Of a stretch of 64,000 nt of DNA, positions 1 to 64,000 are shown in pieces (within the stretch, counting starts at the first letter, position 1; each line of letters starts with the position of its first letter). Below the pieces are notes generated by a model. It was given only the letters and a program-made list of their open reading frames with translations, did no database searches and was not told the origin of the DNA. Source of the DNA: Deroplatys truncata (taxonomy: Eukaryota; Arthropoda; Insecta; Mantodea; Mantidae); NCBI GenBank assembly GCA_030765065.1, contig CM060990.1, positions 673,288,118 to 673,352,117 of the forward strand. Direction: 5' to 3'. The position numbers and the translations under genes are program-made.

Positions 1-205
1 CTGGAACTACTTCCTTGAAACGACTCCGACTGCGGAGTGGAAGTGTTGGAAGTAGTTCCGGTAAAGTAACGCACTCGACCCATCACTAGTCCCACGCACT
101 CCTGCAGCATGCAGTCGACCGGTCACCACCTGATCTGGTAAGCAACTCGCACCATAGCTATCATTAGGATTTTCACGTGTCTAGAACTGTTGCGCCGATT
201 ATACA
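1..205. other. Window edge, no gene; short hairpin
   Basis: I see no coding signal here. The only structure is a perfect 12-base inverted repeat, GGAACTACTTCC at 3-14 answered by GGAAGTAGTTCC at 49-60. It could form a hairpin or be the end of a mobile element cut by the window edge. Confidence 0.5.
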
Positions 206-333
206 AGTAGTTTTAAAAATGTTGTATGCTTTCATCCGCGCCTTTCTATGATAGCAGCAGATGGCAACGAACGCAGAGGACGCGGACAGGAAAAACACCG
301 CGCGGGCTGTTCGGAGTCTTTTGGCTCAGTCTG
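206..333. mobile_element. Terminal fragment of mariner-like long-TIR family (copy A)
   Basis: This stretch matches one terminal inverted repeat of the family seen complete at 2,130, 6,167, 19,832 and 22,428. It shares the GTAGTTTTAAAAATGTTGTA block, the GCGCCTTTCTATGATAGC block and the outer end ggctcagtctg before a TA at 334-335. Only one end is present, so it is a truncated copy or solo end. Confidence 0.75.
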
Positions 334-1095
334 TATGAATACGGCCCATAGACAACTTGTTGAATTATAATGCAAAGCTGTGAGGAAATAGTACAAACGC
401 TAATGATTCTAAATGTCACTATTATGCCGCACCAGCGAATAGCAGCATTGCGGCGTTGCCTCATACGGACGGTACAGCTCGCCGCTGGAAAAATCTTAAT
501 TGGAATGTCATGCGCGCATGCGTATTTGATATTTCAGGAAAACAACACATAATTAGAATAAAAGGCGACATTTTCCTGAACAAGTACAAAAAAGAATCGT
601 ATTTTTACACCCAATGGTTCGCCATTAATTTATAATTATCTTTCGTGTTGTTTAAGCGCGGAATTGTGGTCGTAGATGTGCTTGTAATAGTAATAAATCC
701 ATTGCTGTCGTAGTTACTTTATATATTGTTATGTAATAGACATAATTATCACTTAATAATGCGCAATTCTCCATGTCCTAAATAAATTCAGAAATATTTA
801 TTCCACGATGTTTTCTAATACAGCTACGTGGTAATGAAAATCCTTTCGAAGCCCTCTGGCGCAGCTCTACAAATCATACATAACTTTTTCTTTAATATAT
901 AGCGTCATGTATGGTTTTGTTTCACAGAATAATACCATTGGCAAACCAATAATTAAGTGTATTTTAATGGTTATTATGCTTACTTCTGCATGATGCAGAT
1001 TCCTAAAATCAAACACGTATCCGTTAGGTGAGAAGAGCGTGTTATAAGCTTTTTAGAACATTCAACATCTCGTTACTTGGAATGCACTACCCCCC
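334..1095. other. Intergenic, no gene recognised
   Basis: AT-rich sequence with only short chance ORFs of at most 60 codons in compositionally plain DNA. I see no repeat structure, domain or RNA gene. Confidence 0.5.
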
Positions 1096-1117
1096 AAATA
1101 ATAATAATAATAATAAT

Positions 1118-1210
<93 letters not shown>
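1096..1210. repeat. (AAT)n microsatellite
   Basis: About 115 bp of nearly uninterrupted AAT/TAA trinucleotide repeat with one TTA interruption near the start. It produces spurious poly-Asn and poly-Leu ORFs on the two strands, which should not be annotated as genes. Confidence 0.98.
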
Positions 1211-1211
<1 letters not shown>

Positions 1212-2129
1212 GGCCATGCGTCACGTTCTGACGAAGTGAAGTGAAGTTTGTCAATCGCGCGGCCACTCCGTATTGGTTGTCACGAAACGTCAAGAGATTT
1301 GTTCCGCAAAGTACTGATTGACCACGAGAAGAAGGCAAGCCAGAGGAATGTGTAACATCAACACTTTCCTGCGTGCGTATCATATTTACGTTCGCCGTGT
1401 GGATACGATAAGCATTTTAGGAGGTTATAAACTATACAGTGTTGTCAAGTACTACTAACCCATGGCTAGAAGTCCAGTAGCGGTCGTGCAAGATCCAAGT
1501 CTGAGAAGATCTGGCAGCCTGGGTGGTTTATTTGCACACATAAACACATTTCGTAGTAGACGTAGTAAACAATCGACAGTACGTGAGCAGATAAACAGTT
1601 ACAGAACCCCCCTCGCCTTCTCGTTGTCCAACAGTAGCTTTGATGTTAGTTCTAATTATTTTAATACGTGTTCCAAAGGTACAGTGTCAAACACTCGGAG
1701 TACCAATTATTTCTTTATTAGCTGCTCCAAAACAAATGTTAGTTGTGTAGGTGCGTAGGCTTCCAGGACCCATGTGCTTAGCTTCTGGAGAAGGTCGTGT
1801 CAAATTATGCCTGGCTGCACAACAGCCCTGAAGAAGTTCACTATACGATGAGCGAAACGTCGACATCGAGCCACAGTCTAACGGTATCTCCGGAAACTCA
1901 CCACACGTAAAATGTTGGTTTTAAATAGAAATTGATTACTTGCCATGATGTTCTTCAAATGTAATACGTATACAGTATATGGCATATATTATAAGTGTAA
2001 CTGCTTCCTTAAAAGTGTATTCTCAACTATTGTACGATCACTCGTTCAGTGTATAACTATGCTTGGACGCAAGTATTTTACTTCACAGTTGTTTAAATCC
2101 TTCCAATCTGTCTCCAGATTTTAAATATA
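1211..2129. other. Non-coding; possible Penelope-like 3' tail at 1,825-1,865
   Basis: There is no supported gene; the 98-codon ORF at 1,462-1,758 has no recognisable domain. At 1,827-1,862 the order CCTGAAGA, about 20 bases, then GAGCGAAACGTC resembles the CTGAnGA / GAAAC-GTC pattern found at the ends of Penelope-like retroelements and in minimal hammerhead ribozymes. A 4-bp stem GTTC/GAGC can form between the two halves. I see no reverse transcriptase upstream, so this would be a 5'-truncated tail at best. Confidence 0.3.
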
Positions 2130-2942
2130 CAGGAAGAGCCAAAAAACTAGGAACCGGCTGCGCGGTGTTTTTCCTGTCCGCGTCATCGACGCTCGTTAGC
2201 GTCTGCCGCTATTATAGAAAGGCGCGGATAAAACCATACATTTTTAAAACTACTTTTAGAGGTTTTACTTACCAACTTTATAAAAGGAGATGTTGAAACT
2301 GCCCACCGTCGTTATCCATACACTTTGGCACCTGTTTAGGAAACTATCCATCACTCGCTAATTTTTTTTCTAGTCAACAGTTCACGCCCGTACATATGTG
2401 AATACAATGTTGCCCCTATTTCTTTTTAGAGATTTAACAGCCAGGGAGCATGATTTTGCATTTTCAACAAGACTCTCCAACAGCATATACGGCCAATATT
2501 TCGATGAGAGCAATTGAAAGTGCGTTTGAGGACAGAATTATTAGTAGAGATTTTTGACCCGTCGGTCCCCCGACCAAACCCCTGCGATTTCTATCTATGG
2601 GGAAACTTAAACAAAGTTTACAAGACAAAGCCACACACGCTGGAAGAATTAAAACAAAATATCCGCCATGAAATTGCCAGCATTTCTCAACATGAACTAC
2701 AGCGTGCGATAGATAGTTACCTAAAGAGGTAGTTTCCTAAAGAGTTGCCAAAAATGTATTAACAACGACGGTGGCCAGTTTCAGCATCTCCTTTCATAAA
2801 GTTGTTAATTAAAGCCTTTAAAAGTAGTTTTAAAAATGTTGTGTGGTTTCATCCGTGTCTTTCTATGATAGCGGCAGACGGCAACGAGCGCCGAGGACGC
2901 GGACATGAAAAACACCGCGCAGCCGGTTCGTAGCTCAGCCTG
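2130..2942 (+). mobile_element. Non-autonomous mariner-like element, long TIRs (copy B)
   Basis: An 813-bp element flanked by TA on both sides (2,128-2,129 and 2,943-2,944). It starts CAGGAAGAGCCAAAAAACTA and ends with the inverse of CAGGCTGAGCTACGAACCGG. The inverted repeats run for roughly 200 bp each: 2,130-2,345 pairs with about 2,735-2,942. Between them lies the last third of a transposase gene and nothing of the first two thirds, so this is an internal-deletion derivative that would need a transposase supplied in trans. Confidence 0.88.
2449..2735 (+). pseudogene. Mariner-like (DUF4817 type) transposase, C-terminal fragment
   Basis: This is the C-terminal part of a DDE/D transposase that would cut and join transposon ends in the nucleus. 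Visible landmarks are FQQDSPTAYTA, whose D is the second catalytic aspartate, PCDFYLWG, which supplies the presumed third acidic residue, and the following YKTKPHTLEELKQNIRHEI helix, which closely fits the family. The frame changes between the two motifs near 2,555, and the N-terminal HTH and first D are missing. It cannot be active. The open part 2,514-2,732 is one frame only. Confidence 0.8.
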
Positions 2943-4231
2943 TATAAGCCGTTCTCGGTGCGACAGCTTTGATGCCACTTCCTGCTTCAAATGTTTATAA
3001 TGTTTAATGTTACCTGTTAATGAGTTTTATGATGTCTTCATCTCGTAGCTCGTTCTGCGTTTTCTCGTGCGCCTGCTCCTCTAGTGGTATACCTATGAGT
3101 TCTTTACCTCAAGGTATGCGTGAGTGTATTGTGAAAGGATATCACCAGTTTAGCTACCTGAGAAATTTTAATGTTGACTTAAAATGTTTGGTATGAGAAG
3201 AGTCGCCGACTGTTGCAATTACGAATTAATTATTTCTATAGCAATAATTAAGCGAATCGTCAGTTGCAGTAAGTCGCAAAGATGTTTTTCCGAAAGATCA
3301 CTCGCAATAGCCGCTAAATCTTACTCAAGCGCGTCACTAGGAGCTACACTACTTATAATGGAACTCACATTCACAAGGGTCATCAAACGAATATGTCACA
3401 GAATTAGGTAAATAAGTAATTCTGATTTAGAATGCACGCTCTTCTCTTAACATAAGATCCGCCTACCTACCGCTACCCCTATCAATGTCCCTTCTCTTGC
3501 GGTCCAATCTTAAAACTCTTAAGTATGCGTATCTTACCTTGTTGCTATGCGGAACCTCCTCGAAGCTCAGAATTTCATTCCCCTTTATAATTTACAGAAT
3601 CCTTGCCTACGTGACTTTGCAAACATACTGAATACAATCTAACTCGATTCCAAGAACTTTTATACTAGCGCATTCGCTAATCGGCTGTTACTAATGACTT
3701 TCTTACATGACTTGCTAATTACCTATATCTTTCCGGACAACTCTCTCAATTCAGGCTTACTACATTATACATTGATTTAATGTATGGAAATTATTTATTG
3801 CAATCATTTCTTTATTTAATTATTTATATCTTTCCGTCAATAACTGCGGTATCAATCTGGCAATAGTGAAATTCTAGTAACCCTTGACGCATTTCCTTAA
3901 TGCCCGTGTTTAGCAAAATATAGCAGTCTGTGATACAAACAAATGCTTTTTTAATACCAAAAACTTATTTTATGAAACCGAATTTGAGTTTTATTAAAGG
4001 CGTAGCACCACTAATGCTGTGTGTGATTTTGTACAATAAATCCTAAGTAATTTTGAGAACAATACATGCACCATTATGGATTTAACTAAAATAATCGATA
4101 ATTTGTCTCATCTTAGTTCATTCATTGAGCTTGAATAGGGTTACAGATTTTACAGAGAGTTAGGTTTTTAAAGGCGTATTTATAAATGCTTTGCCAGTTT
4201 GTGCAAGTCGCCAACAGCAATTAGAGTTATA
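2943..4231. other. Intergenic, no gene recognised
   Basis: About 1.3 kb with only short ORFs (75 codons at 3,184-3,411, no domain). I see no repeat structure or RNA gene. Confidence 0.45.
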
Positions 4232-5341
4232 TTGTCCATTCCAAACCAGAGTTCCCTCTGATGTAAACAGAAGCACGCGCTTCGGCTGTCACGAACCCAA
4301 GAATATACTGTTACGCAAACGTAAGTAGTTCCTTAATACATGTATTATGAAATATTAGAGCAGGAAAGGTATAGAACTGCACATTTTATTGCTGTTATCA
4401 TAAGAACTCATCGTTAAAGGTAATGGATATATACTAGCTGTTAAGAGATTACAAAATATGATTTTCGTCTGCTGTTGCGCTAACGCAGAGAGCATCTTGC
4501 TTGTTAATACCAACCGACAGGTACGACTGCCATTCTCTTACATACACAAGAAATGAAGCAATGAATTCCCAGAGGTGCTATCTGAGTACCGAGTAAACAC
4601 TTTGCGTAACACAGGATATATGATAAGCGAACAGTCATTCATAATACACTAATACACATATGCTCAGCTCAGATCAAATCTTGTAATTTAGTCAGTTGGT
4701 ATGTGAGCTCACATGGCAGAGGAAGGTGCGTGTAGTGCGAACACAGTGCGTATAAACTGTTCAAACACAGAAGCGGGAAACATTTAAAAAGTGGCTAAAA
4801 ACAAACAGTACTTCATCTATTCAACTCACTATTACAAAAATACTCGACACTTGCATTATTGCATATTAGGAAACTAATATCGGATTTTACAGGCGTTTCA
4901 GTGAGGAGTGTAACGAAAGCGAGCAAAGAATATAAACAGACATAATGCAACATAGAAGAGGATAAAATGTGGGAACTTGTTTTAAGTGCGACAGTGCTGT
5001 GGATAAGCTTGTCATTATTTTGGAGAGTAGTTCTGATTCTGATACGACAGCTGAGTCATCTTCGGAGGATTCGGATTTGGGTGTTGCACTTTTGCCCGAG
5101 GATTGTGATTAACGTAAGTAAAATGTTCATTGCCGCAAACTTATAAAGTCGATTGTTACCTCAGGTTGCATTTTGAGCTGTGATTCTCACGCAGGGCGCC
5201 TTTTTATAGATTAAATAGTGTTCAACACGCACGCGGGAGGGGAACGAGCAGACATTATGGGCGGGGATTGCTAACTACTTTCGCGCGGATAATACAAAGA
5301 GTTTGTTTTCAGGGAAAGGCACTCTGGTTTGGAATGGACAA
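4232..5341 (+). mobile_element. TIR DNA transposon, non-autonomous, about 1.1 kb
   Basis: The left end TTGTCCATTCCAAACCAGAG is matched as a perfect inverted repeat of at least 20 bp at the right end (5,321-5,341). TA flanks both ends at 4,230-4,231 and 5,342-5,343, which fits a TA target duplication. The interior has no full transposase. A short acidic reading frame near its middle (4,992-5,112) may be a remnant. The superfamily cannot be decided from the ends alone: Tc1/mariner by target, PIF/Harbinger as an alternative. Confidence 0.75.
4992..5112 (+). pseudogene. Acidic Ser/Asp-rich short reading frame inside TIR element
   Basis: One frame without its own ATG reads through an ESSSDSDTTAESSSEDSD stretch and ends in TAA at 5,110-5,112, immediately before AACGTAAGTA, which resembles a splice donor. 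Acidic Ser/Asp stretches occur near the N-termini of several insect transposases, so this could be a first exon of a transposase that has otherwise been deleted. I do not recognise a domain. The frame is short enough to be chance. Confidence 0.25.
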
Positions 5342-6166
5342 TAGAGTTTTGTACTAGTTTGTTAGGGAAAGATATTAGAAACGGAGGAAGATTTCACGTT
5401 ATGCCTATTGCATCTACTAAATCTCCAGGAAGGAGGGATGAGGTGAGAGAAATACAATCGTATGATTAAGTACTTAGCTATATACTTGGAGCTGTTTTAT
5501 TCTAATATTTCTTGTTTTATTTCAATTATTGACTTGTACCTGTTTTAAAAATGAAAATAAACATTAGGTAACCATAAGTACCATGTTGCACCTCTAGCAG
5601 CTTTGCTATTGGTTCTCGTCAGGTTTCGGATTATAGGTTGGGTACACAAAACCTGTTTTGTGTCCCCGAAGCTACCTGTAGCTGGGAAGGGATAATGATT
5701 GCAGGAATGGCTTTGTCAGCAGACACACACCTACATACCTGTTCACTACGACGAATAACTGGCTTACCTGTTCAGCATGCAACAACGCTATTGGTTAGAT
5801 ACACTGTAGGAGGCTGGGTGATCCAACGTGTCATTTAAGAACAGTTCTCTTTGTTGTGAAGTAAGCCAAGAATACGGGATTATTGCAGCTAGTAGATACC
5901 AGTGTCACTTAACCTAAATGGATAAAGGTCATAGTGTCTATACGTTAACATATGAAGTTGGTAACCTATGAAGTACTGTGCTGCACCTAGTCATGGGCAA
6001 AACCTGGGATCCAGGTTTGGTGGATTGTGGTGGGGGGGGGGAGCGAAGTAAGTGATACCGTATAATGAAAAACAATATAAACCAAAGGAGTTTTAATGAC
6101 TTTTCAGAGAGAAAAACATTAATTGATTTAAAAGATTAGTTAATATACTAATAATTAATAAAAATA
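5342..6166. other. Intergenic, no gene recognised
   Basis: Plain sequence with a chance 66-codon ORF at 5,638-5,838 and a G-run at 6,031-6,041. Nothing is recognisable. Confidence 0.45.
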
Positions 6167-7220
6167 TAGAGTGAGCCAAAAGACTCCAAACTGCCTGCGC
6201 GGTGTTTTTCCTGTCCGCATTCTTGGTGCTCGTTGCCGTCTGCCGCTATCATAGAAAGGCGCGGATGAAACCATACAACATTTTTAAAACTAGTTTTAAA
6301 GGCTTTACTTACCAACTTTACGAAAGGAGATGCTGAAACTGGCCACCGTCGTTGTCTATACGTTTTTGGCACTTCTTTTCGAAACTATCCATCACTCGCC
6401 GTAGTTTACTCTGAGAAATTTCCTGTCGGATATTTTGTTTTAATTCTTCCAGGGTGTGTGGGTTTGTCTAGTACACTTTTTGTTTTAACTTACCCCTGAG
6501 GGGTATTTCACGAACAATATCACCGGCTGGGCGGTGTTTTTCTACTAGGCGTGTGGAAATATTATAAAAACGTGATAACGCACTGCTGCTATAATCAAAG
6601 TCCCGCTGTGGTCGTTTTACTGTGCAGTGTGAATTTGAATTGACGGTAATGTGATTTAGTTTAGTTATTACAAATTATTTATTATTTTGTCCTGTACTTA
6701 GTCACAAAGTTTATTATGGCTCAGTATATGTTTTCTACTGCACAGCGTGTATTTATTTATGATTCGTATGTGTTAACTCGGTCAGCTCGCCTAGTGAAAG
6801 TACGATTTGCAGTAAGGTTTCCAGGTGTAAATGTTCCAGGCCGTACAACAATACATGAACTTTACAGTAAATTTCAGGCCACAGGAAGTGTTCAGGCTAA
6901 GAAATCTAAAAGACGGCGTTCGGTTCTTACCGAAGAAACATTAGACGACATCGGTCACAGTTTGGAAAATTCCCCCCCCCCAAAAAAAATTCCATAATGG
7001 ATAGTTTCCTAAAGAGGTGGCAAAATATATGGACAACGATGGTGGCCAGTTTTAGCATTTCCTTTCTTAAAGTTGGCAAGTAAAGCCTTTAAAAGTAGTT
7101 TTAAAAATGTTTGTATGGTTTCATCGGCACCTTTATGTTAGCGGCAGACGGCAACGAGCGCCGAGAACGCGAACAGGAAAAACACCGCGCGGGTGGTTCG
7201 GAGTCTTTTGCCTCACCCTG
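6167..7220 (+). mobile_element. Mariner-like deletion derivative (copy C)
   Basis: A 1,054-bp member of the long-TIR family. The left end is tagagtgagccaaaagactc and the right end is the inverse of cagggtgaggcaaaagactc, with TA flanks at 6,165-6,166 and 7,221-7,222. The long inverted repeats (about 220 bp) enclose the promoter-proximal third of the transposase gene (6,716-6,997), and the gene then jumps directly into the right inverted repeat. This is the complementary deletion to copy B, which keeps only the C-terminus. Confidence 0.88.
6716..6997 (+). CDS. Mariner-like transposase, N-terminal DUF4817 HTH fragment
   Basis: A 93-codon ORF starting at ATG (MAQYMFSTAQRVF). The pattern of an opening helix, FAVRFPGVNVPGRTTIHELYSKFQATGSV and a basic linker KKSKRRRSVLTEETLDDI is that of the N-terminal DUF4817 / helix-turn-helix region of arthropod mariner-like transposases. 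In the full protein this region binds the inverted repeats. The frame ends in a C-run/A-run (6,973-6,988) at the deletion junction with the inverted repeat, so there is no catalytic domain. If expressed it could only act as a DNA-binding fragment. A minus-strand near-copy lies at 22,637-22,919. Confidence 0.8.
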   Translation: MAQYMFSTAQRVFIYDSYVLTRSARLVKVRFAVRFPGVNVPGRTTIHELYSKFQATGSVQAKKSKRRRSVLTEETLDDIGHSLENSPPPKKIP

Positions 7221-7352
7221 TAATACTCGTATATTCCATCAGTCATTAATCAGACAACTGAAGATTACATACCGTTTTGATCTCCATATCCGCAGTTGTA
7301 CTTTGTACGAATGAATATTTGGTCAATCAGTGTTATTTAATTTTTCTTTCCT

Positions 7353-7682
7353 ACATGCCATATGTAGGTTAAAGTTACTAAGATAGAATCAGACTGAAAA
7401 ATTCAGTGATTGACGAACCAGTGGTTAACTATAAAACCCGTACGATATTGTAAGTTGCCATTGGGGTATGCTATCTCAAAATAAATTTGAGAACACTTTT
7501 TAGTTTACCGGAAATATGAGTCATTTAGTGTATTTATTGTCATACTGGTATGTTGCCATGGTACCTCAGAAAGTGAAGCAGCGGCACGGCGAGTTGTAGA
7601 TCTATAGCTCTAATCCGAGCTCTATTTCTGAGTGCTTCAGTCTGATTTTAAATTTCCAACTTTAGCCTACATATGGCAGTGT
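7353..7682. mobile_element. MITE with ~50-bp imperfect TIRs
   Basis: The left arm ATGCCATATGTAGGTTAAAG and the right arm, read in reverse as CTGCCATATGTAGGCTAAAG, continue as imperfect inverted repeats for about 50 bp, sharing the AATCAGACTGAA block. The total is about 330 bp with no ORF, so it is a miniature inverted-repeat element. I could not fix the target duplication. Confidence 0.75.
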
Positions 7683-8519
7683 GAAAGAGCAAGTCATGAG
7701 CATTTAATTCTCTTATTTATAATCAATGACTTTTGCTATTCTAATACAAAATATCCCTTTTATCCAAGGGTATCTACCCCAGCCGAGAGGGGTGGCTGAA
7801 GCTTTAAGGGAGTGTACCACTGAAATTTGTTGACAATATGGGGAAAGTTAGCACATATTATGCGTAAAAAGTAATCAGAGACTATAAATTCGTAATACGT
7901 TTTCACTTTGGTTTGGTGGAAACCTTTATATGCAACGGGATAAATTTCGGGAATCAATTTGCTTTTTTCGATTTAAAATTGGTATTTTTGGAAATTCATT
8001 TTCTCAGTGTTTTCGCTGTTTTAAATCGTTCCACACGATACAATTTTTATCCAATTCCTCCAAAAATGTTCATATATGTACATTCCAAATAGCCAAAGAA
8101 TTAAAACTATCGTATAAGCTTTGTGTGTTAATGGCTTTTGGCTTGTTCATTTTAGAGCAAAAAAAAAAAACGTGGAAAAATAGGAAAGTAAAAATATTAT
8201 TTAAAAAGAAGATTTTATATGGAACTAAAGCTGACAGAAAGAAATTGTGTGGCAGTTTCGTGCACTGTGAGGAGATAAATGAAATGGATACTTAAAAGAA
8301 AAAAAATATATAGGTATATATATTTTAGAATTTCATCCTGTAGAACATTTAGAAAATGGCAATAAAATTAATTTTTGAAACACAATAAACTGAAATTCAA
8401 AGAAATATAGGTATAAACGAAATCTAACAACGTCCAATGTTTACGTAACAAATCCTTAAAATTATATTTTCAGTCAAACTGACTTACAGCTTTAGAAAAT
8501 AGCAATTGGAGTGGTACAT
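7683..8519. other. Intergenic; unassigned Lys-rich ORF
   Basis: An open frame of 121 codons at 7,930-8,295 on the plus strand is rich in Lys and Phe, has no recognisable domain, and sits in AT-rich DNA where such lengths arise by chance. I do not call it a gene. Confidence 0.4.
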
Positions 8520-8760
8520 TCCCTTATCATCTGAGGCTCATTTTCGGGAGGTCCTGTGTTGGATTCCCGGCTACAGTCACCTTGGGTTTTTCGTGTTTTT
8601 TCCTGGTCGGTAGTGAATACTGGGGTAGTTTATATTCTTATTTCATTTTTCAGCATTGCAGGGCCTGGCACAATAGCGCATGTGGTGGATGTACAATAGG
8701 CAGAGCTGTGTTTCTACCTAGCACGCAACCTTCTGCTCGAACCTGTCCGTAAGGATAGTA
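8520..8760 (+). mobile_element. Degenerate SINE-like sequence
   Basis: The segment GGAGGTCCTGTGTTGGATTC resembles a tRNA-derived B box (consensus GGTTCGANTCC) followed by a conserved-looking tRNA-unrelated body containing a TCACCTTGGGTTTTTCGTG block. It lacks a clear A box. Most likely it is a 5'-damaged tRNA-derived SINE. Confidence 0.35.
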
Positions 8761-9431
8761 GGTAGCCATTGGTGGACGTCGGGGAAAGAGTGGAGATCCT
8801 GATTGAGAGTTTCCTCAGAACTGTAAACTCGTCAATCATCAGTTATGAGGATGAAGTCTACCACTACCAACTAGGCGGCCGAGAAAGCGACGTCGATGCC
8901 AATGCCAACCTTAAAAGTGAGTCATCAAGTGTTTTTTTATCTTTCGTGTGATTTTGTGTTTTCAGGTATTATTACAAATGGTGCCGCTGTTGTGAAAAAA
9001 CAGCCAAATGCTATGATTTCTCATAGATTAAGCATGACAACTTTGTTTCTGTGTGATATTCTATGTTGTGCAGAATGCAACAATGCTTAGGTTTAATTTT
9101 ATTTTGCTTTAAATTAGTTCTATATTTTTTCAAAGACTTATAACATTTTGCCAATATTAATGTATATTACTTATATTTTATCCAGCTATGGGTGCTTGAG
9201 GTTTCTGAATCATATATTGACCCTATTTGCCCTTTTTGATAAATGATATCAGCATTATTTTGTTTACGTATTTTCAGATAAATGCTATAAAACTGATAGG
9301 CAACATAAATAATCTATCTTTAGAAAAATAGTATAACCTTTAATTTCATATAAGTAAGACATAAAGAGTATATACAAACATACATTTCATCATTAATTAT
9401 CATTTGAATGTAGGTACCACTATTGAGGGGT
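8761..9431. other. Intergenic, no gene recognised
   Basis: Two short overlapping ORFs (8,769-8,951 and 8,896-9,090), neither with a recognisable domain. Otherwise AT-rich. Confidence 0.4.
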
Positions 9432-10172
9432 GCAGGCAAGTTGCGTCCCATCCAGGTTATGTGTTGATTATTATCTATTTAGAGCGTTTAGAAAGCTGTG
9501 TAAGTTGCGTCCATCAAGGGGTGTACCTACTGTAAACCAGAGAAGTATACGTTATCTTTTCTGAAATCACATCAGCAATGGACCTTCCCGTAACCTATTT
9601 TGAGACATATATGTTGACGCTGAGTTTCTACCAAATATACGGGCTGAATTTTCTTTTACAGATAGAAGAACCATGAATGGTTGTGAATCACTTCACAGGA
9701 GACTCAACAGTTTTACCACAAGTCACCCTAACATTTATAATTTCGCCGATACCCAATCGGAAACTTATACAGCCTTCAGAAGTTAACGTAAAAGAAGAAG
9801 AGCTGTTATTAATACGGAAAAAATTCTAGAAAAACACATGTTAGCTTTCCAAGGGGGGGGGGAACTAAAGTTTTTAAAGGCCATTGATTGTAAGCCAGTA
9901 TGAGTGGATTTTTATTAAAATACAATAACCACCTCTTTAATTGGGTTTAATTACTTTTAACTTTATACTTTAAGTACAAACATTTTAACCATGCGACTAA
10001 CGTAATCTACATTAGAGTCAGTCCTAAGCCTGTAAATGGGAAAGAAAATATTTGCTTACAATTCTGTAATGTTGATGGACATCCCTTATTTTTAAAGCGT
10101 CGTGGGGCGGAACTAACGTAACCCAAAGGACGCAACTAACGGTTGATTTATATCTGGGGACGCAACTTGCGG
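9432..10172 (+). mobile_element. MULE-like element remnant with subterminal repeats
   Basis: The motif AAGTTGCGTCC occurs at the left edge (about 9,434 and 9,498) and in inverted orientation at the right edge (about 10,127 and 10,155). The outermost pair is a GCAAGTTGCGTCCC inverted repeat. Between them is a transposase remnant of the MULE type. The exact ends and target duplication are not resolved by eye. Confidence 0.55.
9655..9835 (+). pseudogene. MULE-type transposase C-terminal remnant
   Basis: The frame reading DRRTMNGCESLHRRLNSF and then TSHPNIYNFAD fits the insect MULE transposase block R-T-x-N-x-C-E-S-x-H ... HPNI, close to the C-terminus. The match is short (about 50 residues) and stops occur just downstream. 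Mutator-like transposases cut at long inverted repeats, and the AAGTTGCGTCC repeats around it would be its cognate ends. The rest of the gene is absent. Confidence 0.6.
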
Positions 10173-10639
10173 CTCCGCTGTTGAGGACAAAGTAAATAGA
10201 GAGAAATTTAATCTTCATGGGATACAAAACAATAGTCGGTGTCAGCATCGTGTAACATACATAACAGCAGCTCTATGAAATGACAACTAAATTCAGCTGC
10301 CTTTCATAAAAGCAGTAATTCCATGTTACTACAATGGAAGGTGGGGCAAGTAGCCTGGTATAATGCTTTAGTGGTCAGTACTTGTACGTGTATGGGCTTC
10401 ATTGTTTCAGTGATACCATAGACATGAACAAATTTCCTTTCAATTTGTCAAATTTCGCTAATTTATTGACTGCGTATAAAATTCTGTGCTTTATGTTACC
10501 ATTTTGTTTGTTCTTGCCAAATGGAGATCACTTGTTAGATTTATTCAAGCTGCGTTTGTACCGGATTTTCTCTTAAATGACGCGACTAGGATTTCGCCGC
10601 TCCCACGACAGGGTTCGTGCAGTAAAGGCTAACCGGCCC
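10173..10639. other. Intergenic, no gene recognised
   Basis: Short ORFs only (64 codons at 10,382-10,576). No domain or repeat is seen. Confidence 0.4.
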
Positions 10640-11150
10640 GCCGTTTCCTCTCTAAATAATCCGCTGTTAGAATTGAGTCTCTCTTACGTCTATGCAAACC
10701 TGGTACATGCCGAAAACATTTTTGAGCACCTAATAAACTTCTGCAGCCGAAATATTGCAAAACACGCCGGATTCTGTCTTCTAATTCACATACGGTAAAG
10801 GGATTTATAGCATAAAATGTATGTTTAAATATTCCACACAAATAATAATTATTTAGATCTGGAGAGCGAGCAGGCTAGTCAATTATTCTGTAATCAGAAA
10901 CATGTGATGCCAGAGAACGATTTTCTTGGACTTCTTTCTACGACATGTACATATATTTTCTTAATCACAACTGTTGCCAATGTAACACGGACCCAGGCTG
11001 TTTCAATTTTTCTAACAAGGTTATACATTTTGGACCTGTTAGGAAAGTGTATGTTCATTCAGTTCCGTGCCCAGGCCGAGATGGGGAATATACTAGGTGG
11101 CCCAAAGAAGCTGTCATTTGCAGCCTTATATTTCCGCATACTGTGTTCCA
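10640..11150 (-). pseudogene. Mariner-like transposase deletion remnant
   Basis: Reading the minus strand gives landmarks in the expected order: a linker NLVRKIETAW, then VERSPRKSF (the usual VERSPRRS linker after the HTH), then after a deletion ACSPDLNNYYLCGIFKHTFY, which corresponds to the SPDLNPxDFYLWGxLKxxVY block carrying the last catalytic acid, and an ELEDRIRRVLQ helix. The catalytic core between linker and C-terminus is gone and the acidic position reads N. It belongs to a different subfamily from the 2.1/6.2-kb copies. No inverted repeats were located. Confidence 0.6.
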
Positions 11151-11249
11151 CAGCAAAGAAAGTCCCGGGGAATGAAGGGCAAAGGGGAAATTGCTGATTA
11201 GACACAGTCTGAACCCTGCCTACTTGCTTATGTTACCCTTATTTATGAC

Positions 11250-13427
11250 CAGGGCTAGGAAGTTCATGCTCTAAAAACTCTTGTAATATGCATGCAAATA
11301 TGCCCTTAAAATGTGCGAAATATGCACCAAAATATGCCCTAAAATTATTATATTTAAAGACAATGTGCACATACAAACTTACATTTATTGCTGAGAAGTA
11401 GATACACATGCCTCCACATCCAAAATAAGGGATGAATTACAATTTACCACTACTGCATGACGGAAACTTTCCATGGTATATCTTCGTCTGTTGTCTCTCA
11501 ATATACTTTTGTATCTTAAAGAACTTATTTCAACGTCACGTGAAGATATTGGTGCATACTTAAAAGTTGATAGTTGTTCCACAGAAAGACACACAAGTCT
11601 TCAGGTATCCCTAAGGGCTTTCCTCCAAGAATGTCTCATATTTTGGAGATTTGTTTATACCCAGGGTTTCTTAAAAGGACATAGTTTACTTTGTCTTTTA
11701 TTTTCTGCCCTGCATTACCCGGAATGGACACCAAACCAGAAATGGTAGTATTAAATACTTTTAATGACTGATTTAAGGGAAGAACTGTTGTGTCCAGGGA
11801 TTTAATTGCTGCAGGCATATTGGAAAAATGTGTTAATTTAAGGCAAGATTTCCTTCAAGCTCTTAATCTGAGAGAACATTCTGTGCTATATAAATTGAAG
11901 CAGCATCATCTGATTCTAATGAATTAATAACTCTCCTGACTGCCGCTAAATGCTTACATAATACAATGCAGCTGTTATCCAACTCCCCCAATGGGTTTAA
12001 ACAGTTTCAGGTGGTAGTGGAATATTAGGCGCCATCTTTTTGAACACCTGGACCATAGATGCAGATTTAAGAAACACTTTTTTCACATTAGAGATTAACA
12101 TATCTACTTTAGGAAAACATAACCTAATTGTTTTGCAATGCGATGAAGGGGATGAATAAGACAAGTTAAATGAAGGCTCTTAGGAATAATTTCTCTTAAT
12201 GTTTTCTCTGCTTTGATCATATAGCTTGCTGCATCAGTTAAAAAATAAAAGTACATTGTCATATTTTATATCACAAGACCATATTAATTTCATAGAGTCA
12301 ATCACAAGTTGACTCACTGATGCACTGATAGTAACTTCTAATTGAGAGCAAGTTAAGAGATAGGGCACACCTGCCTCTTGCTGATTTAGAACATCCACTA
12401 GTATATTTGCAATGAAACATCCTTCTGCATCAGTGGTTTCATCTATTGAGATCCAGAGAAACTCATTTGCTAACTTAGTTTGCAAGATAGACATTACATT
12501 GTTGTAACAACGAGGGATGTATGTTTTACGTAAGGCACTTTGGTCAGGCAGGTGTTGCTTGGTGTACTTTTCTAAAAAATTACACAAAATTGGGTTATTT
12601 ATTTTCCATAAAGGTGTGTCAACTGCTAGGAATGCTTCACAAAGGTCATATGACAACTGTAGAACTCTACTTCCCATTCACTCGACTAGTAGACGTTGGA
12701 TATTTTCACTTCTGTCACTTTTTTTTCACAATCATTTCCCTGTGCTTTGCAGTATTAATATGTTGAACGACCTGTAACAGTTTTTCACTCCCAATATTTT
12801 TTTCACATGCCTTACAGTATAAGACTCTACCATCTGTACTAATAAGATCACTAGAAATTTCACTTTGTTAACTCTTAAGTCTGCTCGCATTATTTGGTTT
12901 CACCTTTGGCATTTTTAATACTGTATTTATTCATACCACCTCGTCAATTGTCACAAACAAACAGGCTGCAGTGGCTGCTCGATCAACATACTGCCTTATT
13001 GCTTAATCTATTCCCAGTACAGTGGGGATTTTCCTATCATAAAGGCAAGCCATTTCATGATTCTTACCAGCATTGCATCACTCACTCTTCACGTGATCAA
13101 TGATCATGAATCACTTGTCTCAGTGACATTGACAGAGGGTGAAACGGAATCCTTTTGTTAGCATCAGTTAATAGAAAAACAAGTGACCATTTAACCAAAA
13201 TAACTCATTTTAAAACATATTTCCGGTTTAAGTGCTAAAATATGCCAAATAAACATGTTATTTATTAAATATGGTGCAGTTGCTTAAAACAGCATAAATA
13301 TGCAATTATATGCCCAATAAAAATCACTCAGAGTACTAGAAAATTCCTAGTTCATGAAAATAATTTATCAGCATATCAATAACATGCTTTGAAAAAAATA
13401 TGCAAATGCATGAACTTCCTAACCCTG
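11250..13427 (-). mobile_element. hAT transposon with perfect 8-bp target duplication
   Basis: The left end is CAGGGCTAGGAAGTTCATGC and the right end, read inward, is CAGGGTTAGGAAGTTCATGC (19 of 20 identical). The element is flanked by TTTATGAC at 11,242-11,249 and TTTATGAC at 13,428-13,435, a perfect 8-bp duplication, the hallmark of hAT insertion. Subterminal ATATGC-type motifs are abundant at both ends. The 2,178-bp interior holds a broken minus-strand transposase gene. Confidence 0.96.
11385..12880 (-). pseudogene. hAT transposase (CGGBP1/zinc-finger related), broken
   Basis: Minus-strand reading shows in order: a C2H2-type finger with CKAC and HINTAKH (about 12,820-12,790); an N-terminal RNase H-like region from 12,677, open for 147 codons, with LWISIDETTDAEG, the expected catalytic D in a SIDETTD block; then several frames broken by stops; and a C-terminal SSRDVEISSLRYKSILRDNRR block (11,540-11,480) that fits the hAT dimerisation region, where E/R-S-F-S-x-Y-K is usual. 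Multiple stops make it inactive. The zinc finger and SRDVE...YK..L.DNR layout resemble the CGGBP1-related hAT group found in many insects. Confidence 0.78.
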
Positions 13428-13435
13428 TTTATGAC

Positions 13436-14056
13436 ACACACGACAGCTCAGTTGAATAGTTTTACTCCTTGTGTAGCATGCGTTCTCCATCACACGTTCA
13501 CTGTCCTTGTCGCACTTTTTCCAAACAGATAAGGCTAGCACATTCTTGTCAGGGACTTTCTTTCCGTTGGCGAACAGTACATGGGTGAAAAAATAGTTGG
13601 TGCATCAGTACTATTCAAAGGGGCATGCAGGTACAATGCGAAGGATCACTGAGGTAGTGCTGCTATCTGCAGGTGTTTACATGGTAATTTTTTACTGATA
13701 TGCGTCGCGTGGCGCCTGCATGCAGTTCTGGAACGTGTGTCTCAGAGGCCCTTACATCAATTCGTCCACCAAGACGAGTATATCTTTGCACATGCTTGTT
13801 ATGAATAATGTACTAATTGAAAACAATTTAGTTCTAACGAATCTTTACGGGTAAACAAATATAATAATAATAATAATAATAGTATAATAATAATAATAAT
13901 CATAATCATAATAATAATAAGTTTGTTTAACCTTGTTAACCTTGCCATATAGTTGTACTGATTGTAGATTAACTGTCATGGAACTAAATGACTTAACACA
14001 TTCCTGAATTCTTGTAAATGAGCGAATTGCTTATTAAATAACCGATAAACCCCCCT

Positions 14057-14088
<32 letters not shown>

Positions 14089-14187
14089 CGCACACACACA
14101 CACACAACCACACACATACAGGTACTCTTACATTCAAACACCAGGCTCTGGGCATACCGTAAAATGTTTTTTTTTAAGACAACTTTC
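13436..14187. repeat. Intergenic with (AAT)n and (CA)n microsatellites
   Basis: Non-coding. An interrupted AAT repeat runs from 13,861 to 13,920 and a CA repeat with CG interruptions runs from 14,058 to 14,105. No gene is recognised. Confidence 0.85.
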
Positions 14188-14263
14188 TGGAGCCCAGCCG
14201 GGAGTCAAACCCGAAGCATCTCATATAGCACACAGTTTCACTACCGAATGAGCTCTGGGAGCA
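14188..14263 (-). mobile_element. tRNA-like fossil (SINE head or tRNA pseudogene)
   Basis: The minus strand reads GCTCCCAGAGCTCATTCGGT... with an A-box-like segment and, about 45 bases later, CGGGTTTGACTCCCG, a 4-bp T-stem around a 7-base TTTGACT loop. The presumed acceptor pairs at only 5 of 7 positions, so a functional tRNA is unlikely. A tRNA-derived SINE head or pseudo-tRNA fits better. Confidence 0.45.
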
Positions 14264-14409
14264 GTAATAGCAGTTAGTGGGTTCGTTTTCAAGCATTGGT
14301 CTTTCATCTAGCGGTCTCCTCTCTGTTGGTATGGAGTCCCGTTTACAGTTCTATTTGGGCAAACCTTTTGGCATTCACGCTATCCAGTATGAACTAACTT
14401 AAACTAAAG

Positions 14410-15360
14410 CCCTGTCCACACTGTTAACATTTAACAAAACTTGTCAAGTGCAACATGTTATCAGTTTGCATGTTGGCCAAATTCCGATTGCGGAATTGAC
14501 TTAACATGTTAACCGAAAGAGTTGTGCTTGACACTTTTAACATGTTGGGTGTTTTCTGCTTTTAATGGAAAACTGTTAAGGCAATTCGCACTTTGTATAT
14601 GTGATTAGGTGAACTTCGGAAGTTTCCAGACTGTAACCATGGCAACGGTGTACTTCTGATTCCTTCATGCTATTGTGTTCGGTAGTTCCGTGTTGACTCG
14701 TTCTGTGCTTCTATCCTTGATTTGGTTTACTTCATGTGAATTTATGGAATGAATGAAAGAAAGGGCACTTTCATTAATAAAATCTTTGTTAAGGCTATCT
14801 TATGGAACATTGTAATGTATGTAATAAAAAGGATGGACAATTATGCCAAACTGTGTGCAATTAATTGCTGTTCAAGGGGCAATATCAGAAACAAATAGCC
14901 TCACTTTGCTAGAGAATTGCAAAAAAGGCTCAAATCTGGCAGGTGGATTGGCTGCTCTCAAACGTGTGTTCTCTTTTTAATTATAGCTTAGAAACCTTGC
15001 TCAAAACAAAGTTGAAGTCACTTTAACTTGTTCTAAAGAAATTGAAGTCAAACCTGCCCTGAATTTTAATCATTCAAATTTCACTCCTGTACCGATTAAC
15101 AAGATAGAGCCTTATCACCTTCTACTTTTCTTTTTGTTACATACCTAGTTGAGATACAAGTAACAATATCCAAATCCTCATCACTGGAGTCCATTTTGCT
15201 TTTAGTTGAGAGATTTTGTTGTCCCAACAAGTCAACTGGTGTGGATGGAATGTTAAAGGTTCACAGTTACATGTTGAAAGGATTTAACATGTTGAATGAA
15301 ACAATCTGTTAATTGTTGAATGTTAACTGTTGATATGTTGAACAGTGTGGGCTCGCCTTA
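14410..15360. mobile_element. TIR element with AACATGTT subterminal motifs
   Basis: The left end contains CTGTCCACACTGTTAACAT and the right end, inverted, contains GAGCCCACACTGTTCAACAT. Both ends carry several copies of ACATGTT/AACATGTTRA within about 130 bp, and the middle has none, a layout typical of transposase-binding subterminal repeats. The interior (about 0.7 kb) has no clear transposase. Target duplication not resolved. Possibly PIF/Harbinger-like. Confidence 0.5.
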
Positions 15361-15454
15361 AGGACGACTTGTGGGGGCCACCTGGATTAGATTAGATTAG
15401 ATTGGATTGTGTTCTGTGAGTTCACTAGCAGCCATAAAGCCTTGTGAACATAGA

Positions 15455-15640
15455 ACATGTCAAGGAAATGTGCAAAAATTACATACAAACATAAATATTA
15501 CACAGAATATAGAACATTTGAAATAAAATAGACACATTCTATATGCGTGTCAAGGAAATGTACAATAAAGTTACATATATACATAAATATTACATAGTAT
15601 ACAGAACATTTAAAATAAAATAAAGACATATTATATACAA
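15455..15640 (-). repeat. Two ~90-bp tandem repeats in LINE 3' UTR
   Basis: GTCAAGGAAATGTGCAAAAA at 15,458 and GTCAAGGAAATGTACAATAA at 15,548 begin two aligned units sharing the ACATAAATATTACA, AGAACATTT and AAATAAAATA blocks. A duplicated 3' UTR module may mark a subfamily of this LINE. Confidence 0.8.
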
Positions 15641-16220
15641 AATGAAACAAATCAAGTGTAATTTTGTACAGAGTCGAATACCTCCTTACTGTTATAAGGT
15701 TAACATACGTATAGGCAAGAACTGTTATTTTAACATTCACTAGGCTTGTACCTTTGTTTGTTTCATCATTTTGTTCTATTTGTTTTGTAATGCATAGCAT
15801 ATACTGCCAATTCTTAATATACACACATTTAAATAGCTTCATTAATTCTAGAGCAGGCAATTGGAAAACTGGCAATTGTCATTAATACTACTAATATTAC
15901 TTAGAGAGCTATATATGTATTATCATCAGGATAATTTGTCATTCAGATAATCTTGTACAGAATAATATGCTTTTGAGCATAGGTACTCTTTAACAGCAGT
16001 TTTAAAGACATTGAAATTTTCAACTTTTCTCTTAAGATCATTAGGGAGAGTTAAATATTTTTATGGTCTCGTAATATACACCTTTCTGGAAGCAAGAAAG
16101 CTTTGCACTGGGATGATGGATGTTACCCTTTTGTCCAGCGTTTATCTCATGAATTTCTATGTTTTTTATAAATGTGGTTCGATTGCATACATAGAATTTT
16201 AAGATTGAAAATATATACAT

Positions 16221-17584
16221 TCAAGGTAGGGTTAATATCTTCAGTCTTCTAAAAAGATGTTTGCAAGAGTGTTTGCTATGGGTGCTGGAAATGATTCTCA
16301 TAACCTTCTTTTGCATGAGGAATATTCGTTTACTTTCTACCGAGTTTCCCCAAAATAATATTCCATATTCAATGATAGAGTTAAAATGTACATAGTATAC
16401 TAATTTAAGTGTGTCAATAGAATTGACACTTACCAGTGCTCGGATAGCATAACAGGCAGAAATGAGTTTTGGTAAGATATAAGTAATGTGAACTTTCCAA
16501 TCTAAATATCTGTCTACTTGGAGGCCCAGAAATTTAATGTTGTTTATTTGTTCTAGTGAGATGTCATTAATCCCAATTTCTATTGGAGTGTGTGGTGATC
16601 GATGGGTTATAAATTTAACAACTTTTGTATTGTCTAGATTTACAGATAATTTGTTAGCTTTAAACCAGTGTGACATAAAGTTCAAAACATAATTCAATTT
16701 AATTACGCACTAATTCAAGTTTTTACTAGTCATCAGAACACTCGTGTCATCAGCAAACAGAATAATACTTGCAATATCCTTTATATAAAATGATAGGTCG
16801 TTTATATAGATAAAAAATAATAAAGGTCCTAGGACTGAACCTTGGGCACTTCATGTGTTACTGTTTTCCATTTTGATGTATGTTTTCCAAATTCAATATC
16901 ATTGACTACTTCAACACTTTGTTTTCTGTCATTTAGATATGATACGAACCAACTTAGAGTTTCATTTTTTAGTCTGTAGAATTTCAATTTTGCTATCACA
17001 ATATCATGATTAACACAGTCAAATGCCTTTGCTAAGTCACAGAAAATCCCACCTACATGCATTTTTTTGTTTAATGCAGTTAACACTTCATGAGTAAGTT
17101 TATAAGTTGCATTATTGGTCGACATTCCTTTTCTGAACCCGAACTGATCCCTGACAAGTATGTTGTTACATTCAAGGCATTTATACAGTCTATTAAACAT
17201 CACCTTTTCAAAAACTTTTGAAAAAATTGGCAAGAGAGATATTGGTCTATAATTTGAAACATTATTGCGTTCGCCTTTTTTGAAAAGTGGTTTAACAATG
17301 GAAAATTTCATTCTGTCAGGGAAAATTCCTGACCTTAGTGACTCGCACAAATAACTAAGGGGAGTGGAAATTTGAGATGAGCAAGATTTTAAGATGTTTA
17401 TTGTTATTTCATCATAACCAGAAGAATTTTTTTTTTTGAAGGAGTTAATAATTTTGTTTATTTCAGATGGCGTTGTCAGGTTAACTTTAAATTCACGCAC
17501 TTCATTAGTGAAATTTGATCTTAGAAATTCCAAAGCTGCCTCTTTATTTCCAAAATTAATACTCAGTTTGTTTGTTACATCCAA
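16221..17584 (-). pseudogene. LINE reverse transcriptase domain, frameshifted
   Basis: The reverse transcriptase makes cDNA at the nicked target in the nucleus. ORF 17,584-16,829 carries NYRPISLLPIFSKVFEKVM, DQFGFRKGMSTNNA and FCDLAKAFDCVNHDI, which holds the first catalytic Asp. The next block, AQGSVLGPLLFFIYINDL, is in another frame near 16,850, so a frameshift lies there. The FADD catalytic motif is at 16,746-16,757. ORF 16,697-16,221 continues with the thumb region (WFKANKLSVNLDNTKVVKF, IIEYGILFWGNS). The motif order and the FADD form suit the jockey/CR1 group. It is inactive because of frameshifts and stops. Confidence 0.88.
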
Positions 17585-18272
17585 AAAGAATTTGTTAAAA
17601 ATTTCTGCAACTTCATGAGGTTTACTAATTTCTTGATTATCAATGTTTAGTGTTATTAAGTCATTTTGTAATGAGGGTTTACCCGCTTCTCTTTTTATTA
17701 TATTCCAAGTAGTTTTTATTTTATTGTCAGAGAGTTGAATCTGTTTATATAATGCAATATTCTAGCCGCTTTTATTACCTTCTTTAGAAGCTTACAAAAT
17801 TTTTGAAGTAGTGTTTCAAATCTATATTATTACTAATTCTTACTTGCTCATATAATTCTCTTTTACGTCTACATGACGTCCTAATTCCTAAAGTGACCCG
17901 GACATTCTCTCTTTTGAAGTTAGATATTTTGTTTAACTTGACCGGGATGCAAGCGTCAAAGTGGGTTTTGAAACATTGAAGAAAACTGTTATATTTATTG
18001 TTGGTTCCATTCGTTTGGTAAGTTTGATTCCATGATTCAAGTTTAAGTATTTTACTAAACTCACTCAGAGTATTTTCATTTATTTCCCTAGATTTCTGAT
18101 AAGTATATTTAGGTTTGGATTTGAAATTTAACTTTTAATGTGTAGAACTTGTGCATCATGATCCGACAGGCTATTAGATTTTGATGAGACATTGAAAAAA
18201 TTAATGCTATCTGAATTTACAAATGTATTATCTATAGCTGTAGAGGAGCTGTTTTGGATCTTGTTGGAAAGT

Positions 18273-18931
18273 TTACTGTATGTGGTATGTTGTAAGTAAA
18301 GTGCTGAGTTGTTCCCTTTGAAGACTAGGTTTCAAATAATCAACATTTCTATCACCACATGTGATTAATTCTCTTTTTGGTTTGAATAACAATTTTAGAA
18401 GATGTTCAAGTTGCTTTCTGAATATTTCAAAATTGCCTAAGGGAGATCGATAAAGGGCTACAATAGCTAAATTCAATTTACTTTCATTTAGCTGAACTGC
18501 ACAGAGTTCAAGGTTTTGTTCATTACAAAACTTGGATAAATCCAAAACTTTATAAGTCACATCATTTCTGACATATATACAAACCCCACCTTTATGTAAG
18601 TTTTTTCTTGAAAACTCTGCTGCTAAAGAGTAGTGCTGCCATGCAGTAAAATTGGCTGAAATTCCTGTTGTGTCAAGTGGTGTTCGGATAAGCATAAAAT
18701 GTGTGGCAGTGGGTTTTCAGTATTAAGACTACTAGTAAGTTCATCTACTTTATTTCTTAAGCCTCTTATATTCTGATGAAATACAAAGAGGCAGTTTTTA
18801 TTTTTATTGTTATCATCGATACTATTGATGTCAGAAGCATTATTTTTATAGTTACTTGTGGATACAGAGATATTTGGGGTGATTATCTCAATTTGCTTTA
18901 AGTGTCGATGATTATGTTGACTGTGGGACAT
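18273..18931 (-). pseudogene. LINE apurinic-type endonuclease domain, frameshifted
   Basis: This is the endonuclease that nicks target DNA. Frame 18,931-18,623 contains FHQNIRGLRNKVDEL and LCLSEHHL, the N and E blocks of the exonuclease-endonuclease-phosphatase fold. Frame 18,695-18,273 contains HKGGVCIYVRNDV, LAIVALYRSPLGNF and ITCGDRNVDYL, where the family usually has GDFN. The two frames overlap at about 18,650, so one frameshift separates them. The region between 18,273 and 17,618 joining it to the RT is stop-rich. Confidence 0.82.
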
Positions 18932-18950
18932 ACTTAACCTAAAAAAGACC

Positions 18951-19831
18951 TCCTACTAGTGACAACAAGAATTTTACCCTTAATTCTGTCAGCAATAAGA
19001 AGAGAATGCTTGGTATGCTTGCGTCACAATTACTCTCATAGAAAGTTCGAATTTCATTTACATCAAGGACCACTTAGCTCTTTAATAATTGATTAAATTA
19101 GCAAAACATAATAAGTAACATAATCTTACCAAACGGACGGGTAATATATATTCTATGGCTTTTTTACAAGTGTTTCCAAACATAAAATAATAGGGAATCT
19201 TACTCCAAGTTTTCCTAAAGGATTTTTCTTTTGAATGGCATAATGATTTTAATTGGAAGCGTTTCTTGAAATTTGAGAAATAAAATTGTTGAGACATTAG
19301 TGGCATTAATGTTGGAACAAGATATAGGAAAGTAATTATCTGTCTGTATATGCAACCAAGAAAGCTTAAAATGGACTAGGAGAACTACTTGCTTGAGTTT
19401 GTTAGGTACGACATGTTTGAGGTGAAGGTTTTCTTGGAGAGTGACCTTGCTTCTCTCACTGAAACTAGAGGGTACATTATGCATGTTGCCAGGATCACCA
19501 CTACAAGGGTGACCCTCGTTGAGAATTCTTTGATTATATACTTATACTGATGGATATAAAATGTGGCCCATAATGGAATGAAACTCTTTATGTTGATACC
19601 GACATATCTAGCCAAACCCCCTGTCAGCGTGACCATCTCTGTTTCTTGAGTATAATACAAGCCACTGGATTTTAGGGTACTTTACCTCTCCCAAAATGTA
19701 GCCGAACTGCAAGGCAGTTGTCTCTGTTCTCACCGAGCACCATTAAGGCAATGCTTCATTAAATTTTGGCGACAAGTAAAATATAATATATAAAAAGCAT
19801 AGAAATAATCTCGCTGAAAAAAGTTGAAATA
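18951..19831. other. Intergenic, no gene recognised
   Basis: Several overlapping minus-strand ORFs of 74-91 codons, none with a recognisable domain. Possibly the remains of the LINE upstream region, but I cannot show it. Confidence 0.35.
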
Positions 19832-20571
19832 CAGGGAAAGCCAAAAAACTACGAACCGGCTGCCCGGTGTTTTTTCTGTCCGCGTCCTCGGTGCTCATTG
19901 CCGTCTGCCGCTATAATAGAAAGGCGCGGATGGAACCATACAACATTTTTAAAACTACTTTTAAAGGCTTTACTTACCAACTTTATGAAAGGAGATGCTG
20001 AAACTGGCCACCGTCGTTGTCCATACATTTTTGGCACCTCTTTAGGAAACTATCCATCACTCGTTGTAGTTCACGTTGGGAAATTGTGCCAATTTCCTGG
20101 CGGATATTTTGTTTTAATTCTTCCAGGGTGTGTGGGTTCGTCTGTACACTTTATGTTTTAAGTACCCCAAGGGATAGAAATCGCAGGGGGTTAGGTCGGA
20201 GGACCGAGGGGGCCACAAATCTCTACTAACAATTCTGTCCTCAAACGCACTTCAATTGTTCTCATCGAAATATTGGCCGTATGAGCTGTTGTACAGTCTT
20301 GTTGAAAAAAGGTAAAATCACGCAAAATTGTATTCACGGACTTCAACTATTGACTCGAAAAAAATTGGTGGCAAAACGTATGGACAACGACGGTGGCCAG
20401 TTTAAGCATATTCTTTCATAAAGTTGCTAAGTAAAGCCTTTAAAATTGTTTGAAACATGTTGTATGGTTTCATCCGCGCCTTTCTATGATAGCGGCAGAC
20501 GGCAGCGAGCGCCAAGGACGCGGAAAGGAAAAATACCTCACAGCCGGTTCGTAGTTTTTTGGCTCAGTTTG
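19832..20571. mobile_element. Mariner-like deletion derivative (copy D)
   Basis: A 740-bp family member starting CAGGGAAAGCCAAAAAACTA and ending with the inverse of CAAACTGAGCCAAAAAACTA, with TA at 19,830-19,831 and 20,572-20,573. The inverted repeats of about 200 bp enclose a short reversed remnant of the transposase 3' region: on the minus strand the VYKT-PHTLEELKQNI-type segment is at about 20,155-20,085. Non-autonomous. Confidence 0.86.
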
Positions 20572-20573
20572 TA

Positions 20574-22427
20574 TAAGGTGTGTTCAGTTTAACGAAACGT
20601 ACAAATTATGCAACTCTTCCTCTAGAAGGCCGTGTTATGCTTGAGGCAGTATTTCTGGCCGTAAGCAACTATCATGATGACAATATTTATATTAATGTAA
20701 TAAAATAATAGCCCACCTACAACTGATTAATAATCTATCTAACTATGTATGTAAAAATAGTGCATACAGTATCTTATTGGCAATAAGGGTAAAATATTTT
20801 TTATGCAATGTATTTACGTGGAGAAAAGTTGAAGCTGTAAGATGCTAGAAAGGCAAGTTTGTGTGAAGACGACAGCCATAAAAGCAAACCCTAGGGGAAG
20901 TAATAATAACGTTAACCTTGGTGTGGGAGTACAACAGAGAAGATGCTTAAAGAAAATTGTGTAACAGTCATCAGCAGGAACGTTGCTAACGTCATGATTT
21001 TTTAATATAGTCACGTGTAAATGAAAATACAGAAAACCGTGTTCTGCTAGTAGATAATCAGCCAATCAGAGTGAGTCTGCTAGTAGATAATCAGCCAATG
21101 AGAGTGAGATGATAGAAGATTTAAAAATTTAAGTATAGAACGCCAGGAAGAGCGTACCCAAGCCAAGTTAGTTGTGTTGGTGGATTTCGTATGGTGCGGA
21201 CGTGTAATGTCTTGATAGTTAAAGTATTGAATTGAGAATAATTAAGTTCCGCCGAAAATGTATTTAGATTAATAAAAACACTACAGCGTGAATATACACC
21301 ACCTAAACTAGAACACTGATATGAATATGTAGTATAGGTGACTTATATTATTAAGTTAGCTAGCAAACTTATAAAATTCAACGGTTGACTGCACATATTG
21401 GAAATTAACACATCTTAATAATTCGAAATTAACTTACAGCTTCAACCATGAGCATTTATATGTGAAACAATGTTTAGTACTGCTGACTGCAGGGTGTTTA
21501 TATGAATAAAAGTGAGAGGTGATTTTGCTAAACTGAACCGTCGATCCTATTATTGTATGTTACTGGAACTAAACTTTCCTTATCCGTACCAAGCTCTGAT
21601 AAAGAGTATTGCTCGACCTACTAGGACTGATGCAGCCGAGGCCTAATTACTCTAAATATTGAGAATCAACGAACCCATAAGTAACGTACATAGATATCAA
21701 ACTCCTTATAGCTCAATGTAAATTAAACATCAGCGACGCTAACTTAATTTAGCCAGTACGCTACCCGCATTCTGTATTGATTTAGCCTTTATGTACCAAT
21801 CGTAGTGAAACTCTTTCATAGACGCGGTATCTGAACCACCCCTTCTTTTCACGTCGATTACAACGTCGTTCATTAATTCGTTTTTGTGTTGCTGAAGTGT
21901 TTTCTAGGCCAGTCACGTAGAGAACTGATACCGGCTGGGTTGGTTAAATGAAGGCCTTACGGAGGAAAAACACTATTGCAATATAGGTGAATGCGCCATT
22001 TTTATGCACATCAGTGTACATATGCACCAGGTGAATCACCTGCCCCTAGGTTTTGCATCTGTGCAACCTTTCGCAACGGAACATTTGCACCAGCATTAAG
22101 CAATAAATACAAAACCAATGTGCATAGCAATGTAAAATAGTATGTATGTAAAGCATTTTATATTGTAAAGTAAATGGAAGGCTAGATACCCGTGTTAAAC
22201 AGAAAAGGTCACACTTTAGCTATACTTTTTTTCTTCAAAACATGACGCCTCGCCCCATACCCGGCGGGTAAGTAATATCGCATTGCGCCGATGGTCAGAG
22301 TGTACCTCTGACGCTTTTTCCAGGAAAGTCACACCCTTGAGATGCACGATGGGTTTCTAATTACCTTCTTAATAGGTATGGTATTGCGTCAATGAATAGC
22401 TCGTTCTTAAAGTTCATCTAGTATCTA
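20574..22427. other. Intergenic with a 36-bp duplication
   Basis: About 1.85 kb without a recognisable gene. GCTAGTAGATAATCAGCCAA is repeated in tandem (21,047 and 21,083) with a 36-bp period and two copies. ORFs are short and domainless. Confidence 0.5.
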
Positions 22428-23466
22428 CAGAGTGAGCCAAAAAACTCCGAACCGCCTGCGCGGTGTTTTTCCTGTCCGCGTCGCTCGTTGCCGTCTGCCG
22501 CTATCATAGAAAGGCGCGGATGAAACCATACAACATTTCTAAAACTACTTTTAAAGGCTTTAATTGCCAACATTACGAAAGGAGATGCTAAAACTGGCCA
22601 CCGTTGTCCATACGTTTTTGGCACCTCTTTAGGAAACTATCCATCATGGAGTTTTTGGGGGGAATTTTCTAAACGATGACCGATGTCGTCTAATGTTTCT
22701 TCGGCAAGAACCGAACGCCCTCTTTTAGATTTCTTAGCCTGAACACTTCCTGTGGCCTGAAATTTACTGTAAATTTCACGGATTTTTGTACGGCCTGGAA
22801 CGTTTACACCTGGAAATCTTTCTGCAAATCGTACTTTCACTTGGCGAGCTGACCGAGTTAACACATACGAATCATAAGTAAATACACGCTATGCAGTAAA
22901 AGACATATACTGAGCCATAATATACTTTGTGACTAAGTACAGGACAAAATAATAAATAACTCGTAATAACTGAACTACATCACATCACAGTCAACTCAAT
23001 ACTGCACTTCACACTGCACAGCATAATCACAACAGCGTGACTGTTTATAGCAGCAGTGCGTTATCATGTTTTTATCATATTTCCACATGCCCAGTGGAAA
23101 AACACCGCGCGGCCGGTAATATTGTTCATAAAATACACCTCTGTGGTACTTAAAACATAAAGTGTACAAGACAAACCCACACACCCTGGAAGAATTAAAA
23201 CGAAATATCCGCCAGGAAATTTCTCAACGTGAACTACGGCGAGTGGTGGATAGTTTCCTAAAGAGGTGCCAAAAATGTATGGACAACGGCGGTGGCCAGT
23301 TTCAGCATTTCCTTTCATAAAGTTGGTAAGTAAAGCCTTTAAAAGTAGTTTTAAAAATGTATGGTTTCATCCGCGCCTATCTATGATAGCGGCAGACGGC
23401 AACGAGCGCCGAGGACGCGGACAGGAAAAACACGCGCAGGCGGTTCGGAGTATTTTGCTCACTCTG
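22428..23466 (-). mobile_element. Mariner-like deletion derivative (copy E), reverse of copy C
   Basis: A 1,039-bp element starting CAGAGTGAGCCAAAAAACTC and ending with the inverse of CAGAGTGAGCAAAATACTCC, with TA at 22,426-22,427 and 23,467-23,468. It has the same structure as copy C but is inserted in the opposite orientation: the transposase N-terminus is on the minus strand, followed by the same deletion junction into the inverted repeat. Two copies with one deletion structure imply the deleted form itself has transposed. Confidence 0.88.
22637..22919 (-). pseudogene. Mariner-like transposase N-terminal fragment, stop-interrupted
   Basis: Minus-strand copy of the 93-residue DUF4817 fragment of 6,716-6,997. 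It starts MAQYM at 22,919 and has a TAG about ten codons in, after which SYVLTRSARQVKVRFAERFP and VNVPGRTKIREIYSKFQATG continue openly from 22,864. The end at the deletion junction (ENSPQKLHDG) differs from copy C only by the length of the homopolymer run. Confidence 0.8.
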
Positions 23467-23468
23467 TA

Positions 23469-25055
23469 TTTCTGCGTTTACTAGTCAATATGTTTTCCAT
23501 GTATAGCAAACGGCAACGCGAGCTGCGAGTTATTGAAAATTTCTGGATATAAAGCACTGACGAAAGCCTTTTCCTGCAAATTAAGTTTTAAACCGCCAGC
23601 AGACCCAAGGCTGTGTAAAGTGTGAGAGAAACTATTTTTAAGCTAATGTGCCTATGAAAATTATTGAAAATCATTATAAGAAGTTAAAAATTAATTTCAA
23701 AGCTTTTAACAATGTGCAGTTATATCCCAAACTTTCATTTAGCTTCATTGGTTAACTTCGGAAACAATTAAAGCTTTATGCATAGATATAATTAAATATG
23801 CCTCTGTATAGTTCTGCAATTCACAGTAAAATTATTTTAAACGCTTTTACCCTCAGTATTTTATATTACGTAAAATGAACCATGTTACATGCGTTTGACC
23901 ACTTAAATGGGAGGTTTCAGCAAAACTTGGCAATTATTGCAAGGTTAACATTCCAGTTTTTACTTCCTCTACATGTTTGGTAAGAAAGTCTTGTATTCCA
24001 ACCAAGAATTCCATTGCTTTGTATCAAAAGTGATGCTTCAAATTCTGCCTTTACAACGCTCATAACGTTTAGCTAGAAATTATTTCAAGTAAAGCTACTG
24101 GATTTTGCTATATTTAATCCTCTATGCTTATACTTATGCAAAACAGTCAGCTGTTTCAGCTGGGTTTTGCTTTCTTTATAGCCTACGTACGGCAGGAAGA
24201 GGAAGTAGGTACAGTATTCCACCCAAAAAATCGAAAGCGAGTTTTCACTACAAATGCACGTTTTGAAGTCCCGGAGCATTTTAAAAGGTCTCATGTGTGT
24301 GAACAGCATAACTAAAAACCAAAAAACTTTATATTTGAGTTTTCCATCTTTCAAGGATATGACGCGAGGATTTTCACGAAATTCCATCCATCCCAAACTA
24401 TCAAACTTGGAAGAATTTTGGTTATTTTTTGTTTGTGACATCAACATCACAAATAAACCGTAAATCTTGAACTCTGTGAACTCCCTCCTTACCTTTAGTG
24501 AGCATTACAAAGCTGTATTTCACTGGGAAACCATACGAGTTAGCCAAAAATATATTTCAGGAAAAACTTAAAACTCATTAAAATATACACCTTCACCAAA
24601 ATAACTTTTAACCTAGCGTCAACCGTTTTGGAAATATTTCATTTTTAATACTTATATTTTCTAATTATTTAATATTACTAATAATTTCATTTCTAATAAT
24701 AATATGTTCCCCAGTACATTTGACAGAAATGGTTTGATAATTCGCGACTGTTTATTTTTTACCTCCATGATCTCAAGACAAACACGAGTTGTAACAGCTC
24801 ACTGCTCTGCATATAAGCACGTAGAAATTATTAATTGACTAAAGTTGAAAGCATTTCTAGCCAATCATTTTATCATTATGACGAACGCAAAGAAATGGAG
24901 GAATCGCATTTAATTTGAATAGTACCTGTGAAATTGTAATTAATGTGAAAGTCATTTAAATGTATCACATTATATCTTTTTGAGATATATAATTACCCTG
25001 GGGGAGGGGAAGAAGAATCGCATACTTTCAAAGGACCCCCGTTCCGATATACTTA
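23469..25055. other. Intergenic, no gene recognised
   Basis: A 121-codon minus-strand ORF at 24,085-24,450 has no recognisable domain. AT-rich with no repeats of note. Confidence 0.4.
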
Positions 25056-25399
25056 CAGCTCGTGTAAAACATCGTGACACTCCATATGCGCAAGAGAGGA
25101 GAAATGAGAAGTAGTGACAGTGGAGGGGGAACAAGTGACCAGAAGTATATCAGAACTCGGAGGCAGTCGCCTACCTAAAGAACAACCGTCATCCTGTAAC
25201 CCCCATATCCCGTCACTACGTGGTAAAGCCCTAATTAGGGAAGGTACACGCCTAAACACACCATCGGGTTGCCCTCAACCTGCCATCTGACGCACGCACG
25301 CTGACCTCCACCTCTCTTATTATGCAGGTAGGCTGGTCAGCGCTATTGCGTACCTATGCTTCAGGAGTGGGGGACTGTCACGACGTTTTACACTAGCTG
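25056..25399. mobile_element. 344-bp deletion derivative of the Tc1/IS630-like element at 54.6 kb
   Basis: The left end CAGCTCGTGTAAAACATCGT and the right end, inverted, CAGCTAGTGTAAAACGTCGT are flanked by TA at 25,054-25,055 and 25,400-25,401. The first roughly 100 bp matches the right end of the full-length element at 54,646-56,460, and the last roughly 90 bp matches its left end. The transposase gene in between is entirely deleted. This makes it a non-autonomous relative of that element in inverted orientation. Confidence 0.88.
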
Positions 25400-25401
25400 T
25401 A

Positions 25402-26384
25402 CATATGGGAACATGTAAATATAGAGGTGAAATATTTGTAAAACCTTAGTGAAGATACTTTGAACTTCTTTAATCTATACTTTTTGTATAGTAAGCTTTC
25501 GCCAGTCCCTTATAGTTTTCATGTTACATGAAATTAACTAACAGCAAAGATGACTTTGTAGCTGTCCTAGGAAATTCAAATTATACATTTTATTTGTCAT
25601 TCTAATATCTGAAACATTTGATGAGCCGTTTTTTTTTGAGAAAATCAATAGGTATGCTATAGAGAATGCCTCGCTGATAAGCTGCATCTTAAAGGGCATT
25701 TTAAGTGCCGAAAAATTATCTTGAATGTATTTTCTGAGAAGTTTTTTAATTACCTACCTATTTCAATAAACAGTAAAACATGCAAAAAGGAAACTTTGCA
25801 ACAATTTTTAGCAAAGGTGGGACAGAGGAGTATATATTTCGAGAAACCTGGAAATTCTCCTCTAGTAAGCTATTTCAGATTCAATGGGATAACAACTTAT
25901 TTTACACAAAATTGTCCCTAAAGAATAAGTATTAATATTAGCTGAAACAAAATGTATGTATTTTCCCCAATAATTCCCTTTATATTGTATGTGAATATGT
26001 GTATAACGTATAAACATATTACTTAACACAAATATATAGTTATACTAATGTTTCGTGAAGATTTGTTTACCTTGTACCTAGGGCCTTACTCGTCAATCAA
26101 TGGGGTTTAAGGAAAATCTACCCTGTTAGATTAGCCGGGTCCCTAATGGAAGTTGACCATCGGCGCAATACGAATACACCGTCGACTGGACAATTACCAT
26201 TAGCAAACAAAAGGCGACCCCCATTATGAGGGTGAGAAGCAACGTAGTAAAATGTTGTATGTTTTCTGTATTTAGTTCAGCTTCGTCAGCAGTCAGTCTA
26301 GTTTCGTGTTTGATGTTGTAAGTTTGCAAAGCGAGAGTTAGTGCAGAATATGTGGTTCCTTTTCCGACCCTGGATAGCACTGAA
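25402..26384. other. Intergenic; weak LINE-like fragment on plus strand
   Basis: ORF 25,721-25,921 begins VFSEKFFNYLPISINS, which weakly recalls the FFNxLPxxI block at the C-terminus of many LINE reverse transcriptases. No supporting motif lies upstream, so this is a guess. The rest is plain. Confidence 0.25.
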
Positions 26385-27070
26385 CCTGAATAAAAAAAAA
26401 TTAAATTGATCATCTATGCTATAAAATTCATTTTCTATTAAGTATTTCTTTATTGTTTTCATCATTACATTTGGCTGGTTTATGTTCTTTATTTCTTTAG
26501 GTAATTTATTGAATAATTCTCTTCCTCTAACGTCTATGGCAGGATTATTTAGTTCCTCTTAATGCTATTCTATAATAATCGTCGTTGTTTCTTAAATTAT
26601 GGTTATGTACACTGGAATTTTTTGCATATTTTATACATGGCACCCCCCTGCAAGTTTGTTTGTTTTCTATTTTGCTTAGTATTCTAATGGTTTTTTTTGT
26701 TTAAAAACTTTATTCATTTCTCTTGCTGTAATATTTCCCCATAACGTAATTCCGTATCTTACATGCGAATATGTAAAAGCATAATAGACCTGTTTCATTG
26801 TTTTATTGTCCATTATTTTAGTTGTCTCATTACATAAATGCCCTTATTTATCTTTTTTCTAATTGATGCTACATGAGATTACCAATTTAAAGGTTTATCA
26901 ATTATTATTTCTGATATGTTTTCCCCATCTATACTTAGTTTAATACTACTCGGGTTAAGTTTTGTTAATTCAAAGTTAATACATGCTGTCTTTTGTGTAT
27001 TTATTATATCTAAAAAGGCATAATATTGTTTTATAATTCTTAAAATTGAATTTGCTATAATTCAACTTCT
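26385..27070 (-). pseudogene. LINE reverse transcriptase C-terminal fragment
   Basis: Minus-strand frames give, in order, a thumb-like segment near 26,990-26,800, then YSHVRYGITLWGN and VFKQKK with a following IRI block (26,770-26,690), which is the YGIxLWG...QKKxIRI motif near the end of LINE RTs, then RELFNKLPKEIKNI and the final YLIENEFYSIDDQ (26,520-26,400). The catalytic core is missing and stops are frequent. It is a different family from the LINE at 15.4-18.95 kb. Confidence 0.75.
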
Positions 27071-28799
27071 TTTGCTGTTTGACCTTCAAACAATGTTGAT
27101 ACGAATTTAGGAAGTAGGCACTTGGTAGATGTGCTGATGCTGTAATGCCTACCTCAGACTTTGGCCCTTATGTCTAGAGAGAGCCTAGCTTTTCTGTCTC
27201 CTTGCCGAGAAAGTACTATGCACCATTTCTGTTTTAGTTCATTGTCTTTGGAGAATGCATAGAATGACAAGCCACATTCTTTTTCTTGCCTTGGCTTACA
27301 GTCAGGTGCACAGTAATAAAGCATTTGTATTCAATTATCGACTAAATGCAAATACAAACATTTCAGTTTAGAGAGCTTAACACACACACACACACACACG
27401 CATGCACATTCCAAACTATTGCTTAGGAAAGATGTTGCATGTAATAAAATGTATGCTCATTGGAAAACCCAAAACAGTGCATTTATTTCCCACTGGTTCA
27501 GTGATTTGGGATCGGTGTAACAGGGAGAAAGGGAAAGCTGCTTGGAGGTAGATATCCACATGTGCATTAACGCCATATTTTATAACGGAAGTGTCAAACA
27601 TTTGCAATTGCATAATTCGTATCTACAACCAGTAAAGGCCCATCTATGTGCTATATACTATAATGAAAATGTTAATTAAATAAACAAACAGGATTTTGAA
27701 ATAATTCATAAAAACTTCAGTTTCATTATAACTGTCTGGTATACGTTTAGGGACTAGTTGAGCGCCTCTATCGGCAAAAATTGGTGTTGCGCAGGAACCT
27801 GTTTTAGTACGCCGATGCGCCAGGTTATAATAATTAGTAAGCAATGCTTTGCATACACAGTACAGGTTTGCTCGGACTTCTCCCCTATCGCTAGTAGACT
27901 GTAAATATATGTATGTTACGTAACCCTTATCCAAAGTGTCACAAAGCCATATGGATGCTTCCACGAGCGGAAGCCACTATCTCTGCTATAGCTGTTCCAA
28001 AGATCGTTGGTAGCACCGCTCTCTGCTTTGGCTGTTGGTAAGCTTGATTCATTAGAAGCCCCTATGTTGACAGACATGAATATCACTCATTCTTTCTCTC
28101 GGGCGCGCTCAGCAGTTTTTTAAGGTGGGTAGCTCTGGCCATTTTCTTAAAACCTTGAATTTAGTTATATATTAAGTGGATTACTATATTATATATAAAT
28201 TATAATTGAAAATCTAATTACACAAACTATTTACATATAGGGTGGCCTATTTCAACATAAAATATGGATGATATTAGTTTCATGTTATTTTTGGTATAAA
28301 TGTCTCAACAATTAGATTTTTAAGAAAATCGATTGTCATCAATAATCCTGTGGTTTTGGATATCGACCAGTGAAATTTCTAAGATCCACAATTTCTGTTC
28401 GTTTCATTCGGAATTTTAGTAGAGCAACTAGGATTTATTATGTACACCGAATTTCATGCATATTTTGAAATAACACGTGTCTGTAATAATGTGAATGCTT
28501 GGGACGAGTGAATAAACGCACTTTCACAGAGTTAAACATTGGAACATTATAAAATTTATAAAATTAACGCATATATGTTCGCTATCGTAACAAATGTTGC
28601 TCGCGTGCGTTCCTTTAAGTTTGCAGAACCTGCCTTCAAAATTCCGCCTGATTTTGCTGTATAAACTTGGCAACTAGTTTGCGTTAGTGGGTACACCAAC
28701 GGATTTCGTCGAGCCAACATCTACTAAATTAAATCCACATTAATTCTAGATTCCTCTACATATTGAATTTCATCGATTCTGTGAGTATTATTAGTTAGA
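27071..28799. other. Intergenic, no gene recognised
   Basis: About 1.7 kb. A short CA repeat is at 27,381-27,400. A 106-codon minus-strand ORF (27,644-27,964) has no recognisable domain. Confidence 0.4.
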
Positions 28800-28804
28800 C
28801 TTAT

Positions 28805-28805
<1 letters not shown>

Positions 28806-28848
<43 letters not shown>
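28806..28848. repeat. (TA)n microsatellite
   Basis: About 43 bp of uninterrupted TA dinucleotide. It generates the spurious Ile-Tyr ORF on the minus strand. Confidence 0.97.
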
Positions 28849-28852
<4 letters not shown>

Positions 28853-28954
28853 GGATCCTGAGGTAACAGTCCAATGACAACTTACAAGTCGTAAGTTCTG
28901 GGCTTCTAGTTTAACCATTATTAGGTAATTGTTCTTTAATGTGTACCGGCATGT

Positions 28955-29090
28955 TGACAAGATAGCTCAGTTGGGTAGCGCCAACAGACGGAAATCGGAA
29001 GATTCGTAGTTCAAATCCCGGCAATGGCATTGAATATTTCAGTCGTTTGATTCTACATTTCCAACCTTGTCCTACACACAGTATGTTTGG
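28955..29090 (+). mobile_element. tRNA-derived SINE
   Basis: The head reads TAGCTCAGTTGGGTAGCG, an almost ideal RNA polymerase III A box, and TAGTTCAAATCCCGG about 45 bases later is a B box. The tail CAGTCGTTTGATTCTACATT is unrelated to tRNA. The tRNA-like part does not close a proper acceptor stem, so this is a SINE head rather than a tRNA gene. Confidence 0.65.
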
Positions 29091-29095
29091 GAAGA

Positions 29096-29689
29096 ACAAT
29101 TAATTACTATTAGCATTATTGTTTAATAACATCACAACTAAATATGTTAACAAAAATTAATCTGATATCAGCATGTATACTACATTTCAGTCATTTCTTC
29201 CAAAGTGTACATTCTGTGGAACAATTTAAGGCAAATCTGCTCTTTTTGTATCTCTGTTAAAAATGCTTATAAAAGCAAAAGGAAAGCAAATAAATTACCT
29301 TAAGAGTGAGTTTAGAAGTGGATGTGATCTCTTCAATATCTTGTGCCCACCTGTTTTAGGTGTTTTACTTTTATAGGCAAATTGCGTTATGAACAAAACA
29401 AATGTAGCCATGTTTTCGTTAAAGCACTTGCAAAGTGGGAACTGCCAACCTAAATGAAAATGTGAAATCCCCTAAAAATGTGATGCACTGTTGTTACTTC
29501 TTCTTCTTCATTTGTTTTCGCTGAAAAAAATGCAACGCATTCATAATAAGAAAGACTATCCACCAAAATTGTAATTGTTGTATTCTTTTTGTGAAAGCTT
29601 GTTATATTAATATGTTATTTCCATTAAATAAAGAAGTTCCTTTACTGTAACCGTGGTAGATATTTAACACAAGCTTACATAAAGAAAAG
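29096..29689. other. Intergenic, no gene recognised
   Basis: AT-rich with no ORF of interest. A TTCTTCTTCTTC run is near 29,499. Confidence 0.4.
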
Positions 29690-30025
29690 CCTAACCTAAA
29701 GCTAACCTTCCGTGAATTCAGAAACCTAAACCTAACCTTCCATGAATTCAGAAACGTAAACCTATATAAAAAAAAACTAAACTTAACCTAACCTCCCATG
29801 AACCAGAAACATAAGCTTAGGAATGCGCGCTCGCTTCGCTCGCATGCTTTGATGTAACCACTGGTAACAAATTAAATATATATAAGTAAATCAGAAACTA
29901 AGCTTATATAAAAAAACTAACCTAAACCTAACCTTCCGTGAATTCAGAAATGTAAGCTTATATTAAAAAAAAACTAAACTAAATCTAACCTTCCGTGAAT
30001 TCATAAACCTAAGGTTATATAAGAT
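29690..30025 (+). repeat. Interrupted repeat with CCTAA/CTAACC and TCCGTGAATTCAGAAA units
   Basis: The blocks TAACCTTCCGTGAATTCAGA and CCTAACCTAA recur at least five times in diverged form between 29,690 and 30,020, separated by A-runs and by one GCGCGCTCGCTTCGCTCGC insertion. CCTAA is the complement of the insect telomeric TTAGG unit, but the repeats are interrupted and short, so this is a local satellite-like cluster and not a telomere. Confidence 0.65.
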
Positions 30026-30030
30026 CCCTC

Positions 30031-30840
30031 GGCTATGCCCTGTGGTCATTTCTGCAGTTGCGGCGCTTTGGCAGCATTAATTATTCATATGTTGGTAGCA
30101 TAAGCATGACATACAGTGACATCTGTTGAGCCAGTGTATGACATAGAGTGACATCTTTTGGACATATAACACAACATTTTCATAGTTGTGGAGGATACAG
30201 AAAGAGCAGAATGTTGCAATTTAAAAATGAGAATGTGCCAACAAATAAAAACCTGAGAAAAGCTAGTTTAAAAATTATAAACCTAAGTTAATACTTTCTG
30301 ACGTTATGGTGTTTAAAAAAGCGTATAGTGGATATGCAGGCCCTTCTTCATATTTTTCTGTTCCTCTGCAGCTAATCTAGTATTTAAAGATTCCTGAGGC
30401 CTGTTTTGATTAGTTTACTCTCTTTAATGAAGGCAAAACTTTTCATTTTCTTACTACAATGTTATAGGAAGCTAGGTTATGGGCAGACATTTTATATGAC
30501 ATACTTTCAAAAGTTGTATAGCTATTAAAGTTACATAGAACCAAATTAGAAGCTTAGTGTTTAATAACAGTAAAACACATATTTATGAATTTTGTCAATT
30601 TTTGGTCTTTTTTCACACATGGGTATCCTTAACACAGGAACGCTGTTTGCTTTCGTTCTTTTATCCTTAAACAAGAATGAAGAATGTCACAACTATATAA
30701 GATAATATTCAAACATACTTTGAGAGGGGCACCCCTACAGCTTTAGTATGACTTTTATTTTGTCATATAAATGCAAGAGGATACAAAATAACTGTTACGG
30801 TTTTTGTTTCAGTGTAACGCTGTAGTTGCGCACATATAAC
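30031..30840. other. Intergenic, no gene recognised
   Basis: AT-rich. GACATACAGTGACATCTGTT and GACATAGAGTGACATCTTTT form a small direct repeat near 30,108-30,158. No gene. Confidence 0.4.
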
Positions 30841-30844
30841 TTCA

Positions 30845-30956
30845 GAAGCTGACTCCATTCACTCAGCTATTGGAAGCTGACTCCATTCACTCAGCTATTG
30901 GAAGCTGACTCCATTCACTCAGCTATTGGAAGGTGACTCCATTCACTCAGCTATGG
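30845..30956 (+). repeat. 28-bp tandem repeat, four copies
   Basis: The unit GAAGCTGACTCCATTCACTC plus AGCTATTG is repeated four times. The first three are essentially identical and the fourth has one substitution (AGGTGACT). Such near-identity implies recent slippage or unequal exchange. Confidence 0.95.
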
Positions 30957-31828
30957 AGAAGGTAATATAAGTTGATATTTCAATAGCATGTATAGAATTG
31001 CTAAGTCTTGCCTGAAACTTAATTGTATGGTATGAAAGCATTGCTAGATGCATTTGGTGCAAAACCGTCATTAGTTTATTTCAGAAGCATTTCCTCCATG
31101 GACTTGAGGATTTATTTTCACAACAGTCTAAATGCACCTAGTGATCTGTCCAATTCAATATATGAGAAATGGAGATTTAGAGAGTCAGAATGTAACTAAA
31201 AGCTTTATGTAAAACCTACTAGGATCATATCAACATCAGCAATGTGCCAGATATATGTTATTGGCTTTTATAACATTTTCAAATATTGTTTAAAGAATAC
31301 AGCAAAAATTCTTTCTCACCTTGTTTTTTTCTTAACATTTTAAAAATCTTTAGATATGTATTAAACAAATCATGAAAATTATCCTGTTTGAAAATCAAGT
31401 GTAAAAATCTGTTCGATGGCACATATTAGAAAAACAAATGATGTGAATATCATCATCGAACGTAGTTTCATTGACTGTTGCTGGATTTTAGTCAAAATTT
31501 TGAAATCTGAATAGATAGTATGTCTCTTAACTTCTGTTTAGAGCATTTGATATCCAGGTTCCTCCTCCAAGCAATCACATTCTTCATTCTCAACTTGCTC
31601 TTCTATATCGTTTGTTGCAACATCATCTCTCTCAAGTACATCAACATAAAATTTTGGGATTTTATCCTCCTAGCTATCACCAAAGAGCTGTTTCAGAATA
31701 GTAAGTCTTTATTTTTTTCTGATTTTATAGCACATATCAAACTGACATCTGGGTCAATCTTATCTGTTGCTACAGATCCATTACTATGTTCCCATTTTCT
31801 CTTAAATGTTATGTTATTGATTGAGAGC
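30957..31828. other. Flank left of the LTR element; no gene
   Basis: A 107-codon plus-strand ORF (31,520-31,843) is hydrophobic, has no domain, and runs into the LTR, so it is chance. Nothing else is recognised. Confidence 0.4.
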
Positions 31829-32587
31829 GTCACCTTACTCTAAGCTAGTGCTAGAGGATGACAGGGGGGTTTCACCATTAGATGGCAATGAGCACTCTGC
31901 TTTACGGAATGGTCAATTTTATTAATTCAGTATTCTAGTGAGAATGGCTTGACCAAACATGATTAGGAATAACATACAATAAACTCCCGTAAGGGATTTA
32001 CCTTGTGTAGACACGATGCTGTTGAGGTGTTCAGGCAGTCAGAGAAGTTAGGCCGGGGCGAACCGTTGAGCCGGGAGCGAGAACGGCTCCGGAGTCAAGT
32101 AGCTTCGGAGTGATAACTTTGACCAGTGTGACCAGAAACAGGACACACCGTCAAAGGCAATACCAGCAAGGACAACCCACGAACCCCGACTCTGTGAACC
32201 TTTATATAGTTTGTGGCTTCCTGTGGGTCATCTCCTGTGGGATTCCTAAGCAAAACCGGATTTTCTAGAACATTCTATCTGATGCACATCCTCTGAGCGA
32301 TGTGCAAATCTGCACGTAGGTTCGAGGAAGCTGATGTAACTATTATTCCCCAAGTTATTCCTAGAGAATTATTCGCGGAAGGGGTTAGCCACGTACATCC
32401 TGTTACACGCTGGCTGTCCCATCTGTGCGTCAACAAGATTGCGAAATGTGAGAAAATGTAAAGTTTCAAGAAATGTCTACTTTTATCCAAAATAATGAAG
32501 TGTATATATAATTTAGTCCTAAATAAAGAGGAGTCCCAAAAATGTATGTCTGAACCTCTCTGTGGATCCTTATGTTCCTCAACGGCA
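31829..32587 (-). repeat. 3' LTR of the giant element
   Basis: A direct copy of 51,196-51,959 in the same orientation. On the minus strand it begins TGCCGTTGAGGAAC and ends GGTGAC. It carries the TATA-like CTATATAAAGG at about 32,200-32,211 and AATAAA (plus-strand TTTATT at 31,918-31,923) in the order expected for U3-R-U5. The boundaries are set by where similarity to the other LTR stops, plus or minus a few bases. Confidence 0.93.
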
Positions 32588-34166
32588 TTCGTGACATATC
32601 CCCAACGTCTAAAAAAGTCGCCAGCCTCGGCAAAAACAAATAAAAAACAACAGGTAAATAAGAATCAGCATACTGAAGGCGGCATGCTACAAATAATGTA
32701 CATAAAAATTCATGAATACATAATATAGATAAACATTGATTAATAAGTGACTAATGTATAAGTGCTCTATCAAGAGTACATAGAGATAGAGACACAATGG
32801 ATTTAACATCAAAATATAAGAAGACCACTCAGTGGTACAAAAAAAATGAAGTATTAAAGACGCAGCCAGAAGGGTGGAGTCCACAAAAGAATTACAATTG
32901 TAAAGAGTCGTTCTCGGAAATGTGACACTCCTAAGTGATAGTTTGTATTATAATACATCACAATTACAAATGCAAAAGAAAACATTACAATAACAAATGG
33001 AAAATACGGAATACAAAGTTGTCTTAACGTTACAAATGATTAAAAAAAGTAGTGTTTCAAAAAAAAGAAGAAAAATACCTGAAAGGAAAATGGGAAAAGG
33101 GTGAGAAAAGGAGAAGGGGTGAGAGAGAAACAAAAACAGATCAAAGGAAGGGAAAACATAGAAAGAAAAGGGCAGAAAGAAATAAGTAAAACTAGGGAGA
33201 TGATGACATGGGGGGGGATGCGCACACACCAAAGTTCAGACACACCAAGCGCACTCTTGTAGTCAGTTTTGAAGACAAATCACAAGTTTATACGAGGACA
33301 CACGCCCATAAAACACTAACACTAGGACACAGCCATGTGTCATAGATTGTTGCACATCCAGTGCATGATGCGTAGTGACGATGTTTATAACAGTAGGATT
33401 CACAAATATGCTTCAGAAGCGTCCGATGGCAAACAGAAGTAGGGACAGGGTAAAGAATAATGTACACCCCATCCGTGCTGCGTGATGCAGTCTTAAGTGC
33501 AAGTCCATGAAGAAACTGAACAGGGGGGCCCTCGACCTATCAGCCCTGAGGCATCTCGAGACGTCGGGGCATCCACAGAAAAAGGGCCTCTGGGCCCATG
33601 CAGCAGCACGTCATGCAAGGGCGTTGTCCATAGTGCAAAAACAGGGCGCGTGGCGCTCCAGGTGTCATTGGTGTATTCTCAGCCGTGCAACAAAGGAAAC
33701 AACAAAAAATTAGAAGTTAGGGCAATAGAGAAGGGAGAAATGAGAGGAAATACTATACAAGGAAGGGGTATAGACTAAAATCCGGGGGGGTGATGACGGA
33801 GAAAGGAAAGAGCTAACATATAGTAAGGAGAACCAAACTAAATAACGTAAAAAAATTATACAGGGGGTTGACCTTTTTAGATCAATAGGACAGCTAACTA
33901 GTAATATAATAATGGGAAAGCATAACATAATACTAACACCATATATAAAGGGGAGACATGGGTGATGTAAGGCAAGCAAACAACAAGGAAAAGAACTACA
34001 TAAGGTCACAATGTAAAACTAAATTGCTTGCGAATAGTTATAACATTACCATCACCGATGCCTGACCTTTGTATGTTGATTTACAATAAAGACATCGTAT
34101 ACAGAATAAAAACATGCCGGACTACAAGCCGGGTATGTATAAAAACATACAAATGAAGTATTCATG
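32588..34166 (-). other. 3' region of the giant element, no gene recognised
   Basis: About 1.6 kb between the second env and the 3' LTR. Plus-strand ORFs here (for example 33,497-33,778) run antisense to the element and have no domain. I could not find a convincing polypurine tract next to the LTR; only a weak GTTGGGGATATG is near 32,600. Confidence 0.5.
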
Positions 34167-35962
34167 TTACACAGAGAGATTAACGTAGGCCGTACCCACT
34201 GGGCGAGGCCGCATGTATGTCTGATCCACCGGCTGAGGGAAAGTATAAGTGGATTCCTGCGACCGGGAGACTTTGTATAAGGGTATGGAGACAGGGAAGG
34301 TTTCTGGAATAGACAGAAGGGGTACAGGTGCGTGAGGGGCTATATCATCGTATTCTTGTCGAGACCTGGAAGTGATGGATGAAGGAGGGCTATGAGCAGG
34401 TAAGGTAGACGACCATGCCGGAGTACTACTCCAACAAATAGGTCGAAATCCATTAGTGATGTCCAACCAAAGCAAGTAGGCGATCACTAAGATATTTAAA
34501 GCAAACAGTATTCCAATTAAAGACATGGTAGTAATAGTCTATTTATCTCAGTTGTGCCATTTGGAGTTGTAACATTCCTCCAAAGACGTATACATGGGGT
34601 AAGCAGCTGTTTGAAATCCCGGAAGAATTGTGGTGGCAATAGAGGACCAAGATGCTGGAATTAATCGGTGAATTGTAACAGAGGGATTAACTGTTGAAAA
34701 GCATTGTCGGGGAGGGACAAGAGTATAATGAGAAGTTGTAAGATTACATTGACAGGGAATACGAACTCGATAGGCTCCTATTTCGCTATGTAAGAAAATA
34801 GTTCTATGAGAATTTGGACAATGTTCCTGAAAGGAAGGAACATGAGTAAGAACAAAAGTGAAAGGGTCAGATAGGGATACCATAGGTTGTTGGTTATCAA
34901 TGCAAGAACTTTGGACATACATGAGATAAATTTAAAGCAGACGAACCATGCAAGATAGCGGCTGCACACGGTGTAAATAATGCTGATACTCCATAAGCGG
35001 GGGTAACTAAGCATAGACTAGATTTAGATACGTCACATTGTGGTAGCAAAATTCGAAAGCTAGTGTGGGTGTACAAGATGGCCACCGCACGTCCTTCCAA
35101 CTTGATCATACAAGTTTTGTCAAAGAACGCAAAGGGCGTTGGCGTAAAGAAACGTCCCACTACTTTTTGTACATCCGCTTGGAGTAAGGGAATTTGTAGG
35201 CCCAATAGAATAAAATGTGGAGAAAAGAGGCAATCACAATCGGGGTAGTGTAATATTTACCAATGGCTTGGTTATCCCATACTAGACGATAACCAGTATT
35301 GCTACGCAATACGGTATCTAATGCAGTTTCTAATACTTGCGGTGATAGTACTGAAGGATTTAAGTAGCGTGTGACGCATGTTTTGTAGAGACGGTCCATA
35401 CGATCCACTTGATATAAAAGTTCAAATAAAGGACTGGCGCAAGCGGAACGTAACGAGATGCCACTCTGAAGATCAGTAATTTTGTTACAAAAAGATGTAT
35501 TGGATAATGTGACTGTCTAGCTTGCTGCAAAAGCCGATGCGTCGCATCATCAGAAATGTACATATTTTCTATATGCTGTTTATCAGCTAACAAAAATTGA
35601 GAACCAAAAATAGATCCATCGCCTCGCAAACGGTTATCATTGGATCTGAATAAAGATGGATAGGCATCTTGAAATGTTGAAGATATCCAATCACAAAAAA
35701 CAGAAGTACTGGCATTAATTGTGCAAACTGATGACACGGGTGGATGAATCCAGCATTGGGAAGCGAAGAACAGTACGGGAACTGAATTTTCATAAAATGT
35801 CATATTTGGTAGAGTATAAAAATCACTACCTGCTGTTACCTCTATAGGCGGCATTGCAACATGTTCGCTCCATACTTTAGGGGTTGCGCTCCAGACATTA
35901 GGGGTTGTCAGGGTGACTAATATACATAGAAACATGCTTGCAGTGGCCATATCCCCAGCCAT
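34167..35962 (-). pseudogene. Second env-like membrane glycoprotein gene, frameshifted
   Basis: About 598 codons in pieces: 35,962-35,360, then 35,408, 35,205, 34,922 and 34,526 starts. Three frame changes and at least one stop are needed to join them. It opens with a hydrophobic signal-like segment (ASMFLCILVTLTT), and a splice-acceptor-like AAGTTACAG lies four bases before the ATG. Several N-glycosylation sites (NMT, NAS) and many Cys suggest an ectodomain. Its middle and end align with the first env: FFTPTPFAF, QCDVSKSSLC, LFTPCAA and LIPASWSS against FLSTPFAW, QCDPFKTGLC, LFTPLCA and LIPTGWSS. An ILFALNILVIAYLLWL segment is the likely membrane anchor. The RTKR site of the first env is replaced by NRLR-GDG, which also reads RGD (35,618-35,626). 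Confidence 0.75.
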
Positions 35963-36553
35963 GTATCTGTAACTTCTTAACTTACAATATAATATCAGCT
36001 CTACTTGAATTTAAGATACACATATTATCTGTAATACATAAAAATGGCTCATATAAACCTGGATATCCATAAACAAATATATCAAGGCACACAGCCTATT
36101 GATTCATCATAGAAAATTTATATGGGCACACAGCCAGATTATTTATATCATCAATGAATAAGGGCACGGTCACACAGCCTATATTTATTTATCATGTTTA
36201 CCCTTATTTCTCCGTACGGATAAAGAAGTTAGCTATACTAACTTTCTGAAATCAATTACTCATTCCACCTTGCAATCCACTGGGATCTCGCGATACACCC
36301 TTGGACAGTTGCAATTGGGAAAGTAAACTCAATATTCACAATAGGAGTTGATTCTTAGGATCTCACGATACACTAATGAACCAACATCCCTTAATTCATG
36401 TACTCATTAAGTATTCAATAAAACACAAGTAACTTCCAAGAAGGTCTTGCGACGTCTCCCTGGCAGAAACAGTGTATCCCAAAAAACAATACAGAAAAGT
36501 AATAAATCTACTAATACAATCCTACCAAATATCTGACAAACCCTAAGGTTTAA
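35963..36553 (-). other. Inter-env spacer of the giant element
   Basis: Non-coding spacer upstream (in element sense) of the second env. It includes repeated GGGCACACAGCC/GGCACACAGCC motifs on the plus strand between 36,090 and 36,180. No gene. Confidence 0.4.
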
Positions 36554-37340
36554 GGCTGGTTCACAACCAACGAGAACGGTAACCAGAACGAGAACGGGAA
36601 AGTTGAAATACATGTATTCAAATGGGAGTGTCCACAACCGACGGGAAGCCTTCCCGGGCCCCGGGAACGGGAAGAAGAGTTGCCCAACTTTTAACTTTCT
36701 CGTTCTCGTTCCCGGGCACGGCATATTAGATCCCTATTGTGCATATTAAACTCTTCACTCTAGAGGTTATTCTAAGCGGTCGTAACATGAAACAGCCACT
36801 AGTGCTCTCTATAGTCCAAGCTGGAAACATGAAACTGGAAGGAATTAGTAGTAAATGTGCTTCCTAACCTCATCCCGACACCCGCAAATCTAATCAACGG
36901 TGGTTCCTCTGGTGAAGGAATCATTTGTAGTTTATTTATATGCAACTCAAAACTGGTTATTACCTAAAAACAATGGCAAAAGCTACAAAGAACAGCTAAA
37001 ACCAGTGGAAATGAAAAAAAGAATAAACAATTTTAATGTATGCCATTAAATAGAGGAATGAAAGTTTGGCATAAGTAGAGGAATCGTAAATGTAATGAAT
37101 ATGCATTTAGATAATGTTTACTCTATGGAATTCTGATGTTGGCTTGGCTAAATTGGAAGTAGGTGAAAAAATGTCATTGGTCAGTTAAAACAAATGAAAT
37201 CCCAATGCGCAAAATCCACTTTCACTTTGTGATCGATATGCATTCCCGTTCTCGTTACCGGGCTGTTGTGAATCAAAATTTCTTGCTTCCCGTTCTCGTT
37301 TCCATTCTGGTTACCGTTACTGGGTGGTTGTGAACCAGCC
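36554..37340. mobile_element. 787-bp TIR element inserted between the env genes
   Basis: The left end GGCTGGTTCACAACCA and the right end, inverted, GGCTGGTTCACAACCA are identical over 16 bp and continue as imperfect repeats rich in GAGAACGG/GTAACC. TTTAA flanks both sides (36,549-36,553 and 37,341-37,345). There is no transposase. It inserted after the retroelement was in place, or before its last round of copying. Superfamily uncertain: the TTTAA or TAA-type target suggests PIF/Harbinger or a piggyBac relative. Confidence 0.85.
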
Positions 37341-37556
37341 TTTAAGCAGTAAAAATTATTTTATTAAATCAGAACAGTTTCTGAAAGCTTTTAGTCAATC
37401 AGAATAATTTCTTAAAGCTGGATAATCCACAGGAAAATAACAGGAAGCGGTGAGTTATCCACTTCCGGTGAAAAGTGCTAGTCTCATAGTTTCACGCGTC
37501 ATAGGAAAATACTTGCATTAAAAAAAAAAAGAAAAAGAAATTAAATATCATTACTT

Positions 37557-39608
37557 TCATGGAGAAACTGGTCCCGTTTCAGGTATGGGTTGCATAGGCA
37601 TGGGTGGAATCCTCCGGGCGGCTACTGGCAGTGTAGTAAGCAGAAGAACACTACCAGTCGTAGTTTCAGCATTAGTATTCACTTCAGGGCGACGTACTTG
37701 CCGATGGAAAATAATCACCTGCCAACACAACTTAAGAACACGATAAGCCACAGCACCAATAAAGACTAATAATAGAATACCAAAAATAATCACAAAGGCG
37801 TCATAAAACACATTAGGAGTTGTTCCAGAAGCCATAGTACCTGGTAATCGTGCAGTAATTAGTAGTTCTGGACGGCGAAATAATATAACCGCCAAAACAA
37901 TGGTTAAAAATGTAGCCCATATCATCAATAAATGGGTCAAAATCGGGGATTCTTTTGACATTGAATCCGAACTAGGTAAAGAATGTACATAGGGGCGATG
38001 AGATAGGTTAAGGTGGGGTACGTCGATTATCCATTCGGAGTTCAAGCATTGAGAGAGATTGGTAAAAGTTAAATGTTCTGAACTGGCCGAGGGAGAAATT
38101 TTAAGAGATGCTAAGGAAGACCATCCTGTCGGAATGAGATGAAGTGTTTGTGGTTCAGGGATAGTGAAATCAAGGCAGGGGAAGCCTTTAGGAATATGTA
38201 CTACCTGGCCTAATTTAAGTTAGCAAGAGCAAGGGAGGTTAAGTTGTAAAGCCCCAGGGGCATTGGGTGGTAAGTTTGGAATAAGACGAGTGACGTTATT
38301 ACAGATTAATTCAATAGGTTCTAACGGGTTAGTAATTACGTACTCATCTCGTTCAATTTCTGTTATAAGCATCTCATTAGCAGTATGACATTGAAAGGGG
38401 CAGAATTCATTCATTTCCGCTGTGGTCATGCCACTAAGAAGTTTAACTGCACACAAGGGTGTAAACAATAAGTCGTCACTAAATCGTGGGATATAGCAAA
38501 GGCCTGTTTTAAAAGGATCACATTGCTGCATGGCAGCACCCATAATAGGGCGTACAAGAGAACCACTAACTGCCACGAAAGCAGTATCGTGAAGTGTAGT
38601 AGAAGTAGAGGAACCCCAAGCAAATGGTGTACTGAGAAATTGAATAAGTTCCCATCGGGAATCTTTCTGTCTAACCGGAATTGTAACAGAGACCAAAATG
38701 TAATTTGCACTGAAGGAACAGGATGTAATTTCAAGATCAAAATAACAATGAATCTCAGAGGTATCAATAACTAACTCGAAATTAGTACTTGCAAGACTAC
38801 GTTTCAATTGTAGTAAATCATGTTCAAAGACGTCATAGGGAATTATAGAAAGTGGGAATAAATGATTTCGGCATAATAACATGGAATCCATGTCTTTTAG
38901 GAAAATTACGGTACGTACAGATCTTTGGGTATTTCGCAAAATTTCTCATAATGAAAAGAATTGATGATCAGTTATTTGATTCAACTCGTTGCATATGGTA
39001 GCAAACGAATAGTTAGCAGTGCGCAGTGCAGTTTTTAATCGAGTATTAATTTTATCAAATGACTGAGCAATTTGTTTACTATAATCATTTAGTTTATCTC
39101 TGGTGCTAGAAAACCAAGCATAATCTTCAGAAATAATATGTTCAAGAAATGTATAATGATCTAACAGTTGGCGGTCGGTAGCTGCTAAAGCATTGATTTG
39201 ATCTGAAGTAGCGATGTCACAGCAAAAATTAAAAATGTCACCAAAGAATGTAATTCCGCGTTTTGTGCGTTGATGATCCATATTGGTAAAATTGAAAACA
39301 GCATATGATAACTTACGCAATTCTCGGTCAAGGGTCAATCCGATAAAGCTAATATCATCTTCCAATTGTATCAGTTGCTGTAGGCGTGACCTTCCAGCTG
39401 GTCTTGGAACTGTCAATTGTAGGTCATCCACTCGTTCACGTAGGACTTTAAAAGTCAAGGGAATGGAAGCCTGATACGCTATAGTTTTTCAAAGGCGTTT
39501 CATAGTGGCTTCTGTTGCTATGCGTATCGGTTGATCAAGAACTTCTGCCATGGTAATAGAAGATATCACCGTCAGGAAGAAAAGTGGAAGCACGTGAAGG
39601 TATGACAT
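37557..39608 (-). pseudogene. env: F/errantivirus-type envelope gene, three in-frame stops
   Basis: One frame of 684 codons from ATG at 39,608 to TGA at 37,557, interrupted only by in-frame stops at 39,489-39,491 (TGA), 38,946-38,948 (TGA) and 38,220-38,222 (TAA). There is no frameshift. Layout: a signal peptide with a VLPLFFLTVISSI core; an N-terminal fragment; a furin-type RTKR (39,258-39,269) followed at once by GITFFGDIFNF, the place and character of a fusion peptide; a heptad-like helix; a Cys-rich ectodomain; and two hydrophobic segments near the end (ILTHLLMIWATFLTIVLAVI and AFVIIFGILLLVFIGAV). This matches baculovirus F and gypsy Env architecture, a class I fusion glycoprotein. A TTTTTCCAG splice acceptor abuts the ATG, as expected for a spliced env message. 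Inactive as it stands. Confidence 0.88.
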
Positions 39609-39618
39609 CTGGAAAAAG
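39609..39618 (-). promoter_or_regulatory. Candidate splice acceptor for env mRNA
   Basis: On the minus strand the sequence TTTTTCCAG lies immediately before the env ATG, with a pyrimidine-rich tract ahead of the AG. Env of gypsy-type retroviruses is expressed from a spliced RNA. The donor is not identified. Confidence 0.5.
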
Positions 39619-41624
39619 TTTATAATAACATGGTAAAGAAACGCAAAACGGAATTGGAAATAAAACAAATTGAATTGAATTGAAAATAATCAGAAAATAA
39701 AATAATAATTTGTTAATGATACAAAGCAATAAAGTAACAGGAATGATTTATAACAAAGGACAATAAATATTTAAGAGAGAAAAAAAATTTAAATATTAAT
39801 ATACAAATATATTGGATTAAAAATGTAATATTACAGTCGAAAGCCAAGAAGTGGTAATATTAACAATAACAAAAAAATGAACGTAACAATAAGGAAAGAA
39901 TTATTACTAGAATTAACAATTATTTAAAACAATTGCTAGGGGAAATTTCAGTGTATACGAATGTGTTAAATGTCAGCAGGCATCGGTTTTCAAAAACAGG
40001 ACGTGGTTGTCATAGAAAAATCCCGTAGATGCTAAGTGCAAGTTCGCCTGCACCTAACAACGTAAGTTCGCGTGTATTTGACAGCGATCAAAGCATGATC
40101 GTAGCTGTAGTTTGTGTAATATGCAGCAAACTATAGGTACAAATAGAAGTATTGAGAAAACTTAAGGTTTGTAGTTAGTTAAGATTACGTATAGTACACA
40201 TTCATTTAAAAATATATGATATCAGTATTGTGCAAAAAGTTGAATATATTGTAACCATATAGTATTTGAGGTATAAAATTACATGTATAATAGATTGTGT
40301 ACGGTAGTAAGACAATAATTAAGGGATAGAAAAGCACATGTTAAAATAAAAAATGTTGTTTGATTAAGTTTTATATAAAGATTTTAGGTAATACAGTGAC
40401 AGAAAAACATAAGGTTACATGAGAGTTTAACAGCGAAATACAAAATAGAATACGAAAATATTGGTATCTTATGGATAGCAGGCAATAATAAAAAGCATTA
40501 AATATTATGCTGCTGTATAATTGTAGAGAAAACAGCAAGCTGTAGGAACATGTTAAGTCAAGCATTTCGTTGCTTGTACCGAGGAAATATGGAAAGGAAG
40601 CGATAAGCACATCCGCTGAGATATAGCACTCCGTCGGACAGTACATCCATTACATAGAGAAACTGTAAGACGCGCACTACGGATGCCTTGTGTGGCTACT
40701 GAAAAATAATAACTTTGAAATTAATATAAACATTGTGGGTAATTAGCATAATTATCAAAGAAGCGAACTAGTGACCGTATTAAGTGAACTTTTAAGTATT
40801 ATTGTTGTTTGATTTTGTGAAGGGAAGAGAAGAGAAAGTGAGTCATACCAGAACACAAGTGTTCTTATGTAGTTCAGTTTGAAAGTGAATCCAGCATGGC
40901 TAATCAAAAATCGTCTACTATGAGGTAGGTGTAAGAATAGTAATTTATAGAGAAAATGCAGTGAAAACTATTTGAACTTAAATGAAAGTGAGAAACATAC
41001 AAATGGACTGCTAAAATTTAAAATATATGAATCGTAAATATGCGCAAAGTTGTTGCGAAAGAGAGAAAAAGAGATAGATACACATGCTCACGAAATTATG
41101 TAACGCAAATAAATGACAAAGTCAATGTTGCATGAAGCGTACCTAGGTAAAAGAAAATGGTAATATCGGAGATAAATTCACAGAATAATTCACATCAGAT
41201 TTAGAGAAAACGAGAATTTTTGGGAGATTTATATAAACGTTTTCGATAGTTACTAGATAACAAACGTATGGCGCAAATTTGGATAATTAGCTGAATATGT
41301 TGTGACAGAATCTAGCGTATGTCGTATGCATAATGAATGAAATCCAAAGAAGAAGAATACGTAAAAATTATTGTTAAAGTTTGTATGTGGTAATAGTGAT
41401 TGTGTAAGACTTTTTCTAATAATGCATTATTTTTAAATTTTGAATTGTGATTGACATTGTTTGTGTGTAATGCCGTTAAAGTGATATTACAGTTTATCAT
41501 AGTTCATTATTTTAATTACAAATCATGATTTATCCATATAAAGAGAATATGAATATGTAACAAGTACATAGACTCGTCTACAATTTTATTTCATGAATAT
41601 ACATGCAGTATATTTAGTAAGTAG

Positions 41625-41625
41625 T

Positions 41626-41700
<75 letters not shown>
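41625..41700. repeat. (ATT)n microsatellite
   Basis: About 76 bp of uninterrupted ATT trinucleotide repeat inside the spacer of the giant element. Confidence 0.97.
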
Positions 41701-41702
<2 letters not shown>

Positions 41703-42139
41703 AAATTGTTGAAATGCGATATACTTAGCTTGAATTAGAAGTTTGATCTTACTGTTATGTGAATTTGGATAATTTTAAAGTCTATGGGTTCTGATTGAGA
41801 AATAATTGATACTTTTTACTTTAAATGTATATAAGAATTTGTTTATTATTTTCTTTTTGATTATTGCAAATTAGATGAAATGAACAGTATACTTAGCGGT
41901 AAATTATTAATTTGTTTATTGGTAGCGGGTTAAGGGTTCAATCCTTTGGATTTTTTTTTTTAAATTCTGTACCGTAATTATAATTAACATTCTTATATCC
42001 ATATTAGAATTTGGACATTTTTACAAGAGAAATATCATATCAGAAGCATTGAATTTATAACAAATGCATTGTTTATATTAAAGTCAATGATATGAATAGT
42101 GCAATTTTAAAATTAATATAGTGGGGTTTATCACAACCA

Positions 42140-42276
42140 TGATGTATTTTATGCTTTGTAAGTTCACTTCGATGTAATCATAAAAATTAATTATTAGTAA
42201 TTATGATAGTATTTTATGCTTTGTAAGTTCACTTCGATGTAATTATAAAAATTAATTAATTAGTAATTATGATAGA
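42140..42276. repeat. 67-bp tandem duplication
   Basis: TGTATTTTATGCTTTGTAAG, TTCACTTCGATGTAAT and AGTAATTATGATAG recur as two aligned units, with one short TTAA expansion in the second. Non-coding. Confidence 0.9.
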
Positions 42277-42897
42277 TAAAGATTATTTAATATGATAAAT
42301 ATTTATTGCAAATATTTATTATTTATCTCTTCATATATCGAAACTGTAATGCATACTAATAATTATTTATTTCATTGTGTATTGTATATTAGTGGCGTGT
42401 TATTTATTTGTGTGAAAAGATATTTCATAATTGTATTTATTAAGAGCTTACGACGTATAATAATAAATTCCAGTGCTAATTTATTCTGATTAAGGTATGT
42501 GTATTATTTATTATAATAATTATTTATGCAAGTTATAGTTCAGTCCATATCGCGTAAAATGTATAGAGTTATGACAATGCAATTAAAAGTTATAGGCAAT
42601 GATTATAATCGAATTATAAGGAATTAAATTAGCTATCATTAAAGATTATGAAGGTATTTACTGATGAGTATGATCAAATAGTGACCATATAAATAGTATT
42701 CATAATTATTTAAATTAAGTTAAATTGAATTATCACATCATTTAATAATTATAGTGCAAAGATAGGTTTATATAGCATCTAAATTAAAGGTTATTTCAAA
42801 CATTAATTAGGGTATAAACTAGCATAGGTACTGCAAAAAAATAATGCAATATAAAGATGATTAGACCGCATACGACAGAAATAGAAAAGAAGGGAAA

Positions 42898-45220
42898 TTA
42901 TCTAGTCCTAGGTGGTGGGGGAGGAGGATGTGGTCTAGGCATGCATGGAGAATCATTATTAGCGCAAGGATAACTAATAGTTTGATTCAACCATAATGTA
43001 GATATAGTAGGGGATTGAGAAAGGTGATAACGTGTCATATGACTTCGAATCATAAATAGAACAGAAATGATCGGAAATATTACCAATAAAATAATGTAAC
43101 ATACTATTTTTAAAATTCCGTGTATGTTAGAAATTAACGGTGGTTTAGGAGAAGGTGAAATGTTATTTATAACTAATGGTGGGCTAGTAAGAGGTGTATT
43201 GGTTTCTCCAATTAACGGTGGATTAATAGTAGATAGACTGTTCCTCACGGTGCTAGTTGTAACTATTTTAGTACAAAATGGAGGTTTATAACCGGTGTCG
43301 CAATGACATAGATGTGTATTAGTACAGATTCCATGTCCATTACAATGACATTTGGAAGTTCCAATGGTGGCAACTGAGACACAAGTTTGATTGATACATA
43401 ATTTATTCTTACCGCATTTAGCATCATTAGATACAAGTCCCGGTTGAGGAACCTGTAATCCTAAGTCGACAATAGCTGTAGAACATTTATCATAAGTAGG
43501 GTACGTTAATGTATGACCAATTCGGGAATAGTGATGCATTCCGAACTGTATTTCATTACTTTGATGACTGCATTGTAAAAGTCCACACTGCAAATCTTTC
43601 AGTTTGCATGGTAAATAGCGACCTGAAGGAAAGTCGTAACCGCAATTACCATTAAGATTTCCACGGTCATTATTTTCATAGCATTGTCTATCCATATTTC
43701 TAGCAGTTTGTCCCCATAATTTTTTACATTGATTGGTATGAGTAGTACAGGCATTTTTATAACAAAACGCTCGTCCGCTGTTACAGCGAGTACCATCCAT
43801 TTTATAAACGTCTCGACAGTATTCTGAAATACCGTCACAGGAATCAGAAATATCACATTCAGAAGCGGCGGGACGCCACACTGTGCCTTTAATTTTCGGC
43901 AAACAGGCCCGAACATCACAACATTGGCCGGTAGCACAGGAGGCATTCTGATGTAGGAGATAAGTGTTAGGGTTACAGCAAGGATTATCTATATCACATT
44001 CTTCACCAGATTCTACAAAACCATTTCCACAAATTGGACCTAAATATATTTTCAGTGGTTTATTGTGAAGACAAAAGTCAATATGTCGATTTAATGAATT
44101 ATGTAATTCGTGTATATTGCATGGACTCCATTGGTTAGGTATTGTAGTGCCTAATGAAGTGGTCATTATACAACAATGTTTACATTGACAACAATCAGCA
44201 TCATGTTCCATTCCAAGGCTATGACCTAATTCATGTGCAATTGATACAGCTGTGAATTCTTCATTAAGTATATCATCGCTTATAATTGCACCCGAGTGCT
44301 CATATGTACACATGGAATAGGGATATGCTTCACCGACAACTGTGTTTAAAATTCATTGCAGTAAGTAACTGTGCATGATCGTGAGGAAATGCTTATAACA
44401 AAAATTCTCTGCGATAATGCAAAAAGTCAACTAACACCTGATGGCTATCATCAGTAATATATATCTGATCATGAGTTGACCAAACAATAACACCTATGAG
44501 TGCAATTGAAATATTCAATGGTGCATATAATGTATGAACAAGATTAGTTAAGTGCAAGCAATGCTGGCTGACACTGTAATGGTTGAGTGTTAATTTGCTA
44601 TAAAGTGAGTTGTCCATGACAAGGAGTAATTCTACTATACGTGTCATACTGTTGGATATTGTAGGTATTTTAATATCAGTTACATCATGTCGGAAACGAG
44701 AGTTAATATGAGTCTGCTTAAACGACTTACGTGCTTGCACATGGGCACACGTTCCGTTATATTTGAGCGGCACTAGATTATCGGAGCCATGAATGGTTAG
44801 AAAACTTGGGAGTTCATGAAAATGTTGATTCAACAAGGATTGCTTTGGTAACCGTAAGACCTGAGTTCCATTATAAATTATACCTCGTAAATCTTTACAG
44901 ATGGATATCGCAACCCAGGAATTATGTATTCCACAGATTTTTCCTTGGGGCTGACAAACGGAGGGGATTTCGGTATTCACCAAAGTATTTAATTTAATAT
45001 GCTTTTCAAAAAAATTATGTGATGCAAGTACATCATGCAATCGAAGATCTACCGTGTAATTTCTGCCGTGTAGGTAATACACAAAAGTAAAATTAGTCAA
45101 TTGTGTGTGTACATTCTTAGGAGATTGAAATGGTCATATCTGCACATGAGAATAATCATGAAAGCATAGAGATAATTATGGAAAAGCGAAGAAAAAACAA
45201 AAGAATAAGCTAAGCTTCAT
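42898..45220 (-). pseudogene. ADAM-type metalloprotease-disintegrin captured by the retroelement
   Basis: A complete ADAM layout of about 774 codons without introns. ATG at 45,220 opens a hydrophobic leader (LSLFFCFFFAF). The prodomain follows (QLTNFTFVYYLHGRNYTVDL). The catalytic domain starts near RIVELLLVMDNSLYSKL and has a perfect zinc site HELGHSLGMEHD (44,200-44,235), so the protease residues are intact. A disintegrin domain follows (CGNGFVESGEECD through the SECD loop), then a Cys-rich region, an EGF module (CHCNGHGICTNTHLCHC), a membrane segment (VCYIILLVIFPIISVLFMI) and a PHPPPPPPRTR tail resembling SH3 ligands. Lesions are all in the first third: TAA 45,176-45,178, TGA 45,134-45,136, TAA 44,393-44,395 and a frame change near 44,346-44,350. 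From 44,313 to 42,898 it is open for 471 codons. ADAMs shed membrane proteins and can bind integrins. The role here is unknown. Confidence 0.92.
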
Positions 45221-45968
45221 AGGTTGAAGGGTGGGTCGCCCTACGATTTGAAATCATTTCATCCTTCCTCACAGGGTGGGTTAACAATAGAATCACAGGT
45301 AACAGTGGATTTCTTCCACGTGCATTCTGCACAAAGAACGTGAGAAAAAAATAGAGTGATGCCATCTGTGACACTCATCTAACGTGATGTGAAGTAATTC
45401 ACAGTAGTTCGTGACGTCATACTGTATATGAGTCTTAAGTGACTGAATTAAATGATTTATGTACTAATTGTGCAAACTTTAATGTTGTGTTTAACAGCAT
45501 CGTAGTTGGGGGGTAGAACGAATAGCTTCTTTAAGGGAGGGTCACTACCGGCGATGGTGCAACTAAGGCCATCGACAGTCCAATGTACAATCGGATAGGG
45601 GTGAATCTTATATTATTAATTATATCCTTATAATCATGTTGCATTAAACAATAGGATATTCTTAAAACTATTATGGACCATTCCCTAATTAACATATGGA
45701 TATACTTATATAATATAATGCTATAAATGCTTAAAAAAATTAAGAGGAAAATAAGTCACACAAAACATGCATATATGCTGATTTAGTTCATAGACTAATT
45801 AAAGTGTTGTCATAAAATAGTTGAACTTGCTTAAAATATATAGATTAATTAATGTTATGTTAATACTAATCAGAGGGTTAAAAGGTAAGCTAATAAATGC
45901 AATAGTAAATTATGCAGTAGTAGTCATTCAAAAATTATTTATCTACCTCTCATACTGTAGGGTAAATG
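45221..45968 (-). other. Spacer between integrase and ADAM
   Basis: About 750 bp without a recognised gene. On the minus strand a TTTCAAATCGTAG (about 45,241-45,253) could be a splice acceptor for the ADAM message, but it is weak. Confidence 0.4.
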
Positions 45969-47967
45969 CTATTTTCTTTTATATGGGGCATAATAGGGAT
46001 ATAAACGGGAGACATGCACCACTATTTCCTTGATTAAGGGTCCTGTGGCCTGTCTCACCTTGTAGTTAACTGGTGATGTTTGTTGTACAATGACATAAGG
46101 TCCTTGAAATCTATGCAAGAGTTTAGTGGTTTTACCTTTCTTGTGTGTCGGCGTGAACAACTTTACTAATTGACCTGGTGAAAGTTTAAGGTCACGCCGT
46201 TTCTGGTCAAAAATTCGTTTATCTTTAGCCTGACGACGTGAAATATTCACCTTGGCAATTTCATGTGCCTGACGAATACTATCTTGGGTTTCTTTCACGA
46301 AGAGGTTATCAGTGGTGTGTTTCAACTGAACCTCTCCAGGCAAAGTAGGGTGGCGGCATAAAATCAAGAAGAAGGGTGACATCCCTGTCGATTCTTGTTT
46401 ACTGGTGTTATAAGCAAACACAACATGTTGTACCGCGACATCCCAATCATCCTGTTCTGTTGAAGTATAGTGTGAGATCATGTTAATGATAGTTTGTTTT
46501 TTTCGCAAAGACCATTACAGGCGGGGTGATAGACAGTAGTAAACATTGATTTAACTCCCATGGATGCCAACAGATGTCGTGTGACCTCGCTGAGGAGCAC
46601 TTGACCCTCATCTGTAAGCAACATGGCGGGTGCCCCGTGGCGACAAATGATGTTTTGTAATATAAATGAACTACATGTTCTATAGAACCTTTTGGAATTG
46701 GTTTCACTTCCGCCCATCTACTAGCAAATTCAGTTCCTACTATCAACATAGTGTTGCCTGATTTAGACTTACGGATCGGTCTGACCAAATCTAGGCCCCC
46801 AACGCTCTCCGATGTAATTAATGGGGATTGGCTGGAGGAATCCAGCTGCCTTAACATCCTTTGGGTCTTTCCGCATTTGGCAACTCGGACATCCCTTAAC
46901 ATATCTTTCTATGTCCTTCCTCATCCCAATCCAGTAGTACCGAGAATTAATTTTTGTAAAGGTCTTTGTGAAACCTAAATGACCAGATAAAGGATCGTCA
47001 TGGCAGGAAAATAAGATTTCCTGTTTTAAATATTCTGGAATAACCAACAAGTGAAGTGGTCCAGTTGCTCCTGCATTTTTCCTATAAAGCACACCTGATT
47101 TTAGGCAAAAGGAAGCGGCATGTCGCCGTAATTTAGGAGATCCTGTGTCTGGGTCTTTCAATTCTTGGATAAGGGGTGCGATTTGAGGGTCATTCTGTCG
47201 TTCTTGTGCTACCTCTACCGGTGTGAGCAAGCAAGTTAAAAGATCATCCATTTGTTCGAGCACGGGTGGTTTAGGCTCATCAACAGGGAATCGCAACAAT
47301 GTGTCTGCATCTAAATGCCTTGCTCCTGACTTATAAATAATGGAATATTGGTACTCCTGGAGCTTTAAGGCCCATCTTGCCAGTCTATCAGTTACATCTT
47401 TTAAATTACGCAAGTAACAAAGTGCGTGATGGTCACTGACAATGTTAACAGGGTAACCATACATATAGGGTCTAAAATGAGTTAAACCGTAAACAATGGC
47501 AAGAAGTTCAAATTCAGAGATACTATAGATTTTTCATGTTTGTTCAATGATCTGGAAAAATAAGCGATGGGATGAAGCTCTCCATTAATATGCTGTAATG
47601 ATGTGCATCCAACACCTACAGTGCTGGCGTCCGTGTCTAATTCTGTGTAGGCGTCAACCTGGTAATGTGGTAATACAGGGGCGGTTGTCAAACATTGTTT
47701 CAGACTGTAAAAGGATTTTTGATGTTTCTGAGACCATTCGAATTCCTGATTTTTACGAGTAAGGTCATGTAATGGTTGTGCAATTGAGGCAAAATTTGAC
47801 ACAAAACGTCTATAAAAACTGAAAAATCCCAATACTTTACGAACGTCTCTTACTGTTTTAGGAATCGGCAGATTAGCAATTGCTGTAATCTTATCTGTGT
47901 CTGGTTCGATACCTTTAGCGGACACTTCGAATCCTGGAGCTTTACGTGGGACATGCCGAAAAAGCAT
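45969..47967 (-). pseudogene. pol: RNase H and integrase of the giant element, frameshifted
   Basis: The region degrades the RNA strand and inserts the cDNA. Frame 47,967-47,482 has the RT connection block (VLGFFSFYRRFVSNFASIAQP) and the start of RNase H (YTELDTDASTVGVG, the DAS motif). Frame 47,464-46,769 has the SDHHAL block, then the HHCC zinc finger of integrase (CHDDPLSGHLG ... GCPSCQMRK). The catalytic acids lie in GLDLVRPI, LLTDEGQ and NGLCEK, across two frames (46,902 and 46,717). I count 35 residues between the second D and E, the canonical DD35E. Frame 46,508-45,969 holds the C-terminal domain (FAYNTSKQESTGMSPFFL, LSPGQLVKLF, FQGPYVI). At least four frame changes make it inactive. 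Confidence 0.9.
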
Positions 47968-48744
47968 TTTTGGCGTTTCACTTTAAAATTATGTTCTTGT
48001 AATGTATGAAATACATCTTCTAGATTACTCTACATTTCTGCAAATGTTGATCCAAACACCAATATATCATCGAGATATACGAGGGCCTTTTTATACCTAA
48101 GGTCACCTAACAATTCATTGGCTGCATGGGAAAAGAATCGTGGAGCATTGATCAGTCCGAGGGACATCCGGTCAAATTGATACTATCCATCCGGCGTAAC
48201 GAACAAAGTGTATTTCTTACTGTCTTCCGCTACAGGAACTTGGAAGTATGCACTTTATAAATCCAAACAACAGTACCAGCGCGATTTTCCTAATTAACTC
48301 AAGAGATCATCTATCAGTGGCAAGGAGTAGGAGGAAGCAACGGTTACTGCATTTAACTTTTGGTAGTCCACGCAGAACCAGAAAGAAAATTATCTTTCTT
48401 CTTAACCAAAACCACTGGGGAAGCCCAGCTCGGCTATGAGAGTCACTAATGATTTTTGCATCTTTCATTTCACGTACTTGAGCCTGAATAATCTCTCGCT
48501 GTGCCTGGGATACTCTATAGGGTCTTTGTCTTATGGGTGTGTCATCGGTTACTTCAATTTGAAATTCTCCGATGTCTGTTGATCCTAGTTCATGTAAGTG
48601 TGTCGCTAAAGTATGACGGTACTTTCCCAATAATGTCTGTAATCGAGTATGCTGGTCGTGAGTAAGTTGGGAATTTAAGTTAAATTTAGCGCCTTGTATA
48701 GCAACTGGGTTCAAATCTGTAGCTAACCAGTTTGCTAATTGCAC
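47968..48744 (-). pseudogene. pol: Reverse transcriptase of the giant element, stop-interrupted
   Basis: Frame 48,744-48,307 contains HLHELGSTDIGEFQIEV and the usual gypsy RT entry TPIRQRPYRVS, then GLPQWFWLRRK, where a frameshift breaks the VVxVxKKDG block near 48,390. The middle is stop-rich. The catalytic YLDD motif is present at 48,066-48,077 in a VYLDDILVFG context, typical of Ty3/gypsy. The same frame phase resumes at 47,967. Confidence 0.85.
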
Positions 48745-48838
48745 TAGGGCAACCTCATATGCTCTGGCAAGGGTGGTACCTGCGAAAATTGTCTGTGGTT
48801 CAGCAGTGTTGTTATGTACGGGGATTACACATTCTTGT

Positions 48839-49579
48839 TTAGCTGTACAAAAGACAAGTGATTTTAATATTTTTGCTTTGAATAAGTCGCATATTAGGTT
48901 CTAACATAACTCTACCCATAACATTAGGTGGGAGGGAAGCTTTATTATTCAGAGATGTAAACGGAGGTATTTTAATGTCTTGGACACACGAAGCTTTATA
49001 ACTTTCTGCTGGGTCCTCATCTGGCTCTATAGTAATTTGTGCTAGAGGGCAGTGAACTTTTTCTGTACACTCCACAGTAACAGTATTATTATCAGGCAGA
49101 CGGAGTGTGACTGAAAATATTGACAGATCAATAAGGGTTTTATATCGGTTAAGAAAATCCATCCCCAATAAAAGATAGTGGCCAAAGTCCTTATCCACTA
49201 GGACTTCCTCGGAAAAATGTATGCCTCCGATTTGAAAAGAAAAGGTAGTGGCGTACCGAACATCTAATAAGTTATTGTTCGCTGTTCGCAACGTTAAGTT
49301 TTCTGGTACAGGGTGAAGAGGGGTATTTACAAAACTGTCATGAATAATGCTATCAGCACTTCCTGTATCGAACAAAATATCGATAGACATGTTATTAGCT
49401 AATGTGCCTTTAGAAGTGAGTGTGTTTACCGGTTGTATAAGTGAGGCAATGTTTCCATTATTTGGGTTGGAGCAGGGCGTCACAGAATTTATTCCCATGA
49501 CGTTGTTTGCCCGTTTGGGGGAACCTGTTTCCGGTGGCAATTTAGAGCTACATGGCCAGGTCTCCGGCATATAAAACAA
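48839..49579 (-). pseudogene. pro: Aspartic protease region of the giant element
   Basis: An open frame of 246 codons overlapping gag in the -1 frame. The catalytic DTGS lies at residues 71-74 in an IDILFDTGSADSII context, with the second conserved block YLLLGMDFL about 60 residues later, as in retroviral aspartic proteases that mature Gag and Pol. The frame itself is intact. It ends in a stop before RT, which lies in another phase, so a lesion separates the two. Confidence 0.85.
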
Positions 49580-50870
49580 GTAGGCCTACCGTCATGTGTT
49601 TGGCCATACACATTTGTTCCCTGCCATGATCCGCGACCTTGTGGATTAGCATTATTTCTAGGATTAATGTTTCCGCTTCGATTAAAGTTACCGTGAGAAG
49701 TGAAAGAACCGCAGGTAACACCATGTCCTCTGGAACAATTAAATTGTCCCTGATTGCGTGGCAAATTATTATTTTGATTATGTTCTAATTGCAATCTGTA
49801 GTTGTCTCTGTAAACCCCGAACCTCTTGTTTTAGGTTTGCAATAGGATCAACCGGGGTTGTATTATTTACAAGGGTCACTGGTTTGGGTAGGGGTACACT
49901 AAGAAGATCCACTCGCTGAACAGCGAGATATCGAGCAGCCTCAATGCGGCGCACCAAGTTTGTGAGATCCTGCACCGTCTTAGGGTCTGCTGGGAGCACC
50001 TGTTCAAGGAGAGATGGTTTTAATCCCCACATTACGTGGCGAATACGCTCATGCTCGGACATTCCTGAATTAACCTGATCACAAAGTACGAGGATATCGT
50101 ATATATATTTTTCAGTGGATTCTGCCAAATGTTGCACCCGTTGGCGCAGACGATACTCAAGAACATCTTCATGAGCTGCCAGCATAAATGCCGTTTTCAA
50201 GGAAGCTTTGAGTTCCGCCCATCCATGTTGACCATGTCTGGGTACAAAAGTTTTGAACCAGTTAGCAGCGGCTTCCCAAAGGTAGCAAGGTAAATATTGC
50301 TTTTTGCAATTGTCATCCCAGCCATTTGCGGCTGCAATAGTCTCAAAATTATGAAGGTAGGAAGAAACGTCCTGTCCCGGTTTACCTTAAAAAATACCAG
50401 GGTCAATAAAAGGACGAGCAAAAGGTACTGTCTGAGTAAGGATGGGTTTGGTAGTTATCTGATCAAGGGCAGCAGGCCCTGCCTGAGAGGTACTAGTAGT
50501 CATGGCAAAATTATCTAAAGAAGAATCAGAATTTGAATTCTGTGGGGAAGAGAGAGGTCGTATCTCGACGTCAGCGCTAGCTATATCTCCAACACTAAGG
50601 CTTCTTTGTTTCAAAGGAAAATAAACTACAGGCTTCAACCCTCGAATCCTATGACTACTTCTAGTCTGAATTTTAAACAGATTTGTACAAATCAGCTAAA
50701 TCAGAAGATATTGTGTTAATGTCTGTAATGGCAAGACCATAAGTTTCTACATTGGTATCTAGTGTTCTCTGGTAATCAGCAAAAAGTTTACGGATATCCG
50801 AACTAACAGGACTGTCACTCTGAAATTGTGATAGCATATCCATATAATTAGGATGAAGGATAAGTGTCAA
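49489..50870 (-). pseudogene. gag: Gag of the giant element, frameshifted
   Basis: Gag would form the particle core and package RNA. The pieces are 50,870-50,673 (N-terminus), 50,638-49,778 in one phase with a single TAA at 50,387-50,389, and 49,794-49,489 in another phase. The central part (YLWEAAANWFKTF, LRQRVQHLAESTEKYIYDIL, MSEHERIRHVMWGLKPSL) fits the retrotransposon gag domain of Ty3/gypsy elements. The C-terminal piece has a CCHC zinc knuckle with C73, C76, H81 and C86 (CFICRRPGHVALNC). The slip heptamer for pro lies 24 bases before its stop. Frame changes near 50,650 and 49,790. Confidence 0.86.
49513..49519 (-). promoter_or_regulatory. -1 ribosomal frameshift heptamer CCCAAAC at gag/pro
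   Basis: On the minus strand the gag phase reads C CCA AAC and the -1 phase reads CCC AAA, exactly the X XXY YYZ arrangement for tandem slippage. It lies inside the gag/pro overlap, just after the zinc knuckle and 24 bases before the gag TAA at 49,489-49,491. The protease frame entered by slippage is open for the rest of its length. Confidence 0.85.
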
Positions 50871-51195
50871 ATGTACACCAACCAGGCATGTGGATGACTC
50901 CCAATATGCGCAAGATTAAATAACATAGACAAATTAGTACCATCCAGCATAAAAAAAGAAGACCTGTTGTGACTGCATCACATCTCATAATGTAACCAGC
51001 GGTATATAAAAAAAAGTGTAGGAGGGGTGCGGAATTGAACCGTATCTAAAAAGAAATGGAGAGCAGCACAATTTATGGGCGTCCAAATTTAAAAAGGGAA
51101 TGCTTTCATGTTACGAGAAGTATCAATAGAGGTACGGGATTGAACCGTACTTTTCAATTAAATAATATTGGAAAAGCCGGAGCCTCCACCATAAT
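50871..51195 (-). other. 5' leader of the giant element with T-arm-like hairpins
   Basis: The untranslated leader contains two related tRNA T-arm-like segments on the minus strand. At 51,131-51,150, GTACGG TTCAATC CCGTAC is a perfect 6-bp stem with a 7-base TTCAATC loop. At 51,025-51,046 there is a diverged second copy (TACGGTTCAATTCCGCACC). They may be packaging or primer-related structures, or a captured tRNA fragment. Confidence 0.5.
51177..51191 (-). promoter_or_regulatory. Candidate primer-binding site
   Basis: The minus strand reads TGGTGGAGGCTCCGG four bases downstream of the 5' LTR, the position and TGG start of a tRNA primer-binding site. The plus strand accordingly looks like a tRNA 3' end with CCA. 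I cannot say which tRNA it matches. Confidence 0.5.
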
Positions 51196-51959
51196 GTCAC
51201 CTTACTCTAAGCTAGTACTAGAGGGTGACAGGGGGGTTTCACCATTAGATGGCAATGAGCACTCTGCTTTACGGAATGGTCCATTTTATTAATTCAGTAA
51301 TCTAGTGAGAATGGCTTGACCAAACATGATTAGGAATAACATACAATAAACTCCCGTAAGGGACTTACCTTGTTGAGTAGACACGTTGCTGTTGAGGTGT
51401 TCAGGCAGTCAGAGAAGTTAGGCCGGGGCGAACCGTTGAGCCGGGAGCGAGAACGGCCCCGGAGTATAGTAGCTTCGGAGTGATAACTTTGACCAGTGCG
51501 ACCAGAAACAGGACACACCGTCAAAGGCAATACCAGCAAGGACAACCCACGAACCCCGACTCTGTGAGCCTGTATATAGTTTGTGGCTTCCTGTGGGTCA
51601 TCTCCTGTGGGATTCCTAAGCAAAACCGGATTTTATAGAACATTCTATCTGATGCACATCCTCTGAGCGATGTGCAAATCTGCACGTAGGCTCGAAGAAG
51701 CTGATGTAACTATTATTCCCCCAAGTTATTCCTAGAGAATTATTCGCGGAAGGGGTTAGCCGTGTACATCCTGTTACACGCTGGCTGTCCCGATCTGTGC
51801 ATCAACAAGATTTCGAAATGTGAGAAAATGTAAAGTTTCAAGAAATGTCTACTTTTATCTGAAATAATGAAGTGTATATATAATTTAGTCTTAAATAAAT
51901 AGGAGTCCTAAAAATGTATGTCTGAACCTCTCTGTGGATCCTTATGTTCCTCAACAGCA
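51196..51959 (-). repeat. 5' LTR of the giant element
   Basis: On the minus strand it begins TGCTGTTGAGGAAC and ends GGTGAC. It contains a TATA-like segment at about 51,571-51,582 (CTATATACAGG here, CTATATAAAGG in the other LTR) and AATAAA (plus-strand TTTATT at 51,285-51,290). It differs from the 3' LTR at about 25 substitutions and three small indels by hand count. Confidence 0.93.
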
Positions 51960-51969
51960 CATTTACATT

Positions 51970-53755
51970 TACATTTTTATTTAAAAAAGCATAATATTTT
52001 TACAATATAAAAAGCTATAAATCACTTAATTTTATTGCTGAAGATTATTTTACTATGAAATTAACAAACAACTTCATTAAGATGTTCCAAAACTTTGCCT
52101 AAAAATTTTTGTTGCCAAATGACAATGCTATGCATTGGAGGTTTAACATGGACCTCCAAATACTGATCAAATATAATGAATACTGCTGTGATAGATGAAC
52201 TAAAAATATTTTACTAGGCATACAACATACTTTCTTAAATATGATTTCAATATGCTATGATTATAAACCAATAAGTAATCAAGTGTAGCAATCGCAATGT
52301 TTAATGGAAATATACATTATATATGTGATAAAACACCATTATCATCATTATTATGCCGCTCTTACTCTAACAGGCTTTTACATCCCTTTCACCAGCACCA
52401 CAACTGAAGTGATTCAAATAGCCATGATCTTTGGAATAGTATGAATTGGACTGGCCATCCATTCAAAGACAAATGTCTGAGTTCGAGTCCCAGTGACTGT
52501 AGCCAAGTGTGCATTTCGTAAAGGATGGGGAGGGCCCAAGTAAAGTAACCGGTGTAATGACGCTCTTGAAGGCTAAAGGTGTTACATTTTATTGCAGTTG
52601 CATTGATTTTGCATCTTTAGTTTAAGAAAGCACCTCTTTATTGAACATGCATAAAGTTTTACAATATAAAAAGCTATAAATAGCTTAATTCTATTGCTCA
52701 ACGTTACTTTGCTATGAAGTCAACAAAAACACTTTTAAGATATTCTAAAGCTTTACCTAAACATCTTTGTTGCCAAATGGCAACCCTATGCACTAGCAGA
52801 TTAACATGGACTTCCAAATGCTGATGAAATGTTATGAGGATTGCTGTGGTGGATTAAAGAAAATTATTTTTTTAGGCATACAATATATATTCTTAATTAT
52901 AATTTGATTATACTGCGATTATAAGCTAATAAACAATGGAGAGTAGTAATCATGTTGCTTTGTGGAAATATATTACTTATATGATAATACATTATCACTA
53001 CTACTACTATTACTACTATGCTGCTCTTACTTCAATTCCCAAACCGGCTCTTATAGCCCTTTCATCGGCACCACAACCGAAGCGATTCAAATAGCTGCAA
53101 TCGTTAAAGGAATATTAGACTGATCATCCATTCAAAGCCAGAAGTCTGTGTTTGACTCCCATTGACTGAAGTCAAATGTGCCTGTGGTAAAGGACGGGAA
53201 GGGCTCAAGTAAAATAACCAGTGTAATGGCATGCTTGATGCTGATGGGCTTACATTTGACTGCAGTCTCATGGATTTTGCATATTTATATTAAAAAGAAA
53301 CACTCCGTTTTTATTGAAAAAGCATAATATTTTTAGAATACAAAAAGCTAAATCTCAATTAATCTTATTGCTGAAGGTTAGTTTAGTATGAACGTAACAA
53401 AAAACGCTTAAAATATTCTAAATCTTTGCATAAACATCTCTGTTGCCAAATGTAAATGCTATCCATTAGAGGGTTAACATGGACCTCCAAATTCTGATCA
53501 AATGTTACGAGGACTGCTGGGATAGATGAACGAAATGTATTTTATTAGGCATACTTTATAATTTGTTAAACATGATTTCATTATGCTATGATTATAAACT
53601 AATAAGCAATCAAATGTAGTAATCATACTGTTGTATGGAAATATATTACTTACATAATAGATTATTATCATCATTATTATATTAATTATAATGCCGCTCT
53701 TCCTCTAATTCCTGAACAAGCTTTTATCTACCTTGTCCCGGCACTACAACAAATG
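51970..53755. repeat. Three diverged tandem copies of a ~665-bp repeat
   Basis: Units start at about 51,973, 52,637 and 53,310 with AAAAGCATAATATTTTTA-like sequence and share, in order, AATATAAAAAGCTATAAAT, TTGCCAAATG, TTAACATGGACCTCCAAAT, AGGCATAC and the GCCGCTCTTAC block. The third copy stops at about 53,755. Units 1 and 2 each include a pol III B-box-like segment (GAGTTCGAGTCCCAGTGACT in unit 1, 52,479-52,498; diverged in unit 2). There is no ORF. Unit 1 starts within about 15 bases of the LTR edge. Confidence 0.85.
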
Positions 53756-53999
53756 TTATTCACCTCAAAAACGTACGATAACAACACTATTAACATAAAT
53801 ACTTGATGTAATCAACCTATTATTTTTTTTATTATTAAACAGAAAATTACATTTGAAGTTGTTAAGACTCTCTGAATACTAGAAAACTCAAAGAAAATGT
53901 ATTTTTCTAAATTCCATTTTTATTACAATAAACAAGCAATCAATGTGATGGCTGTACCTACTTATTTGCACACAGGTGACTGGTCTATGGTGGAATCGT
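53756..53999. other. Spacer, likely hAT 3' end, no gene
   Basis: AT-rich sequence between the tandem repeat and the hAT stop codon at 54,000-54,002. The hAT 3' terminal repeat should lie here but I could not identify it. Confidence 0.35.
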
Positions 54000-54645
54000 T
54001 CACAGTGCAAGCCTTGTTTCTTCATCAATGTATTCGAGTCTCTTTGCTGTTTTAATTTCAGTTAATGCTGAGATGCCCAGTTCACATAAATAGGTAGCTG
54101 AAAATGGTCATAACATATTAACTGCCATCTATGAAAATGCCAGGTATTTGCTCCTTATTGCCAACCAAAATGTATTCAAAGGCACTTTGGGAAATTTTAA
54201 TTTCAATGCCCTATCTGGATTTAATTCTGGGAGTTCCTCTTGTATATTAATTGGAAGATATTCTGAATTCACAATGAATGGCTCACAAACCCAGTCAAAA
54301 TCTGCAACACTGTCTCCAAAATACTTCTTGAACATCTGCTGCAGAATTTCTAAACCTTCTTTAATTAGGTCCATTATCACTCTATTACTGCAAGTAACTA
54401 GCCATACAGTTGGGTGCATCTCAGTCAAACCATTTTCAACTCTCTGTATCCATAAATTCAGGTTGTTCACAAATCCTTGAATCATATCCATAGTACTAAG
54501 TATATTTTCATTCCTACTTTGCATTTTTCTGTTCAGCTGATTCAAGTGTATAAAAATATTGTAAAGATGTGCCAACTTTCATACCCATTCATCATCTGTA
54601 TATAAATCCACGTGCTCATGCCCCTTAAGAGTAAAAATGCATGTA

Positions 54646-56460
54646 CAGCTCGTGTAATATGTTGTGACAGTCTCCCACTCCTGAGACAAAGATGTGCAAT
54701 AGCACTGACCAGCCCACTTGCATAATAAGAGAGATGGGGGTCAGTGTTCCACCTGCTGTGAGTGTGATAATTACTTCCAGAGCAATTCCGATCGCTGTTT
54801 GTTAGCACACATCCTTTCTTTCCTTGTATTGCATAAGACATGTTGCCCATTCAGAGTAAACTTAGTGGCAAAGTGCTACATTCCCAAAGCAGGGAAATCG
54901 TAAGTAATGTGTACACATATACGCCAAAGTAATGCCAATGCTCTATCAGGCAATAATGTAGTGCAGCTAGTAGCAGAAGCTACAGGTGATTCAGAAAGTA
55001 GTGTATGGCCAATTGTTAGGAAAAAGAAAACAATTGATTCCGGTGTGTCCATTTCATTTTCCACCCCTCATAAAGAAAGGTCAAGAAAATCAACGATATC
55101 AGTTTTGGACATCTTTAATGAGGCGGTAGTCCGCAGAACCGTAAATGGCTTTTATGTAACAGAAAAGGAGAGGCCTTCTTTGAGAAAAGTGCATGCAAAG
55201 TTGCAAAATTCAATCAATTTCAAATGATCCATGTCAACATTGCGCAAAATCCTCCTAAAACTACGATTTCGGTGGTGTAAAAAAAAAACAAGTGCAAAAT
55301 CTTGATCGAGCGTCATGACATACATTACGTGTGTAAATTTTCTAAGGCAGATCACTAAATTTTGCAACGAGGGCCAACCCATTGTATACATGGATGAAAC
55401 CTACATTCATTCCTCACATACCACCCCACATTCCTGGAGTGATGATTCCTTAGAAGGTTTATTTTGCCCAGTCTCAAGAGGTCAAAGGCTAATAATAATC
55501 CATGCTGGTGGAGAGCAGGGTTTTATCCCTAACGCTTATGTCCGTTTTAAGTCCCACCAAAGAACAGGAGACTACCATAGTGAAATGAACTTCATTAACT
55601 ATGAGAAATGGCTAAAAGAGATTAATACCCAATCTACCTCTGAATTCACTTCTGGTAATCGATAATGCTCCCTGCCATAATGTGCAATTAAATAAGGCTC
55701 CTTCATCTAATTCAAAAAGAGACACTATGATTTCCTGGCTAGAGGCTCACCTTCTGGAAGAAGAATTCTTTAACACAGATTTCCCTTCTCTGTGCAAACC
55801 TGAAACATACAATCTCATAAAACCTCTAAAACCCAAGCATCGTAGATATAGGATAGATAGTCTGTTGGAAGAGTGCAACCACAGTGTATTAACACTTCCC
55901 CCATACCATCCAGAGTTCAATCCAATTGAGCTTATCTGGGTTACTGTAAAGAATTGGGTTGCGAACAAAAACGTAACATTCAAAATGGATGATGTTGTGG
56001 GACTGACCGATGAAAAATTCGCATCCTTCACTGCAGAAGAATGGCAAGACCGTTGCAGGCATGTAAGAGACATTGAACAGAAATATATGGAAAATGAGGG
56101 ACTCTTGTATGAAGGACAAGAAATAATTATTCATTTGGGTAACGATAGTGATAGTGAGGAAAGTGAAAAATCCGGTGATGGTGACGAGTCTGATTACGAA
56201 GATGAAGCTGTGAAACGCACACGGAAATCATTCTCGGATATTTCTGGAATGTCCCCATTGCCCTTGGATGAGGGTGATTAATGCTGAGTTCAATTGCAGG
56301 TAAGCTTACACAGTTGTTTACAATGCGTTGTGTATGTGTATGCGACTGCCTGCGAGTTCTGATATCACATGTAGTCTCTTGCTCCCCCACCACTCTCACC
56401 ACTTCTCCTCATTTCTCCTATCTTGCTCATATGGACTGTCACGACGTATTTCACGAGCTG
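54646..56460 (+). mobile_element. Tc1/IS630-like DDE transposon, 1,815 bp, inserted in hAT
   Basis: Starts CAGCTCGTGTAATATGTTGT and ends with the inverse of CAGCTCGTGAAATACGTCGT, with TA on both sides (54,644-54,645 and 56,461-56,462). The inverted repeats are about 30 bp. The target TA lies in the hAT gene, and removing the insert plus one TA joins GAG-GTA-CAT in frame. It contains one transposase gene, and a deleted relative is at 25,056-25,399. Confidence 0.93.
54907..56281 (+). pseudogene. Tc1/IS630-superfamily DDE transposase, near-complete
   Basis: About 455 codons. Frame 54,907-55,665 starts MCTHIRQSNANALSGN and contains SVLDIFNEAVVRRTVNGFY (HTH region) and IVYMDETYIHSSHTTPHSW with the first catalytic D. 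In-frame TGA stops lie at 55,225-55,227 and about 55,302. A frame change near 55,660 leads into the second frame, where VIDNAPCHNVQLNKAP (second D) and LPPYHPEFNPIELIW (third acid, E) follow, then an acidic tail DSDSEESEKSGDGDESDYED and KRTRK. All three catalytic acids are still present. Lesions are few, so the copy is relatively young. This DDE type, with a PYHPEFNPIE block, is widespread in arthropods. Confidence 0.88.
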
Positions 56461-57162
56461 TACCTCTTTAAGTTCAAATATTCATTTTAATACTTTTCCT
56501 TGTGATAACCACTATACTTCTGTATGTAGAGGAGTGTAATGTGTTCTGATTCCATTTCCTGACTTAAAATGGAAAATACCAAGAATTCAGCGGTCAGGAT
56601 TTGATCAAGTTCACGATTTTTTCTACTTCATCAAGCACAACTTTCAGAGAACATGGCAAAGATTTAGCAATAATGCCATTGTGGTGAATAAGACAATGAT
56701 CGTAACATATGTTAATATTCACCTTGTCCACTTGAGCTACAGATCCTTTCACTTGACCTGTCATAGAAGCAGCTCTGTCTGTACAAACATTAACACCACT
56801 AACACAATCCTTTCATTTTAATTCATGTTGGAGCAAATATTCATCAGTCACACAAAGTGTTTCTTCACCTGTGCTTGCTCAGGAAGTTCTACAAAAAAAG
56901 AAATTACTTGCAGTTACATCTCCATTGATGTACCGAATATAAGCAAGAAGTGCATGGCCACTTATATCTGAGGACTCATTGATCTGATGTGAGAACTTAT
57001 GATTGCTGTTGATTTTCTCCTTTATAGTGTCTTCTATGTCCCTGGGCATGTCAATAACATAGCGACTGATTGTATCAGCAGAGAGAAGAAGTTTTAAAAT
57101 TTCACTAGCAGCTTCTGCACTGAGGACTATTGTCACTATTTCTTTACATGCAGGCATTAATA

Positions 57163-58528
57163 CAGTGAGTCAGTGAATGTTGTTGGGATAACTTTTACTC
57201 GCTGGTCTATGGGTCTGGTGCGACAACTCCTGGTCTTATGTGCCACAAGCGCTCGGTAGAAATTGGACACAAGATATTAAATAACAATATGAATTACTCA
57301 CCCTTATCATTGAAAGTGCCGACCATCTTGTCTTATACTATATTTCACATCTTCTTATGAAATTATCATTCACAGGAACCAGTTCTTCTACACTAATGGA
57401 CCTAACTTGTGTTAGAATGTTTTCTTTAAGTTCTTCAAGCATGTGAGGATTAGTGACATACACTTTATTTTTCAGTGTTCCCCAGAAATAAAACTAGCAA
57501 CATGTTAGATCTGGGGATTGAGGAGTCTACAAACCCTTGCTTATAAGTCTTTGGCCAAATATAGGGCACAGTTCCCTCATGGATTCATTAGCAGTTTGGG
57601 CTGTGGCATTATCCTGCTGAAAATATGCCATTACACATTCCTCATATGTTAGTTCATCACACAATGGTTCCAAATTAGATGCATATACCCATCAGTGTTA
57701 ATTATTTGTTAAAAAAAAAAGGACCAATAATTCTTTTAGCACTAATGGCACACCACACTCCTATTCCTTCGTCCTGTAGTGAGGCGTTGTAAACAATATC
57801 TAGTTTATCTGATGACCAGTAATCTGTTATTACGTGAAGCTATATGGCCATTTAGATGAAACCACACCTCATCGGAAAGGAAAATTTTCCTGGGATCAAT
57901 TTTCCCACTATTGACTTTCGCTAACATCCAGTTACAGAAATGAAGTCATTTGTTATAATCTGTAAACTATATTTGGTGAGATACTGAAATTATATAGGGC
58001 TTTAATTTGAGTAATTTCATTGCTGTGTGAGCTGATGCTCTCAAAATTCCTGTTTGCTGTCCTAAAAGCCTCAGAGAGTCTACGACTAAGCTCCAAGGTA
58101 GCACCGATTTTGTCAATTTTTTTTCTCAGTAAGGATGGGTCGGTTTTGCTGGCTTTTCCTGTTATTCACAGAAGTTGTTTTGTGAAACCTATCCACTAAG
58201 TTCAGTATTGTATTTCTTAATGGAAGGGTCTGTCAGGAAATTTAAATCTAAATTTTTGTCTAGTTTTTGCAACCAAATTCTTATTTCTTAAAAATGTTTT
58301 TAACATGTACAGTCACACTGTAGTATGAATGCTTGTAAATATACACATTCACTCCAAGGTCTAAACTCACACTGAGTGTGTCTGACGTGTATCAGAGGAA
58401 GCCAGAAATGAAGCCGGAAGTGTACAATATCTACTGAGTGCTCGCGGCATGTGAGGCCGGAGTTGTCACACCAGACCCACAGACTGGCAGGTAACAGTTA
58501 TCCCGTCAGTGTTCACTGAGACTTACTG
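57163..58528 (-). mobile_element. Mariner-like element, 1,366 bp, inserted in hAT
   Basis: Starts CAGTGAGTCAGTGAATGTTG and ends with the inverse of CAGTAAGTCTCAGTGAACAC, with TA flanks at 57,161-57,162 and 58,529-58,530. The inverted repeats extend more than 100 bp, both holding GGGATAACT, GTGGGTCTGGTG-like and GACAACTCC blocks. Excision joins GCA-AAA-GTA-TTA-ATG in the hAT frame. The interior is a near-full-length but broken transposase. Confidence 0.92.
57270..58250 (-). pseudogene. Mariner-like (DUF4817 type) transposase, broken
   Basis: Minus-strand landmarks in order: a linker with KIDKIGATLELSRRLSEA; KIDPRKIFLSDEVWFHLNGH (57,850-57,910) with the first catalytic D; AYFQQDNATAQTANESM (57,630-57,590) with the second D; SPDLTCC followed by a TAG at 57,494-57,496 exactly where the third acid is expected, then FYFWGTLKNKVY; and NPHMLEELKENILTQVRSI. 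The order is complete from linker to C-terminus, but stops and frame changes make it inactive. It is a different subfamily from the copies at 2-23 kb. Confidence 0.83.
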
Positions 58529-58850
58529 TACTTTTGCAGCAATTGTGTGTGGTTTTTTGGCCTTTGCGATAAGTTTGGCTACCTTATAACTAGCTTCCTG
58601 TACTTCTTCCGAAATGCATATTGTTTTCAGGCATGTACATTCTTTGTTTTGTCCCAACAACTGAGAAAATAACTGACATCTTTGCTTGAAAGAGAAGATT
58701 GTTTTATTGAAAAATGTTATTTCAATTTAAAGGGGACCATAGCAGAGATGTTTTCATCACAAATGATACACTTGGGGATTGTGTATGCTTTGTCTCCTTC
58801 CAAATGAAACTGTAAGATAAATGATTGTCTTTATACTGCCAGTGCACTAT

Positions 58851-59520
58851 TATTTTTGTTTCTTTTTTAGGCTCAATGGTTTCACTACTTGCACTAGAAC
58901 TAGTAAACAGAACACCCCGTACAAGAGGAAATTAAATATTTCAATGATAGTGATAGATTAAAAAAGTGAAGTTAAGGATGACCAGCAATCAATTTTCAGG
59001 CTACTTCAGAGCACAGCTGTAATGGAACTGAAATAATAGCAAAATGCGAGACACACTCTTCAAAGGCTGTCTATGGGTCCAAGAACCGATAGTAAGAAAA
59101 AAATAAAGTTGAAGGAGCACTAACAAATAGGGCAAAGTGCCAAAACTATTAAGAGATGGGGAAACTTTTGCTAATCCTACAATTCTGAAGTAAAGCTTTA
59201 GGCTACACAGAGCATTGGTAAGCATAACAAAAAAGCTGCACAGCAAAGGTAGAGGCGAGAAATAAAAATAGACCGATGTGCTTGATATAGCTGCAGTACA
59301 CAGAAAAATACTCAGAGCATATTGGAGGATAACAATGATGTAGTATTGTACAGAGGTAAAGGTGAGAAATACAAATAGGCCGATAAGCTATGTTATAGCA
59401 ACTATTCAGGCAACAATTTAAAATTGTTTTTAAATAAAACTCGACAATTAATACAATGAGTATGTAAAAGATCCCGTCACACTTTTCACCTCTTGCTGGC
59501 ACACCAGTTGTGGAACACTG
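58851..59520 (-). other. Probable 5' untranslated part and terminus of the split hAT
   Basis: No coding match. On the minus strand position 59,520 begins CAGTGTTCCACAACTGGTGT, which has the CAGTGNTNC...GTG look of a hAT terminal repeat. I could not find the matching other end or an 8-bp duplication. Two related blocks (GAGAAATAAAAATAGACCGA at 59,258 and GAGAAATACAAATAGGCCGA at about 59,363) form a diverged tandem duplication. Confidence 0.45.
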
Positions 59521-60499
59521 GTTTAATGCATAATCCACTACACTTCTTCCCATTCCTACCAAAATGTGTGCATTCCTCATCCTTATACCCTCCTCAGCAT
59601 CCATATATGTTAACATTCTCTTTTCCCCAAAACATATTCACATTTTAATTGTTGCTATTTGTTGCCTAAATTATTTTTCCCTCAACTTGTGATTCACTCC
59701 CCTATGCCCAAAGTCCATTGCTTGTGTCTCACCTTTCTGCCATTAAGATCATCAGCAATCACAAATTCTGTTAAGGGATATTCTTCCTTTGTTCCCTCCA
59801 GCTTGCCTCATATAGTGTGTTCACCTGGATTCTGAGGTGCTTAAGCTTCTTTCTGCTTTCAAATTCAGTACCAGGCATCCCTTAATCCTCTGCAGCACAA
59901 ATTGCCTATTCATACTCTTTGCATTGATTTGAGTATGTTGTGACAAATATGAGTGTATATCTCAATGCTACTCTGCCTTGCTCTATCAGCTGATGTTTCC
60001 TGTCTAGCTGTTGTGACTCAGGTATAGTCTTCTCTCTGGAGAAATCCTATGCAACAATTACTCTCCTTTGCCAGTTATTCAGTATTGTTAGCACTATTTT
60101 TGTACTTGTCTGATGCAATGTCATGACCTTTGTACTCAGTCCCTTTTTTTATAAACAGCTGGCAAGTTCATGTCATCTACTTTAGTATCATAATATTTTT
60201 GTTTAAGATGTTGTATAGTTCTGTTCTTTTGACAGGTGATAAAGTCTCCTTCATTCCATTGCAGTATTTTGATAGTCTTATCCTAAGACAGTCTGCTTCC
60301 GGTCCTGATTGGGGGGACTAGTTTACCTCTGAGGTGTTTTATTTTGGCATGTATATTGTGCTTTTCTTACATTGTTCATTTAACATCAGCCTTGAGGTAA
60401 AGTACACAAGTACAAACCATTCTGGATGAAAGAATTAGAAAAAAATCTAAAGAAGGAAAGATATCAAGCTAGAAAAAAGTAGAATACTTCAGAATGTGA
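59521..60499. other. Intergenic, no gene recognised
   Basis: About 1 kb with short ORFs only. No domain, repeat or RNA gene recognised. Confidence 0.4.
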
Positions 60500-61690
60500 T
60501 TAGAATGGAAGCATAAATGTACAAATGTAAAGAAAGAATTTATGACAAAGAGAAATGCATTTGATATGTTTATTGACAAAATGGATTATAGGAAATATGA
60601 ACATAAAGCATATACATACCTTTATTTCCAGTACAAGAAACAACACACTAATAACAAGAAACATGTAATGTACAACAATACAAAACTGGAAGATGAGCAA
60701 AAGAAAGCAATATCTTTCAACAAAACCTACATAATCAAATACAGGTACCAAAACTATGCAAAAAGAAAGAAAGAAAATTTATGTTTATTCAAAATAATAA
60801 ACAAAAAGTAACTTCATATCCCCAAAATACTGAAGGCATATTTACCTAGAAATTTAGCATATGTGAACTTAATGAAGCAATCAAGCAATTAAAAAATAAA
60901 ACATCTCTGATCCTGATAAAATCTATCCTGATTTCATCAAACATCTTGGTGGAAAACACAAAATGAAAATTACTTAAATTCTTATTACTTTTTGTGGAGG
61001 ACAAACATGCTAACAAAATGGAATGAACTGATAACTATTCCAATTCTTAAAGGTAATAAATCAACTTATAACATTAGTAGCTACAGATCAATTTCAGTGA
61101 TCGTTCATATTGGAAAGATTTCATAATGACTCAGTTGGTTCCTAGACATTTGGAAACTTAAATCTCCATTTCAACCAGGTTTCTGGAAACACTTCAAAAA
61201 ATTAACTCAAAAGAACTCACATTAGCAGTGTTTATAGATTTTAAGTCAGCATAGGGTTCAATTTGCAGATGAAAATTGAGAAATTACAAACTCTTAATAT
61301 TAAAAACAATATGCTGAATTGGATATCAATAAAATATACAATGCAAATCTGAATTTGAACAGATGCACAGAGGACTGCACAAGATGCTGTTTTAACCACT
61401 GCTCTTTAATATATACATAAATGATTTACTGAAAACCTTAGCATATTCAGCCTTTGTAAATGGCAGAGTGGTCTGGTCCTCCAAAAACTCAACAATAAAA
61501 CTCAAAGCCAACAATGAGTATTGCAAAATGTGCTAGAAAAATGGTGATCAGAAAATGTAATGTGAGTCAATGAAGAAAAACAATACCAAAATTTCTCACA
61601 AAGAAAACAAATTATAAAAACACTGAACTGTCTGAAACCTGTGAAGCAATATATGTGAGAGTCATATTTGTCAACAAATAAACATGGACT
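60500..61690 (+). pseudogene. Heavily decayed LINE reverse transcriptase
   Basis: ORF 60,542-60,811 is a Lys/Tyr-rich segment (AISFNKTYIIKYRYQNYAKR) of the kind lying between endonuclease and RT in LINEs. Downstream fragments in changing frames read SDPDKIYPDFIKHLGG, then an SVIVHIGKIS-like piece, IYINDLLKTLAYSAFVNG (the family's INDL...FADD region with the catalytic DD lost) and a KLKANNEYCKMC thumb-like piece. No intact motif survives. An old copy on the plus strand. Confidence 0.6.
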
Positions 61691-61697
61691 AAACATA

Positions 61698-62335
61698 CAG
61701 AGTGTCTCAAAATTATGTACATACTCTTTGAGCCACTATTTCTCAGCAATGAAATGAGACAGGAATACAGTTGTTGTGTTGAATTCCTTAAATCCATACA
61801 TGTTCAATGTATCTCCCTTCTGCCACAGTGCACTCCCTACAATGATTTAGAACAGAGCAACATACTGCCTGGATTGCCGCTACTGGAATATCTTTATAGG
61901 CATATTCAATCTGAACTCTCAGTTCCTGTAGTGTTTATGTTTTTGTGGTATTCTTTAAAGTTCCCCAAAGGTAAAAGTCTACAGAGGTTAAATCCAGAGA
62001 TCACGACAGGAATCCTGAAGCACTTCCTCCTCGTCCTATCCATCTTTGATTGAATGTACAATCAAGAAAATTACTCACATTGACATGAAAACGAAATAGA
62101 GCCCCATCTTGTTGAAAGTAAAAACCATTTTCATTCTCAAAGAGGTCATTAAGATCTAGAATTATGGGTTCTGACATTTGCAGCTAAGTCTTACTCATGA
62201 CAGTCCCTTTGAAGTGGTACAGCCCAATTATCCTTCTGGAAGATAGCCCACACCACACCATATTGATACTCCTGGAAGATTGACAGCCTGCTTTTCAAGA
62301 TGCTTGGGTTTTTGTTAGCCCAGTAGACACAATTG
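61698..62335 (-). pseudogene. Mariner-like transposase C-terminal fragment with TIR end
   Basis: The left end CAGAGTGTCTCAAAATTATG after TA (61,696-61,697) looks like a mariner-like terminal repeat. The minus strand reads LDCTFNQRWIGRGGSASGF and then DLTSVDFYLWGTLKN (62,080-61,930), the C-terminal catalytic block with the final D, followed by decayed helices. The right end was not found. A third subfamily of this superfamily in the window. Confidence 0.72.
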
Positions 62336-62506
62336 TATCATTAAGTTTAAAGGCTGAATTCACGGTTGGTTTTTATATGAAAAGGAAATGCTTAAGCTAT
62401 AAGTATTTCTTTTGATAAGGAAACGCTTATTACCATTTGATATGATAGATAGTACTTAAATACTCAATGCTAAGTGGTTTCTTATTTCCATAGCACATGT
62501 GGCAGC

Positions 62507-62584
62507 ATGGTTCAGCTGTTTCACAGCCACTCTGATGTGCAAAAGATGGTTCAGCTGTTTCACAGCCACTCTGATGTGCAAATA
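62507..62584 (+). repeat. 39-bp tandem duplication
   Basis: ATGGTTCAGCTGTTTCACAG continuing to GATGTGCAAA occurs twice in direct succession with identical sequence and a 39-bp period. No coding context. Confidence 0.95.
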
Positions 62585-64000
62585 AGCATGGAGGCGATCT
62601 CACAATCAGTTTCCATTTCTATATTCGTTGTTTTGTTCACAACAGCTGAGTATGTAGTATTAGTTGTATAGTTATAATAGTTAGGTCAACAGCATGACAA
62701 CAGCAAAGCATTTCAGCGAGCAGGAAAGAAACCACTAAAAGAGTTAGTGCTGCGATACAAAGATACAGAACCCAGGCAATCAGATGCTGTCTTCACAGAG
62801 AAAAAGGGAGACACGCAAAGATTGTTCAAGAATTTAATACTACCTCTCAGAATATTCCTGAAAGTAGTGAATTACTTTTATTGTCATTTATGATACTGAG
62901 AATGTTGGCATTAGGTTATGCTATCTTCTCTGAGCACTTCTGTACATGTATTGCAAAATTGTGTGCATGATAACCATTAAAATTATTCTTTATTAGCTGA
63001 CAAGCTAGGTCTTGCTCTTATGTATTTTGTGCAATTTATGGCTTATTTGTGTTTTACAGCAGAAGGCTCATGGACAAAATAGTAAGCAACAGTAGGAGTT
63101 TTTAATTAGGAACTATAGAGAAGACCCTGCTTTCACAGAAATTTATCATAAATTGCCAATAAAATGTTATGTTCAAAATACTGCAACAATGCAACTAGTT
63201 GCTTGCACTTCTCAATGAAAAGTTATGTGAATAGTTAACTTTACCTAAAACATATGCAACATAATCACTTTATAGTACGGTTGCTAGAAAAACAATTAAA
63301 TTGAGAGCAGAATTAAAAGGGAATTGTAATGATAAAGTATTTAATTGACAGCAAAGTGAGATTGAGGCTTTATTATATTTTGCATTAATGCAATCTGCAC
63401 AACAACATTCTGTCTTGTAGGTTAGTTCACACTCGAAGAACTAAGAGTATTCTCACTATAAAACTCATAGTTCTAAGGTGAAATGAGGCTTCACTATTTT
63501 AGACTGAAATATTATGCGTGAAATGTGGAACTACAAAAGTACATGGATGGCCAAATATGAAGTTTTACAAGCTTGCATGCATTAAACCTACACACTTGCA
63601 GCTCTGAGCATATAGTGAAGCAAAATCACCATTTAAACTGACAGTCGCTCATTTCCAGGGAATTAGAAGTATCATTGATGTATCTTTTTGGGTACCTGGA
63701 GAATTCTACATATTCTGCATAATCATCTGCCATGTTGATATGATAATGTATTTATGGGAAAAATCATTGTTTAGGCTCATGGCTAAGCAGTAATAAGTGA
63801 AGACTTACAAAATGAAAAGAGTTGACTATAAAATGAAAATCCATAAAAGAAAACGTTTAAGAATAAGCTTAAAATAAACAGTGACTATGAATTCGGTCCT
63901 AAATGTAGCTTCATTTGACCAAACAATTAAATCTTGAAAATCTTCCATTTCATTATACTTGTTCATGAAACACTCACAAAATTGCATTCTCCTATCTGGG
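62585..64000. other. Intergenic to window edge, no gene recognised
   Basis: AT-rich sequence without a domain-bearing ORF, repeat array or RNA gene. Confidence 0.45.

What the first reader, a model, noticed from the sequence alone, without database searches (positions are those of the whole stretch)
31829..51959. A 20-kb env-bearing gypsy retroelement that carries a full-length ADAM metalloprotease-disintegrin gene
Seen directly: between integrase and env, in the same orientation and without introns, lies an ADAM with signal peptide, prodomain, HExxHxxGxxHD zinc site, disintegrin, Cys-rich, EGF, transmembrane and proline-rich tail. The whole is enclosed by matching LTRs. Known: Ty3/gypsy errantiviruses carry gag, pol and env and are 7-10 kb; I know of no described member with an ADAM. 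Inference: a host ADAM mRNA was captured and kept as an accessory gene. It might cleave or shed receptor or envelope proteins, loosen host matrix, or bind integrins through the disintegrin domain. This is the strongest candidate for an undescribed system in the window.
Basis: partly seen in the sequence, partly recalled or inferred. Interest (0 to 1): 0.95.

Follow-up and report, generated by a model that had tools for sequence, protein, structure and literature searches.

The report
Retrovirus-like element carrying an ADAM protease
A family of large retrovirus-like mobile elements in an animal (probably insect) genome carries a host-type cell-surface protease gene (ADAM) next to two envelope-type genes, and the pattern across many copies suggests that natural selection kept the protease rather than chance leaving it in one copy.

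Summary
The core observation holds. This copy is decayed: pol, ADAM and env are interrupted. The ADAM is a resident gene of the family, not a chance insert. In the host genome the ADAM query gave 116 matches (88 of 302 candidates scored), grouped into 73 loci; 41 have integrase upstream and/or env downstream, and 17 show integrase-ADAM-env1-env2. The 13 listed integrase matches at 80% identity or more all have an ADAM 2.1-2.9 kb downstream; lower ones mostly do not. At 14 loci the ADAM frame is over 700 codons with no stop in the match. Variants shared between copies lean synonymous (clearly in the C piece, weakly in the N piece); private ones look neutral. Between two subfamilies dN/dS is 0.19-0.26. 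The two element ADAMs put in a tree form one clade inside invertebrate ADAM9/12/19-like proteins. Best reading: the element encodes an active membrane metalloprotease that trims host surface or matrix proteins during spread. That role is inferred. Expression, the parent gene and other species were not tested. My library searches listed no ADAM-bearing retroelement.

The parts
51195..51959 (-). 5' LTR of the element
   Evidence: (direct repeats D1, D2, D3, D5)
51170..51194 (-). primer-binding-site-like stretch next to the 5' LTR; tRNA assignment not tested
   Evidence: read by eye
49490..50915 (-). gag pieces (Retrotrans_gag; CCHC knuckle below cut-off)
48839..49585 (-). retropepsin-like aspartic protease
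   Evidence: PF13975, PF08284
47985..48900 (-). expected reverse transcriptase region, interrupted; no RT domain match in the pieces tested
45969..47982 (-). RNase H and integrase (H2C2, C-terminal domain), in several frames
45140..45362 (-). leader region before the ADAM frame; polypyrimidine/AG stretches, length varies between copies; N-terminus of this subfamily unresolved
44393..45133 (-). ADAM: prodomain and N-terminal half of the metalloprotease domain
   Evidence: Reprolysin E 1.9e-16; prodomain homology shown for relative L075
42898..44352 (-). ADAM: zinc site and C-terminal half of metalloprotease, disintegrin, cysteine-rich, EGF-like, transmembrane, proline-rich tail
39690..42897 (-). 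AT-rich spacer; 89-92% identical among the four copies compared, against 93-97% for the ADAM C piece
37557..39689 (-). env1: one frame with three in-frame stops; furin-like RTKR followed by a fusion-peptide-like stretch; C-terminal transmembrane stretch (by eye)
36011..37556 (-). spacer that partly matches (72-83%) stretches elsewhere in the genome without other element parts; probably an interspersed repeat
34167..36010 (-). env2: second env-like gene, in several frames; two pieces related to env1's C-terminal half
31829..32588 (-). 3' LTR

Best explanation
This is an old, decayed copy of a 20-kb Ty3/gypsy-type, env-bearing LTR retroelement whose lineage captured a spliced copy of an ADAM9/12/19-like gene, most simply once. 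It has since kept it between integrase and env as a functional accessory gene, alongside two envelope-type genes. Shown: gene order, recurrence in many copies and several subfamilies, long intronless frames, long open frames in other copies, a conserved zinc site, and signs of purifying selection in the replicating lineage. Inferred: the protein is made during the element's expression as a membrane-anchored or shed metalloprotease, and cuts host surface or matrix proteins that hinder spread from producing to receiving cells (receptor removal, shedding or local matrix clearing), while env1 and env2 do attachment and fusion.
For: ADAM at the same place in 7 copies of the LTR family (window). ADAM query: 116 matches, 73 loci; 14 loci with frames above 700 codons and no stop in the match. 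A host-type ADAM query matches element copies over residues 88-726 in single frames, that is without introns. 13 of 13 listed integrase rows at 80% identity or more have ADAM downstream. Of 37 env1 loci examined 33 have ADAM before and env2 after, 17 with integrase as well (the 37 were chosen as those near an ADAM plus one). Variants seen in two or more of seven copies: ADAM C piece 11 synonymous, 5 nonsynonymous, codon positions 2/2/12, 11 reached in 0 of 2000 neutral simulations; private variants 33/115 plus 5 stops, positions 54/47/52; shared against private, both pieces, Fisher P 0.0003, C piece alone 0.0002. dN/dS to another subfamily 0.187 and 0.263. Zinc motif intact in 6 of 8 copies. 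Window ADAM and L075 one clade with 100/100 support.
Against: No transcript, protein or activity data. One genome only. All seven window-family ADAMs read show a stop or frame change somewhere. Within that family pairwise dN/dS is 0.34-0.75 (four copies), as expected for decayed copies but no strong sign by itself. For the ADAM N piece alone the shared-variant excess is weak (P 0.047; Fisher 0.16). Of 46 integrase rows typed, 23 have no listed ADAM within 12 kb, and by eye none of the other 103 listed rows has one; one such sister element (L074) has no ADAM in the 3.7 kb after integrase. One LTR copy (L007) has gag beside its LTR but no ADAM or integrase at the predicted place; it looks rearranged. 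32 of the 73 ADAM loci have no typed integrase or env neighbour. Small contigs with equal scores may be duplicate assemblies. No target-site duplication seen. Only two element ADAMs are in the tree, and the host's own ADAM gene was not seen, so the donor is unknown.
Confidence: 0.75

Rival explanations
1. The ADAM is kept mainly for adhesion: the disintegrin and cysteine-rich domains bind integrins or other receptors, and proteolysis is secondary.
For: Disintegrin and ADAM_CR domains are retained in the window and in L075.
Against: The zinc motif is intact in 6 of 8 copies, including another subfamily. The disintegrin domain itself looks shortened against host-type proteins (by eye).
Confidence: 0.15
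2. The ADAM processes the element's own glycoproteins (env1 or env2) rather than host proteins.
For: Co-occurrence with two env genes at 33 of 37 env1 loci examined.
Against: env1 carries its own furin-like RTKR site before a fusion-peptide-like stretch (by eye), so a dedicated protease seems unneeded for env1; env2 was not examined for a site.
Confidence: 0.12
3. The ADAM is a passive passenger: captured once and multiplied with the element without function.
For: All seven window-family copies read are broken in ADAM, and their private variants look neutral.
Against: Shared variants are mostly synonymous in the C piece; dN/dS 0.19-0.26 between subfamilies; long open frames at 14 loci.
Confidence: 0.05
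4. Chance insertion of an ADAM retrocopy into one element.
For: The ADAM is intronless.
Against: Same place and orientation in seven copies of the LTR family and in other subfamilies.
Confidence: 0.01

Closest known systems
Drosophila gypsy-type errantiviruses (gypsy, ZAM), Ty3/gypsy elements with env
   Same: LTRs, gag, retropepsin, RNase H then integrase order, env after pol with a furin-like site (the last by eye; likeness to errantivirus env recalled)
Burro giant gypsy-like elements of planarians (PMC6431247; passages and section 7 seen)
   Same: Giant gypsy-type LTR elements with env homology and host-type domains
   Different: That section names apoptosis- and ubiquitin-related and other domains inside one giant ORF and no ADAM; here ADAM is a separate gene between pol and env
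Bdelloid rotifer LTR retrotransposons with captured ORF3 (PMC5408684; abstract seen)
   Same: Extra enzyme ORFs (GDSL esterase, DEDDy exonuclease) besides gag and pol
   Different: Different enzymes; the abstract names no ADAM
Drosophila MDG1-group elements with sORF2 (PMC11952523; abstract seen)
   Same: Insect LTR elements with an accessory membrane protein used to pass between cells
   Different: sORF2 is a short fusogen-like protein in elements without env; here env genes plus a protease
ADAM9/12/19-type metalloprotease-disintegrins (M12B)
   Same: Domain order, zinc motif, Met-turn, place inside an invertebrate clade
   Different: Intronless, inside a retroelement, on a long stem branch (1.47 changes per column)

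Membership tests
ADAM (M12B reprolysin-disintegrin) | HExxHxxGxxHD zinc motif and Met-turn | tested here: met
   zinc motif intact in 6 of 8 copies, window and L075 among them; CCIM in both
ADAM (M12B reprolysin-disintegrin) | Reprolysin, Disintegrin, ADAM_CR domains in order | tested here: met
   above Pfam cut-offs
ADAM (M12B reprolysin-disintegrin) | Prodomain | tested here: met
   L075 N-terminal part against P0012, E 1e-14; no Pfam propeptide match or 112
ADAM (M12B reprolysin-disintegrin) | Signal peptide, EGF-like, transmembrane, tail | tested here: inconclusive
   EGF_2 17.7 bits against a cut-off of 22.1 in the window, none listed for L075; leader in L075 and membrane stretch by eye; no predictor run
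Ty3/gypsy (Metaviridae) | LTRs, gag, protease, RNase H then integrase | tested here: met
Ty3/gypsy (Metaviridae) | RT phylogeny | not tested
   RT region interrupted in this copy; no tree built
Ty3/gypsy (Metaviridae) | 4-6 bp target-site duplication | tested here: not met
   no match by eye at the ends of this copy; other copies not examined
Errantivirus | Baculovirus-F-type env | tested here: inconclusive
   RTKR plus fusion-peptide-like stretch by eye; no env or F-protein family among the Pfam matches; no protein match for one piece
Errantivirus | Three-gene 7-10 kb layout | tested here: not met

The most novel reading that the evidence does not exclude
A retrovirus-like lineage with two glycoproteins and its own captured surface sheddase: the ADAM acts as a receptor-destroying or barrier-opening enzyme, so that three host-facing proteins (protease, attachment, fusion) form one module that lets the element pass from soma to germline and perhaps between animals.
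Probability: 0.3. Interest if true: 0.95.

Novelty: new variant of a known kind. Interest (0 to 1): 0.85.

Why it matters
LTR elements are known to pick up extra genes, but I know of none, and my library searches listed none, that keeps a whole host-type ADAM protease. Here the gene can be followed through many copies and several subfamilies in one genome, with signs of selection on it, so the question of what a captured sheddase does for a retrovirus-like element becomes directly testable. The same family also keeps two related env-type genes in a constant order.

Tried and rejected
Relatives in viral contigs: no DNA matched any pattern for the ADAM and env1 pieces; two stretches matched for integrase but neither was confirmed. 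Env1 piece in the protein database: none of 121 candidates scored, but the length rule shuts out full-length envs. Integrase piece in the protein database: 2 hits at E 1e-20 or better, best 43% identity, too few to place the lineage. Host parent gene: a host-type ADAM query (P0012) against the genome gave 72 matches, 62 of 271 candidates scored; by eye they lie in or beside the element ADAM loci, and no exon-split host gene was visible. The trees (46 rows; 38 rows) placed the window ADAM loosely on a long branch; (37 rows, with L075) is the one used. Rows were picked from the 80 proteins, leaving out short, late-ranked and some long-branched ones.

LTR sampling: of the 40 LTR rows two are the window's own. 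I read predicted ADAM positions for 35 rows (34 insertions; for a few only on one side) and found ADAM in 6 insertions. The others showed no integrase or ADAM there. They look like solo LTRs, truncated or rearranged copies: L007 has gag beside its LTR, and env fragments lie near the LTRs on C3, C14 and C16:151.76 Mb. Three rows were seen only with 1.5-kb flanks. The comparison of the N-terminal pieces of env1 and env2 showed no relation.

Library searches: (0 papers; 20 of 29 listed; 12 of 12; 12 of 476; 12 of 32; 10 of 20), and for context 30 (18 of 18), 39 (20 of 34), 127 (8 of 83). No listed title or abstract start names an ADAM-bearing retroelement. The library lacks most subscription papers and most preprints.
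Full report
What is there. The window lies in a 4.29-Gb assembly, probably an insect's (my inference from ADAM relatives and flanking repeats, not tested). Between LTRs at 31829-32588 and 51195-51959 (95-97% alike) a 20.1-kb element runs on the minus strand. In its own direction it holds gag, retropepsin, an interrupted RT region, RNase H and integrase, then an ADAM (45133-42898), an AT-rich spacer, env1 (39689-37557), another spacer, env2 (36010-34167) and the 3' LTR.

State of this copy. It is decayed. The ADAM lies in two frames with an in-frame stop and a frame change between them; env1 is one frame with three stops; env2 and pol lie in several frames. No target-site duplication is evident by eye.

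The ADAM. The C piece matches Reprolysin, Disintegrin and ADAM_CR, ADAM22 and snake venom relatives of known structure, and, best, animal ADAMs at 36-46% identity, the named ones among the first 20 hits being from insects and a mite. A relative from another subfamily (L075) is one uninterrupted 775-codon frame with a leader, prodomain (E 1e-14 to P0012), full Reprolysin domain, disintegrin and cysteine-rich domain, and by eye EGF, membrane stretch and proline-rich tail.

Recurrence. LTR-guided sampling found ADAM at the same place in six further copies, L009, L028, L033, L058, L066, L070, out of 34 insertions looked at; integrase was seen before it in all but L058, whose stretch begins in the spacer (L070). 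An ADAM search of the genome gave 116 matches, 88 of 302 candidates scored, which I grouped into 73 loci. Fourteen have frames above 700 codons without a stop in the match; eight of these are a 713-codon group with near-equal scores, six of them on small contigs that may be duplicate assemblies. Integrase: 149 rows, of 10572 candidates. Of 46 typed rows 23 have ADAM 2.1-3.1 kb downstream, including 13 of 13 rows at 80% identity or more and 10 of 33 below; the other 103 rows, all below 80%, have none by eye. Env1: 155 matches, 150 of 629 scored; of 64 loci typed (the best and those near ADAM) 36 have ADAM upstream and 18 also integrase; 41 of 73 ADAM loci have integrase or env as neighbour, 32 have neither among the typed rows. 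Env2: 160 matches, 150 of 292 scored. Of 37 env1 loci examined, 33 show ADAM-env1-env2 and 17 integrase as well.

Elements without ADAM. One sister element (integrase 78% identical) was read: besides the integrase end no ORF of 100 codons or more, and no ADAM match, in the next 3.7 kb. ADAM thus marks a sub-lineage, gained in it or lost in the sister; which, I did not test.

Selection. Among seven copies, variants present in two or more copies arose mostly while the element was replicating, private ones mostly after insertion (an assumption). In the C piece shared variants are 11 synonymous and 5 not (4.1 synonymous expected; 0 of 2000 simulations reach 11), private ones 33 and 115 plus 5 stops, as neutral (34.2 expected). 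In the N piece shared are 11 and 14 (P 0.047), private 32, 69 and 8 stops. Together, shared against private, Fisher P 0.0003; N piece alone 0.16. Within the family pairwise dN/dS is 0.34-0.75 (four copies). Against L075, dN 0.174 and dS 0.933 (450 codons) and dN 0.284 and dS 1.078 (245 codons). The spacer after the ADAM is less alike between the four copies compared (89-92%) than the ADAM C piece (93-97%). The zinc motif is intact in 6 of 8 copies.

Origin. Window ADAM and L075, the only two element ADAMs in the tree, form one clade (100/100) on a long stem inside an invertebrate ADAM9/12/19-like group (100/99) (37 rows). A host-type ADAM matches element copies over residues 88-726 in single frames, so introns are absent. 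This fits one old capture of a spliced transcript. The host's own gene was not seen, so a host-specific origin is not shown.

Mechanism. Env1 has a furin-like site and a fusion-peptide-like stretch (by eye); two pieces of env2 are related to env1's C-terminal half (E 5e-9 and 1e-6 for single comparisons), the N-terminal pieces are not. I think the ADAM is an active membrane protease that clears or sheds host surface or matrix proteins during cell-to-cell passage; about 0.45 for that role by itself, and about 0.93 that ADAM is a selected resident gene. Adhesion and env processing are rivals. A splice-acceptor-like stretch before the ADAM hints at a spliced message in the window's subfamily; not tested.

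Known comparison. PMC6431247 (passages and section 7) says LTR elements can capture ORFs between pol and env and describes Burro; PMC5408684 and PMC11952523 (abstracts) give other captured or accessory ORFs. PMC13172572 and PMC12992720 (passages) on insect env-bearing elements showed no ADAM in the passages seen; PMC12440569 (first of five parts) was read for classification. No title or abstract start listed or 128 names an ADAM-bearing retroelement; most of these lists were cut. I therefore call it a new variant of a known kind.

The verdict on the observation went from confirmed to partly confirmed, because this copy's ADAM is interrupted and its signal peptide doubtful; the clade claim was narrowed to two ADAMs; the integrase-ADAM distance was corrected to 2.1-2.9 kb for the 80% group.

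Noticed in passing
36010-34167 (minus strand): Second env-like gene, related to env1's C-terminal half and found after env1 at 33 ADAM-linked env1 loci of 37 env1 loci examined.
   Followed up: yes
36011-37556: Spacer between the env genes partly matches L018, L036 and L060 (72-83%), where no other element part was seen; the env1-env2 distance here is longer than at all but one of the loci.
   Followed up: partly
L009 (C13:34926000-34931000): A second LTR-bounded copy (LTR rows 20.4 kb apart) whose ADAM is cut by foreign sequence and followed by a mariner-like transposase stretch (name recalled).
   Followed up: partly
G000 C6:198.33-198.51 Mb: Four similar env1 fragments, three with env2 fragments, tens of kb apart on one strand, perhaps a segmental duplication.
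   Followed up: no
C128, C781, C785, C795, C797, C803, C811: Small contigs with equal or near-equal scores for integrase, ADAM or env; recent copies or duplicate assemblies.
   Followed up: no
54904-56281 (+): Transposase-like ORFs near the element (recalled likeness to DDE transposases).
   Followed up: no
16221-18952 (-): Non-LTR-retrotransposon-like reverse transcriptase ORFs (recalled likeness).
   Followed up: no
29693-30020: Tandem repeats containing AACCTAAACCT-like units, resembling the insect telomere repeat (recalled).
   Followed up: no
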